Assembly (NCBI GenBank): GCA_947489315.1
Contig: CANLCX010000002.1
Coordinates: 62,001 to 126,000, forward strand
From: an uncultured Sphingomonadaceae bacterium
GTDB lineage: Bacteria > Pseudomonadota > Alphaproteobacteria > Sphingomonadales > Sphingomonadaceae
DNA: 64,000 bases
Direction of reading: 5' to 3'
Part shown: positions 1-64,000 of the stretch, in pieces
How positions within the stretch are numbered: the stretch's first letter is position 1
Layout: the number at the start of each line of letters is the position of its first letter
The notes under the pieces: generated by a model
The model's database searches: none
Told to the model about the DNA's origin: nothing
The model's input: only the letters and a program-made list of their open reading frames with translations
Position numbers and translations under genes: made by a program

Positions 1-49
1 GGTTTGGTGGCCAAGGTACCCGATGGGTCAGGAATAAAATCTCACCCAT
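1..49 (-). CDS. XrtA/PEP-CTERM-associated glycosyltransferase, N-terminal fragment (cut by window start)
   Basis: Only the first 16 codons lie in the window, reading leftward from an ATG at 49. They translate to MGEILFLTHRVPWPPN. The pattern ILFLxHRxPxPP is the start of the TIGR03087 sugar transferases (PEP-CTERM/EpsH1 system, GT4-like fold), which normally continue with a GDKIRS-type segment. The ATG shares one base with the TAA of the FemAB-like gene (TAATG), so the two are translationally coupled. The family assignment rests on this short motif plus the XrtA context. The rest of the gene, and probably exosortase itself, lies outside to the left. Confidence 0.7.
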   Translation of the reverse strand, partial: MGEILFLTHRVPWPPN

Positions 50-1122
50 TAGCCAAGGCCTTTGGCGATAATCGGCCCCAGACGGTTTGCAACAGAAAGA
101 GGCAGTTTTTGCCACAAGGCAACTTGCAGCTGATATTTTGGGCTCATCGGATTAACGTCGCGCGCTTCTTCGCCGTCTGCCGTGCGAATGGCATAGGATA
201 ATGGTTCCGGCTCAAAGCCCCAATTTTTCTTGAAAGAAAATGCGCCCGTCCCAACTTTTGAACGACCGAAATCAAACTGGTGGCAACGCCGCCCGCGAGC
301 GTGATTCATAAGCGCATAATACATCACATCATTGGCACGCAGCCGCCGCGCGGTGAAACTTCCGCCACCCCAATAGGGCATGACAGTTCCATTGTGATAA
401 AGGCTCAATACGCTGGCGACAGGCTTACCCTCGCTTGATACGGTCAGGATATCTGCATCCGAACCGAAAGCGTCCATGACCGCATCAAATAGTGCCTTTG
501 GAAATACGGGCGTACCCAGATTGCGCACGCTTTCCGCATAGACGCAATAATGGTCGGTACGATCTTGCTCATTCGTCCCTACACGAACAACAAGTTCGTT
601 TTTCAATCCCTTGCGAACTTCTGCCCGCTGCTTGCGCGGGATGGCGAGCAATTGATTCTCATCGTCGTCCGCTAAGTCCGCCACAAACCCGGCATAGACA
701 CCCTCTTTGTTCTGCCATTTATCGCAGGGCGTTGGTCCGCCTCGCAACTCAACGGTTGGAAAACTATGCGCCTCTGCAAATTCCCATACGGCATCGGCAA
801 GCAATTGTGTTGCCTGATCGCTAACGCTTAATATCCCGCCACCAACTGCGAAACCCGATGAAACCAGTGCCCGCCCAAATAACGCAGAATGGATAAGGTT
901 AAGAGGCAATATGGCCTGCAAATCCCCTTCGGTATTTTCGGCCAACATATAACGCCACTCATGACCGCAAGCCTTTGCGACAGCCACTACCCACTTTGGC
1001 CTGTGAAAAGCAGTGCCCCCCACATGATCGCCAACAAATTTATCAATCCGCGCTAGCTCATTCCGATCTTCCTGATCCAATGTACGAACTATGATCGCTT
1101 GCGGCGAGAAAGGCATATTCAT
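49..1122 (-). CDS. FemAB-like protein, XrtA/PEP-CTERM system-associated
   Basis: A 357-residue protein with the double GNAT-like layout of the FemAB/TIGR03019 family. The C-terminal half has the typical run YWGGG followed by ARRLRANDVMYYALM and the FDFGRSKVGTGAFSFKKNWG segment, which in these proteins lines the acyl-donor site. Family members sit in exosortase A loci and are presumed to transfer an aminoacyl or acyl group to a polysaccharide or lipid-linked sugar; the true substrate is unknown. It is a cytoplasmic protein with no signal peptide. It overlaps the deacetylase gene by four bases (ATGA) and touches the glycosyltransferase start downstream, so it is mid-operon. Confidence 0.88.
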   Translation of the reverse strand: MNMPFSPQAIIVRTLDQEDRNELARIDKFVGDHVGGTAFHRPKWVVAVAKACGHEWRYMLAENTEGDLQAILPLNLIHSALFGRALVSSGFAVGGGILSVSDQATQLLADAVWEFAEAHSFPTVELRGGPTPCDKWQNKEGVYAGFVADLADDDENQLLAIPRKQRAEVRKGLKNELVVRVGTNEQDRTDHYCVYAESVRNLGTPVFPKALFDAVMDAFGSDADILTVSSEGKPVASVLSLYHNGTVMPYWGGGSFTARRLRANDVMYYALMNHARGRRCHQFDFGRSKVGTGAFSFKKNWGFEPEPLSYAIRTADGEEARDVNPMSPKYQLQVALWQKLPLSVANRLGPIIAKGLG

Positions 1123-2021
1123 TGGGCCAACTCCCCTTCGAGAGCAGCCAATTCATCGACCCTCCCCCATACATAGTCTTTGCCGACGAGAACCAACTTT
1201 GAGCGCATCGAACGAAGCTTTGTGTAGTGGCGCAGCTTTGATTTAAGCGGAGCATTATCAACACGCGGTTGCTGCGGATCTATCTCCCACGGATGGAAAT
1301 AGAATATCGCGCCACGGCCATCATCCGTTTGCATTTTCCTAATAGCCCAATCATAAAGCGCATAAGGGAGCAGCCGAAAAAAACCGCCGCCGCCTGCAGC
1401 TAATATGCGACTTCCAATCTTCACCGTCGTCACAGGCAATTCGATCAAATCGGAGCCCGCCACTGGCTTCCACGCAAAGCGCGGCGAACCACCCCAGCCA
1501 TAGTGATCATGTTTGATCGGCGCGACACTCGACGAATAGCGATAACCCTGCTCCGCCAATATTTCATGGGCCCAAGGTGTACGTTGATCGATGGAGAAAC
1601 TCGGCGCGCGATAGCCAGTAACAGCTTGCCCAGAGCTATCTTCCAAAATCTTGCGGCTGCGTTCCAGATCCTTGCGGAACTGATCTGGCGTCAATGTGAA
1701 GACACGCGCGTGATCATAGCCATGGCTGGCCACCTCATGACCCGCCGCGACAATCCGCTGCATCAGTTGCGGATAGCGTTCAGCTACCCAACCCAATGTA
1801 AAGAAAGTTGCCTTAATCCCTACTTCATCGAACAAGTCCAAAACAGCATTGCTATTCTCTTCAACCCGATGTTCCAGGCTATCCCAGTCGGCGCGATCGA
1901 TTACCGTTTCAAAGGCACCAACCTGAAACCAGTCCTCAATGTCCACAGACATTGCGTTGAGCAAAGCATTTGCTTTTTTCGCCCTATTTATAGGTTCAGG
2001 CCGCGCGTCCTGCATTGACAT
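1119..2021 (-). CDS. XrtA-system polysaccharide deacetylase (NodB-type, DUF3473)
   Basis: A 300-residue carbohydrate esterase family 4 protein of the TIGR03006 type. The NodB domain is visible as SVDIEDWF near residue 25 (first metal-binding motif), FFTLGWVAERYP near 75, and HEVASHGYDH near 95 (HxxxH-type metal ligands). The C-terminal FHPWEIDP stretch is the DUF3473 extension. It probably removes N-acetyl groups from the exopolysaccharide or its lipid-linked precursor. I chose the ATG at 2021 because AAGGA sits five bases before it. This start overlaps the end of the ATPase gene by 26 bases. An internal Met nearer the NodB domain is possible. Confidence 0.9.
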   Translation of the reverse strand: MSMQDARPEPINRAKKANALLNAMSVDIEDWFQVGAFETVIDRADWDSLEHRVEENSNAVLDLFDEVGIKATFFTLGWVAERYPQLMQRIVAAGHEVASHGYDHARVFTLTPDQFRKDLERSRKILEDSSGQAVTGYRAPSFSIDQRTPWAHEILAEQGYRYSSSVAPIKHDHYGWGGSPRFAWKPVAGSDLIELPVTTVKIGSRILAAGGGGFFRLLPYALYDWAIRKMQTDDGRGAIFYFHPWEIDPQQPRVDNAPLKSKLRHYTKLRSMRSKLVLVGKDYVWGRVDELAALEGELAQ

Positions 2022-3270
2022 AGCTTTCCTTGCTCCGGATATCGCTTTCGACCCAATCCACGAGCATCGTCAAGATACGGTGCAGATTTTCTTCCTGGCT
2101 TCCCATTCGGGATTCCATCGCAGATAACTTTTCTGAAATAGCGTCAATACGAGCTAAAACTGCATCATCTGCGGCAGATGCGGAATTGATCAGAGGTTCT
2201 TCAGGCTGCACTGGCGGCAGTTCTGAGATACTGTCAACGCTTCGCAGGGATATAGGCTCATGTTCCTCTATAGCCGGAGCGACCGGCTGTTCGGTAACAG
2301 AGGAAGGAATGGACACAGCAACTTGCGGCTCCACCGTCTCAAAAACAGGTTCAGCCTCTTCGTCCGTTTCAGTTTGAGTTGAACGCGCCGGTTTCTCCCA
2401 TAGCGGACTTTTAACTGTTACCGGATCAATGACTTCTCCAGGTTCAGCAATATCCACCTCTTCACCGTTCAAATCGGCCAAGACACGGCCAACCAAAGCC
2501 TGATCTATCAGCTCGGCTTGCTCGACTGCGCCCATCAACAGAACGCGGCTCATCAACGTGTTGATCTTTCGCGGCACACCAGCTGTTTCGCTAAACAAAA
2601 GGTGAAATACATCAGATGTTATTTTTGGCCGTCCGGACCAGCCGCTTTTTGACAATCGGTGGGTGATATAAGGTTCGATTTCATGCGCTTCCATCGGTTC
2701 GAGATGGTGATGTGCAATCACTCGCTGACGCAATTGTTCCAATCGGTCTGATTGTTGCAATGTGTCGCGAAATTCTGGCTGACCCAGCAGAAATATCTGC
2801 AGCAGAGCTTGACCACCCAGTTGGAAATTGGAGAGCATCCGTAGCTCTTCCAAAGCACCGGTTGGCAGATTTTGTGATTCATCGACGATCAGCAAACACC
2901 GACGACCGGATCGAGCTTCGCTGTGCAAAAATTCTTCGAACGCGCTGAGCAGCTGCGCCTTGTCCATATTGTCGGTATCAATATTGAAATTATCGGCCAC
3001 GACGCGAACAATATCTTTGCTATCGAGCGCAGTCGTTACGACGTTGGCAGCAGTCAGTCGCTCCCGATCAATGGTTGCCATCAAGTGGCTTACCAGTGTG
3101 GTTTTACCAGCACCAACATCGCCCGTAATGACAATGAAGCCTTCGCCTTGAGCGAGGCCGTAGCCGAGATAGGATAATGCCTTCCGGTGAGTAATACTCT
3201 CGAAATAATAGTGCGGATCCGGAGTCAGCTGAAACGGCCGACTTTTCAATCCATAAAAGGTCTCATACAT
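1996..3270 (-). CDS. XrtA-associated AAA ATPase (ExeA/GspA-like)
   Basis: A 424-residue protein starting MYETFYGLKSRPFQLTPDP, the hallmark opening of the TIGR03015 secretion ATPases found with exosortase A. Walker A is GDVGAGKTT near residue 45 and Walker B is LLIVDESQNL near 125. The AAA domain ends near residue 260. The remaining third is acidic, proline- and glutamate-rich, with a short helical or coiled segment (LARIDAISEKLSAMESRM) at the tail. It may use ATP to position or assemble the envelope machinery. A GTG at 3285 is in frame, but the ATG at 3270 has GGGAGA seven bases upstream and matches the family start. Confidence 0.9.
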   Translation of the reverse strand: MYETFYGLKSRPFQLTPDPHYYFESITHRKALSYLGYGLAQGEGFIVITGDVGAGKTTLVSHLMATIDRERLTAANVVTTALDSKDIVRVVADNFNIDTDNMDKAQLLSAFEEFLHSEARSGRRCLLIVDESQNLPTGALEELRMLSNFQLGGQALLQIFLLGQPEFRDTLQQSDRLEQLRQRVIAHHHLEPMEAHEIEPYITHRLSKSGWSGRPKITSDVFHLLFSETAGVPRKINTLMSRVLLMGAVEQAELIDQALVGRVLADLNGEEVDIAEPGEVIDPVTVKSPLWEKPARSTQTETDEEAEPVFETVEPQVAVSIPSSVTEQPVAPAIEEHEPISLRSVDSISELPPVQPEEPLINSASAADDAVLARIDAISEKLSAMESRMGSQEENLHRILTMLVDWVESDIRSKESYVNAGRAA

Positions 3271-3305
3271 ATTGGTATCTCCCACCTACTCTTGCGGTGA
3301 TGCTA

Positions 3306-4928
3306 TTAAAATTCATATTGCAGGCCAAGCAATGCAGAGGCCGTGAGTTCGCTGTCAAAGCCATCCTGTTGAAAGCTGTCGAGACCAACGGCTGCCGTTC
3401 CGGTCAGGCCCGGAATGATCTGCCGATAGTAAGCCGCGTTGGCACCCAGAGCGAGCACGTTCGGTGCACCTGCAAAACCGCTATCCAGCAGATTCGCATA
3501 GACGTTGGTGTCAAAGCTGGACCGGGCATCAATCTGGCGACCGATTGAGAGATTGGCGTAATAATTTTCGTCCACCAAGCCATCTACACCAGACAAGCCA
3601 CCCAGTTGAGAGGCAAAGAACTTGCGGCGTGAATAACCGGCTGCCGCTGAAGCATTCCAGCCGTTATAGCCATAAGCCAGCTGCGCATTTACGCCGCGGG
3701 CACGGAATGACGAAGATGAAGCCGATTGCAAGGCATCGTTGAAGCAAAGGCTGCTCGTCTGGCCAAAGGCACAGCCGTTTAGCTCACCGCTCAATGGATT
3801 GCGACTGCTGGAAAAACTGGTTCCCAAAGATGCCAGATTATCATTCAGCAAGTTACCGAAACCCGACACCGTGTCATAAACCGAAACATTCAACGATGTG
3901 TTCTCATTGGGCTGGTAACCAAGACTACCCGAATAAGTGGTGCTGCCATAACGACGACCAACGCGTGCTTCGAGAGATGTCCGCCGACTAGGGCGCCACA
4001 ATACTCCAGCATCCCAAATCAGACCGTCCTCATCATAAGAAAGTAAGCGCGGAGACGCTTCATCAGTCACCAGACGACCATCATTGTCGATTACTGGATC
4101 CCCATTCACATCACGTAACGCATCGCGTTCCGAAATCTCAATATCTTCATAGCCGACACCGCCTACTAGGGCGACAGTCGGGGTAACAGGAACTGTAACA
4201 TCGGCGCGGACATATTTGCCCTCGAACCGCTGATCCAATTGCCCTGCATCTTCCCTTTCATAGCCTCCGCCAACCGACCAGCCGAAAGGTAAGTCACCTG
4301 GTTGCATACCAACGCTGGCGCTGGCTGAATGGCTGACGCTGTCGTCGAAAATATCTATTGGCAACTGGCCGGGAGGCAATATGCCGGTGTCTTCGCTTTC
4401 TACCTTCGTATAGCCCACACGGTAATTCGCATTTACATCCAAAGCGCCAATATTGGTCGATAAGGAAGGTCCGGCATAAACCGAATATACTTGCGTGACA
4501 TTGTCAATATTACCGACTGTATTGGACGGTGCTTCACCGCGTAGATCAATACGGCTGCGGGTGGCAATACCGCCCGCTTCAATGGCCAGGACGTTGGGCA
4601 CGACTTGGACACCGCCGCGTGCCAAACCGCTCAGGATATCATCGTCACCGATATTGTCCTGATAGAAGAAGCGACGCTCATAGCGCAGGTTCACTTGTGC
4701 TTCTGCCTGGCGAGTCTGGATCGATGTCTCAAGACCAGCGGCAACCGTCGTATAAGTCAATACATCAGAACCGTCTTTCAGATCGGCTACGAGTACCTGC
4801 TGCACTTCCAGATAAGGCGTAACGTCAACTTTTCGGTCACGGGCTTGCGCTGGCTGCACTGCAATCATCATCAACGGCGACAAGACCGCTCCGATTTTCA
4901 AAATACACATGGCTTTACGGCTGGTCAC
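3306..4928 (-). CDS. PEP-CTERM/XrtA-associated outer-membrane beta-barrel protein (TIGR03016-like)
   Basis: A 540-residue protein with a signal peptide ending near VQPAQA. The body is rich in alternating hydrophobic and polar strands with repeated YxxxxR/N patterns, and it ends in the aromatic residue expected of a barrel (LGLQYEF). It matches the TIGR03016 outer-membrane family that accompanies exosortase A polysaccharide genes. A likely role is passage or anchoring of the polymer at the outer membrane (inference). An open frame extends to 5018, but the start is best placed at GTG 4928. That codon is five bases after a GGAGAG site and two bases after the autokinase stop, and it gives a clean signal peptide. 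Confidence 0.83.
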   Translation of the reverse strand: MTSRKAMCILKIGAVLSPLMMIAVQPAQARDRKVDVTPYLEVQQVLVADLKDGSDVLTYTTVAAGLETSIQTRQAEAQVNLRYERRFFYQDNIGDDDILSGLARGGVQVVPNVLAIEAGGIATRSRIDLRGEAPSNTVGNIDNVTQVYSVYAGPSLSTNIGALDVNANYRVGYTKVESEDTGILPPGQLPIDIFDDSVSHSASASVGMQPGDLPFGWSVGGGYEREDAGQLDQRFEGKYVRADVTVPVTPTVALVGGVGYEDIEISERDALRDVNGDPVIDNDGRLVTDEASPRLLSYDEDGLIWDAGVLWRPSRRTSLEARVGRRYGSTTYSGSLGYQPNENTSLNVSVYDTVSGFGNLLNDNLASLGTSFSSSRNPLSGELNGCAFGQTSSLCFNDALQSASSSSFRARGVNAQLAYGYNGWNASAAAGYSRRKFFASQLGGLSGVDGLVDENYYANLSIGRQIDARSSFDTNVYANLLDSGFAGAPNVLALGANAAYYRQIIPGLTGTAAVGLDSFQQDGFDSELTASALLGLQYEF

Positions 4929-4930
4929 GG

Positions 4931-5851
4931 TTACTCTCCATATCCATAATAAGACCCAAAGCTCCGACCTGTCGGCGAGAATTTCGTGCCATTCAGGAGC
5001 AGTTGGATATTGTCGCAACCAGCCATCAGGCTAAGTGCGTCTCTTAATGCTGTTTCAGTTGTTTCATCGGCTTTCACGACCATAACCACTTGTCCGACAT
5101 GGGTCGCGAGCACGGATGCTGGCGACGCGGACAATGCAGGCGGTGAGTCAAAAATAACGATCCGGTTAGGATTGTGCTGGGTTAATCGGTTCAGCACCTC
5201 CTCGGTCCGAGATGATGCCAAATATTCAGTGTCGGCATTGGTTTGATCGCCAGCGGGTAAAATCGCAAGGCCGGCAATGTCCGTATGAATGATGCACTGT
5301 TCGACCGGCAGTTGCGGATCAGCCAGTGCATCCATCAGGCCTTTACTGCCTTCGAGACCCAGGCTCGACAAAATGCTCGGTTTTGCAAAGTCGGCATCGA
5401 CCAGCAAAACTTCGTTATCTTTCTCTGCCGCAATCGAAAGCGCCAGATTCAACGCACAGAAAGTCTTGCCTTCGTTCGGATGAGCGGAACAAATTAATAT
5501 CCGCTCACCATGCGGCAAGGCTGCTTGCTTTGTGCTACCTTTGGCAGCCATCAGCAATTGGCGCTTGATGATCCGAAATTCTTCAGAAATGCCGCTTACA
5601 GGCCCATCTGGAACGACAAAGCCGGACTCGCGCAACTTGTCACGATCAACGATAACGCGCGGGCCATCATAAGCAGCAGCCCGCTGAGGGACAGTCCGCA
5701 CAACCTGTTTGGATTTTGCGGCTTCTGGCGGTAAAATATCAGGCCCGTAATTTTGATCTGGGCCACTCGTTTTGGAGGGCACATAGTCATAGACCTGTGC
5801 TGCGCGTTCCAGCAGAGAGCTGGATTTGCTGAGGGGATTATATTTGTTCAT
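4931..5851 (-). CDS. XrtA-associated tyrosine autokinase (CpsD/BY-kinase)
   Basis: A 306-residue cytoplasmic bacterial tyrosine kinase of the TIGR03018 type. Walker A is CSAHPNEGKT at residues 121-130, Walker A' is VDADF at 151-155, and a Walker B-like segment IVIFDSPPAL follows near 230. The tail SYYGYGE carries the short tyrosine cluster that such kinases autophosphorylate. With the chain-length protein encoded just upstream, it forms the usual Wzz/Wzc-type pair controlling polymer length through cyclic autophosphorylation. The kinase and its membrane activator are separate genes, as in Gram-positive CpsCD, which is normal for XrtA loci. Confidence 0.93.
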   Translation of the reverse strand: MNKYNPLSKSSSLLERAAQVYDYVPSKTSGPDQNYGPDILPPEAAKSKQVVRTVPQRAAAYDGPRVIVDRDKLRESGFVVPDGPVSGISEEFRIIKRQLLMAAKGSTKQAALPHGERILICSAHPNEGKTFCALNLALSIAAEKDNEVLLVDADFAKPSILSSLGLEGSKGLMDALADPQLPVEQCIIHTDIAGLAILPAGDQTNADTEYLASSRTEEVLNRLTQHNPNRIVIFDSPPALSASPASVLATHVGQVVMVVKADETTETALRDALSLMAGCDNIQLLLNGTKFSPTGRSFGSYYGYGE

Positions 5852-5860
5852 CTTCTCTCC

Positions 5861-7411
5861 TCAAGCAACCATGCCGCGCTGGATAAATTCAACGACCATC
5901 AACAGGCCAAACACGCCAAATAGAGCCCCGCCCGCACTGTAAAACAGACGCATTTTCTTTTGACGAAGGACGCGCTGGCTGTTGGTCAATATTTGTGAAA
6001 CGGAACCGATAACAGGCAATCCGCTGGCTTTCTCAAGTCGAGCCGCCGTCGGGTAGCTTGTCCGCAACTGACCCAACGCAAAGGCAGCACCTACTCCTCC
6101 GCCAATACCTACAAAGAGCACCATCGCGAGCAGCAACGGGCGATTCGGCGCCGCAGGTGAACGCGGGCTAGAAGGTGGATCGATAACCTTGAATTTTACC
6201 GAATCTGTTTGTGATTCAACCTGCCCGCGTAACTTGATCTGCTCGCGGTCCTGAAGCATTTTATCATATTGGTTTTTCAGCACATCATGATCGCGATTGA
6301 TCCGCGCCATTTCCGCTGCAACGCCGGGTTCCAAAGACTGCTTTGAGGCGAGCTGCGCCATATCCGCCTGAATGGCGTTTTTGCGCGCCTGAAGCGCCGC
6401 TACAGAGGCTTGACGCTCGGCACGCATGCTCTGCAAAGAACTATAGGCTGGATTAGGTGTCCGATAGCCAGAGCTACCAGACCCTTTAGGTTGCGCTGCA
6501 ACTTGCGCACGCAACGCCGCTATCTGGCTCTTCATCGCGATTATATCGGGATGACTGTCCGTCCATCCCCGCGCGCGGGCTGACGCCAATTGTCCTTGGG
6601 CTTGCGATAGCTGTCCACGAGCGCCGCCACCTGAGCTTCCGCCATTGAATCCCGGCGTGGCAATAGTCGGCGGTGTGCCCGATAACTGACCGTTTAATGC
6701 CGCGAGGGAGCTTGAGGCAGAACCCAGCTGCGATTCAATCTGGCTTAACTCTGCTCGAGACGCCTCGATACGTTGGCTGATTGAACCGACACCCGGTAAA
6801 AGGCCTAGGTTTTCGGTCTCGAACTGAACCCGTTTTTGCTCGGCCTCCTGCAAATCCTTTTCGCGACTTGCCAGCTGCGCATCGAGAAATTTCAGGGTCT
6901 GACTGGTTTCATCGCGGTCACCTGACAGGTTTTCCTCAACAAATATATCAATCATCTTTTGAACAATTTCACGCGACAGAACAGCGTTTTCTGCGTCCGA
7001 CAAATTACTCGCCGATGCAGTTGCAGTGATCTCAAAAAGATTGTCTTTTTCTGATTTTATTTCGATACTCTTACGCAGCATCTCGACTTTGCCGGCCAAT
7101 TCGCGATCACTGGCGACAGAGAGATTTAAGTCCGTCCCGCGCACAACTTTTTCCAGATTGATGGTCGAAGCCAGTGTTTCCTGAACCCGGTCCATATTTC
7201 TTTTCCGGTCGCGCGATTCAATCCCCACCTTTTCAGACAAGATAGATTGCATTTCAACAAACACGCGCGCTTTGGATTCATAACTGTTCGGGATCAATGC
7301 AACGACAAGCCAACCCAATAGGCAAATGCCCCAAGCCACCGCCAATGCAAGCCAACGCCTGTTCCAGACGCTGTGCAATGCTATTCGAATTTCATCATAA
7401 AGGCCGTTCAT
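5861..7411 (-). CDS. XrtA-system polysaccharide chain-length determinant (Wzz/GumC-like)
   Basis: A 516-residue inner-membrane protein. A first membrane segment lies at about residues 20-40 (LALAVAWGICLLGWLVVAL) and closing segments near 425-450 and 485-505. Between them is a long periplasmic domain with extended coiled coils (around 160-240 and 330-390) and a Gly/Ser-rich patch near 255. This is the TIGR03007 architecture. It should set polymer length with the autokinase encoded nine bases downstream. It lacks its own kinase domain. The conserved proline-rich segment before the last membrane helix is present (DPPSSPRSPAAPNRP). Confidence 0.92.
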   Translation of the reverse strand: MNGLYDEIRIALHSVWNRRWLALAVAWGICLLGWLVVALIPNSYESKARVFVEMQSILSEKVGIESRDRKRNMDRVQETLASTINLEKVVRGTDLNLSVASDRELAGKVEMLRKSIEIKSEKDNLFEITATASASNLSDAENAVLSREIVQKMIDIFVEENLSGDRDETSQTLKFLDAQLASREKDLQEAEQKRVQFETENLGLLPGVGSISQRIEASRAELSQIESQLGSASSSLAALNGQLSGTPPTIATPGFNGGSSGGGARGQLSQAQGQLASARARGWTDSHPDIIAMKSQIAALRAQVAAQPKGSGSSGYRTPNPAYSSLQSMRAERQASVAALQARKNAIQADMAQLASKQSLEPGVAAEMARINRDHDVLKNQYDKMLQDREQIKLRGQVESQTDSVKFKVIDPPSSPRSPAAPNRPLLLAMVLFVGIGGGVGAAFALGQLRTSYPTAARLEKASGLPVIGSVSQILTNSQRVLRQKKMRLFYSAGGALFGVFGLLMVVEFIQRGMVA

Positions 7412-7450
7412 GGGTCTTTTCGATTCCTATCAATGGGCAACAAACGCGGA

Positions 7451-8107
7451 CTAAAACATGCTCTTTGGGATGATGATCACATCACCAGGACGCAGCATGA
7501 CATTGGCTTTGGTTTGGCCGCGTTCCAGCAAATCAGCGATGCGCAAGCCATATTCCTGCTGTTTGCCAGTCCCGCGATTATAGCGAACGAGGCGCGCCTT
7601 ATTGCCGGATGCAAATTCGGAAAGCCCGCCCACTGCGATCATTGCATCGAGCAATGTCATATTGGCGCGGTATGGAATTGAGGCTGGTTTCTCCGTCGCA
7701 CCGACAACCCGGATTTGCTGGGAAAACGTGCCCGAAAAATTATTGACGATAACCGACACCAGCGGCTCGTTAATATATTCCGACAATTGCAGTTTCAGAT
7801 CTTGAGCCAACATAGCGGGTGTTTTGCCTACGGCTGGCATATCGGTAATCAGGGGTGTGGTGATTCGACCATCGGGACGAACCTGAACCTTCGCGCCCAA
7901 TTCAGGGTTGCGCCAAACAAAGATGGTGAGCTCGTCGAGCGGTCCGATGACATATTCTTCACCGGGACCTTCTTGCATCGACACAAAGGAAGCTGGCGGC
8001 AGCTGCGGGCCTGAAGACACGCCAGAACAGCCGGCTACCGCTAGGGAAGCCAAACCCGCACCGATCATATATTTCGGTAGCTTCTTATTTTTGAACGCAG
8101 CAGTCAT
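7451..8107 (-). CDS. XrtA-system exopolysaccharide export lipoprotein (Wza-like)
   Basis: A 218-residue lipoprotein with lipobox LAVAGC about 25 residues in, followed by the polysaccharide export (Poly_export) domain starting GPLDELTIFVW and an SLBB domain ending RPGDVIIIPKS. This matches TIGR03027. It should form the outer-membrane export channel of the EPS pathway. An open frame reaches 8170, but the ATG at 8107 has GAGGA seven bases upstream and gives a proper lipoprotein signal. It is the first gene of the leftward export operon after a 172-base gap. Confidence 0.93.
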   Translation of the reverse strand: MTAAFKNKKLPKYMIGAGLASLAVAGCSGVSSGPQLPPASFVSMQEGPGEEYVIGPLDELTIFVWRNPELGAKVQVRPDGRITTPLITDMPAVGKTPAMLAQDLKLQLSEYINEPLVSVIVNNFSGTFSQQIRVVGATEKPASIPYRANMTLLDAMIAVGGLSEFASGNKARLVRYNRGTGKQQEYGLRIADLLERGQTKANVMLRPGDVIIIPKSMF

Positions 8108-8279
8108 TTTCAATTCCTCGCAAACAGCCGTTGGCGACCAACCGATTCCACGAGGAAATAGGTCGATCACGCATAATCACGAGGAAGCTATCGGCGAAAA
8201 TAGTGAAGATAGCGTTAGGATTGACAGAAATTAGGGTTAATATTTGGCTGTTTTCATGGGATTGTGGAGTCTGACCAGT
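8108..8279 (-). promoter_or_regulatory. Probable promoter region of the XrtA export operon
   Basis: This 172-base gap separates the export lipoprotein gene from the co-directional decarboxylase gene and is the longest break in the leftward XrtA series. It contains two direct copies of CACGAGGAA (8149-8157 and 8178-8186, 29 bases between starts), which could be a binding site for a dimeric regulator. I found no clear sigma-54 -24/-12 pair and no unambiguous sigma-70 boxes. The promoter role is inferred from position. Confidence 0.3.
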
Positions 8280-9515
8280 TCAACTGACAAATATTTCCTT
8301 CGCCGGTCCCTGCCCTAGGAAGTTTGCGGGACTGGCCGTTGCGCCATAGGCACCAGCGCAGAATATAGCGACAATATCTCCAACCTGCGCTGCCGGCATT
8401 TGTGCACTATCGCTAAGCAGATCGAGCGGTGTGCAGAGACACCCTACAATAGACACGACCTCATTGGAGGGCTTGTCATATTGGGTTGCGATCGCTGCGG
8501 GATAGTTCCGGCGAATGACGGTTCCGAAATTGCCACTGGCGGCAAGTTGATGATGCAGCCCGCCATCGGTAATCAGAAATGTCTCGCCTTGGCTTTCTTT
8601 GCGATCAACGATTTGCGTCAGATAAACCCCCGCTTCCCCGACTAGGTAGCGCCCGAGCTCTAGGGCGAATTGGGTTCCCGACAATATCGCTGGCAGATCG
8701 GACAACTGCTGGTTCAGAGCAGCACCAATTTCCCCGATGTCCAAAGCTTCGTCCTTGGGAAAATAGGGTATGCCAAAGCCGCCGCCCAGATTGACATGCT
8801 CTGGACCATGACCGATTTCTTCGGCCAGTCGAGCGGCCAGCGCAATAGTCTGCGCTTGAGTTTCGATAATGGCATCTGCTTTCAGAGCCTGCGAACCTGC
8901 GAAAATATGAAAGCCCCGCCAATGCGCTCCGGCTGCCAGAATTTTATGCACGGTTGGCGCTACAAGGCCGACATCCATGCCAAATTGCTTGGCCCCTCCA
9001 CCCATTTTCATGCCGGAGCCTTTAAGATCAAAGTCGGGATTCACCCGAACGGCGAGCCGGGGCTGCAGCCCTTTCTTTGCGCCAATCGCTAACGCGCGGT
9101 CGCACTCGGTGGGAGATTCGATGTTGATCGTGATGCCGGCCTTGATGGCTGCAAGCAATTCATCATCGCGCTTACCGGGACCAGCAAAGCTAATTTTCTT
9201 GTCGGCCGCTCCAGCTTTCAACGCCATCACCAATTCACCGCCTGAGGCAATATCAATCCCGTCAACAAGCCCGACCATATGCGAAAGTACCGGCGCATAG
9301 GGATTGGCTTTCATAGCATAGTGAATATGCAATTGTTCCGGCATTGCAGCCCGCAACGCGCCAATACGCGAGCTTAACAAGCGTTTGGAATAAACAAATA
9401 AGGGCGAACCATGTTCGGCGACCAAAGCGCTAACTTTCGCGCCGCTAATCGCTAGCTCTCCGTCTAGGCTGTCATAGCCGCTGGGTATCGGACCGATAGG
9501 TTTGACTCTGCTCAT
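8280..9515 (-). CDS. PLP-dependent decarboxylase, exosortase A system-associated
   Basis: A 411-residue fold-type III PLP enzyme (Orn/DAP/Arg decarboxylase 2 family), matching TIGR03099. The lysine that should bind PLP is K69 in HYAMKANP. The phosphate-binding glycine loop is NLGGGFG and the C-terminal active-site face is represented by ITDGGLHHQL and CTPLDLL. By family it would decarboxylate a diamino or amino acid, but the XrtA-linked clade has no proven substrate. Its start overlaps the acyl-CoA ligase stop by four bases, and together with the ACP on the other strand this suggests that the ligase activates an acid that is later processed here or loaded on the carrier (inference). Confidence 0.92.
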   Translation of the reverse strand: MSRVKPIGPIPSGYDSLDGELAISGAKVSALVAEHGSPLFVYSKRLLSSRIGALRAAMPEQLHIHYAMKANPYAPVLSHMVGLVDGIDIASGGELVMALKAGAADKKISFAGPGKRDDELLAAIKAGITINIESPTECDRALAIGAKKGLQPRLAVRVNPDFDLKGSGMKMGGGAKQFGMDVGLVAPTVHKILAAGAHWRGFHIFAGSQALKADAIIETQAQTIALAARLAEEIGHGPEHVNLGGGFGIPYFPKDEALDIGEIGAALNQQLSDLPAILSGTQFALELGRYLVGEAGVYLTQIVDRKESQGETFLITDGGLHHQLAASGNFGTVIRRNYPAAIATQYDKPSNEVVSIVGCLCTPLDLLSDSAQMPAAQVGDIVAIFCAGAYGATASPANFLGQGPAKEIFVS

Positions 9516-11053
9516 AGTTTTTCATTCTTTGCCAAAGCGTTACGATCTATCTTACCATTGGGGTTCTTAGGAAACTCTTGGAGTATAATAATATCGCGAG
9601 GGTACATAAAATTGGGTAAATTCCGCTTGAGAAATTTGCGCAATTCCTTCTCAACATCCTGATGTTCCTGAACTTCTGTCGGTCGAACATAAAGACAAAT
9701 CGCGTGCCCTAACCGCTCATCAACCACCCCGACAGCCACAGCTTCCGCAACAATCCCTGATTCCACAGCAACTTCTTCAACTTCTGTGGGACTAATCCGA
9801 TTGCCGGAACTCTTGATCATATTGTCGGTCCGCCCGACAAAATAGAGCAAGCCATCTTCATCCCGACGAACCGTATCTCCCGACCAAACCGCTATCCCCC
9901 CATATTTTGATGCCGAGGGCGCTGGTTTAAAGCGCTCGGCAGTCCGTTCTTCATCTTGCCAATAGCCCTGGGCTGCCAACGGTCCGGCATGAACCAATTC
10001 GCCCTCTTCGCCGACAGCGGCAATTTGGCCGTCTGAGCCCACCACCATGATTTCAGCAAAGGGAATCGCGGTTCCCATGCTCGTCGGATTATCGTCAATC
10101 AACGCGGGATCAAGATAGGTAGAACGAAAGGCCTCGGTCAGGCCATACATGGCGTATATATCTGTCTGATCACCAAAAATGAACCGCAACTGCTTCACCA
10201 AAGGTGGCGTCAAAGCCCCGCCGCTATTGGTTAGTCGCCGCATCGATGTAGTCGCTTCCTCAGGCCAATCCTGATCCACCAATTGCACCCAAAGCGGCGG
10301 TACAGCAGCCAAAGTCGTTATCTGTTCACGAGCACATGCCTTGATCACATCACGTGGTGTCAGATAGTCCAGCGGATAGGCGCAACCGCCAGCATACCAG
10401 GTCGAAAGCAACTGATTCTGCCCATAATCAAAACTGAGCGGAAGAACGCATAACGTGCGGTCATGCTTCTCCAGCTTCAAATATTGCGCAACACTAATCG
10501 CGCCAAGGCTCAGATTAGCGTTGCTAAGCATAACTCCCTTGGGCCGTCCGGTTGATCCGCTCGTATATAAGATCGCCGCCAAGGCATCGGAGTTCTCAGA
10601 AATCTCGCTAGGGTCCAAAGGACCGTCGATCTGCTCCAGGTCGCTGGATGCGGCGGCATCGTCCCAAATCACGCAAGCCTCATCCAGAGGCGTATCTGCC
10701 AATGACTTTATGCGTCCGGCGTTGGTAATGAGAAGTTTGGCATCACTATCAGCAACAATATGATGTACTTGTGGCGGTTTTAGAACCGGATTGATCGGTA
10801 CATGGACCAATCCCGCCCGGACTGCTGCCAAAGGCATAATACAAGCCAATTCGGTCTTTGGCAGCCATGTTCCCACCCGGTCGCCCTTATCCAGGCCCTG
10901 ACCCAATAACCAACGCGCCAGCGTACCCACACGATGATTTAACATCTTGTAGCTAAGAGACCCTGAGCGCGTGACCAATGCCGTCGCCTCAGGGTTCTCA
11001 CCCATGGCAAGACGATCCAAAGGGAATGCCGCGTTTGTGAATTGAGTGTTCAA
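9512..11053 (-). CDS. Acyl-CoA ligase (AMP-forming), exosortase A system-associated
   Basis: A 513-residue ANL-superfamily adenylating enzyme of the TIGR03098 type. The AMP-binding P-loop is YTSGSTGRPKG near residue 165, the A5-type motif is YGLTE near 300, the hinge-region motif GRTDNMIKSSGNRISP lies near 400, and the catalytic lysine motif PNGKIDR is close to the C terminus. The start appears to be TTG at 11053, because the next Met would cut into the conserved N-terminal segment. It activates a carboxylic acid as the adenylate, for CoA or for the acyl carrier protein encoded at 12171. It is divergently transcribed from the acetyltransferase gene with only 32 bases between them. Confidence 0.92.
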   Translation of the reverse strand: MNTQFTNAAFPLDRLAMGENPEATALVTRSGSLSYKMLNHRVGTLARWLLGQGLDKGDRVGTWLPKTELACIMPLAAVRAGLVHVPINPVLKPPQVHHIVADSDAKLLITNAGRIKSLADTPLDEACVIWDDAAASSDLEQIDGPLDPSEISENSDALAAILYTSGSTGRPKGVMLSNANLSLGAISVAQYLKLEKHDRTLCVLPLSFDYGQNQLLSTWYAGGCAYPLDYLTPRDVIKACAREQITTLAAVPPLWVQLVDQDWPEEATTSMRRLTNSGGALTPPLVKQLRFIFGDQTDIYAMYGLTEAFRSTYLDPALIDDNPTSMGTAIPFAEIMVVGSDGQIAAVGEEGELVHAGPLAAQGYWQDEERTAERFKPAPSASKYGGIAVWSGDTVRRDEDGLLYFVGRTDNMIKSSGNRISPTEVEEVAVESGIVAEAVAVGVVDERLGHAICLYVRPTEVQEHQDVEKELRKFLKRNLPNFMYPRDIIILQEFPKNPNGKIDRNALAKNEKL

Positions 11054-11085
11054 ATGCTTGAGCCTATGGGAAAAAGTACAAAATT

Positions 11086-12126
11086 GTGACAGACATGACG
11101 GTAACGATGAACAGTGAATATCACGATAATTTCCAGTCGGCGCAAGCCGTGGCTGGCGAAAAACTTGGCCGGACCGGTCAAAAGTCTCTGTTTGACCGGC
11201 TGGACTGGTTGAAACAGCTGCATGAACTTTGCCTCCCGGGTAACCAACCGCTTATTGTTCAAAGCGCTGAAAATGACGCGCAAGCTTGGTTGTTCCTTAT
11301 GAAACAGGGATTGGGCCACTATAGCGCCCTCGCCAACTGGTATAATTTTACCTATCGACCGATTTTCGCTGATGAATATGATGAAGTCACCAAATTGGCT
11401 CTCCTTGCCAGCGTGGCCAAAAAACTCACTTCTCAATGCCATCGCATAGAAATTTCTCCGGTTCCGGAAGAAGACAATGCGGCAAGCCTGACCGAACGAG
11501 CCTTTGAGCAAGCCGGTTGGGTCGTTTTCAAGTCGAAGGCGGATGACAATCATATCCTTTCCGTCAACGGTCGCACATTTGACCAATATTGGGCTACACG
11601 GCCGGGACAATTGCGCAATACTGTCCGCCGCAAAGCCAAGAAAAATATCGTTTCCATCCGGATTGAGAGCGAGTTTTCCGAAGAGCATTGGGCAGATTAT
11701 TGCGACGTTTACAGCAAAAGCTGGAAACCCGAGGAAGGCAATCCGGATTTTCTGAGAAACATCGCAAAACAGGAAGCCAGCGCCGGATGTTTGCGCCTCG
11801 GTCTCGCCTATATTGATGGCGTTCCGGTAGCCGCACAATTCTGGACGGTAGAAAATGGCGACGCGCTGATTCACAAGCTGGCCCATGTTGAAGATGCGAC
11901 CAAATCATCACCAGGCACATTGCTTTCGGTTGCCATGTTTCAGCATGCCATCGATGTCGACGGTGTTAAGCTGATTGATTTTGGCACCGGCAATGATCCC
12001 TATAAACGTGAATGGATGGAAGATGTTCGCACCAGATATCGTCTGGACATGTTTTGGCCCAACAACCCCCTTTCATGGCTATCTATTCTGCGGTACCAGA
12101 TGTCAGCCCTTGTAGGAAAGCGTTGA
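11086..12126 (+). CDS. GNAT/CelD-like acyltransferase (BioF2-like), XrtA locus
   Basis: A 346-residue protein with the C-terminal GNAT fold of CelD/FemAB-like enzymes (Acetyltransf_6). Visible landmarks are RPGQLRNTVRRKAKK near residue 170, the acceptor-side segment GVPVAAQFW, and LIDFGTGNDPYKREW near the end. It has no signal peptide and is presumably cytoplasmic. It likely transfers an acyl group to a small molecule or sugar, and the nearby ACP and acyl ligase are plausible donors (inference). The start is uncertain: GTG 11086, ATG 11095 and ATG 11107 are all possible and none has a strong ribosome site. It leads the rightward XrtA unit. Confidence 0.75.
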   Translation: MTDMTVTMNSEYHDNFQSAQAVAGEKLGRTGQKSLFDRLDWLKQLHELCLPGNQPLIVQSAENDAQAWLFLMKQGLGHYSALANWYNFTYRPIFADEYDEVTKLALLASVAKKLTSQCHRIEISPVPEEDNAASLTERAFEQAGWVVFKSKADDNHILSVNGRTFDQYWATRPGQLRNTVRRKAKKNIVSIRIESEFSEEHWADYCDVYSKSWKPEEGNPDFLRNIAKQEASAGCLRLGLAYIDGVPVAAQFWTVENGDALIHKLAHVEDATKSSPGTLLSVAMFQHAIDVDGVKLIDFGTGNDPYKREWMEDVRTRYRLDMFWPNNPLSWLSILRYQMSALVGKR

Positions 12127-12170
12127 TCGCTTTAGGGAAGCGCCGTTATCCGGGAGTCGGGGGTTAATTA

Positions 12171-12443
12171 ATGTCGGAAAATCTTGATTTGACACCAGAG
12201 GCCGCTGTGCGTGCCGTCATGCAAGACATATTAGGATTAGACGCTGATCAAGTCAGCGCGTTTACCGCAGATACCGAGCTTTTCGGAGCTTTGCCAGAGC
12301 TCGACAGCATGGCTGTTGCCGGGCTACTCACCGAACTTGAAGATCGCCTCGACATCATGATCGAGGATGATGAGGTCGACGGGGAACTGTTCGAGACTTT
12401 CGGCAATCTCGTTGCCTTTGCTGAGATGAAAGCAGCTGAGTGA
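12171..12443 (+). CDS. Acyl carrier protein of the XrtA-linked module
   Basis: A 90-residue acidic four-helix carrier protein. The phosphopantetheine attachment serine is S46 in LDSMAVAG, the expected DSM/DSL motif at the start of helix II. It is distinct from the fatty-acid ACP, since it is longer, more acidic and sits among exosortase-associated genes. It ends in the four-base overlap GTGA with the hydrolase 2 gene, so it is translated with the two hydrolases. It probably carries the acyl intermediate activated by the AMP-forming ligase (9512-11053), but the chain it carries cannot be read from sequence. Confidence 0.9.
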   Translation: MSENLDLTPEAAVRAVMQDILGLDADQVSAFTADTELFGALPELDSMAVAGLLTELEDRLDIMIEDDEVDGELFETFGNLVAFAEMKAAE

Positions 12444-13150
12444 GCGCAGCGCTCGAATATGCGCGTTACGAGTTTGAGGGAAATGACGAGCTTTGCCTGA
12501 AGGCGGGTTCTCACCATCCCAAAAATATTCTTCTGATCCCTCCCCTATTCGATGAAATGAACCGGATGCGGCGGATGCTGCTCGACGTGATGCGGCTACT
12601 CGACGCTAAGGGCATTGGCAGCGCCTTACCGGATCTTCCCGGCACTAACGAAAGCCTTTTTCCGCAGGAACACGCCAGCCTCACGATATGGCGGCAAGCC
12701 CTTCTTGCCTGCAGCGCCCAACTGCCACTACCGCTATATGTCGCTTCCTTCCGTGGAGGATGTCTCATCGATGACTTTACCGAGGATGCAAGGCAATGGC
12801 GGTTCTCCGCAGTCAAAGGCCAAATGCTGCTGAGAACCATGATGCGCACGCGCATTGCCTCCGATAAAGAGGCGGGGCTATCAACCAACATGGCGCAATT
12901 GAGCGCAGAGGCCGGCCAAGGCCAGGTCAATTTGGCGGGTAACAGCATTGGGTCTGCTCTGTTTTCGCAGCTGGAAGAGGCGGTCGCTTCGCCATCACCC
13001 GATGTACGAGCAACCCAATTGGAGAGCAGCACCCGAGCCGCTGATACAAAACTGCCCGGTTCCGCGCTTTGGTTACGGGCAGAACCTGACGATGACCTGT
13101 TGCTCTCGGCTGCCATTGCCGATGATCTAGCCTCTTGGGTTTCAGCATGA
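12440..13150 (+). CDS. Hydrolase 2, exosortase A system-associated (alpha/beta fold)
   Basis: A 236-residue alpha/beta-hydrolase-like protein of the TIGR03101 type, starting with GTG inside the ACP stop (GTGA). The opening strand region reads NILLIPPLFDEMNRMRR, typical of the family, and DLPGTNES follows. The nucleophile elbow position reads ASFRGG with no serine or cysteine in the GxSxG place, so classical hydrolase chemistry is doubtful. It is followed by hydrolase 1 with an ATGA overlap. With the ACP and ligase it belongs to the XrtA-linked acyl module, where it could be an acyltransferase-like or structural partner (inference). Confidence 0.82.
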   Translation: MSAALEYARYEFEGNDELCLKAGSHHPKNILLIPPLFDEMNRMRRMLLDVMRLLDAKGIGSALPDLPGTNESLFPQEHASLTIWRQALLACSAQLPLPLYVASFRGGCLIDDFTEDARQWRFSAVKGQMLLRTMMRTRIASDKEAGLSTNMAQLSAEAGQGQVNLAGNSIGSALFSQLEEAVASPSPDVRATQLESSTRAADTKLPGSALWLRAEPDDDLLLSAAIADDLASWVSA

Positions 13151-13968
13151 CGCGGTCCTTTCATCCCTTTGAATGCGAAGAACAGATGCTCGCTGGCACG
13201 CTTGATGAAGGCCCCTTGACGACCGGTCTGCTCATCGTCAGCGGCGGCAATGAAATCCGCTCTGGGGCGCATGCCGGCATGGCTAAATTGGCCCGAAATA
13301 TTGCGGAGCGCGGCTATCCGGTCTTCCGTTATGACCGCCGGGGTGTCGGGGATAGCACTGGCGCCAATCAGGGGTTTCTGGAAACACAGGCCGATATTGG
13401 CTCCGCCATTGAACAGTTTCATGACATCAACCCTCAAATCCAGAAAATCGTCGCCTTTGGCAATTGCGATGCAGCGACTGCCTTGGCGTTGTTCGGTGCG
13501 GACATAGCCATGGATATGTGCGTACTGGCCAATCCTTGGGTTATTGAAGCCGCCGATATATCGCCCGAAGGCCCGACCGCTCCACCACCATCGGCGATAC
13601 GGTCGCGCTATTGGGAGCGCCTGAAGAATCCAAGGTCGATTATCGATCTATTTACCGGTAAAATAGACCTAAGAAAACTTGCTAAAGGCCTTAAGCAAGC
13701 GACTCAAAAACAAGAGAATACAGCCCTATCAATCCGGCTCAGCGATGGTCTGATCCGATTGGGCGTTCCTACCCGCATATTGCTCGCAAACCGCGATACG
13801 ACGGCTCGTGCTTTCCTCGCGGCATGGAACAGCAAAGGCTTCAAGGCGGTCAGAGCATTGCCGAACATCTCAACCGAAACACTGGACAGTGCATCACACA
13901 GCTTTGCCGATGACAATTCCAAGCTATGGTTAGAAAACCAGCTTTTGGAAGCCCTCGAAAACGCCTGA
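13147..13968 (+). CDS. Hydrolase 1, exosortase A system-associated (alpha/beta fold)
   Basis: A 273-residue alpha/beta hydrolase of the TIGR03100 type. The oxyanion region is LLIVSGGNEIRSGAHAG, followed by VFRYDRRGVGDS. The nucleophile elbow is GNCDAA, so cysteine replaces the usual serine, a feature of this subgroup. Aspartate and histidine candidates follow near LLANRDTTA and DSASHSFAD. The start is ATG 13147 in the ATGA overlap with hydrolase 2. An upstream TTG at 13135 has less support. It probably releases or transfers a thioester-bound acyl group from the ACP (inference). It converges on trxB with 14 bases between stops. Confidence 0.86.
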   Translation: MTRSFHPFECEEQMLAGTLDEGPLTTGLLIVSGGNEIRSGAHAGMAKLARNIAERGYPVFRYDRRGVGDSTGANQGFLETQADIGSAIEQFHDINPQIQKIVAFGNCDAATALALFGADIAMDMCVLANPWVIEAADISPEGPTAPPPSAIRSRYWERLKNPRSIIDLFTGKIDLRKLAKGLKQATQKQENTALSIRLSDGLIRLGVPTRILLANRDTTARAFLAAWNSKGFKAVRALPNISTETLDSASHSFADDNSKLWLENQLLEALENA

Positions 13969-13982
13969 CTTATTGGCCGGAC

Positions 13983-14948
13983 CTATTCAGCCGCCAAAAG
14001 CTCAAACTCTTCTTCCGCCAAGAAACGCTCCGCATCCAAAGCCGCCATACAACCGGTTCCTGCAGCGGTCACAGCCTGCCGATAGACATGATCCATCACA
14101 TCACCACAAGCAAACAGGCCCGGAATCTTAGTCTTCGGCGTACCCGGCTCAACTTCAATATAGCCGCCGTCGATCAGATCGAGATGTTCTGCAAATATCT
14201 CCGTCGCCGGCGCATGACCAATGGCCACAAAAGCGCCCTCGGTCTCCATATGGCTTTGTTCGCCTGTCTGCGTATCAATCAGATCCACGCCAACGAGACC
14301 CGCGGGATCACCACCGCTGACAAATTTCTCGACTGTCTTGTTCCACAGCACGGTGATTTTCGGGTTGGCAAATAGCCGATCCTGCAAAATCTTCTCCGAC
14401 CGTAGGCTGTCGCGGCGATGGATCAGCGTCACGTCATCGCTGTGATTGGTCATGTAGAGCGCTTCTTCAACCGCGGTATTGCCGCCGCCGATAACAACCA
14501 CTTTTTTGCCGCGATAGAAAAAGCCATCGCACGTTGCACAGGCCGAAACGCCCTTGCCACCAAGCTCTTCTTCACCCGGAACACCTAACCATTTGGCTTG
14601 CGCGCCGGTTGCGATCACCAGCGTATCGCCTTCATAAACCGTCCCGCTATCCCCGGTCATCCGGAAAGGGCGCTGCGATATATCGACATCAACAATGATA
14701 TCGAACATCGTCCGCGTACCGACTTTATCCGCCTGCGCCTGCATTTCTTCCATCAGCCACGGGCCTTGGACCACATCGCGGAAGCCGGGATAATTCTCCA
14801 CATCCGTTGTAATGGTCAGCTGACCACCTGGCTGCAGGCCCTGAACCACAATCGGTTCCAACCCCGCGCGTGCGCCATAAATAGCGGCGCTCAGCCCAGC
14901 AGGGCCAGAGCCCAAGATCAGCATTTTGGTACGATGTGTTTCGGTCAT
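13983..14948 (-). CDS. trxB: Thioredoxin-disulfide reductase
   Basis: A 321-residue flavoprotein that passes electrons from NADPH to thioredoxin in the cytoplasm. The FAD site is GSGPAGLSAAIYGARAG near residue 12, the redox-active CATC (in VSACATCDGFF) lies near 140, the NADPH motif is GGGNTAVEEA near 160, and the second FAD motif is GLFACGDVMD near 285. Length and motif order are standard for bacterial TrxB. It faces the XrtA unit tail to tail and has an unusually repeat-rich stretch upstream of its start. Confidence 0.97.
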   Translation of the reverse strand: MTETHRTKMLILGSGPAGLSAAIYGARAGLEPIVVQGLQPGGQLTITTDVENYPGFRDVVQGPWLMEEMQAQADKVGTRTMFDIIVDVDISQRPFRMTGDSGTVYEGDTLVIATGAQAKWLGVPGEEELGGKGVSACATCDGFFYRGKKVVVIGGGNTAVEEALYMTNHSDDVTLIHRRDSLRSEKILQDRLFANPKITVLWNKTVEKFVSGGDPAGLVGVDLIDTQTGEQSHMETEGAFVAIGHAPATEIFAEHLDLIDGGYIEVEPGTPKTKIPGLFACGDVMDHVYRQAVTAAGTGCMAALDAERFLAEEEFELLAAE

Positions 14949-15071
14949 TTTTCTATCCTAGATTCGCGAGATTCGTTTGTTGCTCCCACATAAGGATGCA
15001 AGGCGGCACTCGGCAAGTGGGGATGCGAGAAGAATCGCTGTTGGCGGAGATGTTTTTTGTTTGTGTGGGGG

Positions 15072-15297
15072 TTGTTTATTTTACCTCAGGCGCCGGGCGG
15101 CGACGTCCGTCGCCTTGGCTATCGCGCCATAAGGCGCGGCGGCCAGTCGGCCTTGCCGCCGCGGTGCGTCGGTTTGGTGCCAAACTTGAGAGCATCGTCC
15201 GAGCGGAGCGAGGCAAGCGCGACCGCGCGCCCGAGCTTATGCGAGGAAAGCCAAGCGGGCGGATGCCCGCGCCCGGCACTTGAGGTCTAATAAACAA
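15072..15297. repeat. 226-bp element with terminal inverted repeats (MITE-like)
   Basis: The left end (15072-15099) and the right end (15270-15297) are inverted copies that match at 24 of 28 positions. Both begin TTGTTTATT and run into CCGGGCG. The interior is very GC-rich and holds several small palindromes such as GCGCCATAAGGCGC. It has no convincing gene, although open frames cross it. The architecture is that of a miniature inverted-repeat element or a long structured intergenic repeat. I saw no clear target-site duplication. It lies in the 545-base gap between trxB and the HTH gene. Confidence 0.6.
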
Positions 15298-15324
15298 TCA
15301 CCTCCCCATAGCTCACACACCCCC

Positions 15325-15400
15325 GTGCTCCGCACTTGATGCGGAGCCAGGGTAGACGGGCGTGACAGCCATCCTGGGCTCCGCATCAAGTGCGGAGCAC
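15325..15400. repeat. REP-like inverted repeat pair
   Basis: Two inverted copies of a roughly 28-base unit, 15325-15352 and 15373-15400, match at about 26 positions around a 20-base spacer. Each copy is itself palindromic (CTCCGCA, 5-base loop, TGCGGAG). The sequence could form either two small hairpins or one long cruciform. Elements of this sort are dispersed in alphaproteobacterial genomes. Just beyond, CCAAAGTTCACAC occurs twice (15431-15443 and 15478-15490), the second copy ending four bases from the stop of the next gene. Confidence 0.7.
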
Positions 15401-15493
15401 CAACCGCTAGCTTTGCCTGCTTGTCTCTTCCCAAAGTTCACACCATTCTCACACCATCATTTCTCCATCTAACCCCTCCAAAGTTCACACAAA

Positions 15494-16246
15494 TCACACA
15501 GGCTCGGGCAGCTCATCAAACAGCCCGCTGCGCTTAAGCAAACCGCTGCGATCCGCGCGTTCCCATTGAAGTTCATCCCACTCTTCCCGCTCGGCAATAT
15601 CGAGATCAGAGACATTAATATCCTCCGGTGCCATGGCCATGATCCGCTCGCGTTCCGCGTGGAAACTGATAGCGGCTAGCAAATCGCTATCGGACCGCTG
15701 ATCTATAGGCACGCTCGCGGTTCGACCCGAACCATCAATCTCTTCGACCAGCTCCGCGCAATCACTGCCCTGTCCGATGCCTTCGAGCAGCGCATCAAAA
15801 TGCTCCGCCGCTGCCCGCGCCGGATGGCCTTTCATGTCCAAGCCATCCGCCATCTTGTCGAGCCGCGCCAAGGCTGCCAGAAACAGCGGCGCACTCCAGC
15901 GTTCCCGTGTTCCCACTTCCTCTCCCTGATGCCAAACCGCCTCGCTCCAGCCATTAAGCCCCTTATCGAGCAACTTATCCTGAAAAATATCCCGCGCATG
16001 GATGAGCGCCGCATCCCACGCCCGGGCAAAGGCCCGTCCATCGGGCCGCCGCCGCAGCTTGTAAGCGCTTTCGCGAGACAATCCCGCATAGGTCGCCGCC
16101 GCCCGCACGTTACCGGTGCGCGCCAAGGCTTCGAGGAACGTCACCTGCTTGTCCGGCGACCAGCCATCATGGCGCTCCTTGGGGTGCGCTAAATCAGCGG
16201 TTGCAGGGATTTCAGTAAATTGGGCTTGTGTAGGTTGGTCGGTCAT
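15494..16246 (-). CDS. Hypothetical protein with terminase-small-subunit-like helix-turn-helix
   Basis: A 250-residue protein with a putative DNA-binding helix-turn-helix near residues 30-65 (GNVRAAATYAGLSRESAYKL). This is a widespread sphingomonad family of unknown function, sometimes loosely labelled as a transcriptional regulator. The motif resembles phage terminase small subunits, but no phage genes are nearby. The C-terminal part is acidic and helical with no known domain. The ATG at 16246 was chosen because AAAGGA lies seven bases before it, although the frame is open to 16366. It is a single gene between repeat-rich gaps. Confidence 0.7.
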   Translation of the reverse strand: MTDQPTQAQFTEIPATADLAHPKERHDGWSPDKQVTFLEALARTGNVRAAATYAGLSRESAYKLRRRPDGRAFARAWDAALIHARDIFQDKLLDKGLNGWSEAVWHQGEEVGTRERWSAPLFLAALARLDKMADGLDMKGHPARAAAEHFDALLEGIGQGSDCAELVEEIDGSGRTASVPIDQRSDSDLLAAISFHAERERIMAMAPEDINVSDLDIAEREEWDELQWERADRSGLLKRSGLFDELPEPV

Positions 16247-16342
16247 ATGCATTTCCTTTGTAGAGGGAGAAATGCACTGATATAACCTATTTGGTACTTT
16301 GTAGGAAAGAGGGGATATCGGTGCGCGCCGAATACCTAGTGA

Positions 16343-16362
16343 CCGCTTTATCCCGAAAGCGG
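16343..16362. repeat. REP-like hairpin (GCGGACATT family), copy 1
   Basis: CCGCTTT and AAAGCGG pair around a six-base loop and are followed by ACATTAG. Related copies occur at 17455-17479, 17501-17517 and 18828-18852. It lies in the 342-base gap between the HTH gene and the PEP-CTERM gene. I see no gene in that gap and no recognisable sigma-54 site. Confidence 0.65.
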
Positions 16363-16588
16363 ACATTAGCCCGCACTTTCAAGAGTGACCGGAGATGGGG
16401 TGAAAGCTACCTTTCTCCAACTCGTTCGTTTGCAGGGCACGCGAACAGGATTCTCCAAGGGGCCGATGTGGGATATCGCGTAATAGCTGGTCCGATATGG
16501 GACAAGCTGCAACTCATGACATTAAGATCTTGCTCCTAACATGAATGGGCTGTTAGGCTTAATGCGTTCGGCATTCTAAAGGGGGAAA

Positions 16589-17266
16589 ATGATGATTCGC
16601 AAGGTACTCTACATGACATTGGCAAGTGGTCTCGGGTTGATGGCTGCTTCTGCGCAAGCAGCTATTGTTGTCTATTCGGGCTATGACGAAGGTGCTGCTG
16701 CTCCCGGAGCAAACACAAATGCAGCGGAATCGGCTTTTCTGGCCGCAACTGGATCGCTCGATATTATTGATTTTGAGAGCGCTTTGCCGTCTGGCGTGAC
16801 TGTGACGGGAGGCACCGTCCGCAGTACTCCACCGGGCGCGCCGCAATTCTGGGGTTCAAACGTAACGCCTGGAGGGTCGTTCTATCTTGACTTTCGTGGC
16901 GATGTAACATTCGGTTTTGACGCTCCGATCGACTCTTTTGGTCTTGTTATGGGTGGATTGCAGGGTCCCAACACGATTAGCTGGGTTAATTCTTTAGGAT
17001 CACAGCAAGTCAGTGTAGTTAACAATGGAGGAGGAAGCGGATTCGCCTTTCTCGGATTTACTGATGCAGGTGAAATGATAAGCTCAATAACGGTAAGCTC
17101 GCCTGGAGATTTTGATGGGCTTGATGATGTCCGCTTCGGAAGAATCGGAATACCTGCAGTTCCTGAACCGGCCACCTGGGCAATGATGCTTGTGGGCTTT
17201 GGCTTTATAGGCGGCGCAATGCGAGCCCGCAAACGACAGCCGGCGAAAGTGCGCTTCGCCTTCTAA
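16589..17266 (+). CDS. PEP-CTERM sorting-domain protein (PEPxxWA type)
   Basis: A 225-residue secreted protein. An N-terminal signal peptide ends near ASAQA (residue 25). The C terminus carries the full tripartite PEP-CTERM signal: VPEPATWA near residue 191, a hydrophobic helix (MMLVGFGFIGGAM) and an Arg/Lys-rich tail (RARKRQ). Such proteins are exported, held by the tail, then processed by exosortase. The body is Gly/Ser/Asn-rich with low charge, typical of this secreted class. The start is ATG 16589 or the adjacent ATG 16592, both behind GGGGG. A strong terminator follows. It is the only evident XrtA substrate in the window. Confidence 0.92.
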   Translation: MMIRKVLYMTLASGLGLMAASAQAAIVVYSGYDEGAAAPGANTNAAESAFLAATGSLDIIDFESALPSGVTVTGGTVRSTPPGAPQFWGSNVTPGGSFYLDFRGDVTFGFDAPIDSFGLVMGGLQGPNTISWVNSLGSQQVSVVNNGGGSGFAFLGFTDAGEMISSITVSSPGDFDGLDDVRFGRIGIPAVPEPATWAMMLVGFGFIGGAMRARKRQPAKVRFAF

Positions 17267-17295
17267 CTTCGCGGCAATTTCTGCAATAAGCAATG

Positions 17296-17325
17296 ACCCG
17301 GCCAGACGTTCTGGCTGGGTTTTTT
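17296..17325 (+). terminator. Rho-independent terminator after the PEP-CTERM gene
   Basis: CCCGGCCAGA and TCTGGCTGGG pair around a three-base loop, with one G-T pair, and are followed by TTTTTT. It starts 30 bases after the stop codon. Confidence 0.9.
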
Positions 17326-17454
17326 GTTTCAGCTACTGGCTGAAAGCAGCAAATAGCATCATCCGACTGAGACTCGACCGGTATAGACGCGATGGATTTA
17401 TCGGGAAGTCCGCAACTGGGTCGTTTGCTGACATGTCGATTCTGGATTTCCAAC

Positions 17455-17517
17455 GTCCGCTTTTGCGCCCATAGCGGACATTAGCGTTGTGTCTGCAATA
17501 TCCCGAAAGCGGACATT
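17455..17517. repeat. REP-like hairpin (GCGGACATT family), copies 2 and 3
   Basis: At 17455-17479 GTCCGC and GCGGAC enclose TTTTGCGCCCATA, followed by ATTAG. At 17501-17517 the half-unit TCCCGAAAGCGGACATT repeats 16351-16367 exactly. They lie in the 320-base gap before the orphan gene at 17587. Apart from the preceding terminator I see nothing else in that gap. Confidence 0.65.
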
Positions 17518-17586
17518 GGTGTTTTCAGAAAAATCATCTATTAAGTGACAGAAATTTGAATTTTGCAGGCGAAAGAAATCAAATCG

Positions 17587-18777
17587 ATGTATCGATTCTC
17601 AATTGTTTTGTTTTTCGTTGGGCTTTTGTTTTCTAGTCGTTTGGATTCAAAAGAAATAAATCAATCTGACTTAGAAAACATTCGATTATCTGCCACGAAT
17701 TGTACAGGCGGATATTATCGCGACGGACAACTCCATACACCAGAACAGATCGCCTCAGCTCTGAACAAAATCAATGGCCGAAGAGATTTGATTAGCGAAG
17801 ATGAAGCGCGCGACATTTATTATGTTGCGAAAGGACTTTTGCTGAAGAAAATAGTCAATCCAGAGCGTGCGTCTGACCCCAAGAGACTATTGGAATGTGC
17901 ACCAGACGAGAGGGGAGGAGTTTGGCTTTTCAAATTTCTAATCGGCCGTTCACCAGATGAATTGAAGGGGCCTTCAAACTCATTTTACTGGTTGGGGCAA
18001 GCCTATCGACGCGGAATCGGCGTTCGACAAGATAATGAGCGTGCTCGGGAATTGATGCTCCAGGCAAGAATAATGGGCAATCGAAAATTAACGTCGTCGG
18101 ATTGGGGTAACCATCCCAATGACGAATTGTTGACGGTCATTAAAGATTCAAATTACCTCCCGTATTTAAGGGAGGCTTCGCAAGGAAGAAGGGGCGGAGA
18201 AGCAAAGTTATTACTTGCAGAAAATCTCATCACAACCAGCCCAAATGAAGCACAACGGTTGCTAAGGGATGCATCAATCAATGGTTATTTTCCTGCGAGC
18301 AGATTTTTATTGGAATCCGAGCAAAGCGGAACACTGAAGAAGCAGCATACCCATGAGCAAGCGGTTTTCTGGGCATTGCTGGCTTGGCGTTCGGCACATC
18401 GACCTGAGTTCAGGCACCGTTTGGTGGAAACTATAGTAAAATTGAATCGATCTGGAACAAACATTCCAATCAGCAACCGCTCTTTAACATTTGAGGAAAT
18501 TGGCGGAGATTCACTAATAGGTGACCCAAATGAAATAATGTTAGATGGCCGGCGAGGCATTGTGCAAGCTAGAGCGCTGGTGTCTCCAGACGGAAAAATC
18601 ATTTATGTCGAGCTTGTCAATTCATCCAGTTATCAGACGCCTATGGGGGCTGAAACACGGAAAATATATAAACCGAATAAGCTGACGCCAGTCCAACCCG
18701 AACTTTATGAAGGAAGAGCAGTATATTCATGGATGATGCTTCCTTCGATAAAGTTTTCCAGAGTAAAATCGAAATAG
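17587..18777 (+). CDS. Hypothetical exported protein with Sel1-like and TonB-C-like regions
   Basis: A 396-residue protein I do not recognise as a named family. It begins with a signal peptide or anchor (MYRFSIVLFFVGLLFSSR). The middle has Sel1/TPR-like helical pairs, for example FYWLGQAYRRGIGVRQDNER near residue 140 and EAQRLLRDASINGYFPASRF near 225. The C-terminal part (VQARALVSPDGKIIYVELVN) resembles a TonB/TolA C-terminal domain that contacts envelope partners. A TTG at 17563 is in frame, but ATG 17587 gives the better signal peptide. The gene is visibly AT-richer than its neighbours and is bracketed by REP-like hairpins, suggesting separate acquisition. Confidence 0.7.
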   Translation: MYRFSIVLFFVGLLFSSRLDSKEINQSDLENIRLSATNCTGGYYRDGQLHTPEQIASALNKINGRRDLISEDEARDIYYVAKGLLLKKIVNPERASDPKRLLECAPDERGGVWLFKFLIGRSPDELKGPSNSFYWLGQAYRRGIGVRQDNERARELMLQARIMGNRKLTSSDWGNHPNDELLTVIKDSNYLPYLREASQGRRGGEAKLLLAENLITTSPNEAQRLLRDASINGYFPASRFLLESEQSGTLKKQHTHEQAVFWALLAWRSAHRPEFRHRLVETIVKLNRSGTNIPISNRSLTFEEIGGDSLIGDPNEIMLDGRRGIVQARALVSPDGKIIYVELVNSSSYQTPMGAETRKIYKPNKLTPVQPELYEGRAVYSWMMLPSIKFSRVKSK

Positions 18778-18827
18778 TTAGTTTCAGACCTTTAGGTAAT
18801 AGCGCCCCATGCAACGACAATCCTAAT

Positions 18828-18852
18828 GTCCGCTTTTGCGCCCAAAGCGGAC
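18828..18852. repeat. REP-like hairpin (GCGGACATT family), copy 4
   Basis: GTCCGCTTT and AAAGCGGAC enclose TGCGCCC. The first 18 bases are identical to copy 2 (17455). It sits 50 bases after the orphan gene and about 95 bases before tRNA-Arg. Confidence 0.7.
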
Positions 18853-18947
18853 ACTAAGACTTCTCATCAGATGGTTGACATCCTAGTCGATCCTGTTTAC
18901 GCGCTAGGCCGCAGAAAACTGCGATTAAGAGGAATTTCCTAAGGCGC

Positions 18948-19024
18948 GCGCCCGTAGCTCAGCTGGATAGAGCGCGAGACTTCTAATCTTGAGGCCACAG
19001 GTTCGACTCCTGTCGGGCGCGCCA
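18948..19024 (+). tRNA. tRNA-Arg (anticodon TCT)
   Basis: A 77-base cloverleaf. The acceptor strand GCGCCCG pairs with CGGGCGC and is followed by G and the encoded CCA. The D arm is GCTC/GAGC, the anticodon stem CGAGA/TCTTG encloses loop CTTCTAA (anticodon TCT, reading AGA), and the T arm is ACAGG-TTCGACT-CCTGT. It ends 12 bases from the convergent Nudix gene stop. Confidence 0.96.
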
Positions 19025-19035
19025 ATCCTTTTCCG

Positions 19036-19851
19036 CTATTTGTTAAAGCCACGCTGGACCGCGTCCATTGGCTCTGAGGTGATCGGATAGCCAATCCCCT
19101 CGGGTATGCACAGATGCACGCCGTCATCGCGCTTCTCGATCGTCGGCGAGACCATTGTTACCGGGTGCTGGCTGCTATGCTCGGCCGCTTCTGCAAAAGA
19201 GCCAAATTGGGCGAGCCGTTCCAGATTACGTTTGGTCGGGAAGATGATTTTCACCTCTCCGGCGTCCGCCTTTTCCAGCACGCCTTGCGCGCTGCTCCAG
19301 AACAGATTGTAATTTTCGGTCTCGTCAACGGTCGCTTCTGCCGCGTGATCATCGTGGGAGATCATATAAAAACGCGTATCGAACACGCGCTTTTCGGCAA
19401 AGGGCGGGCACCAGCGAGTAAAGGGCACCAGTTTTTCGAGGCTGAGCTGCCAGTCGAACTGACCGCATATATCAGACAATATAGTGCCGTCATGGAGCGC
19501 TGCACGGGCCTCGACAACACGGCTAGCCGCGAGGTCGCCTTCGACCGCCACAGCTATGCCGGTTTCCTCAATCGACTCCCGAATCGCCGCAATACGGCCA
19601 GCATATTCGTCGAGATCATCATGGCCGAGCATCTTGGCAAAATCATAGTCGGCATCATCCACACGGCCGCCGGGAAAAACTGCCGCACCTGCCGCAAAAG
19701 CCATTTTTGCCGAACGCTCCACCATCAACAATTCCGGAGCGGCGCTGCCGGGTTGATCGCGAAAGATAACCAATGTCGAGGCGGGAATGGGCTTTGGCAT
19801 CGGTTTTCCGGTCAGGGCATCAATGCTGTTCGGCTTATTATTATCTGTCAT
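19036..19851 (-). CDS. Nudix family hydrolase
   Basis: A 271-residue protein. The Nudix region starts at FPGGRVDDAD near residue 60 and completes with REsxEEtG as RESIEETGIAV near 90. The usual 23-residue box is stretched by an insertion between GG and RE, as in the NUDT19-like/CoA-pyrophosphatase branch. It probably hydrolyses a nucleoside diphosphate derivative, possibly CoA or an acyl-CoA (inference from branch). The start ATG 19851 opens MTDNNKPNS. The frame extends to 19947, but that stretch overlaps the region before the divergent DUF4126 gene. No clear Shine-Dalgarno site is visible. Confidence 0.85.
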   Translation of the reverse strand: MTDNNKPNSIDALTGKPMPKPIPASTLVIFRDQPGSAAPELLMVERSAKMAFAAGAAVFPGGRVDDADYDFAKMLGHDDLDEYAGRIAAIRESIEETGIAVAVEGDLAASRVVEARAALHDGTILSDICGQFDWQLSLEKLVPFTRWCPPFAEKRVFDTRFYMISHDDHAAEATVDETENYNLFWSSAQGVLEKADAGEVKIIFPTKRNLERLAQFGSFAEAAEHSSQHPVTMVSPTIEKRDDGVHLCIPEGIGYPITSEPMDAVQRGFNK

Positions 19852-19957
19852 GCCATCATATGAACAGCATGGCTCCTGCAATGTAAAGCCATTGCGCGAT
19901 GCCAGTCTTTCATGCTGCGATTTGCCAAGCCGGACCGTTCGTGGCAATCATCGTCCG

Positions 19958-20545
19958 ATGGGCATTATTGAAATCTTGGGTTTAGCTGGCAGCGTCAGCC
20001 TTTTATCGGGCTGGCGGCTCTATCTCACCGTCTTTGTGACCGGCCTCGCGATGCGGCTGCAATGGATCAACCTGCCCGAGAATTTACAAATGCTGGATGC
20101 CCTCGCCAATCCGTGGGTGCTTGGCATCAGCGCGGTCGGCGCCTTGGCAGAATTTTTTGCGGACAAGATATTATGGCTCGATAGCATTTGGGATACGATC
20201 CACACGGTCATCCGCCCGCTAGGCGGCGCGCTACTCGCGCTGGCTGTTGTCGATTCCAGCGATCCGGCCTGGCAGGTCATCATCTTCCTGCTCGGCGGCG
20301 GCGCAGCTTTGATGAGCCATGGCGCGAAAGCAGGCGCACGTGCGATTGTGAATACGAGCCCGGAACCGGTCAGCAATGCGGTGGTATCTACGGGCGAAGA
20401 TATTGCAACAGGCGGATTGCTGATCCTTGCGTTCACCAATCCGATCGCGGCGCTGATCATTGCATCGCTGCTGCTGATCTTGTGTTTGTTTCTGGTTTAT
20501 AAGGGTTATCGACTCTGGCGAAAAATCGTTTCGAGCGGGAATTAG
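19958..20545 (+). CDS. DUF4126 family membrane protein
   Basis: A 195-residue inner-membrane protein with about five hydrophobic segments. It opens with MGIIEILGLAGSVSLLSGWR. The conserved ALAEFFADKILWLDSIWD segment near residue 60 and the Gly-rich GGALLALAV/HGAKAGARAIVNTSPEP stretch are typical of DUF4126. Function is unknown. ATG 19958 is chosen over upstream in-frame starts because it begins the conserved domain and avoids overlap with the divergent Nudix gene. It ends three bases from the convergent fliS stop. Confidence 0.85.
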   Translation: MGIIEILGLAGSVSLLSGWRLYLTVFVTGLAMRLQWINLPENLQMLDALANPWVLGISAVGALAEFFADKILWLDSIWDTIHTVIRPLGGALLALAVVDSSDPAWQVIIFLLGGGAALMSHGAKAGARAIVNTSPEPVSNAVVSTGEDIATGGLLILAFTNPIAALIIASLLLILCLFLVYKGYRLWRKIVSSGN

Positions 20546-20548
20546 CGC

Positions 20549-20956
20549 CTAGCCTATTTGCGCCCATGCCGCATGAACTTCAGATATGATCTTATGCGCA
20601 ACGCGATTATTTTGTAATTGGGTTGCGGGCTCTTTATCGGCAATCAGCGCGCGAACTTGACCGTAGGTCTGCCGCAGATTTTGAGCCAATTGGCCACCTT
20701 TCTCCATATCCAGACTGGCGATCAGCGAGTCCACGATCGACAGGGCCATAGCCTGCTGATCCGCAATATCGCTAGTTTCGCCGCGTTTATGGATGACTTG
20801 GATTTCGTCCAGAAGATTGAGCAGCTCTTCAAATAATATCGCGATTAACTCATGCGGATTGGCATTTAAAACCCGTGCGTCTTTTCCGGCAACAGCGTAG
20901 CCGGATTGCACCGAGCGCATCATATTCATGGCCTGTACTTCATGATGGAAGGTCAA
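20549..20956 (-). CDS. fliS: Flagellar export chaperone FliS
   Basis: A 135-residue helical cytoplasmic protein that binds the C-terminal disordered part of flagellin and prevents early polymerisation. The motif NANPHELIAILFEELL near residues 30-45 and the helix DSLIASLDMEKGGQLAQNL are characteristic. Its ATG overlaps the fliD stop (ATGA). It is the last gene of the long leftward flagellar operon. No fliT was seen behind it. Confidence 0.94.
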   Translation of the reverse strand: MTFHHEVQAMNMMRSVQSGYAVAGKDARVLNANPHELIAILFEELLNLLDEIQVIHKRGETSDIADQQAMALSIVDSLIASLDMEKGGQLAQNLRQTYGQVRALIADKEPATQLQNNRVAHKIISEVHAAWAQIG

Positions 20957-22326
20957 TTATTATCCCCATTCCAGACGGCAATTTGCTGGGTGAGATAGCT
21001 TTGTGTCGCTTGCAAGATCGCGAGCTGGCGATCCATATTGGCAAAGGTTCGCCGCAACTGTGTTTCATATTGCGCGCTGTCTTGATCTAGCTTCTCGCGC
21101 GCTTCCAGCAAGTTGGCCTTAATCTCCTCGTACCGGTTCTGACTTGCTTCCAATGCTCCATCATCCCCTTGCAGCCGGTCTCTTATCGACTGCAATAGGC
21201 CTGCGATTCCGGGATTATTGCTATCGGCTTTCAGTGGATCGAGCATATTGGATACCGCCTCAGGATTAGCAGCCAAAACGTCATCAAGCCGGTCTTTGTC
21301 GATGGACAGCGTCCCGTCGCGATTGGTCTTGATGCCGATATCAGACAGGGCGCGATAGGGTCCGTTGTCGGCCAGCGCGGTTGCACCAATCTGACTCAAT
21401 GCGCGCATCATTTCACGCACTCCGTTGTCGCCAGAAAGAGGGCCGGCGGAGTCCCCAGCTCCACCGGGTGCGGTTGCCGCATTCAGCGCGGTTCGCAATT
21501 GATTATAGGCATCGACAAATTCACCTACCAAAGCCGATATCGTCTTTGTCGGTTGATCGCCGCTAATGGTAATTGCCGTTCCCGGTGCAGCGGCATTGAG
21601 GTTTATGGACACGCCCTGAATCGCATTCTCGATCGTGTTGCTACCAAAGCGCAAATCCACGCCATCAATTTTGATGAGGGCATCGACCGCTTCACTGACC
21701 AACGTCATTCCGGCCCCGCCCGGGGGATAATTATAGTCGGCAAAATCACCGCTGACCGTAAATATGTTACCAGCGCCCTCCTGCCCTTCCAGCACAAGCC
21801 GCGCGCCCGTATCATCGGTGATGATGGAGGCCGCGACGCCAGATTCCGACTGATTTATGGCTTCCGCAAGATCACTCAAACTGTCGGCACCATTGACCAA
21901 TGTGACGTTAAAATTTCCGCTGCCGCTGCTGATCGTCATCGTTCCTGCGCCTAGCGACACATTGCTGTCAGCGACGACCCCGGAGGCGAGCCGCCGCGAG
22001 GACGCCAACTGTGTTATTTCGAGCGTGGCGGGAAGGCCTTGGGGACGCGCATCGTCTATAAACCCAACGGTGGCGAGCGCTGGATTGCTGGACACCAGAC
22101 TGCCCGCAAAGGCTCGTCCGTCCAGCAAGTCCGAAAGCGCAGTAGCGAAGGTATCAAGCGATGAGGATGCCGATGCCAAGGCTGAAATTCTCAGGCTATT
22201 GGCTTGCTCGCGGCTGCGCAATATGGCCTCTTTGGGTTCGCGGGAGGCGGCCAACAAATCTGCGATGAGTTGCCGGCTATTCACGCCTGTGCCGGAACCG
22301 ATGAAATTGGATATTGAATCAAACAT
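20953..22326 (-). CDS. fliD: Flagellar filament cap / hook-associated protein 2
   Basis: A 457-residue secreted cap protein. The N-terminal FliD domain starts MFDSISNFIGSGTGVNSRQLI, and the C-terminal domain ends in a coiled coil (EASQNRYEEIKANLLEAREKL) and the conserved MDRQLAILQATQSYLTQQI. FLAG-IN-like strands occupy the middle. ATG 22326 is used; a TTG at 22335 is in frame. It caps the growing filament and is exported through the flagellar type III system. It is coupled to fliS by a four-base overlap. Confidence 0.95.
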   Translation of the reverse strand: MFDSISNFIGSGTGVNSRQLIADLLAASREPKEAILRSREQANSLRISALASASSSLDTFATALSDLLDGRAFAGSLVSSNPALATVGFIDDARPQGLPATLEITQLASSRRLASGVVADSNVSLGAGTMTISSGSGNFNVTLVNGADSLSDLAEAINQSESGVAASIITDDTGARLVLEGQEGAGNIFTVSGDFADYNYPPGGAGMTLVSEAVDALIKIDGVDLRFGSNTIENAIQGVSINLNAAAPGTAITISGDQPTKTISALVGEFVDAYNQLRTALNAATAPGGAGDSAGPLSGDNGVREMMRALSQIGATALADNGPYRALSDIGIKTNRDGTLSIDKDRLDDVLAANPEAVSNMLDPLKADSNNPGIAGLLQSIRDRLQGDDGALEASQNRYEEIKANLLEAREKLDQDSAQYETQLRRTFANMDRQLAILQATQSYLTQQIAVWNGDNN

Positions 22327-22362
22327 AGGTCTCAAAACGACGAGCGCCTGAATAGCTTTAGA

Positions 22363-23505
22363 TTAATTTTCGCAATTGCCATCGCTATCGAACCGCAGCT
22401 CATCCGGCAGATCGACATGCGGCTGCTCCAACGCGTCCGCAATTTGCGCATCAAGCCGAAACAAGAAAGCCAACACCGTGGCCACCGCGACATAAAGCCG
22501 CTCGTCAATCACACCGCCAACCGGTGTGGTGAAATAAATGGCACGGGTCAGCATCGGAAACTGCAACATCGGCACCGCTCGTTCTTCGGCCAATTGACGA
22601 ATGGCGTCCGCCGTCTCACCTTTACCTTTTGCCAACATGGTTGGCACAGCATCCATGCCCGGGCGATAGCGCAATACGACCGAAAAATGGGCAGGATTGT
22701 TAAGCACAACAGTGGCTTCGTCCATCGCTTTACGGACGGATTGCGACAAGCTCTCCTGTTGCCTTTTACGCTGCGCCCATTTTACCTCTGGCGCACCCTC
22801 AATATCCTTATGCTCATCCTTGACCTCTTGCTTGGTCATGCGAAGCCGTTTGCTGCGCTGAAACATTTGTGCCGGCACATCTATGCCCGCAATCGCAAAA
22901 AACCCAACCGCCATCACCAGCATGATGATGACAAATAAATCCCCAAATTGCCCGACAGCGCCGCGCATATCCTGAGGACCCAACGCAAACATATAAGGCA
23001 GATTGGTATAGACCAGCCAAAGTCCGATACATCCCAGCAATAGGACCTTCGCCAAGGACTTGCCCAGCTCGATCAGCCCACGCGTTCCGAACATCCGCTT
23101 CAGCCCATTGATCGGATTGAGCTTATCCCCTTTCGGTTTCATTGCCGACCAGCGGAAACCCAGTGAACCGAGCAATATCGGCGTCGCTATGGCCGCCAGC
23201 ATGGTCATTCCAAAAAGGCTGAGAAAAGGGAACAGGATCTTGCGGATATGGCGATAGGTTTGCTCGCTGGGATTGAAATTCTCGATATCGGCTCTTTCAA
23301 TCGTCAAGCCGTTCGTCAGCATTTCGGCGATCGCATCCATCAAAAAACTGCCCAATGCCGCGAAACCCAGCGCGCCGGCCACGACAACCATCGCGCCGCC
23401 CAGCTCCTTTGATTGCAAGACGTCGCCTTTTTTCGCGCTATCCTGAAGCCGCTTGGGGGTTGGCGCTTCCGTTTTCTCGCCGCCGCCCGGCGGTCCATCT
23501 GCCAT
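22363..23505 (-). CDS. flhB: Flagellar type III export switch protein FlhB (NPAH variant)
   Basis: A 380-residue inner-membrane export-gate protein. It opens with the typical GGEKTEAPTPKRLQDSAKKG, then four membrane helices, then the cytoplasmic switch domain. The autocleavage motif, normally NPTH, reads N270-P-A-H, so the threonine is alanine. Cleavage between Asn and Pro lets FlhB change from rod/hook to filament substrates, with FliK. Asn, Pro and His are intact, so cleavage may still occur. It shares one base with the fliR stop (TAATG). Confidence 0.96.
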   Translation of the reverse strand: MADGPPGGGEKTEAPTPKRLQDSAKKGDVLQSKELGGAMVVVAGALGFAALGSFLMDAIAEMLTNGLTIERADIENFNPSEQTYRHIRKILFPFLSLFGMTMLAAIATPILLGSLGFRWSAMKPKGDKLNPINGLKRMFGTRGLIELGKSLAKVLLLGCIGLWLVYTNLPYMFALGPQDMRGAVGQFGDLFVIIMLVMAVGFFAIAGIDVPAQMFQRSKRLRMTKQEVKDEHKDIEGAPEVKWAQRKRQQESLSQSVRKAMDEATVVLNNPAHFSVVLRYRPGMDAVPTMLAKGKGETADAIRQLAEERAVPMLQFPMLTRAIYFTTPVGGVIDERLYVAVATVLAFLFRLDAQIADALEQPHVDLPDELRFDSDGNCEN

Positions 23506-24287
23506 TAGCCGCCCCTCGCTATTGTTTCGCTATATTCGAGCGACTGGATGAGCGCTTGTCCAATGCCGTCGATCATTAAGGGAGCCGCCATAGCCAACAT
23601 GACCAATCCCAATGTGAGTGTAGCGGGCAAGCCAACCGCAAACAGGTTCATCGACGGAGCCGAGCGCGCTAACAATCCAAGAATGATCTGCACCAGCAGC
23701 AACGCCGATCCGACGGGGAAAGCAATGGCCAGTCCTGCAACAAATAAAGACCCGCCGAAATGGGCCAGTCTCAGTGCAGCATCCGCCGACAACAGACCGC
23801 TGCCTGGCGGCAAAAATTCATAACTGCGTACGATGATCGAAGCGAGGATCAAATGGCCGTCCATCGCCAGAAAAATAAGTGTCGCAATGATCGACAGAAA
23901 CTGGCCGATGACCGGTGTGGATTGCCCGGTTTGCGGATCAGACATGGATGCAAAACCCAAACCCATGGCGTTGCTGATGGTCTCGCCCGCAACAAAAGCG
24001 GCGGCATATCCTATCTGGATAGTGAAACCGATGGCGAGGCCGATGATGATCTCACCGGCAATCAAGGCAAAGCCGGAAATACTGATCAGGCCATCCTCAG
24101 GAAGCTTGATATCAGATCCGCCTATCGCCGCCATCCCGACCGCCAAAGCGATAATCAAGCGCAACTGGATTGGCACCACTTTCGCGCCCGTAACTGGTGC
24201 TGCAAAAAAGGCGGCACCAGGCCTGATCATCGCGAAAAGCCACAACCAGAGCTGGTCTTCCAATCCTGCAAATCCCGGGGCAATCAT
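23505..24287 (-). CDS. fliR: Flagellar export gate protein FliR
   Basis: A 260-residue membrane protein with six hydrophobic segments. The conserved loop ETISNAMGLGFASMSDPQTGQ near residues 105-125 holds the family DP motif. It forms the export pore with FliP and FliQ at the base of the MS ring. It lies between fliQ and flhB with very short spacing, the standard order. Confidence 0.96.
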   Translation of the reverse strand: MIAPGFAGLEDQLWLWLFAMIRPGAAFFAAPVTGAKVVPIQLRLIIALAVGMAAIGGSDIKLPEDGLISISGFALIAGEIIIGLAIGFTIQIGYAAAFVAGETISNAMGLGFASMSDPQTGQSTPVIGQFLSIIATLIFLAMDGHLILASIIVRSYEFLPPGSGLLSADAALRLAHFGGSLFVAGLAIAFPVGSALLLVQIILGLLARSAPSMNLFAVGLPATLTLGLVMLAMAAPLMIDGIGQALIQSLEYSETIARGG

Positions 24288-24296
24288 CTCAGGCTG

Positions 24297-24572
24297 TCAA
24301 ACCAGCAGCGCCGGGATCCGGTCATAAACATCAACGGTAAAATCGACGATCAAATACATGATCGATCCACCGAATATCCCCAGCATGATCGCAACAATCA
24401 ACAATTTGGGAACGAAGCTGAGCGTTGCTTCATTGACCGATGTTGCGGCTTGGATCATCCCCAGCAATAGACCGCCGAGTAGCGCCGGGACCAATATCGG
24501 CGCGGCCGCCAAAGCCGTAATCCACAGCGTTTGCTGCGCCATGCCAATGAAAAAATCACCACTGCCTGCCAT
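24297..24572 (-). CDS. fliQ: Flagellar export gate protein FliQ
   Basis: A 91-residue protein with two membrane helices (LWITALAAAPILVPALLGG and VPKLLIVAIMLGIFGGSIM) separated by the conserved LLLGMIQAATSVNEATLSFVP. The usual length is about 89. The ATG at 24572 follows AAGGAAGG. It forms the outer layer of the FliPQR pore. Confidence 0.96.
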   Translation of the reverse strand: MAGSGDFFIGMAQQTLWITALAAAPILVPALLGGLLLGMIQAATSVNEATLSFVPKLLIVAIMLGIFGGSIMYLIVDFTVDVYDRIPALLV

Positions 24573-24586
24573 ATGCTGCGCCTTCC

Positions 24587-25348
24587 TTAAATTGCAAAAG
24601 AACCGGCTAACGTGCCCATGGTGAGCGCCCATCCATCAACGAGTACGAACAGCAAGAGCTTGAACGGCATCGAAATGATCGTGGGCGACAACATCATCAT
24701 CCCCAGCGCCATCAGTGTAGATGCGACCAAAAGATCGATGATCAGGAATGGCAGAAATATAAGGAAACCGATTTGAAAAGCGGTCTTGAGTTCGCTTGTC
24801 ACAAAAGCGGGCAGCAAAATCGAAAACGGAATATCCTTTGGTTCAGCCACTGGCGGTGTGTCTGCCAATTCCATAAACAGTTTCAAATCCGACTGCCGTG
24901 TCTGTTTGATCATGAAACCATGCAAGGCATCGCCGGACCGGCTAATCGCTTCTTCAATGGGTATCTCGCCTTCGCCATAGAGGGAATAGGCATCGACATT
25001 GATCGTATCGATGACCGGACGCATGACAAACAGCGACAGGAATAAGGCCAGTCCGACCAAGACCTGATTGGGTGGTGTTTGTTGTAACCCCAAGGCCTGG
25101 CGCAGGATCGACAAAACAATGATGATCCGCGTGAAGCTGCTCATCATCAAAACGATGGATGGCAATACCGTCAGCAAGCTCATCAGCAGTAAAATTTGCA
25201 GGGACAAGGTCAACGGCCTGCCATCACCGGAAATATCGTCCAGCGCCCGGCCCAGTCCCTCTGACAGATCATCCTGCGCAAACGCTGGGTCTGCAAAACC
25301 TAAGAGAAAAACTGCAATCAGTGCAGCAATCCGAAATGGCTTCGTCAT
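24587..25348 (-). CDS. fliP: Flagellar export gate protein FliP
   Basis: A 253-residue membrane protein with a cleavable signal peptide (ends near PAFAQ), as usual for FliP. The signature TVLPSIVLMMSSFTRIIIVL lies near residue 60 and QTPPNQVLVGLALFLSLFVM near 95. Four membrane helices enclose a periplasmic domain. Five FliP subunits form the pore core. Its start overlaps the fliO stop by four bases. Confidence 0.97.
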   Translation of the reverse strand: MTKPFRIAALIAVFLLGFADPAFAQDDLSEGLGRALDDISGDGRPLTLSLQILLLMSLLTVLPSIVLMMSSFTRIIIVLSILRQALGLQQTPPNQVLVGLALFLSLFVMRPVIDTINVDAYSLYGEGEIPIEEAISRSGDALHGFMIKQTRQSDLKLFMELADTPPVAEPKDIPFSILLPAFVTSELKTAFQIGFLIFLPFLIIDLLVASTLMALGMMMLSPTIISMPFKLLLFVLVDGWALTMGTLAGSFAI

Positions 25349-25605
25349 GGTTGACCTACACTGGCTGCAAGTCGATCAACCCGGTTTCGGTTGACGGATA
25401 TCAACAACGTCTGGCCTTCAAATTCTATCACCGCCAATTTCGTAAAACCGCCCATGGGAAGCGTTTCGAGTATCTTGACGCGGCGATCCTTTTGAGCGGT
25501 CATCAGCGCCGGTTGATATTTACGATACAGCCACAAGGCGGCGAATATCAGCCCGCCCATGACCGGTAAAAGAACCAGCAACTTGATGATATAGGCGGTC
25601 ATCAT
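25345..25605 (-). CDS. fliO: Flagellar biosynthesis protein FliO
   Basis: An 86-residue single-pass membrane protein with one N-terminal helix (IIKLLVLLPVMGGLIFAALW) and a short basic cytoplasmic domain with VKILETLPMGGFTKLAVIEF and LLISVNRNRV. FliO helps assemble the FliP pore. Identity rests on length, topology, the FliO-type cytoplasmic pattern and its place between fliN and fliP. Confidence 0.9.
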   Translation of the reverse strand: MMTAYIIKLLVLLPVMGGLIFAALWLYRKYQPALMTAQKDRRVKILETLPMGGFTKLAVIEFEGQTLLISVNRNRVDRLAASVGQP

Positions 25606-25940
25606 CAGCGTCTCTCCACTGCCGGAAAGCTGAGACCTTCATTTGCCAATTCGGCGATGCGGACGCCAAAGCGGCCATCGATAGTGACCACCTCTCCCTT
25701 TGCGACCAATGTCCCATTGATCATGATGTCGAGCAGATCATCGGATTGCCGGTCCAGCTCCACAACTTCGCCTTCTTGAAAGGCCATGATCTCGGCAAGC
25801 CGCTTCGATATCGATCCGACTTCGACGGACAAACGTACGGGAATATCCGCCAGCAATCGAAAATTTTCATTCTCGGCCCAAGGCGTTGTTTCAGCCTCTT
25901 TGGCTGTCTTAGCCGCAGGCGTTTCTTTCGGACTACTCAT
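25605..25940 (-). CDS. fliN: Flagellar motor switch protein FliN
   Basis: A 111-residue C-ring protein. The SpoA domain (LADIPVRLSVEVGSISKRLA to IDGRFGVRIAEL) occupies residues 30-105. A low-complexity Ala/Lys/Glu stretch precedes it. FliN stacks below FliM in the switch complex and helps dock FliH. It overlaps fliM by four bases. Confidence 0.95.
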   Translation of the reverse strand: MSSPKETPAAKTAKEAETTPWAENENFRLLADIPVRLSVEVGSISKRLAEIMAFQEGEVVELDRQSDDLLDIMINGTLVAKGEVVTIDGRFGVRIAELANEGLSFPAVERR

Positions 25941-26824
25941 CGCGCGTCTCCTCGTTCAATATGTTCAATCTTGAAGGCGGCACAGCCGTTTTTCTCACCC
26001 AATGTGCCGGTTGCAAATTTATGATTGGCAACAAATAGCGGTGGCTTTACGCGCGGCGTAATCGGGATAACGTCACCCGGTTTCAGCTCGAACAGCTCTG
26101 GCAATTGCATCACCGGTTGCGCCAAAATGGTGCGCAGCGGCAAATATATTTGTTGCAGCCCGTTATACCATTGCCGCTGCCAATGGGGATCCGACGCTTC
26201 GGACTGTTCCATGCTTTTATTCTGGATAAGCTCGATAGCGCTTTCAGCCGCGTCTGCAGAATAGACCACATCAATCTGCCACGAGATATCCGGTCTAATG
26301 GAAATTTTGAACGACTGGCACATAACCTGCTCATCTCGCTTGCAGACTGTTACATGCAACGGACTGGTTTCGTGATGTAGCAGCGCATGTTTCATCACTG
26401 CATGGTCAGCGAAACAGTCCCCCAGCTGCTGGATCAGCGCGCCTTGAAGCCGCGCAATTAATTGCAATTCAGCTTCCCGGAAACAGTCTTTATTACGCGC
26501 CACCAGCGGGCCGAGAGTGCCACCAAAATACAGCTCAACCAGACTGTTGATCATAGCTTCTTCAAGGCGAAAGATCAGTGAACCGCGTAACGGCAATAAT
26601 CGGAAAATTGAGAGGCTGGACAAGCCGTCCAATTCATCCGACCAGTCTCCATAGGACAGGAAGCGGATGTCCTGAGCGATGACATCAACCTTCTCGCCAA
26701 CCAATTGCTCGATAGCGATAGCCAGCCCGCTTTCATATTTGTCCGATATCCTCCTCATAGGTGACATGTCGGCCAAGCTATGGTTTGATTTTTCAGCAAA
26801 TATATGGGTAACAGGTGCCGTCAT
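25937..26824 (-). CDS. fliM: Flagellar motor switch protein FliM (no N-terminal CheY-binding motif)
   Basis: A 295-residue C-ring protein. The CheC-like middle domain has FRLEEAMINSLVELYFGGTLG near residue 95, where the family usually shows GGxG. The C-terminal SpoA-like domain includes LKPGDVIPITPRVKPPLFV. The N terminus (TAPVTHIFAEKSNHSL) lacks the LSQxEIDALL-type helix that binds phosphorylated CheY in most FliM proteins, making it some 30 residues shorter than usual. Either CheY docks differently or switching is not CheY-driven. No chemotaxis gene is in the window. Confidence 0.92.
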   Translation of the reverse strand: MTAPVTHIFAEKSNHSLADMSPMRRISDKYESGLAIAIEQLVGEKVDVIAQDIRFLSYGDWSDELDGLSSLSIFRLLPLRGSLIFRLEEAMINSLVELYFGGTLGPLVARNKDCFREAELQLIARLQGALIQQLGDCFADHAVMKHALLHHETSPLHVTVCKRDEQVMCQSFKISIRPDISWQIDVVYSADAAESAIELIQNKSMEQSEASDPHWQRQWYNGLQQIYLPLRTILAQPVMQLPELFELKPGDVIPITPRVKPPLFVANHKFATGTLGEKNGCAAFKIEHIERGDAR

Positions 26825-27399
26825 TATTGCACCACGAAGCTGGTAAAATAGACGTTGTTGACGCCCCCGAAACCGGTCTTCTCTTCCAGCACTTTATTGA
26901 TCGAACTGGTCAGCAACCCCTGCAACATTTCCTTACCTTGATGGGTACTGAGCGTTGCCGATTCCTGTTCTGCCAACGTCATCAGGATAGCGGATCGAAT
27001 AGCGGTTTCGTGCTCCTTGATATTCTCCAGAACCCGCTCGTCATAATAGGTCGCGATAGAGATGGAGAGCTGCGCAAAATTATTGCTGTTTTTTAGATTG
27101 GATGTGAACGGTCCATCAATTGGATAATAGGTTGCCTTGAACGCGCTTTCGGAAAAATTGGGCGTCCGTTTATCACCTTTTAAATCGGATAAAGTGACGG
27201 CTATTTTACCGTCATCCTTGGCCACGAGTTCCGGTTTCTCGACACCCTGTTGTCGCCCGGCTCCACCATTGGCGAGGAGGTATCCGACGGCCATTCCGCC
27301 GCTGCCGAGAAGAACCACGAACAGCGTTCCCATAACCGCTTTTCCAATCCGCCTGTCCCCGACCGGTTTCCCCAGCTTTTTTTCAATCGTATCAGCCAT
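26824..27399 (-). CDS. fliL: Flagellar basal body-associated protein FliL
   Basis: A 191-residue single-pass inner-membrane protein. A basic N terminus is followed by one helix (VMGTLFVVLLGSGGMAVGYLL) and a periplasmic domain ending VNNVYFTSFVVQ, the usual FliL finish. The conserved TLAEQESATLSTHQGKEML segment near residue 140 matches the stomatin-like FliL fold that rings the stator. Its stop shares one base with the fliM start. Confidence 0.93.
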   Translation of the reverse strand: MADTIEKKLGKPVGDRRIGKAVMGTLFVVLLGSGGMAVGYLLANGGAGRQQGVEKPELVAKDDGKIAVTLSDLKGDKRTPNFSESAFKATYYPIDGPFTSNLKNSNNFAQLSISIATYYDERVLENIKEHETAIRSAILMTLAEQESATLSTHQGKEMLQGLLTSSINKVLEEKTGFGGVNNVYFTSFVVQ

Positions 27400-27428
27400 A
27401 TTATTCTCCGAAATTGTGTTTTCAGGGG

Positions 27429-28619
27429 TCAGGCGTATCGCGCGCCGAGATGGGAAGAAGACCCATCAGGTCCCCTTGTCGCGGGCAACAAAGGCTCCGC
27501 TAGAGATCCATCGTTCGAGGCATATTCGCCCCGTTCGATCGCCGGTCGGCGGCCCTGCGTATCCGGACCATTATGCCCCGATTGTGATCCTGATTGTTCC
27601 TGATGGGTCACATCCACACGCACTAACTTCGAGCCGGTGAGCCGGATATCCTGCTCCAGTCGCCCTTGCGCGCCCAAGATGAGTTGTTTGGCAATTTCGC
27701 TGTCCGTATCAACACGCACGACATTGCCTGCTGCATCGGACATTATCTCCACATGCAATTTGCCAAGGTTTTGGGGTTTCAACTGAAAACTAAGCCTCGT
27801 TTTTTCGCCGGTCAGTTTCCCGATTTCCTGACTCAATCTTGCAACCCACTGATCATCGATCACGGTATCCAACGTCGGTAGTGGTGGAGCAGTTGCAGCG
27901 GTCGGCCTGATTGCCATTGGAGCAACCGAAGCAATGTCGATCAGCGGTGAAGATGCCATTGGCGATAGCGTCTGGTTGATCGGCAAAACAGCGCGAGCTA
28001 CTGATACGGGAGCATCGTCTTGCACACTGAATTTATTCGCCGATTTTTCACCAGCTGACTTGATCAAATGATTGTCTGGAAACGACTTCTGATCCCTCGG
28101 AATAGCATTTTCAAACAGCGGAGCAGCTGTCCTTATTTTCTGATCAATCAATGTACCAGATGTTACAAGCGACTTCGCCATGGGTTGATCATCGCCGCCC
28201 TGCCCCATCCCCAATATGTCCTTCGATATATCCAGCGCAGCCTGATTTCGCCGGCGTCCAATTCGGTCAGATTTGGTATCTGAAGGGACCGATGTTTCGT
28301 CGGTCATATTCTCACCCTTCAGGCTTGGCGCCGAGGAACCGTTTTCCCCTTGTGCAATAGCTATGGTTGCAGGCTCTTTCACATCAACCACAGTATCCGG
28401 ATGGCTGGGCGGACCCGGTAACAAAATGTCAGTTTCTGCTTTGTCCAATAGCATCTCCGCTGACTGTTCGCTGTCCAGCGCATCACCATCAACTGCCCGC
28501 GAAGCATCGGCAAAACGAAGCGCAAACTCATGCCCATCACTCGAAGGAACGGGGCGTTGCAACGGTGAACCAAGGGCTCTGGCATCAAAATTTTCCAGTA
28601 AGCGGAACAAGCCATTCAT
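27429..28619 (-). CDS. fliK: Flagellar hook-length control protein FliK
   Basis: A 396-residue secreted ruler protein. The first 270 residues are low in complexity and largely disordered. The C-terminal Flg_hook domain begins about residue 275 and contains RLSFQLKPQNLGKLHVEI and a following amphipathic helix, the part that contacts FlhB. It times the switch from hook to filament export. It is four bases overlapped with the FliJ-like gene upstream and 29 bases from fliL. Confidence 0.92.
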   Translation of the reverse strand: MNGLFRLLENFDARALGSPLQRPVPSSDGHEFALRFADASRAVDGDALDSEQSAEMLLDKAETDILLPGPPSHPDTVVDVKEPATIAIAQGENGSSAPSLKGENMTDETSVPSDTKSDRIGRRRNQAALDISKDILGMGQGGDDQPMAKSLVTSGTLIDQKIRTAAPLFENAIPRDQKSFPDNHLIKSAGEKSANKFSVQDDAPVSVARAVLPINQTLSPMASSPLIDIASVAPMAIRPTAATAPPLPTLDTVIDDQWVARLSQEIGKLTGEKTRLSFQLKPQNLGKLHVEIMSDAAGNVVRVDTDSEIAKQLILGAQGRLEQDIRLTGSKLVRVDVTHQEQSGSQSGHNGPDTQGRRPAIERGEYASNDGSLAEPLLPATRGPDGSSSHLGARYA

Positions 28620-29053
28620 GATGACAATCCTCTCTTCAATCCAATGGGCGCGATGCGGGGTTTCCCGATCCGATACGGCTGCTTTTCCAGCACTCGTTGG
28701 TCATGGGAATTTCTGGCTCGCCTAAAATTTAGTTCCGCGCGTTCTTCGCGAAGGGTCGAGATATGCGCCGATGACCGGAGGGTCGCTGCGATGTGTTGCG
28801 CCTCAGCGATCTTCTGTTTCTGGACGCTGCTTAGCGTTATCAACCGATGCCCAAATTCCAACCTGCTTGCGAGCATAGCCGACTGGCTGCAATCAATCGT
28901 GCCGAGCATGTCGTCCGCCATCGCTAATATTTGAGCGTGCGACATTTCCAGTCGCACGGCCTGACTCTCGGCATGGACCAAATCCCGTTGGGTCAATTTG
29001 GCTTGCAGCCGGCAAACGCCGAGTAACCGCTTTTTTGCGTGCATATTGTTCAT
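28616..29053 (-). CDS. fliJ: FliJ-position coiled-coil protein
   Basis: A 145-residue, highly charged, mostly helical protein located where fliJ normally lies, between fliI and fliK, with ATGA overlaps on both sides. The pattern of long helices (LQAKLTQRDLVHAESQAVRL, and a second around residues 75-115) fits the antiparallel coiled coil of FliJ, the export-ATPase stalk. Sequence identity to FliJ is not obvious by eye and the tail is unusually basic and proline-containing, so the assignment rests on position and fold. Confidence 0.7.
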   Translation of the reverse strand: MNNMHAKKRLLGVCRLQAKLTQRDLVHAESQAVRLEMSHAQILAMADDMLGTIDCSQSAMLASRLEFGHRLITLSSVQKQKIAEAQHIAATLRSSAHISTLREERAELNFRRARNSHDQRVLEKQPYRIGKPRIAPIGLKRGLSS

Positions 29054-30381
29054 GAACCGAAACTCTCAACAAGCCTGGCCACTGAGCTTTCAAGGCTGGT
29101 TTTAACGTCAATCGTTTGTTGCAAGAAAGACAGCTGGTCGGGACGCCGCGCAATCGCGTCGTCCAGTAACTTATCGCTGCCGGGCCGATAGGCACCCATG
29201 GTAATTAGATCACGATTTTCCGCGTACCGGCTCCACAAGGAGCGAAAGGTTCGCAATGCCAAGCTATGTTCCTTTCCGATAATATCCTGCGCAACCCGGC
29301 TGATCGACTTGCCAACATCTATGGCGGGAAATACCCCTTGCTCGGCCAGTTCGCGCGACAGGATAATATGTCCATCCGCAATGGCGCGGGCGGCATCTAC
29401 AATTGGATCGTCGAGGTCATCGCCATCAGCAAGAACGGTATAAAAGGCTGTTACGAAACCGCCTGTCTCTACATCGCATCCGGCGCGTTCCAACAATTGC
29501 GGGATGAGCGCGATGGCGCTGGGCGGATAGCCTTTCATGGTAGGCGGTTCACCAGCAGCCAAACCGATTTCTCGCTGGGCATGCGCAATGCGGGTCAAGC
29601 TATCGATCACCAGCAAAACACTCTTGCCCTCCGCCCGGAAATATTCGGCGATGGCCGCGGCGCGCTGTGCTGCTTTGATCCGTAGAATCGGTGAATGATC
29701 GGCAGGCACCGCTATAATGATCGCTTTACTGGCAATCCCGCTGTCCCTGCTTGCTGACACAAAATCGCTAACCTCGCGGGCGCGTTCTCCGATTAGCCCG
29801 ACCACGATAACATCCGCCTGCGTCCCGGATGTCAGTTGTCGCATAAGTACTGTTTTTCCTACACCAGAGCCCGCGATCAGCGCCAAGCGTTGGCCACATC
29901 CAACCGGTAACAGTGCATTAATGGCGTGTACGCCAACATCCAGTGGCCGGGTTACACTGCCGCGATTGAGAATATTGGCAGACTTGCCCTTAAGCGGCCA
30001 TTGCGCGTCGACTTGGATCGGCCCCATGCCATCAAGCGGGCACCCCAGCGGATCAATGATGCGTCCCATCAACTGAGGGCCAACCGCGACCTGTGCCGCT
30101 TGCAAGGTCGGCCGAACGCGCGCATCGACACGGATATCGACATGCTGGTCGAACGGCGCCAGCGTCGTCATATCCCCATCAAAACCGACAACCTCGGCAC
30201 CAATTTCACGTCCGTTCTCGGACTGTATCTGAGCGCCAAAACCAATGGGATAATCAAAGCCGCTGGCATTTAATAATCCACCGGAGCAGACCTTCACTTT
30301 CCCCCATTTGGTCAGCGCAGGAGTTATAGCACCCGTTTCAATCAGGAGTCGCGACAGCCGATCATAATCAAGGTCTAACAT
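29050..30381 (-). CDS. fliI: Flagellar type III export ATPase FliI
   Basis: A 443-residue F1-beta-like ATPase. Walker A is GSGVGKT near residue 165 and Walker B is VLLVIDSLTRIAHAQREI near 250. The flagellar signature EPPTMKGYPPSAIALIPQLLERAG follows. It unfolds and feeds export substrates with FliH and FliJ. A frame is open upstream to 30522, but ATG 30381, which overlaps the fliH end by seven bases, starts the conserved N-terminal domain and gives the normal length. Confidence 0.96.
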   Translation of the reverse strand: MLDLDYDRLSRLLIETGAITPALTKWGKVKVCSGGLLNASGFDYPIGFGAQIQSENGREIGAEVVGFDGDMTTLAPFDQHVDIRVDARVRPTLQAAQVAVGPQLMGRIIDPLGCPLDGMGPIQVDAQWPLKGKSANILNRGSVTRPLDVGVHAINALLPVGCGQRLALIAGSGVGKTVLMRQLTSGTQADVIVVGLIGERAREVSDFVSASRDSGIASKAIIIAVPADHSPILRIKAAQRAAAIAEYFRAEGKSVLLVIDSLTRIAHAQREIGLAAGEPPTMKGYPPSAIALIPQLLERAGCDVETGGFVTAFYTVLADGDDLDDPIVDAARAIADGHIILSRELAEQGVFPAIDVGKSISRVAQDIIGKEHSLALRTFRSLWSRYAENRDLITMGAYRPGSDKLLDDAIARRPDQLSFLQQTIDVKTSLESSVARLVESFGS

Positions 30382-31031
30382 GATCCGCCTTCCCGAGGAT
30401 CGATCCTGGATTCGATCTCTTCTGTCATCGCATTTGTACCGGATAATATTTGCCCAGCTGCATGGGTCAGACGAACCGAACCGGGCAGTAGCGCCGGATC
30501 GACCATGATCGGGATATCGCAATCATAATCTTGCAAAATATCCGCATCGCTTGCCGCAATATGCAGGCAAGCTTCTCCGATATTTTCATTGATCGATGCG
30601 ACGGCTTCGTCACATCGTTGCTGCATCAATTCTCGGTCCATATTGGCGTGGCCAATGGCTTGCTCGAATAATGAGAGAATGACTTCCCAAAACTGTTGCG
30701 TAAGCTTGGCTTCATCGACAATTTTCAGACGATTGAGCGCCGCGGCCAGCAAGTTCCTAGCATGGTCATCCTGATCATCGTGGACCATAGCGGCCTGTTG
30801 CCCATTCAAATATCCTTGTGCGTATGCATCCGCGATTTCTTTGTTCAGTCCGTTATCCGATGACTCGGATCCTTCCTCAATATCGTCTTCCTCGGGAGGC
30901 TCACTTCCGCAATCCAAACGCCAATCATATTTCGGATGGAAGGCTGTTTCGCGCATTTGCAAAGAGCCGGTCATGTTAAAGTCCGGACTATGCTCTGCCG
31001 AAGAGAATTCATTGTCAGACAAATTCATCAT
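30375..31031 (-). CDS. fliH: Flagellar assembly protein FliH
   Basis: A 218-residue stator-type regulator of FliI. The N-terminal 70 residues are acidic. A glycine/alanine helix (IADAYAQGYLNGQQAA) near residue 90 and the C-terminal domain with LFEQAIGHANMDRELMQQRC and DPALLPGSVRLTHAAGQI match FliH. It ties FliI to FliN in the C-ring. Its start overlaps the fliG end by 17 bases. Two adjacent ATG codons (31031, 31028) are possible. Confidence 0.9.
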   Translation of the reverse strand: MMNLSDNEFSSAEHSPDFNMTGSLQMRETAFHPKYDWRLDCGSEPPEEDDIEEGSESSDNGLNKEIADAYAQGYLNGQQAAMVHDDQDDHARNLLAAALNRLKIVDEAKLTQQFWEVILSLFEQAIGHANMDRELMQQRCDEAVASINENIGEACLHIAASDADILQDYDCDIPIMVDPALLPGSVRLTHAAGQILSGTNAMTEEIESRIDPREGGSC

Positions 31032-32088
31032 TCTGCCCCCCTAAGATAATCGTTCCATCTTCGGCGAGCATGCGAGTCTGAGCCACGATCTGCTTTTGAG
31101 CCGTGCTAACCTCATCCTTTGAAACCGGCCCCATATCCGCAATTTCATCTTCTATCGATTGGGCGGCGCGCTTTGACATGCAGCCAAACATTTTCGCAGC
31201 GAGATCGGGATCAGCGCCCTTGATTGCCAGAATAAGGACTGCATTCTCGATCGATCGCAACACCATGCCCAGGTTTTTGTCATCCAGATCGATCAAATCT
31301 CCGAAGACAAACATTTCTTCTTCGATTTTGCGAGCGAGCGCCTTGTCCCTTTTGAGCAGCGCTTTAATGATCCGCTGTTCCGTCTGTTTTTCAACATTAT
31401 TCATGATCGCAGCAGCCTCGCTGGTGCCGCCAGATTTCTGACTGGTTGTTGTCGCCGGCTTCTGTGATTGCCGGGCTATCAAGGCTTCGATATCGCCAAT
31501 CGCTTGTGCGCCGATAGAACCCATATCCGCTACCCGGAACACAACATCATCCTGTATATCATCGGCGAGCTGTTGCAGCACATCGCCCGCCGTTTCCGGC
31601 TCCAGAAAAGACAGGATCACGGCCATCATCTGGGGGTGCTCATCCGCTATCATGCTCGCAATTTCATCGGCGGACATCCAGTCTAGCTGGCGATGCAAGT
31701 GGCTGAGATCCGAGCGCGATTGATGTGGGGCGATCCGGGTCAACATGTTGGCTGCGCGACCGGGGCCAAATGCCTTGCCCATAATCGATGTAATTTGCTG
31801 ATGCGCGCGATAGCCAATGGCGGTACGACTGCGCGCTTGTTGAACAAAGCGATCAAATACGAAATTCACATCATCTTCACCAACCTTGCTGATGGCCAGC
31901 ATGGCTGCACCAAGGCTCTGCACCTCGCCCGGTCTGAGACGCGATAATATGTCGGCGGCTTCATCCTCGCCAAAGGTCATCAGCAATATCGCAGCTATCT
32001 CACTGCCGGACCATGTGGGACCGGTTGTAATTTCCGCTACGGGCAGATTGTTTACTTGCGCCATGCTGTCGCTTGCCGGATCAGCCAT
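31015..32088 (-). CDS. fliG: Flagellar motor switch protein FliG
   Basis: A 357-residue rotor protein. The N-terminal domain binds FliF. The EHPQ motif (IADEHPQMMAVILSFL) near residue 145 binds FliM. The torque helix region MFVFGDLIDLDDKNLGMVLR to MSKRAAQSIEDEI keeps most conserved charged residues. It is slightly longer than usual because of an N-terminal extension and a Ser/Thr-rich linker near residue 210. ATG 32088 overlaps the fliF end by eight bases. Confidence 0.96.
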   Translation of the reverse strand: MADPASDSMAQVNNLPVAEITTGPTWSGSEIAAILLMTFGEDEAADILSRLRPGEVQSLGAAMLAISKVGEDDVNFVFDRFVQQARSRTAIGYRAHQQITSIMGKAFGPGRAANMLTRIAPHQSRSDLSHLHRQLDWMSADEIASMIADEHPQMMAVILSFLEPETAGDVLQQLADDIQDDVVFRVADMGSIGAQAIGDIEALIARQSQKPATTTSQKSGGTSEAAAIMNNVEKQTEQRIIKALLKRDKALARKIEEEMFVFGDLIDLDDKNLGMVLRSIENAVLILAIKGADPDLAAKMFGCMSKRAAQSIEDEIADMGPVSKDEVSTAQKQIVAQTRMLAEDGTIILGGQNDEFV

Positions 32089-33808
32089 TGGCCGCTTCCT
32101 TTCGAACGTCAGCATCGACGCGCTCTTGTCCCAGCAGATCCTGCACTGTCAGCGCCGCATGATCGGGGTTTTGGCGCACAAAATTTTGGATCAGTGCAGC
32201 GCGCTGCGCATAGCCATCGGCAGAGCTGATCATATCCAGCGATACCGGATCAACTGGCTTATTCGCGGCTGCGCTCTCGCGGCTCAGTTCTTGATCGATA
32301 TCAGACGCCAGTTGCAATTGCTCTGCATCCGACAGGTTTGACCGGTTGGTGCGGACTTTCTTTAGCAGCGGCCGTCCAAGACCAAAGATCAATGCTAGCG
32401 CCACCAGCAATGCCGAGACATTACGAACGAGCAGAGAAACCCAACTGGCTTCCCACCAGTTTTCCACCGTTTCTTCCACAGGCAGAAAGGCCCGCGCCTC
32501 TATCGCCACTAGATCGCCGCGCTCCGCCTGAAAGCCAATGGCCCCTTTAACCAGCGCTTCTACAGCAGCCAGTTCTTGCGCCGAGCGTTGATTTTTCCCC
32601 ATCGGCGAGCGGAGCGCCACGGCAACGGACAAGCGCTTCAATGAACCGGCAGCCTGTTTGGTCACCGACACTTCGCGGCCCAGTTCATATTGGCGAGCGA
32701 ATTTTTCCGATGTGCGGCTGGTTTCCTCTTCCTCTGCCGCGCCGCCATCGCCTTGGAACTCGTCCGTCAGTTCTGGCTCTTCTGGCGGACGATTGGCGAG
32801 CGCACCGGGAATACCATAGCTGGCTCGCTCTCCCGGTTCATTGGACCAGCTTCCTTGTTCCGTCCGGACACGCGCATCTTCTGGCGGAAAGCTCTCGCGG
32901 GTCGCTTGATTTTCAGAAAAATCCATTTCCGCTGTTACTTCGGCGGTGAAATTATCTGCGCCAATCATTGGTGTGAGCAATGACGTAATGGTACGGCGAT
33001 AGCGTTCTTCGACTTGGCCCTGCACCATCAGATGCTGCTCGGCCTGATCCGATGCGCTGCTCGATCCATGCCGCGACATCAGGCGACCATTTTGATCGAC
33101 CACGCTGACGGTATCTGATGACAGTCCAGGGACTGAGCTCGACACCAGATATATGATTGATTGCACCTGTGCTTCGCTAAGCTGGTTCCCGCCGACAAGT
33201 GTTAGCATAACCGACGCAGAGGGCTCAGAACGATCCCGCACAAATATACTGGGCGCCTCGACCGCGAGATGAACGCGCGCCGAAGTGATATTGTCCATCG
33301 CCTCAATAGTGCGCGCCAGATCGAGTTCGCGAGCAGCGCGCAGCTTTTCGTTTTCGACCGCCCGGCTTGCGCCCATCGGCATCGATGAAATCAAACTGTC
33401 TCCGTCAGGCGCTGACTTGGGTAGATTTTGCGCCGCCAGTGCCAGCTTGGCCCGATGATAGTCATCCTGCGACACCGTCAAACTGCCGTTCGACTGGTCA
33501 ATGTTGAAACTGATGTTAGATTGCTGGAGCGCTTCTGCGACCGCGGCTTTGTCGGATTCAGGAAGGCCGCGAAACAAATCTCTTTGCGGTGGTTCGCGCA
33601 AAGCCAGCCAAAAGGTGGCGGCCAATGCGGCCACGGCAAGCAATCCCAGCCACGGCAGAGCACCTGTTATGGCTGGCTGTTTGACCAATGCCTGTATACG
33701 ATCACGCCAGTTAGCATCATTTGGATCGCCGTTGGGCGGCCAGAGCGGCGTCAAATCTTGAACCGGCTTGTCGACCTGTTGATCAGTGGTGAGACTAAGT
33801 TCATTCAT
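32081..33808 (-). CDS. fliF: Flagellar MS-ring protein FliF
   Basis: A 575-residue membrane ring protein. Transmembrane helices lie near residues 50-70 (LPWLGLLAVAALAATFWLAL) and 465-485 (LLVRNVSALLVALALIFGLG). Between them are the YscJ-type domain with SARVHLAVEAPSIFV near 175 and the ring-building motifs. The C-terminal tail DLLGQERVDADVRKEAANG interacts with FliG, encoded next. It is the foundation on which export gate and rod assemble. Confidence 0.96.
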   Translation of the reverse strand: MNELSLTTDQQVDKPVQDLTPLWPPNGDPNDANWRDRIQALVKQPAITGALPWLGLLAVAALAATFWLALREPPQRDLFRGLPESDKAAVAEALQQSNISFNIDQSNGSLTVSQDDYHRAKLALAAQNLPKSAPDGDSLISSMPMGASRAVENEKLRAARELDLARTIEAMDNITSARVHLAVEAPSIFVRDRSEPSASVMLTLVGGNQLSEAQVQSIIYLVSSSVPGLSSDTVSVVDQNGRLMSRHGSSSASDQAEQHLMVQGQVEERYRRTITSLLTPMIGADNFTAEVTAEMDFSENQATRESFPPEDARVRTEQGSWSNEPGERASYGIPGALANRPPEEPELTDEFQGDGGAAEEEETSRTSEKFARQYELGREVSVTKQAAGSLKRLSVAVALRSPMGKNQRSAQELAAVEALVKGAIGFQAERGDLVAIEARAFLPVEETVENWWEASWVSLLVRNVSALLVALALIFGLGRPLLKKVRTNRSNLSDAEQLQLASDIDQELSRESAAANKPVDPVSLDMISSADGYAQRAALIQNFVRQNPDHAALTVQDLLGQERVDADVRKEAANG

Positions 33809-33809
33809 A

Positions 33810-34145
33810 TCACACCGGCATGCTCATAACATCCTGATAGGCTTTGAGCAGTTTGTTCCGGACCTGCAGGGTCAGCTCAAATCCCAGCGACGATTTTTGT
33901 CGCGCCATCATCACGCCGGCAATATCGGTTGTCTTGCCCATGGTGTAATCCTGGGTCATGTCACCCGCAGCATGCTGCACGTCGTTAATCTCATTGAAGG
34001 CTGCGGTCATCGCCGCACCAAAGGCGGGCTGTATATGGGTCGCTGCATCAGTGACACCTGCCGACGCTGCTTTTTGCAAAGCGTCATTCTGCGCAATAAT
34101 ATCCTGACGCATGGCCATCAGCCCGTTCGTTTCTATCATTTTCAT
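33810..34145 (-). CDS. fliE: Flagellar hook-basal body protein FliE
   Basis: A 111-residue helical protein joining MS ring and rod. The signature is SSLGFELTLQVRNKLLKAYQDVMSMPV at the C terminus, here positions 85-111. GGGAGGGA lies eight to ten bases before the ATG at 34145. It is the first recognised gene of the long leftward operon ending in fliS. A sigma-54 promoter at 34526-34540 points to it. Confidence 0.94.
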   Translation of the reverse strand: MKMIETNGLMAMRQDIIAQNDALQKAASAGVTDAATHIQPAFGAAMTAAFNEINDVQHAAGDMTQDYTMGKTTDIAGVMMARQKSSLGFELTLQVRNKLLKAYQDVMSMPV

Positions 34146-34148
34146 GGA

Positions 34149-34457
34149 TCAAATCCCTCCCGCCAAGTCCGCCACGTATCGCGTTGACACCAAGGGGCAT
34201 TTTGGTGCCAGAAAAGCGATACGCAGCGGTAGACCATGGCTCGCCCTGACCAGTTCGGGAGAGTGATTATCAAGAGAAGAAGGGCTGTGGCGATGGTTGC
34301 GGCCTAATGTCTCAAGAAAGGTTCGCGCACCCATGTGGGAACATATTTTGTGCGCGAACCTTACAATCTGACAAATGGCTTTTCGCGAGCCGAGCAACCA
34401 ATTTTTGATCGGCATTCGGCCCGCAAGCGCACCATCACATAAGATTATTACAGTCAT
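34149..34457 (-). CDS. Doubtful small open reading frame in the fliE leader
   Basis: A possible 102-residue frame opens at ATG 34457 (GGGG five to eight bases upstream) and ends at a TGA six bases before fliE. It fills the space between the sigma-54 start point and fliE almost exactly. Against it, the product resembles nothing I know, has many rare codons, and is interrupted in the middle by the 13-bp stem-loop at 34318-34362. It may be leader RNA rather than a gene. Confidence 0.25.
   Translation of the reverse strand: MTVIILCDGALAGRMPIKNWLLGSRKAICQIVRFAHKICSHMGARTFLETLGRNHRHSPSSLDNHSPELVRASHGLPLRIAFLAPKCPLVSTRYVADLAGGI
34318..34362. repeat. Perfect 13-bp stem-loop in the fliE leader
   Basis: AAGGTTCGCGCAC (34318-34330) is the exact reverse complement of GTGCGCGAACCTT (34350-34362), with 19 bases between. 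The loop holds a smaller complementarity (ATGT/ACAT). It lies about 150 bases downstream of the expected sigma-54 start and 170 bases before fliE. No T-run follows on either strand, so it does not look like a plain terminator. An RNA structure, an activator site or a recombination remnant are possible. Confidence 0.8.
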
Positions 34458-34525
34458 CATCTTCCCCAATATCTGGTCCTAAGATACCGCATCTGAAACT
34501 GTGAAATGCGGCTGACTATGGCTTC

Positions 34526-34540
34526 GCAAACGCTGTGCCA
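34526..34540 (-). promoter_or_regulatory. Sigma-54 promoter for the fliE operon
   Basis: On the minus strand the sequence reads TGGCAC, five bases, TTGC (GG-N10-GC), a perfect match to the -24/-12 consensus. Transcription would start near 34514 and run through a leader of about 370 bases to fliE. The matching arrangement upstream of flhA and flgB makes a chance hit unlikely. Confidence 0.8.
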
Positions 34541-34763
34541 ATTTCTATGGGAGAATATTTTTCTGACTTTTCAATGACTTTAAAGCTGGAATTTGAATCA
34601 AAGCCAATTTTCTGACTCCGCTCCGTCAAACTACTGACAAACCGCTATTTTCATGACGCGCTCTTGGGCGGTTAAATCTATTCTGACGCTATCCGTTCTT
34701 TCTGCATGAGGCCGTCGCTCATCGATAATCGTAGCGACCAGCCCGTTATTGAAAGGAAAAGAA

Positions 34764-35579
34764 ATGACAATTATCGGAACCAATGTTGCGGCTCTACGCA
34801 CAAACTACGCCGCCAATAGTGCGGAAATGAGCCTCGCCAAATCCATTGAGCGCCTGTCTACAGGCCGCCGCATCAATAGCGCTAGCGACGATGCTGCTGG
34901 CTTGGCCGTTGCCACACGGATGACGTCTGAAATCCGGGGGCTTAACATGGCTGTCCGCAATGCCAATGATGGTATCTCGCTAACCCAGACCGCAGAAGGC
35001 GGCATGAACGAAATCAACAATATGCTGCAACGTATGCGTGAACTGTCGGTTCAGTCTGCCAACGGCACATTGGCAAATAGCGATCGCGTCAATTTGCAAG
35101 TTGAGGTTGCAGCTCTGATTGCGCAGATTGACGATGTCGCATCACGCACTACCTTCAACAATGTTGCCCTGCTCAATGGCACGAATGCAACCTTGGATAT
35201 CCAGACCGGAACCAATGCTGCTGAAATAGTTTCCATCGCACTCACTGATGTCACAGCGACAACCTTGGCCGTAGACACTCTGGATATTAGCACGGTCGCC
35301 GGCGCGAATGCTGCCCTGACCGCACTCGGCACCGCAATGGATTCAGTGACCACAGCGCAGGCTTCTTTGGGTGCTTCGCAAAACCGTCTGCAGGCAACCG
35401 TATCGAACCTCAATGATCGCTTGGCCAATATCACAGAATCCCGGTCACGAATTGAGGATGTCGACTTTTCCGGTGAAACCACCGCTCTCGCCAAGGCCCA
35501 GATATTGAGCCAGGCATCCACGGCGATGCTCGCTCAGGCCAATCAATCACAGCAAGGCGTACTTAGTTTGATCCGTTAA
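34764..35579 (+). CDS. fliC: Flagellin
   Basis: A 271-residue filament protein. The N-terminal D0/D1 part ([20 protein letters not shown], then [20 protein letters not shown]) and the C-terminal part ([20 protein letters not shown], then [20 protein letters not shown]) are standard. The central variable domain is very short, so the filament surface is minimal. AAAGGAAAAG precedes ATG 34764. It is a single monocistronic gene pointing away from the fliE operon and closed by a strong terminator. Its promoter was not identified; sigma-28 control is expected from fliA/flgM. Confidence 0.96.
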
Positions 35580-35609
35580 GTCACTGGTCCGCTTAACTGG
35601 TCTTAAGGT

Positions 35610-35646
35610 CCCCGGCGCTTATCAAACCCCACTATGAGCGCCGGGG
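35610..35646. terminator. Bidirectional terminator between flagellin and fliA
   Basis: CCCCGGCGCT and AGCGCCGGGG form a perfect 10-bp stem around 17 bases. It sits 31 bases after the flagellin stop and one base from the convergent fliA stop, so it can serve both. The T-tract is weak on both strands. Confidence 0.65.
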
Positions 35647-35647
35647 G

Positions 35648-36379
35648 CTATTCATGTTGTGCGAGTATCTGATGCAGTTTTTCAAGCGCTGCCTTTTTAA
35701 TCTGGCACACGCGCGAGGCACCAATATCGAGCGTCAGCCCAATCTCTTCCAGATTCATTTCTTCAATAAAATATAGTTGCAATATTAAACCATCGCGTTC
35801 CGGCAGAGATCCAATGGCATCGGCAATCATCTGCTGCCGCTGATGCCTTTCCACCCTATCGTCAGCCTTTTCCGATAAATCAGAGAACCAGATATTCTGA
35901 TCAGAATAAACTTCGTCCATCGACTGCAGGTCGACGGCTTCGGCATTGTCTGTCGCAACGCGAAAGCTCTCCAAGTCCATATCCATAGCCGCCGCGAGAG
36001 CGACTTGGTTAGGGGCGTGTCCCAATTTTTGGGCGAGCTCCTCGCTCACCTCGCGCAGCTTTTTCTGAAATTGCATTGCCGATCTGCTGATATTGCTCTG
36101 TTTACGCAATTGATCAATCATAGCACCGCGAACACGCAGTTTTGCATAGTTGGTAAAACCCAGTCCGCGATCTTCAAATCCCTGAGCAGCTTCGACCAAT
36201 GCAACCATTCCAATCTGTAGCAAGTCTTCCACTTCGATGCTCGTGGAAAGCCGGGAATGGACGTGCCAGGCGAGCTTGCGGACGAGCGGCTGGTGGCTAT
36301 TGATAAGCTGCTCTTGACTATGCGCGGAAGGGCTTGGGCCATAGGTTAAGTCGGCAAGCTTGGGATCAAGATATGTCAC
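35648..36379 (-). CDS. fliA: RNA polymerase sigma-28 factor FliA
   Basis: A 243-residue sigma factor for late flagellar genes. Region 2 is visible as VEDLLQIGMVALVEAAQGFE and FTNYAKLRVRGAMIDQLRK, region 3 around SAMQFQKKLREVSEELAQKLG, and region 4 as EMNLEEIGLTLDIGASRVCQ near residue 215. It is held by FlgM (38978-39265) until the hook is complete, by analogy. It overlaps flhA by four bases, so its early expression comes from the flhA sigma-54 promoter. Confidence 0.96.
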   Translation of the reverse strand: MTYLDPKLADLTYGPSPSAHSQEQLINSHQPLVRKLAWHVHSRLSTSIEVEDLLQIGMVALVEAAQGFEDRGLGFTNYAKLRVRGAMIDQLRKQSNISRSAMQFQKKLREVSEELAQKLGHAPNQVALAAAMDMDLESFRVATDNAEAVDLQSMDEVYSDQNIWFSDLSEKADDRVERHQRQQMIADAIGSLPERDGLILQLYFIEEMNLEEIGLTLDIGASRVCQIKKAALEKLHQILAQHE

Positions 36380-38529
36380 GCTATGTCCTTTTTATGATCG
36401 ACTGTTTCAGCATTTTTTTGCTCTGAGGTAGGTAACTTTCCGGACCGGCCACCGACGACCGCAACGACTTCGACCGCCTTGTCATCCGGCAATTCTTCGA
36501 AGGATAAGATGGGCGTTCCGGGGAAATTGGGCTTTAGGATTTTCAACAAAGTTCTGCGTGCGACCGGTGAGGTTACGATCGCAAAACGCCGCGCTTCTGC
36601 CATGATCGGGCGGGCTGCATCTTCAACGGAACTCACTATTTTTTGCACCAGACCGGGCTCGACCGGACGGGAAGCAGTGCCGCTGGATTCGATCGCTTGC
36701 GCTAACAAGCCCTCCAGTTCTGCGTCGAGCGTGATCACTGGCAAAGGCATATTGATCGGAACCAGTGACTGGATGATCAGCGATCCAATGCGCTTCCGCA
36801 CACCGTCCACGATATTGTCGAGCGACGGGGTTTCACTAGCTGCATCATCCGCAGCTGCGTGGATCATTGCTTCACTAAGGCGGCGAAAGTCTTTGAGCGG
36901 GACACCTTCGCTCAGCAGCGAACGGCAAATGGCGGCGACCTGAAACAGACTAAGCGGCTTTGGCGTCAGCCCTTCGACCAGTTGCGGGGCCGTATCTTTC
37001 AGACTATCGAGCAAGCCTTGCGCTTCATCCATGCCAAATAGCTCAGAGGCATTGAGCCCGACCAGATGATTAAAATGGGTCGCGATTACCGTCGAAGCGT
37101 CAACAACCGTATATCCGGACACAACAGCTTCGCTGCGCTTTTCTGGTGAAATCCATAGAGAGTCCAAACCAAAAGTTGGGTCTTTGCATGCCTCTCCATC
37201 AACAATGGTGTCAATGGCACCACTATCGAGCGCCAACAGATCGTCCGGCCAAGCCTGATCCTCGCCCAAGGTCACACCGCTAATTTGGATACGATAAGCG
37301 TTCGGGGGCAGCGCCATATTGTCTTTAACCCGAACCAGCGGAACAACGAAACCCAGTTCGCGCGAGAGTTGCCGCCTAATCCCCGTCAATCGTTGCATCA
37401 ACGGTGCGCCTTTACGCTCGTCAACCAGCGGCACCAACCCATAGCCAATTTCTATACTAAGAACCGCTGCGTCAGTGACATCGCTCCAGGCAATATGGTT
37501 TTTTTGTTCGGGCGATTGTAGTCGCGGTTCCGGCACATTGGCGGCCTTCGCCTTATTCAACATGCGCCAAGCCATAAATCCGGATATCCCCGCAATCGGG
37601 AGAATGATGAAGTGGGGCATGCCCGGCAAAAATCCCATGACGGCGAGTATCGCAGCCACGGGAATCCAAGCCTTGGGATTGGCAAATTGGCTACCGATCT
37701 GTCCTGATAAATCCATCGGGGAGGCAACCCTGGTAACAATCGCAGCAGCAGCAATCGACAGCAGCAAGGCCGGAACCTGTGCGACCAATGCATCACCGAC
37801 AGCTAGCAAAACATAAGTCTGGGCCGCATCGCCAACCGCCATATCGTGGCTAAAAATGCCCAAGATCATGCCGCCGATAATATTGATTATAAGGATAAGC
37901 ACGCCGGCCACTGCATCACCTTTTACGAATTTGGAGGCACCATCCATCGATCCGTAGAAGTCGGATTCCGTTGCCACTTCTTGACGCCGTTCTTTGGCTT
38001 CCTCTGGAGATAGCAGGCCCGCGTTCAAATCAGCATCAATCGCCATTTGCTTGCCGGGCAATGCATCAAGAGTGAAGCGAGCGGTCACTTCAGAAACGCG
38101 CCCTGCCCCCTTTGTTATCACCACCAGATTGATGATCATCAGAATGGCGAAGACGAATATGCCAACAACATAATCACCGCCGATGAGAAAATTCCCGAAC
38201 GCCTCAATCACCTGACCGGCAGCATGGGGACCAGCATGGCCTTCCACTAACACCACGCGGGTCGACGCTACATTCAGGGCAAGGCGCAACAAGGTTGCAA
38301 ATAGAAGAACCGTCGGAAAGCTCGAAAAGTCCAAAGGCTTGGCGACGTTTAGTGCAACCATCAAGACCGCAAGTGCGATGGTGATATTCGCAATGAAACC
38401 GATATCAAGGACCGTGACCGGCACCGGCAAGACCATGAAAATAACCAGCAGCAATGTCGCAACAGGCAATATGCCCGCCTTGGCTGTATCGCCCAGCCAT
38501 CGCTGATGGGATGATAGAAATGTTAGCAT
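36376..38529 (-). CDS. flhA: Flagellar export gate protein FlhA
   Basis: A 717-residue inner-membrane export protein. About eight transmembrane helices fill residues 20-320, with the FHIPEP signature near GRVSEVTARFTLDALPGKQM. A large cytoplasmic docking domain follows (YGLVPLVDERKGAPLMQRL onward). It receives late-substrate chaperones and uses the proton motive force. No flhF or flhG gene follows, unlike in many polar-flagellum loci. Confidence 0.97.
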   Translation of the reverse strand: MLTFLSSHQRWLGDTAKAGILPVATLLLVIFMVLPVPVTVLDIGFIANITIALAVLMVALNVAKPLDFSSFPTVLLFATLLRLALNVASTRVVLVEGHAGPHAAGQVIEAFGNFLIGGDYVVGIFVFAILMIINLVVITKGAGRVSEVTARFTLDALPGKQMAIDADLNAGLLSPEEAKERRQEVATESDFYGSMDGASKFVKGDAVAGVLILIINIIGGMILGIFSHDMAVGDAAQTYVLLAVGDALVAQVPALLLSIAAAAIVTRVASPMDLSGQIGSQFANPKAWIPVAAILAVMGFLPGMPHFIILPIAGISGFMAWRMLNKAKAANVPEPRLQSPEQKNHIAWSDVTDAAVLSIEIGYGLVPLVDERKGAPLMQRLTGIRRQLSRELGFVVPLVRVKDNMALPPNAYRIQISGVTLGEDQAWPDDLLALDSGAIDTIVDGEACKDPTFGLDSLWISPEKRSEAVVSGYTVVDASTVIATHFNHLVGLNASELFGMDEAQGLLDSLKDTAPQLVEGLTPKPLSLFQVAAICRSLLSEGVPLKDFRRLSEAMIHAAADDAASETPSLDNIVDGVRKRIGSLIIQSLVPINMPLPVITLDAELEGLLAQAIESSGTASRPVEPGLVQKIVSSVEDAARPIMAEARRFAIVTSPVARRTLLKILKPNFPGTPILSFEELPDDKAVEVVAVVGGRSGKLPTSEQKNAETVDHKKDIA

Positions 38530-38606
38530 TGTACCGTTTCGCTAACGAAAAATGTTGATCGACTTGGCCGCATGAGTGATCCCAAATATTGTTCAATTTG
38601 AGATCA

Positions 38607-38621
38607 GCAAAGCTTGTGCCA
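38607..38621 (-). promoter_or_regulatory. Sigma-54 promoter for flhA-fliA
   Basis: The minus strand reads TGGCAC, five bases (AAGCT), TTGC, again a perfect -24/-12 match with GG-N10-GC. The start point should be near 38595, leaving about 65 bases before the flhA ATG at 38529. Confidence 0.85.
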
Positions 38622-38639
38622 ATCGATCAGCCAGCCTTG

Positions 38640-38674
38640 AACTTACCGTGAAAGTATTTTTATAACAGTAAGTT
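38640..38674. terminator. Inverted repeat at the end of flgN
   Basis: AACTTACCGT and ACAGTAAGTT pair with one mismatch around 15 AT-rich bases. The hairpin overlaps the last two bases of the flgN-like stop and precedes the flhA promoter, so it probably ends the leftward flgA-flgM-flgN unit. The T-run is poor, so termination is not certain. Confidence 0.45.
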
Positions 38675-38975
38675 ACAATAATCTATCGTAGGTTGATGAT
38701 ATCCCCGCGCCCAAAGCAAGTGACAGATTATTGGCGCGCTGTTCGTTTAAATTCGTCAATTTATTGACCCGGAACCGAGCAGCATCAATGAGTTTTGAAA
38801 GGGCTATCAATCGGTTTTTGACTGCATCATTGTCATGCCAAACGCCCGTTTTTTCTATCTCGGACACCAAAGGCCGGATGGCAGCGGCGGCGGCGATGAT
38901 CAACTCCGGGTCTTGCCCGTCCAGAGCATTGTTCAAGTCCTTAAAAGCTTGTTCGAGACGATCCAATAATAGCAT
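38673..38975 (-). CDS. flgN: FlgN-like flagellar chaperone
   Basis: A 100-residue helical cytoplasmic protein. It follows flgM with two bases between, the usual flgM-flgN arrangement. The helical pattern (LLLDRLEQAFKDLNNALDGQ, then AVKNRLIALSKLIDAARFRV) fits FlgN chaperones for FlgK and FlgL. Similarity to known FlgN is weak by eye, so the call leans on position. Confidence 0.68.
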   Translation of the reverse strand: MLLLDRLEQAFKDLNNALDGQDPELIIAAAAAIRPLVSEIEKTGVWHDNDAVKNRLIALSKLIDAARFRVNKLTNLNEQRANNLSLALGAGISSTYDRLL

Positions 38976-38977
38976 GA

Positions 38978-39265
38978 TTATGAAACGTCGGTGCCAGGTC
39001 GATCAAAAGCGATCATCTTGTCAGCGATCAACATAGGATCAATGGGATATTGGCCATCCGCTATCGCATTCCGAATGGAGTGGATGTGATCGATATCAAT
39101 CGGCAAGCCTTGTTGCACCATATGTTTAACAGCCCCGGCCAAAGAACCATCTGCTCGTTTTGTGCTGGAACTTTCTGGGACGTTAGAATTGCTCAACGGC
39201 CGAGCAATATCGATGCTTCCTGTGCTGACTGACGGGCTGGGTCCCGAGTTTATCTTGTCTATCAT
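38978..39265 (-). CDS. flgM: Anti-sigma-28 factor FlgM
   Basis: A 95-residue protein with an unstructured Ser/Pro-rich first half and the sigma-28-binding helical C-terminal half (IDIDHIHSIRNAIADGQYPI, DPMLIADKMI). It binds FliA and is exported through the finished hook, releasing late gene expression. It sits after flgA and before flgN. Confidence 0.9.
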   Translation of the reverse strand: MIDKINSGPSPSVSTGSIDIARPLSNSNVPESSSTKRADGSLAGAVKHMVQQGLPIDIDHIHSIRNAIADGQYPIDPMLIADKMIAFDRPGTDVS

Positions 39266-39320
39266 GACAGTCTCCTGTGTGGCATGCTTGCCTTCTAATA
39301 CGGGCGCGCGGCGGTTAGAT

Positions 39321-39845
39321 TTAATCTGCCTGATAAGATGGTAGGGAAACCCGACCCTGCCCTGTTATTTCGACCAATATCGGTGATGATCTTCTTGCCG
39401 CCCGTACGGGAATAATATCTCCGATGCCGCCGTTGCGGTCAGCCTGCATCTGCCGAGAAATCATGAACCCGTTTTTCTCTATGATCAGCAATACCGGCTG
39501 TCCGCGCTTTACGATCATCTGGCCTCTTGAAGAGACCTGACGACCAGCGACGGGCCGCACGAGCGCTATCGGAATACGCCAGTTAAGCGGTTTACAGCTT
39601 ATGATGACTAGGTTTTCACTCCGCATTTCGAACACCGGTGGCTGAGTGCATTTCGTTAATCTCAACCGCGGATCAATATTGCTTCGGGGGCCGCCAACTT
39701 CGCCTTTCTGTTTGCCTAGAAATAAAGCCAACTGCTGTTCAAGCGCCGGAAGGGATTCTATCGTTTTCCCATGAACCGGCGCACCAACAATCCCAATCAA
39801 CGCGCTCCCAGCCAAGACTATGTATTTCACAACCGGCATAATCAC
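39321..39845 (-). CDS. flgA: P-ring assembly chaperone FlgA
   Basis: A 174-residue periplasmic protein. A signal peptide ends near APVHG. The C-terminal SAF/ChapFlgA domain is visible as PIALVRPVAGRQVSSRGQMI and VLLIIEKNGFMISRQMQA, and it finishes with the typical DIIPVRAARRSSPILVEITG. It helps FlgI form the P ring. It overlaps the MotB-like gene by four bases, an unusual neighbour. Confidence 0.93.
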   Translation of the reverse strand: MIMPVVKYIVLAGSALIGIVGAPVHGKTIESLPALEQQLALFLGKQKGEVGGPRSNIDPRLRLTKCTQPPVFEMRSENLVIISCKPLNWRIPIALVRPVAGRQVSSRGQMIVKRGQPVLLIIEKNGFMISRQMQADRNGGIGDIIPVRAARRSSPILVEITGQGRVSLPSYQAD

Positions 39846-40354
39846 TTCTCCTTTGTTGATGATTTTTGAGAAGCAAACCCCGTGCCATCCGCCGCCATAC
39901 TATTCGGGTGATCATATGTAATGGAAACGATTAACTGTTGCGGCGCATGACTATCGATCTGGTTCTGTTCGCCAAATGTGATTGCGGAATCTTTGACACC
40001 GTTCGCCTTTAAAGCACGCGCAAAAGAAGCCATGCGTGCAGCGGACAATTCCCATGCGTCAAGCCGTGCCGACGCATGAGCGCCGCCGGTGATCGACAAT
40101 ATTATACGATCAGAGCGCCCGTCCATAGAACGGGCAACCGCCTTGGCCTTTTCCTTTCCCATCATGGTGAGCATCGCTTCACTGGACTCAAAAAGCGATG
40201 CCGTAGCCCATTCGAATTTCTTTGACGGCGCTTCGGTCGCCGCAACGTCTGCAAAGGTTGCTGGACGAACAAAAGATAAAACCACAAAGCCGAGCATCAA
40301 CAGGCTGAGGTCCGCAAAAGCAAGGGACCAGCGATTGGTGTGGTTTACGGACAT
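39842..40354 (-). CDS. MotB-like protein with degenerate OmpA domain
   Basis: A 170-residue inner-membrane protein. Its single N-terminal helix, AFADLSLLMLGFVVLSFV, lines up with AYADFVTAMMAFFLLLWL of MotB and keeps the proton-binding aspartate. The periplasmic part is short and only loosely OmpA-like (ELSAARMASFARALKANGV). It lacks the usual plug segment and GHTD-type peptidoglycan contact. It is translated with the MotA/ExbB-like gene (ten-base overlap) and flgA. It is different from the full MotB at 50239. It may be a second stator or an ExbD-like energiser (inference). Confidence 0.72.
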   Translation of the reverse strand: MSVNHTNRWSLAFADLSLLMLGFVVLSFVRPATFADVAATEAPSKKFEWATASLFESSEAMLTMMGKEKAKAVARSMDGRSDRIILSITGGAHASARLDAWELSAARMASFARALKANGVKDSAITFGEQNQIDSHAPQQLIVSITYDHPNSMAADGTGFASQKSSTKEK

Positions 40355-41007
40355 GCCTGCTTTTCGTTTCGAAGTGCGAGTGCAATGAGCTTGTCGGTTA
40401 ACACCCTCTGCCACTGTAACTCTTCCGATGACAGGCGTTGGAAACGATGGGACACCGGCGCAGCAACAACATTAGATAGCAGCAACCCATAGAGCGTCGT
40501 CAGCAGCGCCAACGCCATCGCTGAACCCAGGTTTGCCGAGTTATCAAGATCGGAAAACAGGCGCACAAGGCCTATGATAGTCCCGACCATTCCGATCGCT
40601 GGCGCCACGTCCGCAACCGCCATCCAGAAACGGATAATATTGTTATGGCGCCTTTCGCGATCATCCAAATTAAGCCTGGCCCAGATGGCAAACCGCCCGG
40701 CGTCCTGCTCGCTTGCAAGATAGGCAGCAGCATGCGCGACAAAGCTGCTATCCGCGTTGATGCGATCAATACATTGCAGACCCTTTGTATCAACAATGGA
40801 CTCCACTCGGCGAAGCGCCTGTCGTGCCAATTGGGCATCGCGGGCGGGATTAGAACGGACAAGGGCTTGCCAAGCCGAAAAGCTTTGAAGCAAACCCGCT
40901 CGTCCCTCCTGCAGGCCAACCACCGCAATCGCCCCCACCCAAACCAGAGTTAGGGCGAGCGGATCAAAAAGGGCGATCAACGGCTGCACGTCAAACTCCG
41001 GTCCCAT
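40345..41007 (-). CDS. MotA/TolQ/ExbB-like proton channel subunit
   Basis: A 220-residue inner-membrane protein with membrane segments near residues 10-35, 130-155 (VADVAPAIGMVGTIIGLVRL, matching the conserved MotA/ExbB APxxGLxGTxxGL pattern) and 165-190. It is shorter than MotA at 49373 (287 residues). It lies upstream of its MotB-like partner and flgA. ATG 41007 begins MGPEFDVQP but has no clear ribosome site. A TTG at 41046 is in frame. It probably forms a proton channel with its neighbour. Confidence 0.76.
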   Translation of the reverse strand: MGPEFDVQPLIALFDPLALTLVWVGAIAVVGLQEGRAGLLQSFSAWQALVRSNPARDAQLARQALRRVESIVDTKGLQCIDRINADSSFVAHAAAYLASEQDAGRFAIWARLNLDDRERRHNNIIRFWMAVADVAPAIGMVGTIIGLVRLFSDLDNSANLGSAMALALLTTLYGLLLSNVVAAPVSHRFQRLSSEELQWQRVLTDKLIALALRNEKQACP

Positions 41008-41121
41008 AGAAAACGGCGGTGCCAAATAAATGGCGCAAACCGACAAAAAAATGTCGCGATAATTTGACGCTTTGAACCGGTCCTATCGGGAGAAGGGCAG
41101 AATTGCTGGACATTGGGACTT

Positions 41122-41137
41122 TGGCACACCCTTTGCT
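41122..41137 (+). promoter_or_regulatory. Sigma-54 promoter for the flgB operon
   Basis: TGGCAC, five bases (ACCCT), TTGCT gives a perfect -24/-12 pair with GG-N10-GC. The expected start near 41148 leaves about 77 bases before the flgB ATG at 41225. It would drive the rod, hook and motor genes through motB, as no later strong promoter is visible. Confidence 0.85.
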
Positions 41138-41224
41138 GAGTGACTGGGACAAACGCTCTGCCTTTCAAAACGGACGGCACAGGCGCTCGTTTAACCTTGA
41201 ACAGAGGGAGCATCGGTTCCGGCT

Positions 41225-41569
41225 ATGGACAAGATATTCGGTATTTACGGGGATGCGCTGGCGCTGCGATCGCAGCGCCTCAATATGCTGGCATCCAATA
41301 TCGCCAATGCAGCCACGCCCCATTTCAAGGCCCGCGATCTGGACTTTGACAAGGCCATCGCATCGGTTGCTGATGGAACTACACTGAGTGACAGTGCGAC
41401 AAGCCATATTGGTTATCGTATCCCTCTGCAGCCAGCGATGGATGGCAACACGGTGGAGCTTTCCACCGAGCAAACGCTCTTCGCCGAAAATGCAGTACAA
41501 TATCGCACCACCTTGTCTTTTCTCGATGGACGCATTGGCACGCTTCGCCGAGCGATGAAGGGGGAGTAG
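41225..41569 (+). CDS. flgB: Flagellar proximal rod protein FlgB
   Basis: A 114-residue rod subunit with the opening RSQRLNMLASNIANAATPHF typical of the rod/hook family and the C-terminal helix ENAVQYRTTLSFLDGRIGTL. The flgB-C-D order and lengths are normal. It leads the rightward operon. flgC follows directly after its stop. Confidence 0.95.
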   Translation: MDKIFGIYGDALALRSQRLNMLASNIANAATPHFKARDLDFDKAIASVADGTTLSDSATSHIGYRIPLQPAMDGNTVELSTEQTLFAENAVQYRTTLSFLDGRIGTLRRAMKGE

Positions 41570-41974
41570 ATGGCCAATCCGATAACTATCTTTGATATCT
41601 CCGGACGGGCCATGGCGGCGCAGCTTACCCGGCTCAATACGACAGCCTCGAACATGGCAAACGCCCGTTCTGTTGCGAGCAGCGAAGCGGAATCCTTCCG
41701 CGCGCTCAAGCCTGTTTTTCGAACCCATATCGACAGTCCGGACATGGCCACTGTCGATGTCGAACGGATCGTCCAATCTGACACCCAGCCCAAGAAAAGG
41801 CACGATCCGACAAATCTGATGGCTGATCCCGATGGCTATGTCTGGGAAGCCGGCGTCGATGAAGCCACCGAAATGATCGAGATGATCGAAGCCGCCCGCC
41901 AATATCAGAACAACGTGCAGGTGCTGCAAACCGCAAAATCACTAATCTTGGAAACCATAAGGATGGGCAAATAA
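41570..41974 (+). CDS. flgC: Flagellar proximal rod protein FlgC
   Basis: A 134-residue rod protein with AAQLTRLNTTASNMANARSV at the start, RHDPTNLMADPDGYVW in the middle, and EMIEMIEAARQYQNNVQVLQ near the end, all FlgC hallmarks. It starts directly after flgB and shares one base with flgD. Confidence 0.96.
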   Translation: MANPITIFDISGRAMAAQLTRLNTTASNMANARSVASSEAESFRALKPVFRTHIDSPDMATVDVERIVQSDTQPKKRHDPTNLMADPDGYVWEAGVDEATEMIEMIEAARQYQNNVQVLQTAKSLILETIRMGK

Positions 41975-42609
41975 TGACGACCATATCAGATATATCATCA
42001 ACCAATGCAGGCACCGCCGCGACTGGTCTTTCAGGTAACAACCTCGATCAAGCTGCGTTCCTTCGCCTGATGACGGCACAACTAAAAATGCAGGATCCGT
42101 TCAAGCCTCTCGATAGCAATGATATGGTCGCGCAAATGGCACAATTTTCGACCGTGGCTGGTATCGAAGAAATGAATGGGTCGCTGAAAAAATTATATGA
42201 GAATAACCGTATCGGCGATGCGTCAAGCTGGCTGGGAAGGAACATATTGGTTCCAGGCAATATGGCTGTTCCCAATGATGCAGGCCAATATGCTGGTGAA
42301 TTTTATCTGACAGCACCCGCTAAGGATCTGTCCATCGATTTCCTGAATGATCGCGGTGAAATTGTCCAAGCCATCGAGTTGGGTGAACAGAAAGCCGGAC
42401 CGATTGTCTTCGAATGGGATGCCCTCGACGGCAATGGGCAACCTCTGGACCACGACCAACTCAAGGTACGCGTGAATGGCGGCGTTGTTGCAGGGCTTTC
42501 TTCATGGGCCAAGGTCGAAGCCGTCCAATCGCCGACCGATGGCGCAAACGCCCGCCTGATCACCACGCGCGGAGAGTTCTGGCTCTCTGACGCCATCCGC
42601 CTCCGTTAA
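41974..42609 (+). CDS. flgD: Flagellar hook cap / assembly protein FlgD
   Basis: A 211-residue protein acting as the hook scaffold. The N-terminal motif QAAFLRLMTAQLKMQDPFKP and DMVAQMAQFSTVAGIEEMN near residue 50 are diagnostic. A FlgD Ig-like domain (FEWDALDGNGQPL near 150) and a tudor-like end follow. The gene is translationally coupled to flgC. Confidence 0.96.
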   Translation: MTTISDISSTNAGTAATGLSGNNLDQAAFLRLMTAQLKMQDPFKPLDSNDMVAQMAQFSTVAGIEEMNGSLKKLYENNRIGDASSWLGRNILVPGNMAVPNDAGQYAGEFYLTAPAKDLSIDFLNDRGEIVQAIELGEQKAGPIVFEWDALDGNGQPLDHDQLKVRVNGGVVAGLSSWAKVEAVQSPTDGANARLITTRGEFWLSDAIRLR

Positions 42610-42639
42610 ATTACCCCCTCAAATCAAGGAGAACGCCCC

Positions 42640-43470
42640 ATGTCTTTTTACACATCCCTGTCTGGGCTCAAAGCCTCACAAACCGATCTAGCAACCATTT
42701 CCAACAATGTATCCAACGCTGGGTCTGTCGGATTCAAACGAAGTCGGGCGGTATTTGGTGACCTGTTCGCAGCTTCGCCCACACAATCAACAAAAACCGT
42801 TGCAGGCCAAGGTGTAAGACTCAATGCGATTACCCAACAATTTTCGCAAGGCACCTTGGAATCAACTGGCAGAACATTGGATGTTGCAGTTGCAGGCGAA
42901 GGCTTCTTTGTTGTTCGCGGCCAACCACCCCGTTCCGATGTCAGCTTCACGCGCAATGGCGTTTTTGACATCAACTCCGATAGAGAGGTGATCGACACTT
43001 TGGGAAGCAAGGTGCAGCTACTGCCCGTAGATGCCAATGGCAACATCACATCGACAGCGATTGGCAGCATGATTGATTTTGAAGTCCCCGAGTTCGATCC
43101 CGCGGACCCTACCGCAGTACTTGCCAATATCTCTATCGCCAACAGCGGATTGGTCACCGCGACATTTGCTAATGGCAATACCCTCAACCTCGGTTCGATG
43201 GCCATGGCGTCGTTCACCAGTTCAAGTGGTTTAAGACCTATTGGAGACGCGCATTGGCAAGCGACCGGCGAGAGTGGTGATCCACAAATCAACGGCGCAG
43301 GTCAGGGACAAATGGGCGAAGTGCGCTCCGGTCTTCTGGAACGTGCAAACATCGATCTTACGGAAGAACTGGTCTCCCTTATTGGCGCACAGCGTAATTT
43401 CCAGGCCAATGCCCAAGCGATCGAAACGGCCAACACACTGACCCAAACCATCATCAACCTGCAGGTCTGA
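42640..43470 (+). CDS. flgE: Flagellar hook protein FlgE (short form)
   Basis: A 276-residue hook subunit. It keeps the N-terminal core (FYTSLSGLKASQTDLATISN), VRLNAITQQFSQGTLESTGR near 70, and the C-terminal SGLLERANIDLTEELVSLIG and GAQRNFQANAQAIETANTLT. Typical FlgE is about 400 or more residues, so most of the middle D2-type domain is missing. The hook may therefore be thinner or smoother than usual. A good site, AAGGAGAAC, precedes the ATG. The alternative that it is a FlgF/G-like protein is less likely, given its place between flgD and flgF. Confidence 0.86.
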   Translation: MSFYTSLSGLKASQTDLATISNNVSNAGSVGFKRSRAVFGDLFAASPTQSTKTVAGQGVRLNAITQQFSQGTLESTGRTLDVAVAGEGFFVVRGQPPRSDVSFTRNGVFDINSDREVIDTLGSKVQLLPVDANGNITSTAIGSMIDFEVPEFDPADPTAVLANISIANSGLVTATFANGNTLNLGSMAMASFTSSSGLRPIGDAHWQATGESGDPQINGAGQGQMGEVRSGLLERANIDLTEELVSLIGAQRNFQANAQAIETANTLTQTIINLQV

Positions 43471-43491
43471 TAAAATTCGGAGAGTTTGAAA

Positions 43492-44238
43492 ATGGACAAA
43501 ATGATCCATAGCAGCCTGACCGCCATGCAAGGCATAATGGCACGGCAAACGGCCATTGCCAATAATATGGCCAATGCAGGAACGACTGGCTTTCGAGCCG
43601 AGATTGTCAATGCCAAAGCCCGGCATCTCAGCAGCGCCGCATTTGACAGCCGGGCCATCGCCTATGAGCGAGTATGGGCTGCTGATCTCACCTCGGCGTC
43701 TGTTACCAATACGGGTCGCCCGCTCGATATTGCACTGGACAGGGATGCTATGCTGTCGGTCCAGGGTGGCGATGGAGAACCGGCTTATACCAGACGCGGT
43801 GATCTGCAGCTGAGTGAAACAGGGTTAGTCACCACCGGTGCAGGCGATCCTGTAATGGGTGAAGCTGGTCCGCTGATCATTCCACCCTCCGACAAGATCA
43901 GCATCGCAAAGGATGGCGGTGTCTGGATTTTACCGCAAGGTGATGTTGGTGATGAAATGCAGCAGATTGATCAGGTAGCGCTGGTATCGTTCACCGGCAG
44001 CGACATCGTCAAAGGCCATGACAATCTGTTTCGGGTTCGCGGTGGCGGCGCCCTACCCAATGATCCCGACGCCAATCTTACGGCCGGGGCGCTGGAAGGA
44101 TCCAACGTCAATATGACCGCATCCTTGGTCGATATGATCGAAGCGAGCCGGGCTTGGGAAACGCAGGTCAAATTTCTCTCCACAGCCAAAGATATCGACA
44201 GTAGCGGCGCGAGCCTGATGCAACTGCCGAACAGTTAG
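43492..44238 (+). CDS. flgF: Flagellar proximal rod protein FlgF
   Basis: A 248-residue rod protein beginning MDKMIHSSLTAMQGIMARQT and ending with the family helix NVNMTASLVDMIEASRAWET. CGGAGAG sits eight bases before ATG 43492, so that start is preferred over a TTG six bases upstream. It follows flgE and precedes flgG, the normal order. Confidence 0.94.
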   Translation: MDKMIHSSLTAMQGIMARQTAIANNMANAGTTGFRAEIVNAKARHLSSAAFDSRAIAYERVWAADLTSASVTNTGRPLDIALDRDAMLSVQGGDGEPAYTRRGDLQLSETGLVTTGAGDPVMGEAGPLIIPPSDKISIAKDGGVWILPQGDVGDEMQQIDQVALVSFTGSDIVKGHDNLFRVRGGGALPNDPDANLTAGALEGSNVNMTASLVDMIEASRAWETQVKFLSTAKDIDSSGASLMQLPNS

Positions 44239-44251
44239 AAAGGAACGGAAG

Positions 44252-45040
44252 ATGAGTAACGGAGCCCTGCAAGTCGCGCGCACAGGATTGGACGCGCAAA
44301 ATGTAAAAATGCGCGTGATCGCCAATAACCTCGCGAACGTGAACACCAATGGTTTCAAGCGGCAACGTGCCAGCTTTGAAACATTGGTTTATCAACACAA
44401 CATCACGCCTGGCGCTCCGGTAGATGCACAGAACCGATATGCCATCGGATTGTCACTCGGTACGGGCGTTGCCGTTCAAGGGACCGCGCGGATAGAAACA
44501 CAAGGCACGCTACAAACGACAGGTAATACGCTCGACATAGCCATTGAAGGCCCCGGTTATTTTCAAGTGGAAATGCCGGACGGGGAAATTGGTTATACCA
44601 GAGCTGGCAATTTCAGCCGAACATCCGAAGGCATTATTGTTACAGCAGGCGGACTTCCTCTCATCCCCGAAATTCAGATACCGGAAGGCGCCACTGCTAT
44701 AACCATAGGTAGCGACGGCACCGTCTCTGCAGCTCTGGCTGGCGACACTGAAATTACCGAACTGGGTCAGATAGAAACGGTGTCTTTTGTCAATCCTGCT
44801 GGTCTCAACCCGATGGGTGACAATCTATTGGCCGAAACCGAAGCCAGTGGCGAACCCCAAGCAGGAGCAGCCAACGAAGAAGGTCGCGGTAGTTTACGGG
44901 CTGGTTTTCTGGAGCAATCCAACGTGAACATCGTCGAAGAGCTAGTCGATATGATCGAGACCCAGCGCGCCTACGAAGTGAATAGCAAAATGATCTCTGC
45001 CACAGATGAAATGCTGCAATTTGTGAACCAGCAATTGTGA
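44252..45040 (+). CDS. flgG: Flagellar distal rod protein FlgG
   Basis: A 262-residue rod protein. The start QVARTGLDAQNVKMRVIANN and the canonical NVNTNGFKRQRASFETLVYQ, TLQTTGNTLDIAIEGPGYFQ and C-terminal LEQSNVNIVEELVDMIETQR match FlgG closely. It forms the distal rod inside the P and L rings. It shares a GTGA overlap with flgH. Confidence 0.97.
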   Translation: MSNGALQVARTGLDAQNVKMRVIANNLANVNTNGFKRQRASFETLVYQHNITPGAPVDAQNRYAIGLSLGTGVAVQGTARIETQGTLQTTGNTLDIAIEGPGYFQVEMPDGEIGYTRAGNFSRTSEGIIVTAGGLPLIPEIQIPEGATAITIGSDGTVSAALAGDTEITELGQIETVSFVNPAGLNPMGDNLLAETEASGEPQAGAANEEGRGSLRAGFLEQSNVNIVEELVDMIETQRAYEVNSKMISATDEMLQFVNQQL

Positions 45041-45711
45041 CCCGATCGGATATGAAAGGCTTTTCCATCATAGCTGCTGCCATGGCTTTATCGGGTTGCT
45101 TTGCGGGAACTGACGATGGACCGCGGCCGGGCTTCTCACCCACAATTGCGCCATTAGTAGTGGCTTCAATACCCAGCAATGGTGCTATATTTCAGGCCGT
45201 AAACGGATATGCCCCACTGACCAGCGGTGCGCGTGCATCGCAGATTGGTGATGTCTTGACCATCCAGCTCGTCGAACGAACATCCGCAATCAAAAGCAAT
45301 AGCGCCGCCACGAATAGAAGCGGCGAATTTGGATTCACCCCACCAACGACCGGTCCGCTGGCAGTTTTTGAATCAAGCGACGTAAATATTGGCGGCGATC
45401 AGTCGTTCTCTGGATCGGGACGGGCAGCACAAGCCAACAGCCTGTTCGGAGAAATCAGTGTCACAATTGCGGAAATCTATCCCAACGGCACCATGAAAGT
45501 GAAGGGTGAGAAATTGTTAAATCTGAACCGTGGTGAGGAATATATCCAGATGACTGGTATTGTGCGCGCTGCTGATATCAGCACGGACAATCGCATATTA
45601 TCGTCGCGTGTCGCCGATGCCAGAATCGCTTATTCCGGTTCAGGTGAAATTGCCCGCGCGAGCAAACAGGGCTGGTTGCAGAAATTCTTCTCCGCAATCT
45701 CACCCTTTTAG
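45037..45711 (+). CDS. flgH: Flagellar L-ring lipoprotein FlgH
   Basis: A 224-residue outer-membrane lipoprotein. The lipobox is ALSGC about 20 residues in. The L-ring core includes IGDVLTIQLVERTSAIKSNS, GEISVTIAEIYPNGTMKVKG and GEEYIQMTGIVRAADIST, and it ends ISPF. It starts with GTG inside the flgG stop (GTGA). ATG 45052 is an alternative start and is also compatible with the signal peptide. Confidence 0.95.
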   Translation: MTRSDMKGFSIIAAAMALSGCFAGTDDGPRPGFSPTIAPLVVASIPSNGAIFQAVNGYAPLTSGARASQIGDVLTIQLVERTSAIKSNSAATNRSGEFGFTPPTTGPLAVFESSDVNIGGDQSFSGSGRAAQANSLFGEISVTIAEIYPNGTMKVKGEKLLNLNRGEEYIQMTGIVRAADISTDNRILSSRVADARIAYSGSGEIARASKQGWLQKFFSAISPF

Positions 45712-45725
45712 ATCGGTTCATCGCC

Positions 45726-46850
45726 ATGAAGCTTTCCCTATTTTTCTGGCATGCCAAATTGTTCCTTGGAATTGCAATCGGTGCGGCTTTGCTATGGACC
45801 GCACCGGTTCATGCAACACGCATCAAGGATATCGGACATTTTGAAGGCCTAAGAACCAATCAGTTGACCGGCTATGGGATCGTTGTTGGCTTGGCCGGTA
45901 CGGGTGATGATAGCCTGGAATATGCCACCCAAGGGATTAAAGGAACAGTTTCAAGATTTGGGCTGACATTGCCGCCGGCTATTAATCCATCCCTGAAAAA
46001 TGCGGCAGCCGTTATTGTGACTGCGGAGCTGCCACCGTTCGCTAAGCCAGGGCAGAGACTGGATATCACCGTATCGGCGCTCGGCAAAGCAAAGTCGCTG
46101 CGCGGCGGCACGCTCATTATGATGCCCTTGCTTGGCGCCGATGGTCAAATCTATGCGATGGCTCAGGGTAACTTAGCTGTTGGCGGGCTCGGTGTTGATG
46201 CCAATGATGGTTCGCGGACTTTGGTCAATACGCCTAGTGCCGGGCGCATACCCGGCGGTGCGACAGTCGAGCGCAGTGTGATAACGGGTTTTGCTAATGC
46301 TCCTCATCTTACGTTCAACCTTGCCGAACCCGACCTCACCACTGCCCTGCGCGTTGCTGATGCCATAAACCGCAAGACAGCCAGTAAAATGGCCGAAGCG
46401 ATTGATGCAGTATCCATTCAAATTCGCTCCGAACCCGGCGCAACCCAGCGCATCATGCAAATGGGACTAATCGAAAATATCGAAGTCAGTCCCGCGAAGA
46501 GCGCAGCGCGCGTTATCGTCAATGCGCGCACCGGTACCGTAGTGATCAACGATATGGTGCGTATCACTCCAGCAGCGGTTAGCCATGGAAAGCTAACTGT
46601 CAAGATTCAGGAAAGCCCACTGGTCGTCCAACCGGCGCCCTTTAGCCGCGGCGAGACGGCGGTGGAACCGAATAGTGAAATTGATATCGAAGAGAAGAAT
46701 GCGCCAATGTTTGCATTCGATCGTGGGGCTTCGCTGTCCGAAATTGTCGAAACAATAAACACAATCGGGGCAACGCCGGGAGACCTAGTGGCCATATTAG
46801 AAGCGTTGAAACAGGCCGGCGCGATGAAGGCGGAGCTTCTTATCCAATGA
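45726..46850 (+). CDS. flgI: Flagellar P-ring protein FlgI
   Basis: A 374-residue periplasmic ring protein with a signal peptide ending near APVHA. The signatures RIKDIGHFEGLRTNQLTGYG and VVGLAGTGDD near residue 45, and NARTGTVVINDMVRITPAAV near 260, are FlgI hallmarks. It forms the bushing around the distal rod in the peptidoglycan layer and needs FlgA. Confidence 0.97.
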   Translation: MKLSLFFWHAKLFLGIAIGAALLWTAPVHATRIKDIGHFEGLRTNQLTGYGIVVGLAGTGDDSLEYATQGIKGTVSRFGLTLPPAINPSLKNAAAVIVTAELPPFAKPGQRLDITVSALGKAKSLRGGTLIMMPLLGADGQIYAMAQGNLAVGGLGVDANDGSRTLVNTPSAGRIPGGATVERSVITGFANAPHLTFNLAEPDLTTALRVADAINRKTASKMAEAIDAVSIQIRSEPGATQRIMQMGLIENIEVSPAKSAARVIVNARTGTVVINDMVRITPAAVSHGKLTVKIQESPLVVQPAPFSRGETAVEPNSEIDIEEKNAPMFAFDRGASLSEIVETINTIGATPGDLVAILEALKQAGAMKAELLIQ

Positions 46851-47125
46851 TACCGATCATAGCCCCTAATCAGAATATAGCTCCTCAAAGCACGCCAACG
46901 GATGAGCAGAAACTGGAGCAAGCTGCCCAAGCTTTCGAGGCCATTTTTGTGCGCAACATGATCGGTGCAATGCGCTCGGCCAGCCTCGGCGAAGATTTAT
47001 TGGGTAACAGCGGGTCGGATCAATTTCGCACTTTGATGGATGACCAAATCGCCGATCGGATGGTCCAGCACAATGGTCTGGGCATTGCGGATCTGCTGAT
47101 TTCACAATGGAAGGATAAGATATGA
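46847..47125 (+). CDS. flgJ: Rod-binding FlgJ-like protein (no muramidase domain)
   Basis: A 92-residue protein holding only the N-terminal rod-binding domain of FlgJ: QAAQAFEAIFVRNMIGAMRS near residue 25 and FRTLMDDQIADRMVQHNGLG near 60. The peptidoglycan-hydrolase half found in enteric FlgJ is absent, a common alphaproteobacterial condition. A separate lytic enzyme must open the wall; none is seen in the window. It overlaps flgI and flgK by four bases each. Confidence 0.93.
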   Translation: MIPIIAPNQNIAPQSTPTDEQKLEQAAQAFEAIFVRNMIGAMRSASLGEDLLGNSGSDQFRTLMDDQIADRMVQHNGLGIADLLISQWKDKI

Positions 47126-48450
47126 TGGACATGTACTCAATCGGTACGTCGGGAATCCGGGCTTACCAACGCGCCCTGTCGACTATTTCAATCAATATCA
47201 GCAACGCAGAAAACCCCAATTATGTGCGTCGTGATCTGCGACTAAACGAGCTGACGACGACTGGCATCAGCCCTTATTTTATTCAACAATTTGGTTTCGG
47301 TGGTGTCGAGATTGGCGGTATTTCAAGAGCCACGGATCCCTTTCTGGAAGCGAATGTCCGACTGACAGGAGCAGCCCTATATGGGGCGGAAACGAGATCA
47401 CGATGGATGAAGGGGACCGAAACCGCCCTTGGCGATACCGAACATGGAATTGGTGCAAAACTAACCAAATTATTCGCCATTGCCGAAGAACTCGCCAGCG
47501 CACCATTTAACGCTGTATTGCGCAACCAATTCATTAGTGAAATTGATGCTTCCGTTACAGCGATAAACCGCACCGCCAATGATCTTGCCAATCTTTCCAG
47601 CCAGATATCCGGCGCAGCGGAGCAAGAAGTCAACACATTCAATCAGGCTTTGGATGATCTTGCAAAAACCAACCTCGCCCTGCGTATCGCAGCCGACGGA
47701 TCGTCGAAACAGGCCGCCTTGTTGGACCAACGTGATGCGGCTCTTGCCGTGCTCAGCGAACGCATGGATGTCACAATCAGCTTCGCCGACAAGGGCGTCG
47801 CTAACATAAGCTATGACGGCCAATCACTGGTTGATGTCGGTCAAACAAACAGTTTGTCAGTTGTAAACGGAGCGAACGGCAGCATCGGTTTTGCTGCCAA
47901 CGGAAATCCGGTGGCAGCTCCTTCGCGGGGATCGCTTTCAGCGCTTACATCAAGTGCAGCGACGACGGTTCAACGGCGCGCAGAGCTTGACAATCTTGCG
48001 ACCCAATTTGCTGCTGATATCAATGCTTGGCAGGCCGCTGGCGAGACCAATGCCGGAGCCGCAGGCCCACCTATTCTCAACGCAACCGGCGGCGCTGCAG
48101 CACTGAATATGCTAACGCGTGACCCAGCGGACCTTGCGCTCGCGACACCCGGCGGTGCTTCAAATGGAAACATCATCAATTTTTCTGCTCTACGGGGGGC
48201 AACCGGTGTCGAGCAGACCTGGACAAATATCGTCGGCGCCCAAGCCATTGCCACCGCATCAGCACAGAGCGAAAATGCGGCAGCGAAGGCGCAATATGAA
48301 GCCGCTCGCGAAGCGCGTGATAACTTGTCTTCGGTTGACCTTGATAGAGAAGCTGCTGACCTGCTCCGTTATCAGGAAGCCTATAATGCCTCTGCCCGTG
48401 TCATTCAGGTTGCACGCGAAAACATCCAAAGCATTCTTGCCTTATTCTAG
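47122..48450 (+). CDS. flgK: Flagellar hook-associated protein 1 FlgK
   Basis: A 442-residue hook-filament junction protein. The N terminus has GTSGIRAYQRALSTISINIS and NAENPNYVRRDL. The C terminus ends EAADLLRYQEAYNASARVIQ, as in FlgK. The central part is somewhat shorter than in enterics. It overlaps flgJ by four bases. FlgN-like protein (38673) is the likely chaperone. Confidence 0.95.
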   Translation: MMDMYSIGTSGIRAYQRALSTISINISNAENPNYVRRDLRLNELTTTGISPYFIQQFGFGGVEIGGISRATDPFLEANVRLTGAALYGAETRSRWMKGTETALGDTEHGIGAKLTKLFAIAEELASAPFNAVLRNQFISEIDASVTAINRTANDLANLSSQISGAAEQEVNTFNQALDDLAKTNLALRIAADGSSKQAALLDQRDAALAVLSERMDVTISFADKGVANISYDGQSLVDVGQTNSLSVVNGANGSIGFAANGNPVAAPSRGSLSALTSSAATTVQRRAELDNLATQFAADINAWQAAGETNAGAAGPPILNATGGAAALNMLTRDPADLALATPGGASNGNIINFSALRGATGVEQTWTNIVGAQAIATASAQSENAAAKAQYEAAREARDNLSSVDLDREAADLLRYQEAYNASARVIQVARENIQSILALF

Positions 48451-48468
48451 ATCCGGAAGGAATTTCTG

Positions 48469-49284
48469 ATGCAATCCGTCAATCGCGCTCGTCCGTCCCA
48501 TGCTATTAATCTGCAAAATCAGCTCGCTCAGCTTATAGCTGATCGTCAGCAGCAAATTTCGACCAGACGGCGCTTAGATCGGGCTTCGGAAGATCCTGCA
48601 GCTTGGTCGCAAATTTCGAATATAGCGAAGGTCCAGGCCAATATGGGTGCCTGGTTGCGCAACATAGATCGCGGCTTGTCTATTGCTGCGCAGGCTGATG
48701 GTGCAATGAACGGAATAAGCGCCCAGTTGATCCGCGCAAAGGAGCTTCTGGTTCAGGCCAGTAGCGAAACGATCTCAATAGCGGATCGCGAGACTATCGC
48801 GCAGGAAATTGAGAGTATTGGCGACACGATCTCAGGCCTATTGGCACAGGAAAACGCTTTTGGGCGTCCTCTCTTCAGCAATGGACCTCCGCTAGAAATT
48901 CCCATTGATGATAATGCCATCGTCACACCAGCGCCCTCGAGAACAGACTTTAATGCACTGGCCCCGCTGATAGGGACGATGGCAACCACCATACGGACCG
49001 GTACGGCTGCCCAGCGCAGCGCATTACTGAATCCGCTGGATACCCAAATTTCCGCTACTGCCAATATATTGGGCAAGCATGGTATTGAGAATGACAAGCT
49101 CAAACAAGGGGCGGCGCGGCTGGAAGATCGCCAGATTGACGTCAGCGAATATCGGGCCACGCTTGAGGAGACTGACCTCACTTTAGCGATAACCGAAGTG
49201 CAAAAAATGCTTATCAGTCTTGAGGCTGCACAAGCCGCCTATGCGCGTATCGAGCAATCAAGCCTGTTTGATCAACTCCGCTAA
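48469..49284 (+). CDS. flgL: Flagellar hook-associated protein 3 FlgL
   Basis: A 271-residue junction protein related to flagellin. The N terminus has INLQNQLAQLIADRQQQIST and RRRLDRASEDPAAWSQI, and the C terminus has LTLAITEVQKMLISLEAAQA. It lies 18 bases after flgK, the normal order, and links FlgK to the filament. A gap of 88 bases precedes motA. Confidence 0.93.
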   Translation: MQSVNRARPSHAINLQNQLAQLIADRQQQISTRRRLDRASEDPAAWSQISNIAKVQANMGAWLRNIDRGLSIAAQADGAMNGISAQLIRAKELLVQASSETISIADRETIAQEIESIGDTISGLLAQENAFGRPLFSNGPPLEIPIDDNAIVTPAPSRTDFNALAPLIGTMATTIRTGTAAQRSALLNPLDTQISATANILGKHGIENDKLKQGAARLEDRQIDVSEYRATLEETDLTLAITEVQKMLISLEAAQAAYARIEQSSLFDQLR

Positions 49285-49372
49285 AAGCAGACGGTTCCAA
49301 TCCGTTTTATGGACAGGGACGGATGGCCACATGGCGTAAATTCCCACCAAATCTAAATGGCAGGAAACATAT

Positions 49373-50236
49373 ATGTTCGCAGCGATCGGTATTGTCATCC
49401 TCTTGGTCATGGTCTTCGGTATATTCACGCTTTCCGGTGGAAACATCGGTGCGGTCATGCAAGCGCTTCCCATAGAAATGGGCATTATTGGTGGCGCGGC
49501 CATTGGCGGCCTGATCGTTGGCAACAATGCAGATGGTTTGAAACAATTGCTTGGCGGTGTTGCCAGAGTCTTTAAGGGACCCCAATATAGCAAGCCCGAC
49601 TTTCTCGATTGCATTTTCCTGGTCTCGAAGCTGATGAAGATATTGCGATCCGACAGTCCGCTTATACTGGAAAAGCATATCGAGGACCCTCACAGCTCTA
49701 TTATTTTTGCTGAATATCCAAAGCTACTCGCAGACGAAAAACTGATTTCTATCATCTGTGACACCCTTCGATTGGTTGTGGTTTCGTCGGGTATACTTGA
49801 TCCCTATGCGGTCGAAGATGTCATGGATAACAGTCTCAAAACAACGCACGACGAAGCTATTGCTCCTGCAGACAAACTCCAGAACCTTGCTGATGCCTTG
49901 CCAGCGCTCGGAATTGTTGCTGCTGTCCTGGGTGTCGTCAAAACCATGGGAGCGATTGATCAGCCCCCAGAAATATTAGGCGCGATGATCGGGTCAGCGT
50001 TGGTCGGAACATTTCTTGGCGTATTATTATCTTATGGTTTTGTTGGCCCCATGGCCGGGCGCGCTCGGCAAGTGATCGAGAGCGATAATGCCATATATCA
50101 CGTCGTGAAGCAGATTATCGTCGCTTCCCTGCATCGCCATCCGCAGCCCTTGGTTATCGAAGCCGCGCGATCCGGACTGATACGCACGAACCAGCCTGCT
50201 TTTGTCGATGTGTTTGATGGCATACGTGGAAACTAG
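49373..50236 (+). CDS. motA: Flagellar motor stator protein MotA
   Basis: A 287-residue inner-membrane stator subunit. The first helix is AAIGIVILLVMVFGIFTLSG. The characteristic IEMGIIGGAAIGGLIVGNN lies near residue 40. The third and fourth helices, LPALGIVAAVLGVVKTMGAI and SALVGTFLGVLLSYGFVGPM, contain the conserved prolines and glycines for proton flow. It is two bases from motB. It is the standard stator, as opposed to the shorter pair at 39842-41007. Confidence 0.96.
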   Translation: MFAAIGIVILLVMVFGIFTLSGGNIGAVMQALPIEMGIIGGAAIGGLIVGNNADGLKQLLGGVARVFKGPQYSKPDFLDCIFLVSKLMKILRSDSPLILEKHIEDPHSSIIFAEYPKLLADEKLISIICDTLRLVVVSSGILDPYAVEDVMDNSLKTTHDEAIAPADKLQNLADALPALGIVAAVLGVVKTMGAIDQPPEILGAMIGSALVGTFLGVLLSYGFVGPMAGRARQVIESDNAIYHVVKQIIVASLHRHPQPLVIEAARSGLIRTNQPAFVDVFDGIRGN

Positions 50237-50238
50237 CG

Positions 50239-51111
50239 ATGGCGCGTGGCAAAAATACAGAAAAACCCCGACCCATAATTGTCAAAAAAATCATAGCGGA
50301 TACAGGCCACACACGCCCGGCGGGCGCATGGAAAGTTGCCTATGCTGATTTCGTGACCGCCATGATGGCCTTCTTTCTTCTTCTGTGGCTGCTCGGCGCA
50401 ACCGATGACGAAGAGCGAGAAGCTTTAGCAGAATATTTTACGCCGACATTGGTTCAGATGCGCGACAATAGCGCGGGCGCCGAGGGCATGTTCGGGGGAG
50501 ATACAATCCTGTCCGAAGAAGATTACCGCAGCCGCGCGAGGCAAGTCGGCGAACGCTCAATAAGCATTCCTAAGCACAGCGCTAATGGCAATAACGTCGA
50601 CACCGGGAACACTATCCAAGAAGATCGAGCACAGTTTGAGGAGATAAAGCGCCGGATTGAACAGCAACTCCGTGAAAGTGAAAACCTCAGGGAGTTATAT
50701 AAGAATATCCGCTTTACTGAAACGCGAGAAGGATTGCGTATAGAGCTCATCGACAAAGCCGATTTTTCTATGTTCGCTCTTGCTACGGACACTTTATTGC
50801 CTCGCGCTCGGCAACTGCTAAGAGAAGTTGCGCAAGCCATTAAACCAGCGCCGAACCCTTTGATGGTAAGAGGCCATACCGATGCCCTGCCCTTTTCCTC
50901 CGGACGCACCATGAACAACTGGATGCTCTCAACGGCTCGAGCAGAAGCTACCCGCAAAGAACTTCAAGAAAACGGGATACGTCCCGGTGCCTTTTTCAGG
51001 ATAGAGGGTGTCGCCGACCGGGAACCTTATACGCCGCATGACATCTATGATCCTCGCAACCGCAGAATTTCAATAACTTTGGGTTGGCAGACAGAAGCTA
51101 GTTTAGATTGA
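50239..51111 (+). CDS. motB: Flagellar motor stator protein MotB
   Basis: A 290-residue stator subunit. The membrane helix is AYADFVTAMMAFFLLLWLLG with the proton-carrying aspartate. The plug-like segment follows near DDEEREALAEYFTP. The OmpA peptidoglycan-binding domain has LMVRGHTDALPFSSGRTMNN near residue 210 and DPRNRRISITLG at the end. Its last 14 bases overlap the end of the convergent histidine kinase gene. Confidence 0.96.
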   Translation: MARGKNTEKPRPIIVKKIIADTGHTRPAGAWKVAYADFVTAMMAFFLLLWLLGATDDEEREALAEYFTPTLVQMRDNSAGAEGMFGGDTILSEEDYRSRARQVGERSISIPKHSANGNNVDTGNTIQEDRAQFEEIKRRIEQQLRESENLRELYKNIRFTETREGLRIELIDKADFSMFALATDTLLPRARQLLREVAQAIKPAPNPLMVRGHTDALPFSSGRTMNNWMLSTARAEATRKELQENGIRPGAFFRIEGVADREPYTPHDIYDPRNRRISITLGWQTEASLD

Positions 51112-52498
51112 GGATCAACGATGCTCGCAATCCGCCTTCTTCTCGGTTTTGCAGGACCACATCACCGCCATGATCGCGGACAATCGCGCGTGCCAATGTA
51201 AGGCCCAGTCCTGAGCCACCGGTTTCGCGATTACGCGATATCTCCGCGCGGACAAAGGGTTCGAACATGGCTTCCATTTGGTTTTCTGGAATACCCTGAC
51301 CGGAATCATCAACATGAATCAACAGCTTATCATCGGTTTTATCCACAGTAATCGCCGCCTGCTTGCCATATTTTACGGCATTGCCGATCAGATTCCGCAA
51401 CGCGCGGCGGATCAGTGTGGCGCGGATGTTAGCCGTTATGCGGCCGCTGCGGGTAAAGGAAACATGCTCGCCCATATCGGAATATTCGTCAGCCACTGTT
51501 TCTATCAGGGCGCTAATATCCGTAGGCTCTGCCGTTTCATCCGTTCGACCTAACCGCGCCAGCGACAATATGTCGTCCAGCGTCCGGTCCATGTCGTCAA
51601 TGCCGGCGATCATGCGTTCGCGTTCATTATCATCGTCAACGCTTTCAACGCGCACACGCAAGGCAGCAAGAGGTGTGCGTAGATCATGACCAATCGCGCC
51701 CAGCATCACGTCTTTTTCATCCAGCATCGCACCGACGCGCCCATTCATGTCATTAAAGGCAGCAATTAATTGTTTCGTATCGGGAGGTCCGCTTTCTTCA
51801 ATAGGGTCACTAGCGCCGGGTTTGAAATCCTGAGCCCCCTTGGTGAGCGCCTTTAACGGGCGTGAGATATAGCGGCCCAACCAGATCAAGGGTATCATCA
51901 ATATCAGATAGATTACCGCCGTTTGGAAAAAGAGGGTTCGGACCAGCTTGGGATTGCGGTCCCTAACAGCCGACGCAATGTTGAGCCATTGCCCGTCGGC
52001 TATTTGCGCGGACATGATAATATATCCATCAATCTCATTGACTGTGCCGCGATAACCAATGGCCCGCAGCCGTCGCCGTTCGCGACCCAGCCCAATGACG
52101 CTATTGGTCATGTTGGCTGGCACCATATCCACCAGCACAACTTCCACCGCCCGCACATCAATCCCCATATTGTCAAAGGCGCGGGCCGCGCGCTCTTCCA
52201 CCGCCGGCAATCGCCGCTGTCCCGCTTCTATGGAGCTTTGGGCGGTAATATTGGGACGGTTCCTGCGTACGCGCGGGCTACCGTCCCGCCGGACGCGACG
52301 CTCACGAAAGCCGCGTTCGTTTATTCGTTCAACTTCGCCCGTAATTCTGCCCACAGCGGAGACGGAAGCTTCCACTATCTTTTGATTTTGTGCACCGCGA
52401 TAGAGCAACACAATGTTGATCGCTTGGGCGATTAACAGAGTAATCGCGACCAAAGCCAAAAGCTGACCGATCAGGCTTTTGGGAAGCAACCGCTTCAT
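51098..52498 (-). CDS. Sensor histidine kinase (EnvZ-like)
   Basis: A 466-residue membrane sensor kinase. Helix 1 spans residues 12-33, a periplasmic sensor follows to about 187 and is rich in arginine, helix 2 spans 190-210, and a HAMP domain follows. The phosphoacceptor is H271 in GHDLRTPLAAL. The ATPase domain has the N box LRNLIGNAVKYG, the D box DDSGQGIP and the G box GGSGLGLTLARAI. It overlaps its response regulator by four bases. The ligand is not known. Its tail overlaps motB head-on by 14 bases. Confidence 0.93.
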   Translation of the reverse strand: MKRLLPKSLIGQLLALVAITLLIAQAINIVLLYRGAQNQKIVEASVSAVGRITGEVERINERGFRERRVRRDGSPRVRRNRPNITAQSSIEAGQRRLPAVEERAARAFDNMGIDVRAVEVVLVDMVPANMTNSVIGLGRERRRLRAIGYRGTVNEIDGYIIMSAQIADGQWLNIASAVRDRNPKLVRTLFFQTAVIYLILMIPLIWLGRYISRPLKALTKGAQDFKPGASDPIEESGPPDTKQLIAAFNDMNGRVGAMLDEKDVMLGAIGHDLRTPLAALRVRVESVDDDNERERMIAGIDDMDRTLDDILSLARLGRTDETAEPTDISALIETVADEYSDMGEHVSFTRSGRITANIRATLIRRALRNLIGNAVKYGKQAAITVDKTDDKLLIHVDDSGQGIPENQMEAMFEPFVRAEISRNRETGGSGLGLTLARAIVRDHGGDVVLQNREEGGLRASLILNLN

Positions 52499-53211
52499 AA
52501 TGTTTTGACGTCCCCGGCAAGAACATAGCCGCCGCCCCAGACGGTTTTGATAATTTCAGGGTTTTTGGGATCAGCTTCGATTTTGCGGCGCAAACGACTT
52601 ACCTGGTTGTCGACTGCGCGGTCAAAGGCATGCGCCTCACGTCCTTGGGTGATATCGAGCAGCTGATCTCTGTTCAGCACTTGGCCAGCACGCGAGAGCA
52701 GAGCAAGAAGCATCTGATACTCACCACTGGAGAGCGGAACAGCAACCCCCTCCCCATCGATCAAACTGCGCTGATCGGTTTTAAGCGTCCAACCGGAGAA
52801 TTGGTAGATCGAACCGCTTCCAGGATTGATGCCATTGCCATTATTTGTTCGCCGCAAAACAACCTTGATCCGTGCGACCAATTCGCGCGGACTAAACGGC
52901 TTGGTGACATAATCGTCTGCGCCCAGTTCGAGCCCAACAATACGCTCTAGTTCTTCGCCTTTGGCGCTAATAAAAATAACTGGTGTTTCGGTTTTTTCGC
53001 GCACATGGCGGCAGAAGCTCAAACCATCCTCACCGGGCATCATGATATCCAGCAATATAATGTCAAAATTAAACGCATTCATCACGGAACGCGCTTGGCT
53101 AGCATCACTGGCTTGCTGGACGCGAAAGCCTTGTTTGGTGAGATATTCGGCCAATGGTTCCCGCAAAGACGCTTCGTCATCAACCAATAATATGTGCGTT
53201 TGTCCCGACAT
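52495..53211 (-). CDS. OmpR-family response regulator
   Basis: A 238-residue regulator. The receiver has the acidic pocket LLVDDE, phosphoacceptor D55 in ILLDIMMPGEDG, and K104 in VTKPFSP. The C-terminal winged helix includes REAHAFDRAVDNQVSRLRRK and WGGGYVL. It is cotranscribed with the kinase downstream (ATGA overlap). Its targets cannot be read from the sequence. A gap of 102 bases separates it from the EF-hand gene. Confidence 0.94.
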   Translation of the reverse strand: MSGQTHILLVDDEASLREPLAEYLTKQGFRVQQASDASQARSVMNAFNFDIILLDIMMPGEDGLSFCRHVREKTETPVIFISAKGEELERIVGLELGADDYVTKPFSPRELVARIKVVLRRTNNGNGINPGSGSIYQFSGWTLKTDQRSLIDGEGVAVPLSSGEYQMLLALLSRAGQVLNRDQLLDITQGREAHAFDRAVDNQVSRLRRKIEADPKNPEIIKTVWGGGYVLAGDVKTL

Positions 53212-53313
53212 TATGCTTACCTAGCATGGGTTTAATAAAAAGGAACGGACCACCGGGCTTCTTAAGGGAGGGAGATAGCCGATGATCCGTTCACAAAAAG
53301 AGTGGTTCAGGGA

Positions 53314-53928
53314 TTAACCGCCTCTTTTATTCCGTTCGCCGCGACGTGCATCGCGAGCTGCTTTGCGCTCTTCGGCGGTGACTGTGCCATCGCCATTGGT
53401 ATCTGCTTTTTCAAAACGCGCGATGGCTGCGGCTTCGAATTCGGCTTTGCTGATCATCTGGTCACCATTGGTGTCAGCCGCTTTCATCATGCCGCCGCGC
53501 TTGCCTTTACCGCCGCGTTTTCCCATGCCTTTGCCGCCGCCGCGTTTGCCGCGCATGCTCTGCATTTCTTCTTGGCTTAACGTACCGTTGCCATCAACAT
53601 CAGCTTCGGCAAAACGTTCGGCTTTGCGGGTAGTGCGATACGCTTCCATTTCCGCCTGGGAAACACCGCCGTCGCCGTTGCTATCCATTTCTGAAAAACG
53701 CTGAGCCTTGCGGGCGTCGCGATCGGCTTGGGAAATCTGTCCGTCCTGATTGACGTCCATTTTTGTCCAGCGCGCTTCCAAGGCTGTGGTCATTTCGGCG
53801 CGGGTGATTTGATTGTCATTATTCGCGTCAGCCCGCATCATGCCTTTGCCGCCACCAGGTGCTGCAATAGCAACGCCGCTTGCGATCAAAAGAGCCGCTG
53901 CACTCGAAAATAAAATTGTCTTTTTCAT
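53314..53928 (-). CDS. Secreted EF-hand protein with six calcium-binding loops
   Basis: A 204-residue exported protein. The signal peptide ends near GVAIA. Six EF-hand loops are visible: DANNDNQITRAE, DVNQDGQISQAD, DSNGDGGVSQAE, DVDGNGTLSQEE, DTNGDQMISKAE and DTNGDGTVTAEE. A Gly/Lys/Arg-rich linker lies between loops 4 and 5. It likely binds calcium in the periplasm or outside. ATG 53928 is preferred because AAGGA lies about nine bases away, over the ATG nine bases upstream that overlaps that site. It is next to a two-component pair in the same direction. Confidence 0.92.
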   Translation of the reverse strand: MKKTILFSSAAALLIASGVAIAAPGGGKGMMRADANNDNQITRAEMTTALEARWTKMDVNQDGQISQADRDARKAQRFSEMDSNGDGGVSQAEMEAYRTTRKAERFAEADVDGNGTLSQEEMQSMRGKRGGGKGMGKRGGKGKRGGMMKAADTNGDQMISKAEFEAAAIARFEKADTNGDGTVTAEERKAARDARRGERNKRGG

Positions 53929-54543
53929 TATATTCATCCTTATCTATTCATTCAGGGTAGCGATCCTTTGTGGCCGCCATGAATATTCTTCTAAGGGTGA
54001 TATGTCTTCCAAGTTTGTCAGAACAGGACAAAATTGTCGCAAATTGTATCACTTGCAGCAAATCGTTCATTTTGCGGACAGTTTGCCACAATGCTTCATC
54101 ACAAAATAGACGGTTGCCGGGCAAAATTGCATGCGACAGCGTGCCGCAGTGATCCGATTGACCTGCTTCCGGGCGGGCCTTTGTGGCCCTCTATTTGGGT
54201 TATGGGGGCTTTCCTACAACCCCACAGCTGTGATAATTCTTACACTGGCTCTTTCTCAGCTTTGAATATACCCAGGACCCTCTCTTGCGCAGCATTGCAC
54301 ATAGTTTTTTAAGTCGATTCTGTGTAGAAACTGTATAATCTCATTCAGTTTTGGCGACCATTACCTGAACGAATAAGTATAACCCTAAGATTATCAATAT
54401 GATAGCGAAAATTCGATTCCACAGCCCATAAAATCAAGATCGGGAATCGCTTCACACTTGCGGGCTATGACCATGTATTACGGAATTTTAGGCTCAGCTA
54501 GGTTCCGAAATCAGACGTTGGGCCAATCATCATACCAAAAGCT
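53929..54543. other. 615-base intergenic gap with no gene
   Basis: Between the EF-hand gene and tRNA-Gly. I find no convincing open frame, RNA gene or repeat. A near-palindrome (GACAAAATTGTC, 10 of 12) lies about 100 bases upstream of the EF-hand start, and CGATTCC/GGAATCG pair weakly around 54420. The gap is AT-rich in its right half. Promoters for the EF-hand gene are probably near its left end. Confidence 0.4.
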
Positions 54544-54617
54544 TGGAGCGGGTGAAGGGAATCGAACCCTCGTCGTAAGCTTGGAAGGCTTCTGCTCTAC
54601 CATTGAGCTACACCCGC
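54544..54617 (-). tRNA. tRNA-Gly (anticodon TCC)
   Basis: A 74-base cloverleaf on the minus strand. The acceptor GCGGGTG pairs with CACCCGC and is followed by T and the encoded CCA. The D arm is GCTC/GAGC, the anticodon loop CTTCCAA gives TCC, and the T arm is GAGGG-TTCGATT-CCCTT with one G-T pair. It lies just downstream of glpD in the same direction. Confidence 0.96.
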
Positions 54618-54662
54618 CTGTTTCCAAGCGCCGCTATTGCCATCGCTATGACGGCGCGTCAA

Positions 54663-56171
54663 TCAGGAAACGGCGTTGACCGTTTTTGTTTTTATATCCT
54701 GCTCGGAAAACCAATCCGCGACCGATACTTTCTCAGCTTCGCTCATATGCAGCCCAAGCTTGGACCGGCGCCAAAGCACATCTTCTGCGGTCGTCACAAA
54801 TTCATGCGCGATCAACCAACGTAACTCAATCTCATAAAGACCGGCGCCAAAGTAACGGCCCAAAGCAGCCGGATCGCTCGTATCGGCAAGCATGGTCCCA
54901 ACATCAGTACCGTATGCCCGCACTAACCTTACCATCACGTCGGTATCAACAAAGGCCCAACGCTGCCCATATTGTGCGACCAGAGCATCAAACCCGTCTG
55001 CCGGAAAATCGCCGCCGGGTAACGGCGCGTCTTTGGTCCAGTCATCGGTTTCAACGTGCAAAGCCGCTTTGAGCGTCTTCATCGCCTGCCGTGCCAATAC
55101 GCGATAGGTCGTTATCTTGCCGCCAAAGACCGACAATACCGGTGCACCATCGTCATCATTATAATCAAACACATAATCGCGCGTGACGGTCGATGCAGAC
55201 TGGCTGTGATCATCAAATAGTGGCCGCACGCCGGAATAGGTCCACTGAACATCATCGCGGGTGACGGGTTCGATAAAATATTCGCTAACCGCTGCGCAAA
55301 GATAATCAATTTCGCTATCGCTAATCTTCGCCGGACCTTCATCATAGCTCCACGGCTGGTCGGTTGTGCCGATCAACGTGTGATCGCCTTCATAAGGAAT
55401 CGCAAAAATGATCCGGCCATCTTTATTCTGGAATATATAACTGTGATCGCCCTCAAACTTGCGGGCGACGACGATATGGCTGCCTTTCACAAGGCGTAAT
55501 TTCGCGGCATTGCTGCTTTGGTCGTAAAGCGCAGTGACCGGATCAACCCAAGGACCAGCGGCATTAATCAACACTTTGGCCTGTTCAGTTGCTTCGCCAT
55601 CTTGCCCGCTCAGCTCCAACGCCCAATGATCAGCGCTACGTTCTATTCCGACACATTCGGTCTGTACCCGAATATCCGCGCCACGCTCTTTGGCATCACG
55701 CGCTATCAGGGACACCAACCGAGCATCCTCAACCCAGCAATCGGAATAGGCGAAACCTTTTTTCAATCGCTTTTGTAGAGGTTCCCCGCGAAAGTCCTTG
55801 AGCAGATTGAGGCTCTTCGTACCCGGCAATAGCGAACGGGACCCGAGATGATCATATAGAAACAAACCCAGTCGCAAAAACCAAGCCGGACGCATCCCTT
55901 CATCGACCGGCAAAACGAAACGCATCGGCCAGATGATATGCGGTGCGTTACGCAGTAAGATTTCACGTTCCTGTAGCGCTTTACGCACCAAACTAAACTC
56001 ATAATGCTCTAGATAACGCAGGCCACCATGGACCAACTTGGTGCTGGCGGACGAGGTATGCCCTGCCAAATCGTCGCGTTCAACCAATAGGACTTTTAGT
56101 CCTCTGCCCACCGCATCCCGGGCGATACCGACACCGTTTATGCCGCCGCCAATAATTGCCAGATCATACAT
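54663..56171 (-). CDS. glpD: Aerobic glycerol-3-phosphate dehydrogenase
   Basis: A 502-residue membrane-associated flavoenzyme that oxidises glycerol-3-phosphate to dihydroxyacetone phosphate and feeds quinone. The FAD site is LAIIGGGINGVGIARDAVGR at the N terminus. The segment STKLVHGGLRYLEHYEFSLV near residue 50 and the GGKITTYRVLARQA motif near 355 are GlpD signatures. ATG 56171 follows GAGG by six bases. Upstream Met codons (to 56219) are less likely. It is divergent from glpK. Confidence 0.96.
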   Translation of the reverse strand: MYDLAIIGGGINGVGIARDAVGRGLKVLLVERDDLAGHTSSASTKLVHGGLRYLEHYEFSLVRKALQEREILLRNAPHIIWPMRFVLPVDEGMRPAWFLRLGLFLYDHLGSRSLLPGTKSLNLLKDFRGEPLQKRLKKGFAYSDCWVEDARLVSLIARDAKERGADIRVQTECVGIERSADHWALELSGQDGEATEQAKVLINAAGPWVDPVTALYDQSSNAAKLRLVKGSHIVVARKFEGDHSYIFQNKDGRIIFAIPYEGDHTLIGTTDQPWSYDEGPAKISDSEIDYLCAAVSEYFIEPVTRDDVQWTYSGVRPLFDDHSQSASTVTRDYVFDYNDDDGAPVLSVFGGKITTYRVLARQAMKTLKAALHVETDDWTKDAPLPGGDFPADGFDALVAQYGQRWAFVDTDVMVRLVRAYGTDVGTMLADTSDPAALGRYFGAGLYEIELRWLIAHEFVTTAEDVLWRRSKLGLHMSEAEKVSVADWFSEQDIKTKTVNAVS

Positions 56172-56396
56172 AAGTCGCCTCATAAAGCTTCTGGCCAGAT
56201 GTTCAATGTTGCAGTGCAATATAATTTATATGCTTGGAGATAAAAGCCTCCATTGTTCGGTTCTGGAGTCAGGATATGCCCCCGGTAAAATAAGATAGCG
56301 ACACTCCTTTCTTCAAACTATTGCTCACTCGCGCTTTTGCTTGCGTTTTGGAGGTGACAATTTAGCGTGCTGGTGGATTAACAGGAGCGGGTTTTT
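56172..56396. promoter_or_regulatory. Divergent glpD-glpK control region
   Basis: A 225-base gap between two divergent genes of one pathway, so it must hold both promoters. An AT-rich stretch is at 56220-56234. The direct near-repeat GCGCTTTTGCTTGCGTTTTG at 56331-56350 could be an operator for a DeoR-type GlpR, but I cannot confirm it. No repressor or transporter gene is beside it. Confidence 0.4.
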
Positions 56397-57869
56397 ATGG
56401 TGGCACAACAGATTTTAGTGATTGATGAGGGCACAACATCGACGCGAGCCATGCTCTTCGGTGCCGATGGCAAACTTCACGGATCACAGCAGGAGGAAAT
56501 ACAGCAATATTATCCCGCTCCCGGCCTGGTTGAGCATGATGCCGCTGAAATCTGGGACAAAACACTCCGCAGTTGCCAGAAGATGATCGAGCAAGCTGGT
56601 GGTGCGGAAAAAATTGCGGCCATCGGTATCACCAATCAGCGCGAGACAGTGGTCGCCTGGGACAAGCGTACCGGTGAACCACTCAGCAAAGCGATAGTCT
56701 GGCAAGACCGGCGAACAGCAACCATCTGTGATGAATTAAAAGCCAAAGGGTTGGAACCCATGGTTCAAGCCAAGACCGGATTGCTGCTCGACCCTTATTT
56801 CTCCGGCAGCAAAATCGGCTGGATGCTAAAAAATTGGCCGGAAGCTAGTGCAGCGGGTGACAATCTAGCATTCGGGACGATCGAATCCTATCTCATCTTC
56901 CGGCTTACCGGTGGTCAACATATTACGGATGCCAGTAATGCCAGTCGTACGATGCTGATGGCATTGGATGGGACAGATTGGGATGACGAGTTGCTGGGGC
57001 TGTTTGATATTCCTCGAAAAACTCTACCGGATATTGTCGATTGTGCTGGCGATTTGGGTAAGACATCAACATCTTTGTTTGGCGCACCGATAGCAATATG
57101 CGGATCTGCTGGAGATCAACAAGCTGCCACCATTGGCCAGGCTTGTCTTGAAGTTGGCCAAACTAAAGCCACCTTTGGCACCGGAGCGTTCATCCTGACC
57201 AACAGCGGCGCAACACCCCCGGTATCGTCCCATCGACTGCTCTCCACAGTGCTCTACCAATTAAACGGAAAGCGCGTTTATGCGTTGGAAGGCTCCGTTT
57301 TTGTTGCCGGTAGCCTGATGCAATGGTTGCGCGATGATGTCGGCTTGTTAAAATTTGCAGGTGAAAGCGAGGATCTTGCGCGATCGGTTGACGATAATGG
57401 CGGCGTTTATCTGGTCCCTGCCCTCTCTGGTCTAGGCGCTCCATATTGGCAGGCCGATGCTACTGCAACGATATCCGGCCTTAGTTTCTCAACCACAAAG
57501 GCACATATCGTTCGAGCTGCGTTGGAAGCGATGTCCTATCAGTGTCATGATTTAAAATCGGCATTCTTGGCAGATGGCACGGATTGGGAAAGCCTGCGTA
57601 TTGATGGTGGCATGGTCGCTAATGACTGGTTGGTGCAAGATCTAGCTGACATTTTGAATATTCCGGTTGAACGGCCAGAGTTTTTTGAAACCACTGCACT
57701 GGGCGCAGCAATGCTGGCTTCAGTCGGGTGCGGGATCCATAGCTCCCTCAGTGAAGCTGCTGTGATGATATCGGGACTCGAAACCTGCCATGCGACTATA
57801 GAGCCATCCGAGCGGAAAGCTCGCCTTGCAGGCTGGAAGAAAGCCGTGCAAGGCGTGATTAATCACTGA
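56397..57869 (+). CDS. glpK: Glycerol kinase
   Basis: A 490-residue FGGY-family kinase that makes glycerol-3-phosphate from glycerol and ATP. The start IDEGTTSTRAMLFG holds the phosphate loop. ITNQRETVVAWDKRTGEPL near residue 80 and IVWQDRRTA near 100 bind glycerol. FGTGAFILTNSG near 260 and LRIDGGMVANDWLVQDLADI near 400 are the adenosine-site signatures. AGGAGC precedes the ATG. It ends ten bases from the convergent PilZ gene. Confidence 0.97.
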   Translation: MVAQQILVIDEGTTSTRAMLFGADGKLHGSQQEEIQQYYPAPGLVEHDAAEIWDKTLRSCQKMIEQAGGAEKIAAIGITNQRETVVAWDKRTGEPLSKAIVWQDRRTATICDELKAKGLEPMVQAKTGLLLDPYFSGSKIGWMLKNWPEASAAGDNLAFGTIESYLIFRLTGGQHITDASNASRTMLMALDGTDWDDELLGLFDIPRKTLPDIVDCAGDLGKTSTSLFGAPIAICGSAGDQQAATIGQACLEVGQTKATFGTGAFILTNSGATPPVSSHRLLSTVLYQLNGKRVYALEGSVFVAGSLMQWLRDDVGLLKFAGESEDLARSVDDNGGVYLVPALSGLGAPYWQADATATISGLSFSTTKAHIVRAALEAMSYQCHDLKSAFLADGTDWESLRIDGGMVANDWLVQDLADILNIPVERPEFFETTALGAAMLASVGCGIHSSLSEAAVMISGLETCHATIEPSERKARLAGWKKAVQGVINH

Positions 57870-57879
57870 ACCAGGCGGT

Positions 57880-58302
57880 CTATTTTGTGCGAAAGCCGGG
57901 CCGTTTATTAGACGTATCGGTGTGAAAGCCGTGCCAGACATGCCCGTTATCAATCTTTTTTACAAAATGCCCTCGTGCGTTCTGTGAACCGAAATCAAAC
58001 TGTTCAATATCTATTGGTTGATCGAATTGCATGCCGAATTCGCCGCCACGAACCCATCTAACGGTACCGCTGACTTTGCCATAACCGATTTTTCCAATCT
58101 CGATAGATTGGCCTAGCTCTAATTTTATCGGCATGGTTGCCCGGAGACCGAAACGCGACAAATTTCGAACAATGGAGGCATGTGAACCGCCATCATCTGC
58201 AAACAGCTCTATCTTCACCAGTTTACGCACTCTGGGCTCCCGATAGATCGGGATTATATTCTTGCTATTGTTAGCCTCGATTGATTCAACCATCACTTTC
58301 AT
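57880..58302 (-). CDS. PilZ domain protein (c-di-GMP-binding type)
   Basis: A 140-residue cytoplasmic protein. The PilZ signature is visible as REPRVRK at residues 21-27, giving the arginine motif in a shortened form, and NLSRFG at 47-52, the [D/N]xSxxG motif. VRWVRGGEFGMQF near residue 85 continues the barrel. It probably senses cyclic di-GMP and could link EPS output and motility (inference). The RxxxR spacing is not exact, so affinity is uncertain. Confidence 0.83.
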   Translation of the reverse strand: MKVMVESIEANNSKNIIPIYREPRVRKLVKIELFADDGGSHASIVRNLSRFGLRATMPIKLELGQSIEIGKIGYGKVSGTVRWVRGGEFGMQFDQPIDIEQFDFGSQNARGHFVKKIDNGHVWHGFHTDTSNKRPGFRTK

Positions 58303-58534
58303 CCGACACGTCTAATTACACTTTTTTAACGGTAATAGGCGCAGGAATTTAAGGGTCGATTGATGATCAGTGCGATATAGACTAAGCCTTGGGATCCAAG
58401 AGTTTACATTGTAGAGTAGTTATATTTCTCTATTTTCCCTGACATAAGGCGCTTTTTGTTTCCCGATTATAGACTTCGCCCGAAATACGACTATAAAAGA
58501 GACAGCTTAGATTCTCAGGGGTGAGAAATTTACT

Positions 58535-58726
58535 GTGGGTGAGTTTAGGGTTGATTTAAGCCGATTTTGGCAAATTGCATTGGTCATAGCTGCGGTTTCG
58601 GCCATTTGGGCGGCACTATGGTATATCGCTTCGATGAGCATTGATGGACAGGATAATGCTAAGCTAGCAGCTACAACCGTCAGCTCAATATCAGCAGAAA
58701 TTGTCGATCAATCTCCACAAGAATAG
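58535..58726 (+). CDS. Small single-pass membrane protein, hypothetical
   Basis: A possible 63-residue protein starting with GTG 58535. One hydrophobic helix (FWQIALVIAAVSAIWAALWY) is followed by a short polar tail. I do not recognise it. A ribosome site is weak (AGGGG some 13 bases upstream), so it may be spurious or start elsewhere. It sits alone between the PilZ gene and the bc1 terminator. Confidence 0.45.
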   Translation: MGEFRVDLSRFWQIALVIAAVSAIWAALWYIASMSIDGQDNAKLAATTVSSISAEIVDQSPQE

Positions 58727-58794
58727 GCCCTAGAGGCTGAGAGTGCGTATATGGAGCACCGGCCGATGATCTTTCTAATCCCACGAGCCACCAT

Positions 58795-58829
58795 AAAAAA
58801 AGACCCACCATTAGGCGGGTCTTTTTTTT
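58795..58829. terminator. Bidirectional terminator after petC
   Basis: AAAAAAGACCCACC pairs with GGCGGGTCTTTTTT around a short loop. A-run and T-run flank both sides, so it can stop transcription from the cytochrome bc1 operon on the minus strand and from the small gene on the plus strand. It is 18 bases beyond the petC stop. Confidence 0.92.
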
Positions 58830-58846
58830 GTTTTTCTGACGAAAGC

Positions 58847-59701
58847 TTACGCTTCCTTTTTCTTCTTCTCGGCTTTCACATCCGCCCAGATTGACTTGTA
58901 AGACAAGAACGCAAGAATTGTTGCGATCAGCAGGAAGGCCAGAACAGCCCAACCCGTTTGCTTCTGTTTCACCAACGAAGGTTCTGCGGTCCAGATCAGG
59001 AATGCTGAAACATCCTGCGCCATTTGCGAAACGGTGGCATTCGTACCATCCGAATATGTCACTTGATCATCGCCAGTAATTGGCGGCGCCATAGCAATGT
59101 TCAAGTTCGCAAAATAAGCATTGTAGTGCAGACCAATTCCAGGACGGTTCGCTTCTGGAAGTTCCGCTGGCGGATCACTGTATCCGGAAAGCAGCGAATA
59201 GACATAAGGTGCTCCGCCTTCACGCGCTTTCGTGATCAGTGAAAGATCAGGTGGAATAGCATTATTATTAGCCGCGCCAGCCGCAACATCATTCGCGAAA
59301 GGCTTAGGAAACTTGTCAGCAGGAATCGGCGGACGAGTCGAGGCTTCGCCCGTAGCCGGATCAATAGCCGGCGCTTCAATCGGCCAGTTTGCGGCAATAG
59401 CCTTCACTTCATCTTCGGTGTAGCCGAGTTCTTCCAGATTACGAAAAGCAACTAAGCGGATACCATGGCAGGCCGCACAAACTTCTTTGTATACCTGAAA
59501 GCCGCGCTGAAGCTGCTGATTGTCAAATTTTCCAAAGGGACCATCACTTGTAAAGGAGACGTCCTTCGGTTCCTCATGGAACTGATATTCTACTGCTTTA
59601 ACGGGCGGGTTGGAGATATATTCCACCGCGCCGCGTCCGAATGAATAGACCAGCATTCCAGCAAAGAACAAACCGATCAATATTCCGAAAAATCTTACCA
59701 T
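58847..59701 (-). CDS. petC: Ubiquinol-cytochrome c reductase, cytochrome c1
   Basis: A 284-residue membrane-anchored cytochrome of complex III. The N-terminal hydrophobic stretch is followed by heme-binding CAACH at residues 75-79. Conserved PPDLSLITKAREGGAPYVYS lies near residue 165 and a methionine ligand candidate follows near IAMAPPI. The C-terminal anchor is WAVLAFLLIATILAFLSYKS. It passes electrons from the Rieske protein to cytochrome c. It is the last gene of petA-petB-petC. Confidence 0.96.
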   Translation of the reverse strand: MVRFFGILIGLFFAGMLVYSFGRGAVEYISNPPVKAVEYQFHEEPKDVSFTSDGPFGKFDNQQLQRGFQVYKEVCAACHGIRLVAFRNLEELGYTEDEVKAIAANWPIEAPAIDPATGEASTRPPIPADKFPKPFANDVAAGAANNNAIPPDLSLITKAREGGAPYVYSLLSGYSDPPAELPEANRPGIGLHYNAYFANLNIAMAPPITGDDQVTYSDGTNATVSQMAQDVSAFLIWTAEPSLVKQKQTGWAVLAFLLIATILAFLSYKSIWADVKAEKKKKEA

Positions 59702-59719
59702 TACTCAGATCCCTGTTTC

Positions 59720-60991
59720 TTAGCTGGCTTGTTGTAGTGGTTTGCCGGTCACTGCTTCGGTAATCGAATTTGGCAGCGGTTCAGGCTTCTCGATCCGAGA
59801 AAGCAACGGCAATATGATTAGGAAGTGTGCAAAATAATAAGCACTGGCAAGTTGGCTCATCATCACAAATGGCTCTTCCGCTGGTGCGCCGCCGCAATAG
59901 CCGAGAATGGCAATGCAAGGGATCAGACCAAACCAGAAGAACTTCTTGAAGCGCGGCCGATAGTCGCCCGACCGCACCGGTGAACGATCCAGCCAAGGCA
60001 GGAAGAACCAGACCAATATGGCGGAGAACATTGCCAAGACACCCAATAACTTCGCAGGAACAAACAGGAAGTCGAAGGTAAAGGCGCGCAATATGGCGTA
60101 CCATGGCCAGAAATACCATTCCGGAACAATATGCGCCGGTGTCGAAAGCGGGTTCGCCGGTATATAGTTATCTGCATGACCCAAAGCGTTTGGCATGAAG
60201 AACATCATCGCAGTAAAGAAAATCAGTGCCAGGCCAACGAACCAACCATCTTTCGCCGTATAGAAAGGATGGAATGGAACAGTGTCCTGCTTTCCCTTTA
60301 CATTCACACCGGTTGGGTTGCTCGAACCCGGAATATGAAGCGCCCAGATATGCATGATAATTACACCAGCAATTACAAATGGCAGCAGATAGTGAAGAGA
60401 GAAAAACCGGTTGAGAGCTGCATTATCCGGCGCAAAACCACCGAGTAACAATTCCTGAATCGGCTTCCCGACTAGCGGTATCGCCTCAAACAGGCCGGTA
60501 ATCACTTTCGCGCCCCAGAAGCTCATCTGACCCCAAGGTAGAACATAGCCCATGAACGCGGTTGCCATAGCGAGCAGGTAAATAACCACACCAAGCAGCC
60601 AAATCATCTCACGCGGTGCTTTATAAGAACCGTAATATAGTCCGCGACCAATGTGGAGATAGATGGCAATGAAGAAGAAGCTCGCGCCGTTTGCGTGGGC
60701 ATAACGGATCATCCAGCCACTGTTGACGTCGCGCATGATGTGCTCGACCGAATCAAAAGCGATATCTGCATTGGCGGCATAATGCATTGCCAATATGATG
60801 CCGGTAACAATCTGCACCACCAGGAAAACCCCAGCGAGAGAACCGAAGTTCCACATATAGTTCAGGTTGCGCGGAGTCGGATAACCAGCACCAAGGCTGT
60901 TATAGACCAGACGACCTATTGGTAGTCTATCATCCATCCACTGCCCGAATTCGGTGGCTGGTTTATATTGCTGTGCCCAAGGAAAACTCAT
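59720..60991 (-). CDS. petB: Ubiquinol-cytochrome c reductase, cytochrome b
   Basis: A 423-residue integral membrane protein with about eight to nine helices. Heme ligands lie in [20 protein letters not shown] near residue 95 and in [20 protein letters not shown] near 200. The quinol-site [15 protein letters not shown] is near 290. It is a single polypeptide of mitochondrial type rather than split b6-IV. It is 18 bases from petC and 11 from petA. Confidence 0.97.
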
Positions 60992-61002
60992 TTTTCTTGC
61001 CC

Positions 61003-61584
61003 CTAGCCGATTTTCACGACGGTATCTGTTAGGAAACTATATTCCGGTACTTCCAAATTGGTCGGCGCTGGCCCTTTGCGGGTCCGTCCTGCCGTATCAT
61101 AGTGCGAACCATGGCACGGGCAGAAATAGCCGCCATATTCGCCCTTAATTTCGCCCTGCGCTGCGCCTAGTGGCACACAGCCGAGATGGGTACAAACGCC
61201 CAGCGTAATCAACCAATTCTCTTTGCCGACCTGCGTCCGCTCAGCCAATGTCTGCGGATCACGAAGGCCCGATACATCAACTTTATTCGCTTCTTCAATC
61301 TCAGGAGCTGTCAGGTTGCGAATGAATATCGGTTGCTTACGCCAGCTGGTTTTAATCGCCTGTCCCGGCTCAATAGCCGAGATATCGACTTCAATCGATG
61401 ATAGCGCCAGAACGTCCGCGCTGGGGTTCATCTGATTCACCAATGGAAAAACAGTAGCAACCACACCTACTCCAGCAAAACTGACCGCTGCGATATTAAT
61501 AAAGTCGCGGCGACGTACGCCGCCGATTTCTGGTTCCGAAATAGTCGAATCACTGGGTTCAACCGCGGTATCAACACTAGCCAT
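61003..61584 (-). CDS. petA: Ubiquinol-cytochrome c reductase, Rieske iron-sulfur subunit
   Basis: A 193-residue protein with a Tat-type basic N terminus ([19 protein letters not shown]) and the two cluster-binding boxes [10 protein letters not shown] near residue 132 and CPCHGSHYD near 155. It carries the 2Fe-2S center to the periplasmic face of complex III. It opens the operon, divergent from trmL across 173 bases. Confidence 0.96.
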
Positions 61585-61757
61585 GCAAACATGCCCTTAC
61601 GTTTATTTAGTATCCCTGTCTGCCAGATCGGAACAAATGCCTCAATACGTTTCAATTGGCAGGTATTTGCGCGCCTGATAGCCGCGATGACTATGGTTTG
61701 CCAACAGTCAATTTTTGATTGACCGCACATTATAAACAACCCCATGTTAAAAGGCTG

Positions 61758-62216
61758 ATGAGAGTAGCACTATACCAACCCGATATCGCCGGAAATTTAG
61801 GAACGATTCTAAGAACATGCGCGTGCCTAGACGTACCTGTTGATATCATCGAACCCTGCGGTTTTCCGTTTAGCGATCGTAGCCTGAAACGCGCAGGAAT
61901 GGACTATTTTGACCATGTGGATTTCACCAGACATGCCGATTGGGATGCGTTCCTTGCATTTGTCGATTCACACTTAGCAAGAATAGTACTGCTTACCAGC
62001 AAAGTGGATGAGGCTTATCATGAGTTTAGCTTCAAATCAGACGATATCTTGCTTTTTGGATCAGAAAGCACTGGCGTTCCCAATGATGTAAATCAACGCG
62101 CCGATGAACGAATCACCATAAAGATGCAAAACGGCATGCGTTCATTGAACCTTGCCGTCTCTGCAGGCATGGCGCTAGGTGAAGCGCTCAAACAAACGGG
62201 ACAATTTTCCAAATGA
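61758..62216 (+). CDS. trmL: tRNA (cytidine/uridine-34 2'-O)-methyltransferase TrmL
   Basis: A 152-residue SPOUT methyltransferase. MRVALYQPDIAGNLGTILRT at the start, LLFGSESTGVP near residue 98 and RSLNLAVSAGMALGEAL at the C terminus are the TrmL motifs forming the trefoil knot. It methylates the wobble ribose of tRNA-Leu in related bacteria. ATG 61758 is used because the earlier in-frame start at 61719 precedes the conserved domain. It overlaps hemF by four bases. Confidence 0.94.
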   Translation: MRVALYQPDIAGNLGTILRTCACLDVPVDIIEPCGFPFSDRSLKRAGMDYFDHVDFTRHADWDAFLAFVDSHLARIVLLTSKVDEAYHEFSFKSDDILLFGSESTGVPNDVNQRADERITIKMQNGMRSLNLAVSAGMALGEALKQTGQFSK

Positions 62217-63097
62217 CGGCACAGCCTCCTATCCGAAAAAATGACCAGCCACTGGATGACCAGCAATTGCAAGCACAGACATGGTTCGCAAAACTGCGGG
62301 ACGATATCTGCGCTGAATTTGAAGCAATCGAAGCCGAAGCGGGCAGTGATGCGCGGTTTGACTATCTGCCCTGGGATCGGAAAAACCCAGATGGCAGTCC
62401 AGGCGGCGGTGGTGTTCGCGGAGTTATCAAGGGCAAAGTTTTTGAAAAAGCCGGCGTCAATATATCAACCGTTGATGGGACGTTTAGTGAGGAATTTGCC
62501 AAATCCATTCACGGAGCGTCAGAAAATCCACATTTCTTCGCCACCGGCATTAGCCTTGTGGCCCATATGGCGAATCCGCATGTCCCTGCCGTTCATATGA
62601 ACACGCGATTTCTGTGCACCACGAAGCGCTGGTTTGGTGGTGGCACTGATCTAAACCCGCCCATCCCTTATAACAAGGATACCGCAGATTTTCATGCAAG
62701 GATGGAGCAAACCTGCGCCTCCCATGATCCAGACTATCATGCCAAATTTAAAAAATGGGCGGATGACTATTTCTATATCCCACATCGGCAAGTCCATCGC
62801 GGCGTTGGCGGTATATTTTACGATCACCTTGAACTCGAATCAGATGACGACTTCGACAAGCACTTTGCCTTCACACAGGACGTAGGCCGCGCTTTTCTGG
62901 ATATCTTCCCCAAACTGGTGCGGCGGCGTATGGGATTAGCTTGGACAGATGATGAAAAAGAGCAGCAACTGATCTGGCGGGGTCGCTATGCCGAATTTAA
63001 CTTAGTCTACGATCGCGGTACGACATTTGGATTGAAAACTGGCGGCAACGTCGATGCCATATTGATGAGTCTGCCACCCGAAGCGAAGTGGAGCTAA
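62213..63097 (+). CDS. hemF: Coproporphyrinogen III oxidase, aerobic
   Basis: A 294-residue enzyme of heme synthesis that oxidatively decarboxylates coproporphyrinogen III using oxygen. The signature FGGGTDLNPPIPYNKDTADF lies near residue 145 and VHRGVGGIFYDHLE near 200. The conserved NLVYDRGTTFGLKTGGNVDA closes the protein. The pairing with trmL is a four-base ATGA overlap. The nearby bc1 operon consumes heme but is on the other strand. Confidence 0.97.
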   Translation: MTAQPPIRKNDQPLDDQQLQAQTWFAKLRDDICAEFEAIEAEAGSDARFDYLPWDRKNPDGSPGGGGVRGVIKGKVFEKAGVNISTVDGTFSEEFAKSIHGASENPHFFATGISLVAHMANPHVPAVHMNTRFLCTTKRWFGGGTDLNPPIPYNKDTADFHARMEQTCASHDPDYHAKFKKWADDYFYIPHRQVHRGVGGIFYDHLELESDDDFDKHFAFTQDVGRAFLDIFPKLVRRRMGLAWTDDEKEQQLIWRGRYAEFNLVYDRGTTFGLKTGGNVDAILMSLPPEAKWS

Positions 63098-63101
63098 TCC
63101 T

Positions 63102-63680
63102 TTGACGATGATCCCCGTCCCCGATGGCCACTTGGCAGATATTGTGACTCATTTGGAAATGACTGCAAAGCCGGTGATTACGCGGAAGGATTCGTCCCTT
63201 TCGGTCAAGGCATGGAAACAGCCGGACCCGGACGCCTATCTGACGCTGTTCCGTAAAGTGGGCGAACCATGGCTTTGGCAATCGCGATTATTGATGAGCA
63301 CCGAGGAACTTACCGCTGCTATCCGGCATCCTGATGTCGAGATTTTTCTCGTTCAGCAGGACGAACGGCACGTTGGTTTTATCGAGCTGGATTTCCGTGA
63401 GGCTGGCCAATGCGAAATCGGGTTTTTCGGGCTGATACCCGAGCTAAATGGTCAAGGCCATGGCCGCTGGCTCATGGCAGAGACGTTAACCAAGGCGTGG
63501 CGTGAAGGGATCAAGCGAGTTTGGCTGCACACCTGCACATTGGATTCGCCGCGTGCCATGATCTTTTATCTAAATTCCGGCTTTGTCGCCTATAAGCGCG
63601 AGATAGGGATTGGTCCCGACCAGCGCTTAACTGGCGTTCTGCCGATGGATGCGGGCCCGCATATTCCAATTATCAACTAA
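63102..63680 (+). CDS. GNAT family N-acetyltransferase
   Basis: A 192-residue acetyltransferase. FIELDFREAGQCEIGFFGLI near residue 90 holds the central strands, and IPELNGQGHGRWLMAETLTK near 110 is the acetyl-CoA pyrophosphate loop (QGHGxW type). HTCTLDSPRAMIFYLNSGFV follows. The substrate is unknown. A TTG start at 63102 has GGAG eight bases upstream; ATG 63108 is 14 bases from it. It follows hemF closely and converges on the last gene with an eight-base overlap. Confidence 0.86.
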   Translation: MTMIPVPDGHLADIVTHLEMTAKPVITRKDSSLSVKAWKQPDPDAYLTLFRKVGEPWLWQSRLLMSTEELTAAIRHPDVEIFLVQQDERHVGFIELDFREAGQCEIGFFGLIPELNGQGHGRWLMAETLTKAWREGIKRVWLHTCTLDSPRAMIFYLNSGFVAYKREIGIGPDQRLTGVLPMDAGPHIPIIN

Positions 63681-64000
63681 AAACCTCAGCGACGTCAGAG
63701 CCTTTGCCAGTCAATTGATAGTAGATGGATCCGATTACTACCGTGAACAAAACCTGCAGAGCAGCCCCGCCAAGCGCGGAAACAAGGTTCTCGATCAGCG
63801 GCCAACCTTCACCACCTGTGGCAAGTCCGGTAACAACTCCGATAAGCATCTGAATAACCCCAACCGTGATCGCCCCGATAATCGCGATGATAAGGATCAA
63901 CAAAAGGATAGAAAAGCCATTGTCTTTTGTATGGTCCCAGCTTTTTTTCACGGCTTCGAGAGGATTTTTTTCTCCGCGGTCGGCGATGATGATCGGCACC
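63673..64000 (-). CDS. Membrane protein, C-terminal part (cut by window end)
   Basis: The last 109 or so codons of a leftward gene. Two hydrophobic stretches (FSILLLILIIAIIGAITVGV and ALQVLFTVVIGSIYYQLTG) and the motif IADRGEKNPLEAVKKSWDHT, which resembles the GPDPase-type membrane domain proteins of sphingomonads (SW-T-KGN pattern). The N-terminal part is outside the window. Function unknown. It overlaps the acetyltransferase gene tail to tail by eight bases. Confidence 0.65.
   Translation of the reverse strand, partial: VPIIIADRGEKNPLEAVKKSWDHTKDNGFSILLLILIIAIIGAITVGVIQMLIGVVTGLATGGEGWPLIENLVSALGGAALQVLFTVVIGSIYYQLTGKGSDVAEVFS

Follow-up and report, generated by a model that had tools for sequence, protein, structure and literature searches.

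Vitamin B5 and coenzyme A both incorporate beta-alanine, which is usually supplied by PanD (aspartate 1-decarboxylase), a pyruvoyl enzyme that acts on free aspartate and uses neither ATP nor a carrier. Carrier-bound decarboxylation of acidic amino acids is described or proposed for three biosynthetic pathways. In the VinN/VinO/VinL system of vicenistatin, a pathway of secondary metabolism, the ANL ligase VinN loads the beta-carboxyl of 3-methyl-aspartate, its preferred substrate, onto a stand-alone ACP, and PLP-dependent decarboxylation takes place there before the product goes into a polyketide (PMC11284099, accessible portion). BolO/BolN/BolC of bolagladin biosynthesis in Burkholderia gladioli are, in the sections available of PMC7756342, a precedent for the proposed conversion of aspartate to beta-alanyl-ACP by VinN-like and BtrK-like enzymes. 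In the BtrI/BtrJ/BtrK system of butirosin, glutamate is turned into GABA on the carrier; BtrK decarboxylates it while carrier-bound, with BtrI (PMC7857480, as excerpted). Families of the same kinds of enzyme also appear among TIGR03098 to TIGR03101, which are named "exosortase A system-associated".

The window, which is the whole stretch of 64,000 nt analysed here, comes from an uncultured Sphingomonadaceae bacterium (GCA_947489315.1, contig CANLCX010000002.1, positions 62,001-126,000 of the forward strand). It holds the following features:

49..7411, minus strand: FemAB, deacetylase, ATPase, outer-membrane protein, Tyr kinase and chain-length determinant genes of the XrtA/EPS locus
7451..8170, minus strand: polysaccharide export protein (TIGR03027, over cut-off) of the XrtA/EPS locus next door
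8280..9515, minus strand: PLP fold-III decarboxylase (P0001; TIGR03099, 560 bits against a cut-off of 478), core
9512..11053, minus strand: AMP-forming ligase (TIGR03098, 646 bits against a cut-off of 592), core
11086..12126, plus strand: GNAT/Acetyltransf_6 protein (PF13480), accessory that tracks XrtA; likely start 11107
12171..12443, plus strand: dedicated carrier protein, ACP (PF00550), with phosphopantetheine serine S46, core
12440..13150, plus strand: hydrolase-2-like protein (P0005), alpha/beta-hydrolase-like with the nucleophile lost (TIGR03101, 38 bits against a cut-off of 203), accessory that tracks XrtA
13135..13968, likely 13147..13968, plus strand: hydrolase 1 (TIGR03100, 214 bits against a cut-off of 168), accessory that tracks XrtA

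The original prediction had described ligase, decarboxylase, ACP and two hydrolases as one set, and all five genes were confirmed in place together with the motifs K69, S46, GNCDAA and ASFRGG. The decarboxylase and ligase genes overlap by 4 bp, and those for ACP, hydrolase 2 and hydrolase 1 overlap end to end; for hydrolase 1, the ATG at 13147, which overlaps the stop of the preceding gene, is more likely the start. The five genes adjoin a classical exosortase-A EPS locus: genes of TIGR03019, 03006, 03015, 03007 and 03027 in the block 49-8170 score above their cut-offs and those of 03018 and 03016 below theirs, and the XrtA gene lies about 1.25 kb beyond the window (G000:C2:59972-60748). Promoter and terminator scans gave matches near chance level. 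Three of the proteins (ligase, decarboxylase, hydrolase 1) score high enough for curated membership of their exosortase-associated families.

Among solved structures the closest relative of the decarboxylase is BtrK (242 bits, against 163 bits for the best diaminopimelate decarboxylase), with 36% identity over 384 aligned residues. The PLP lysine is present, and KMGG, DGG(L/M)HH and LCTPxD are common to the enzyme and BtrK, whereas two LysA rows differ there. In the tree LysA splits off at 100/100, and BtrK, on a long branch, joins tentatively at a fork with 93/85. Automatic annotation might label the protein a second diaminopimelate decarboxylase, given that TIGR01048 also matches it (245 bits); this score, however, falls short of the cut-off of 298, the LysA-type motifs (RPxxY or RPxxY-like, CExxD) are absent, and the genome encodes a separate LysA above that cut-off (L002, 429 bits). 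With the tree separating LysA as well, a dedicated diaminopimelate/lysine decarboxylase was dropped as extremely improbable. The enzyme is predicted to be a beta-aspartyl-ACP decarboxylase.

The partner ligase of the butirosin system is of a different type from the window ligase, whose binding region finds its best match in VinN (3wv4/3wvn). The VinN residues Asp230, Ser299 and Arg331, with recognition roles as given in the accessible text of PMC7756342, are all retained. Across 86 ligases (three partial ones, L077, L112 and L114, omitted) 81 read DSR and five DTR; the genome search for ligases scored up to seven candidates per genome. The VinN Asp and Arg occur in none of 11 control ANL enzymes; in this control alignment the middle triad residue of the window ligase is shifted by one column and reads G. 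The ligase is predicted to be an L-aspartate (beta-carboxyl):ACP ligase; on the residues alone, glutamate (leading to GABA) or 3-methyl-aspartate would also be compatible. Activation of the D-alanine (Dlt) type was considered separately: matches to the DltA models are weak (167 and 172 bits, cut-offs 560 and 476), and this type is disfavoured because the VinN triad favours a beta-carboxyl. The ACP has 2lki as its closest solved chain, and S46 is present in 80 of 80 rows. Counterparts of VinM, VinK and VinJ of the vicenistatin pathway were not recognised here.

Kinship with BtrK, together with the match to VinN and the retained recognition residues, makes beta-alanyl-ACP from aspartate the most likely product of the triad. 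The activation, carrier loading and on-carrier processing of an acid that had been proposed for this locus are thus supported as an inference, and the unnamed acid can now be specified. The ligase would adenylate the beta-carboxyl of L-aspartate and load it onto the phosphopantetheine arm at Ser46 of the ACP, and the PLP enzyme would release the alpha-carboxyl, left free on the carrier-bound residue, as CO2, so that beta-alanyl-ACP remains. Beta-alanine would then be freed by a putative thioesterase or by hydrolysis, and PanC would couple it to pantoate, toward coenzyme A; loci that hold the triad only have no known thioesterase companion. Since coenzyme A is required to make the ACP, the route needs what it produces. 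In bolagladin biosynthesis a decarboxylase mutant was not rescued by feeding beta-alanine, and carrier-bound beta-alanine can therefore be an end in itself.

We consider it likely that the triad of ligase, ACP and decarboxylase is a self-contained replacement for PanD, in which beta-alanine is made from aspartate by way of a carrier. This reading draws on family membership, recognition residues, gene order, exclusion of PanD, in-place exchange and independence from XrtA. PanD was absent from all 18 TIGR03099 genomes searched first. In the order sample (197 genomes) 147 carried TIGR03099, 144 of them above the cut-off, and 20 carried PanD, with no overlap (Fisher p 4e-14); in the phylum sample (200 genomes) 10 with TIGR03099 over the cut-off and 123 with PanD again did not overlap (p 5e-5). 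These p values overstate the case, since the genomes sampled are not independent of one another phylogenetically: in the order sample one family accounts for 17 of the 20 genomes with PanD, and the panD genes of genus g118 probably go back to one event. PanC was kept in 145 of the 147 TIGR03099 genomes and missing from two. PanD and TIGR03099 were both absent from 19 of the 197 genomes that nevertheless had PanC, and likewise from the XrtA genomes G007 and G015; other sources of beta-alanine therefore exist.

The exchange can be followed within g118, where 14 genomes carried TIGR03099 (13 above the cut-off) and lacked PanD, and three carried PanD and lacked TIGR03099. In all seven sister loci fetched, the triad lies between truA and trxB. 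In G338 panD occupies exactly this slot, in G380 it stands beside truA at the edge of the slot, and in G361 it lies about 5 kb from trxB, with truA beyond the fetched stretch. The three panD genes are 72-79% identical and probably mark one event. In a single genome of this genus, then, PanD occupies the place that the triad has in sister genomes. The two also share the proposed net product and cellular role, but are unrelated in enzyme type.

The same chemistry could also serve as a starter cassette for a specialised metabolite, of the bolagladin or vicenistatin type, with no part in central metabolism. Its enzymes are of the same kind, and PanD was present in six of 14 genomes with lower-scoring decarboxylase relatives (L013-L026), some of which may be such cassettes. 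The bolagladin set, likened here by its published description, supplies an NRPS and works with KAS III-like and desaturase partners; among the annotated neighbours of the present loci there was no NRPS or PKS gene. The spread of TIGR03099 through the order, its exclusion of PanD and the position of several triad-only loci among housekeeping genes (truA, fmt, def, pyrG, trxB) likewise speak against this reading, and we regard a starter cassette as improbable.

The locus had been presented as XrtA-linked throughout, in agreement with the names of TIGR03098 and TIGR03099. On that account the triad product would decorate EPS or act as a linker for exosortase A. All six genes occurred together with EPS genes in 49 of 66 loci (of 80, with 14 omitted for too short a flank; the 80 are the best of 568 relatives in the named-genome scan and so biased to close kin), and eight of the ten TIGR03099 genomes of the phylum sample have XrtA. 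The core, however, was retained in 10 of 10 triad-only genomes checked, all without an over-cut-off XrtA, three of them with a weaker match of another exosortase. In g118 the decarboxylase occurred without an over-cut-off XrtA in 14 of 17 genomes (one of the 14 with a weaker match), and in the phylum sample likewise in G107 and G155. Conversely, the XrtA genomes G007 and G015 lack an over-cut-off decarboxylase, and panD exchanges with the core in place. The original prediction had itself named frequent ligase or decarboxylase loci without XrtA as evidence against the linkage; such loci were looked for and found. That every gene serves XrtA alone was rejected for the core, and we think it quite unlikely that the module is dedicated to XrtA.

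The linkage does hold for part of the accessory set. Hydrolase 1 scored over the cut-off in three of three XrtA controls and in none of the 10 triad-only genomes, although each of these 13 genomes gave weak matches of a generic hydrolase kind. Scored by locus, the GNAT protein and hydrolase 2 appear to follow XrtA too, the GNAT protein being missing from the 10 triad-only loci. The two hydrolases had been called odd. Their GNCDAA (Cys111) and ASFRGG motifs were read correctly, but they are traits of the families and not peculiar to this genome. Hydrolase 1 has the residues Cys111-Asp221-His255 (numbered from 13135); Cys111 was found in 64 of 65 rows, the remaining row reading X, and Asp221 and His255 in 64 of 65 each. 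The elbow residue of hydrolase 2 is hydrophobic in 64 of 65 rows and Cys in one (L068), and Arg105, which follows it, is present in 65 of 65; these counts omit the repeats L097 and L080. The window hydrolase 2 lies far outside the usual range of TIGR03101 and aligns with that of L066, which passes the model at 274 bits. Among solved structures, hydrolase 1 weakly matched a single gamma-lactamase and hydrolase 2 weakly matched alpha/beta hydrolases, while the GNAT protein had no match.

In XrtA genomes the accessory trio of GNAT protein, Cys-hydrolase and pseudo-hydrolase may take its substrate for a cell-surface function from this same pool of beta-alanyl-ACP. We hold it possible, tentatively, that the core feeds coenzyme A everywhere and that, with XrtA, these three proteins divert beta-alanyl to a surface glycan or lipid. 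This dual role extends the replacement of PanD and is not an alternative to it. The co-occurrence of the three with XrtA, the end-to-end overlap of ACP and hydrolase genes in the window and the presence of hydrolases 2 and 1 within one reading frame in L068 are in its favour; there is, however, no known acceptor for beta-alanyl, L145 and L151 lack the GNAT protein despite EPS genes and hydrolases, and in five six-gene loci the fetched flank holds no EPS genes. A further step, which we judge unlikely, would make beta-alanyl-ACP a shared hub, which would feed a self-feeding B5/coenzyme A route and, in XrtA genomes, would also let the GNAT protein, with the pair of Cys-hydrolase and pseudo-hydrolase, put beta-alanyl on a glycan or lipid; the primary amine of that glycan or lipid would accept PEP-CTERM proteins from exosortase A. 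In the open-licence literature, as far as its accessible text extends, exosortase and beta-alanine appeared together only in a Geobacter transcription context, and nothing was found there on a beta-alanyl carrier protein as a pantothenate route from aspartate.

A replacement of PanD by the triad fits the gap in beta-alanine synthesis published for sphingomonads. In the part of PMC7142369 available, Table A2 gives, for 22 Sphingomonadales and Erythrobacter rows, ADC as 0 in 22, PYD3 as 0 in 20, GAD as 0 in 20 and PanC as 1 in 21. Erythrobacter SD-21 has none of ADC, PYD3 and GAD in this table; its locus L099 keeps the triad.

The triad would give named genes for the beta-alanine gap of sphingomonads without PanD, most of which, as tabulated in that portion of PMC7142369, have neither beta-ureidopropionase nor GAD as a source either. 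Two families named for their association with exosortase, the ligase and the decarboxylase, leave the exosortase core, and the GNAT protein, hydrolase 1 and hydrolase 2 remain the likelier partners of XrtA. If the triad replaces PanD, chemistry known from antibiotic pathways would shift into central metabolism.

The gene set of the original prediction, consisting of a ligase, a decarboxylase, an ACP, two hydrolases and an acyltransferase on two strands, was recovered by gene calls and family models. The ligase and decarboxylase genes overlap by 4 bp on the minus strand, and the plus strand carries a GNAT protein, the ACP, a diverged hydrolase 2 and hydrolase 1. The block is flanked by a classical exosortase A (XrtA) EPS locus, the XrtA gene itself lying just beyond the window edge:

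49-8170, classical XrtA EPS locus, flank of the block
8280-9515, minus strand, decarboxylase, over the TIGR03099 cut-off
9512-11053, minus strand, AMP-forming ligase, over the TIGR03098 cut-off

The NCBI models matched over cut-off by the ligase, the decarboxylase and hydrolase 1 are named 'exosortase A system-associated'; hydrolase 2 of the window is recognisable by its NCBI family model with a score far under cut-off. The nearest locus among the best 80 of 568 relatives in named genomes is that of Sphingorhabdus sp. 109 (decarboxylase identity 74%). Elsewhere in the window, a PEPxxWA-CTERM sorting-signal protein is encoded near the XrtA locus (16589-17266, plus strand) and flagellar genes (FliI-like ATPase, FliG, FliF, FHIPEP family, FlgK) occupy 29050-38529 and 47122-48450. 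Two perfect copies of GCTCCGCACTTGATGCGGAGC on opposite strands, spaced by 30 bases at 15327-15398 (0.02 expected by chance), look like a REP-type element.

In the phylum sample (n = 200 genomes), TIGR03099 was over cut-off in 10 genomes, XrtA in 10 and both in 8; of the two, G107 and G155 carried the decarboxylase alone, and G007 and G015 XrtA alone. TIGR03098 was over cut-off in nine genomes, all within the ten with TIGR03099. At L065, the locus of G107, which has no match to the XrtA model, ligase, decarboxylase and ACP lie near glycosyltransferase and polysaccharide-deacetylase-like genes. In another genome (G102, L066/L067) the decarboxylase, ACP and both hydrolases stand together, with the best-scoring ligase about 1.9 Mb off.

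Of 568 relatives, the best 80, which carried titles of Sphingomonadales taxa or of bins named only Alphaproteobacteria or Proteobacteria, gave 66 loci with adequate flanks. All six genes plus EPS genes were present in 49 of these, the GNAT protein alone was missing in 2, and in 5 (L076, L081, L090, L102, L103) the six genes were complete and the fetched flank held no EPS genes. The remaining class, 10 of 66, had ligase, decarboxylase and ACP and lacked all three accessories; two of the ten still carry an EPS-set gene for an ATPase or a deacetylase. XrtA and hydrolase 1 were over cut-off in 0/10 genomes of this class and both in 3/3 controls, and a weaker exosortase match (124-145 bits) was seen in three of the ten. 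The description of the whole module as XrtA-linked is thus not supported for the core triad, which in all ten of these genomes occurs without XrtA over cut-off. Since triad-only members are interspersed with XrtA-bearing ones in the tree (L104 and G087, for instance, pair at 100/97), the distribution suggests that XrtA was lost repeatedly and the core retained.

Among all solved chains BtrK was the top match of the decarboxylase at 242 bits, against 163 bits for the highest-scoring DAP decarboxylase. KMGG, DGG(L/M)HH and LCTPxD are common to both, and differ in one solved LysA and in the genome's own LysA (L002, above the TIGR01048 cut-off). BtrK is described as removing CO2 from Glu while it is bound to the carrier protein (PMC7857480). 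In the tree LysA falls outside the decarboxylase group with support of 100/100; the fork joining BtrK, a long branch, is weaker (93/85).

For the binding region of the ligase, 3wv4 and 3wvn were the best matching chains. In the full-length search two-domain gramicidin synthetase entries ranked higher when scores were summed, at 303 bits, but with 164 bits no single domain of theirs reached the 195 bits of 3wvn. We take 3wv4/3wvn to be VinN; the residue numbers agree with this, since subtracting 16 from those of the chain places Asp, Ser and Arg at 230, 299 and 331. All three residues, which have a recognition role in VinN (PMC7756342), are kept in the window ligase. This recognition triad reads DSR in 81 and DTR in 5 of 86 family ligases from fetched loci, some of which repeat a genome; the 30 TIGR03098 matches listed as loci for the phylum sample comprise DSR 16, DTR 8, DAR 2, GAR 2 and CGL 2. 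Its Asp or Arg occurred in 0/11 control ANL enzymes. From the BtrK-like decarboxylase and the VinN-like recognition triad, the best sequence-based reading is that the side-chain carboxyl would be loaded on the ACP with alpha-amino and alpha-carboxyl groups free, aspartate being the best predicted substrate. Asp has likewise been proposed as substrate for bolagladin.

Decarboxylation of such an intermediate would yield beta-alanyl-ACP, and the distribution of PanD is consistent with this. PanD was found in none of the 20 genomes first searched (18 with TIGR03099; G007 and G015 without), with matches in 8 of 14 control genomes. In the order sample (n = 197 genomes) TIGR03099 was present in 147 (E no higher than 1e-90; over cut-off in 144) and PanD in 20, with zero overlap (Fisher p 4e-14, a value that ignores shared ancestry). 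PanC was present in 184/197 genomes, among them 145 of the 147 that have TIGR03099. Neither PanD nor TIGR03099 was found in 30 order-sample genomes, 19 of them with PanC; in one genus (g158, family f63) 11 genomes lack PanC, PanD and TIGR03099, as expected of pantothenate auxotrophs. The phylum sample had PanD in 123/200 genomes and in 0/10 of those with TIGR03099. In family f26, outside the order, G019 has the core triad and no PanD, and in G082 and G196 PanD is present and no decarboxylase reaches the cut-off. Lower-scoring decarboxylase relatives (L013-L026) show no exclusion, with PanD in 6 of 14 genomes.

A gap in beta-alanine sources is visible in a published survey of 204 alphaproteobacteria. 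In 22 Sphingomonadales/Erythrobacter rows of its Table A2, aspartate decarboxylase is scored 0 in 22, beta-ureidopropionase (PYD3) 0 in 20, GAD 0 in 20 and PanC 1 in 21 (PMC7142369). All three sources are zero in Erythrobacter sp. SD-21 (PMC7142369), which is one of our triad-only genomes (L099). The gap is not universal, since the same rows give GAD as present in E. litoralis and NAP1 (PMC7142369). For rhizobia the authors favoured pyrimidine degradation (PMC7142369).

Genus g118 is represented by 17 genomes, in none of which XrtA exceeds its cut-off; 14 have TIGR03099 without PanD and 3 PanD without TIGR03099. The order def-x-fmt-truA-decarboxylase-ligase-ACP-trxB-pyrG was found in 7/7 fetched triad loci of the 14; the ACP-trxB gap holds other sequence at L166 (2.4 kb) and L167 (4.7 kb). 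In G338 panD is the sole recognised gene between truA and trxB. The panD of G380 adjoins truA on a stretch without trxB, and that of G361 lies at a distance of 5 kb from trxB on a stretch without truA. None of the three panD stretches yielded a ligase, decarboxylase or ACP. As the three panDs are 72-79% identical, they probably reflect one event of in-place exchange between triad and panD.

Among the accessory genes, hydrolase 1 follows XrtA, and for the GNAT protein and hydrolase 2 the pattern is seen at the level of the locus. The hydrolase motifs originally described are traits of the families: hydrolase 1 conserves a Cys-Asp-His set, and in hydrolase 2 the nucleophile position is hydrophobic in 64/65 rows, with N41, R44, D65, R105 and R136 retained. 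In one locus (L068:8468-10243) the two form one open frame of 592 residues, hinting that they function as a pair; its hydrolase 2 is the sole one of 65 with Cys at the elbow. The GNAT protein and both hydrolases may be candidates for beta-alanyl transfer or release.

On this comparative evidence we propose that the core triad is a carrier-dependent PanD substitute, which would need its own end product. Such a role for genes filed under exosortase was not found in the openly licensed literature searched. The gene families are already known and the chemistry has precedents.
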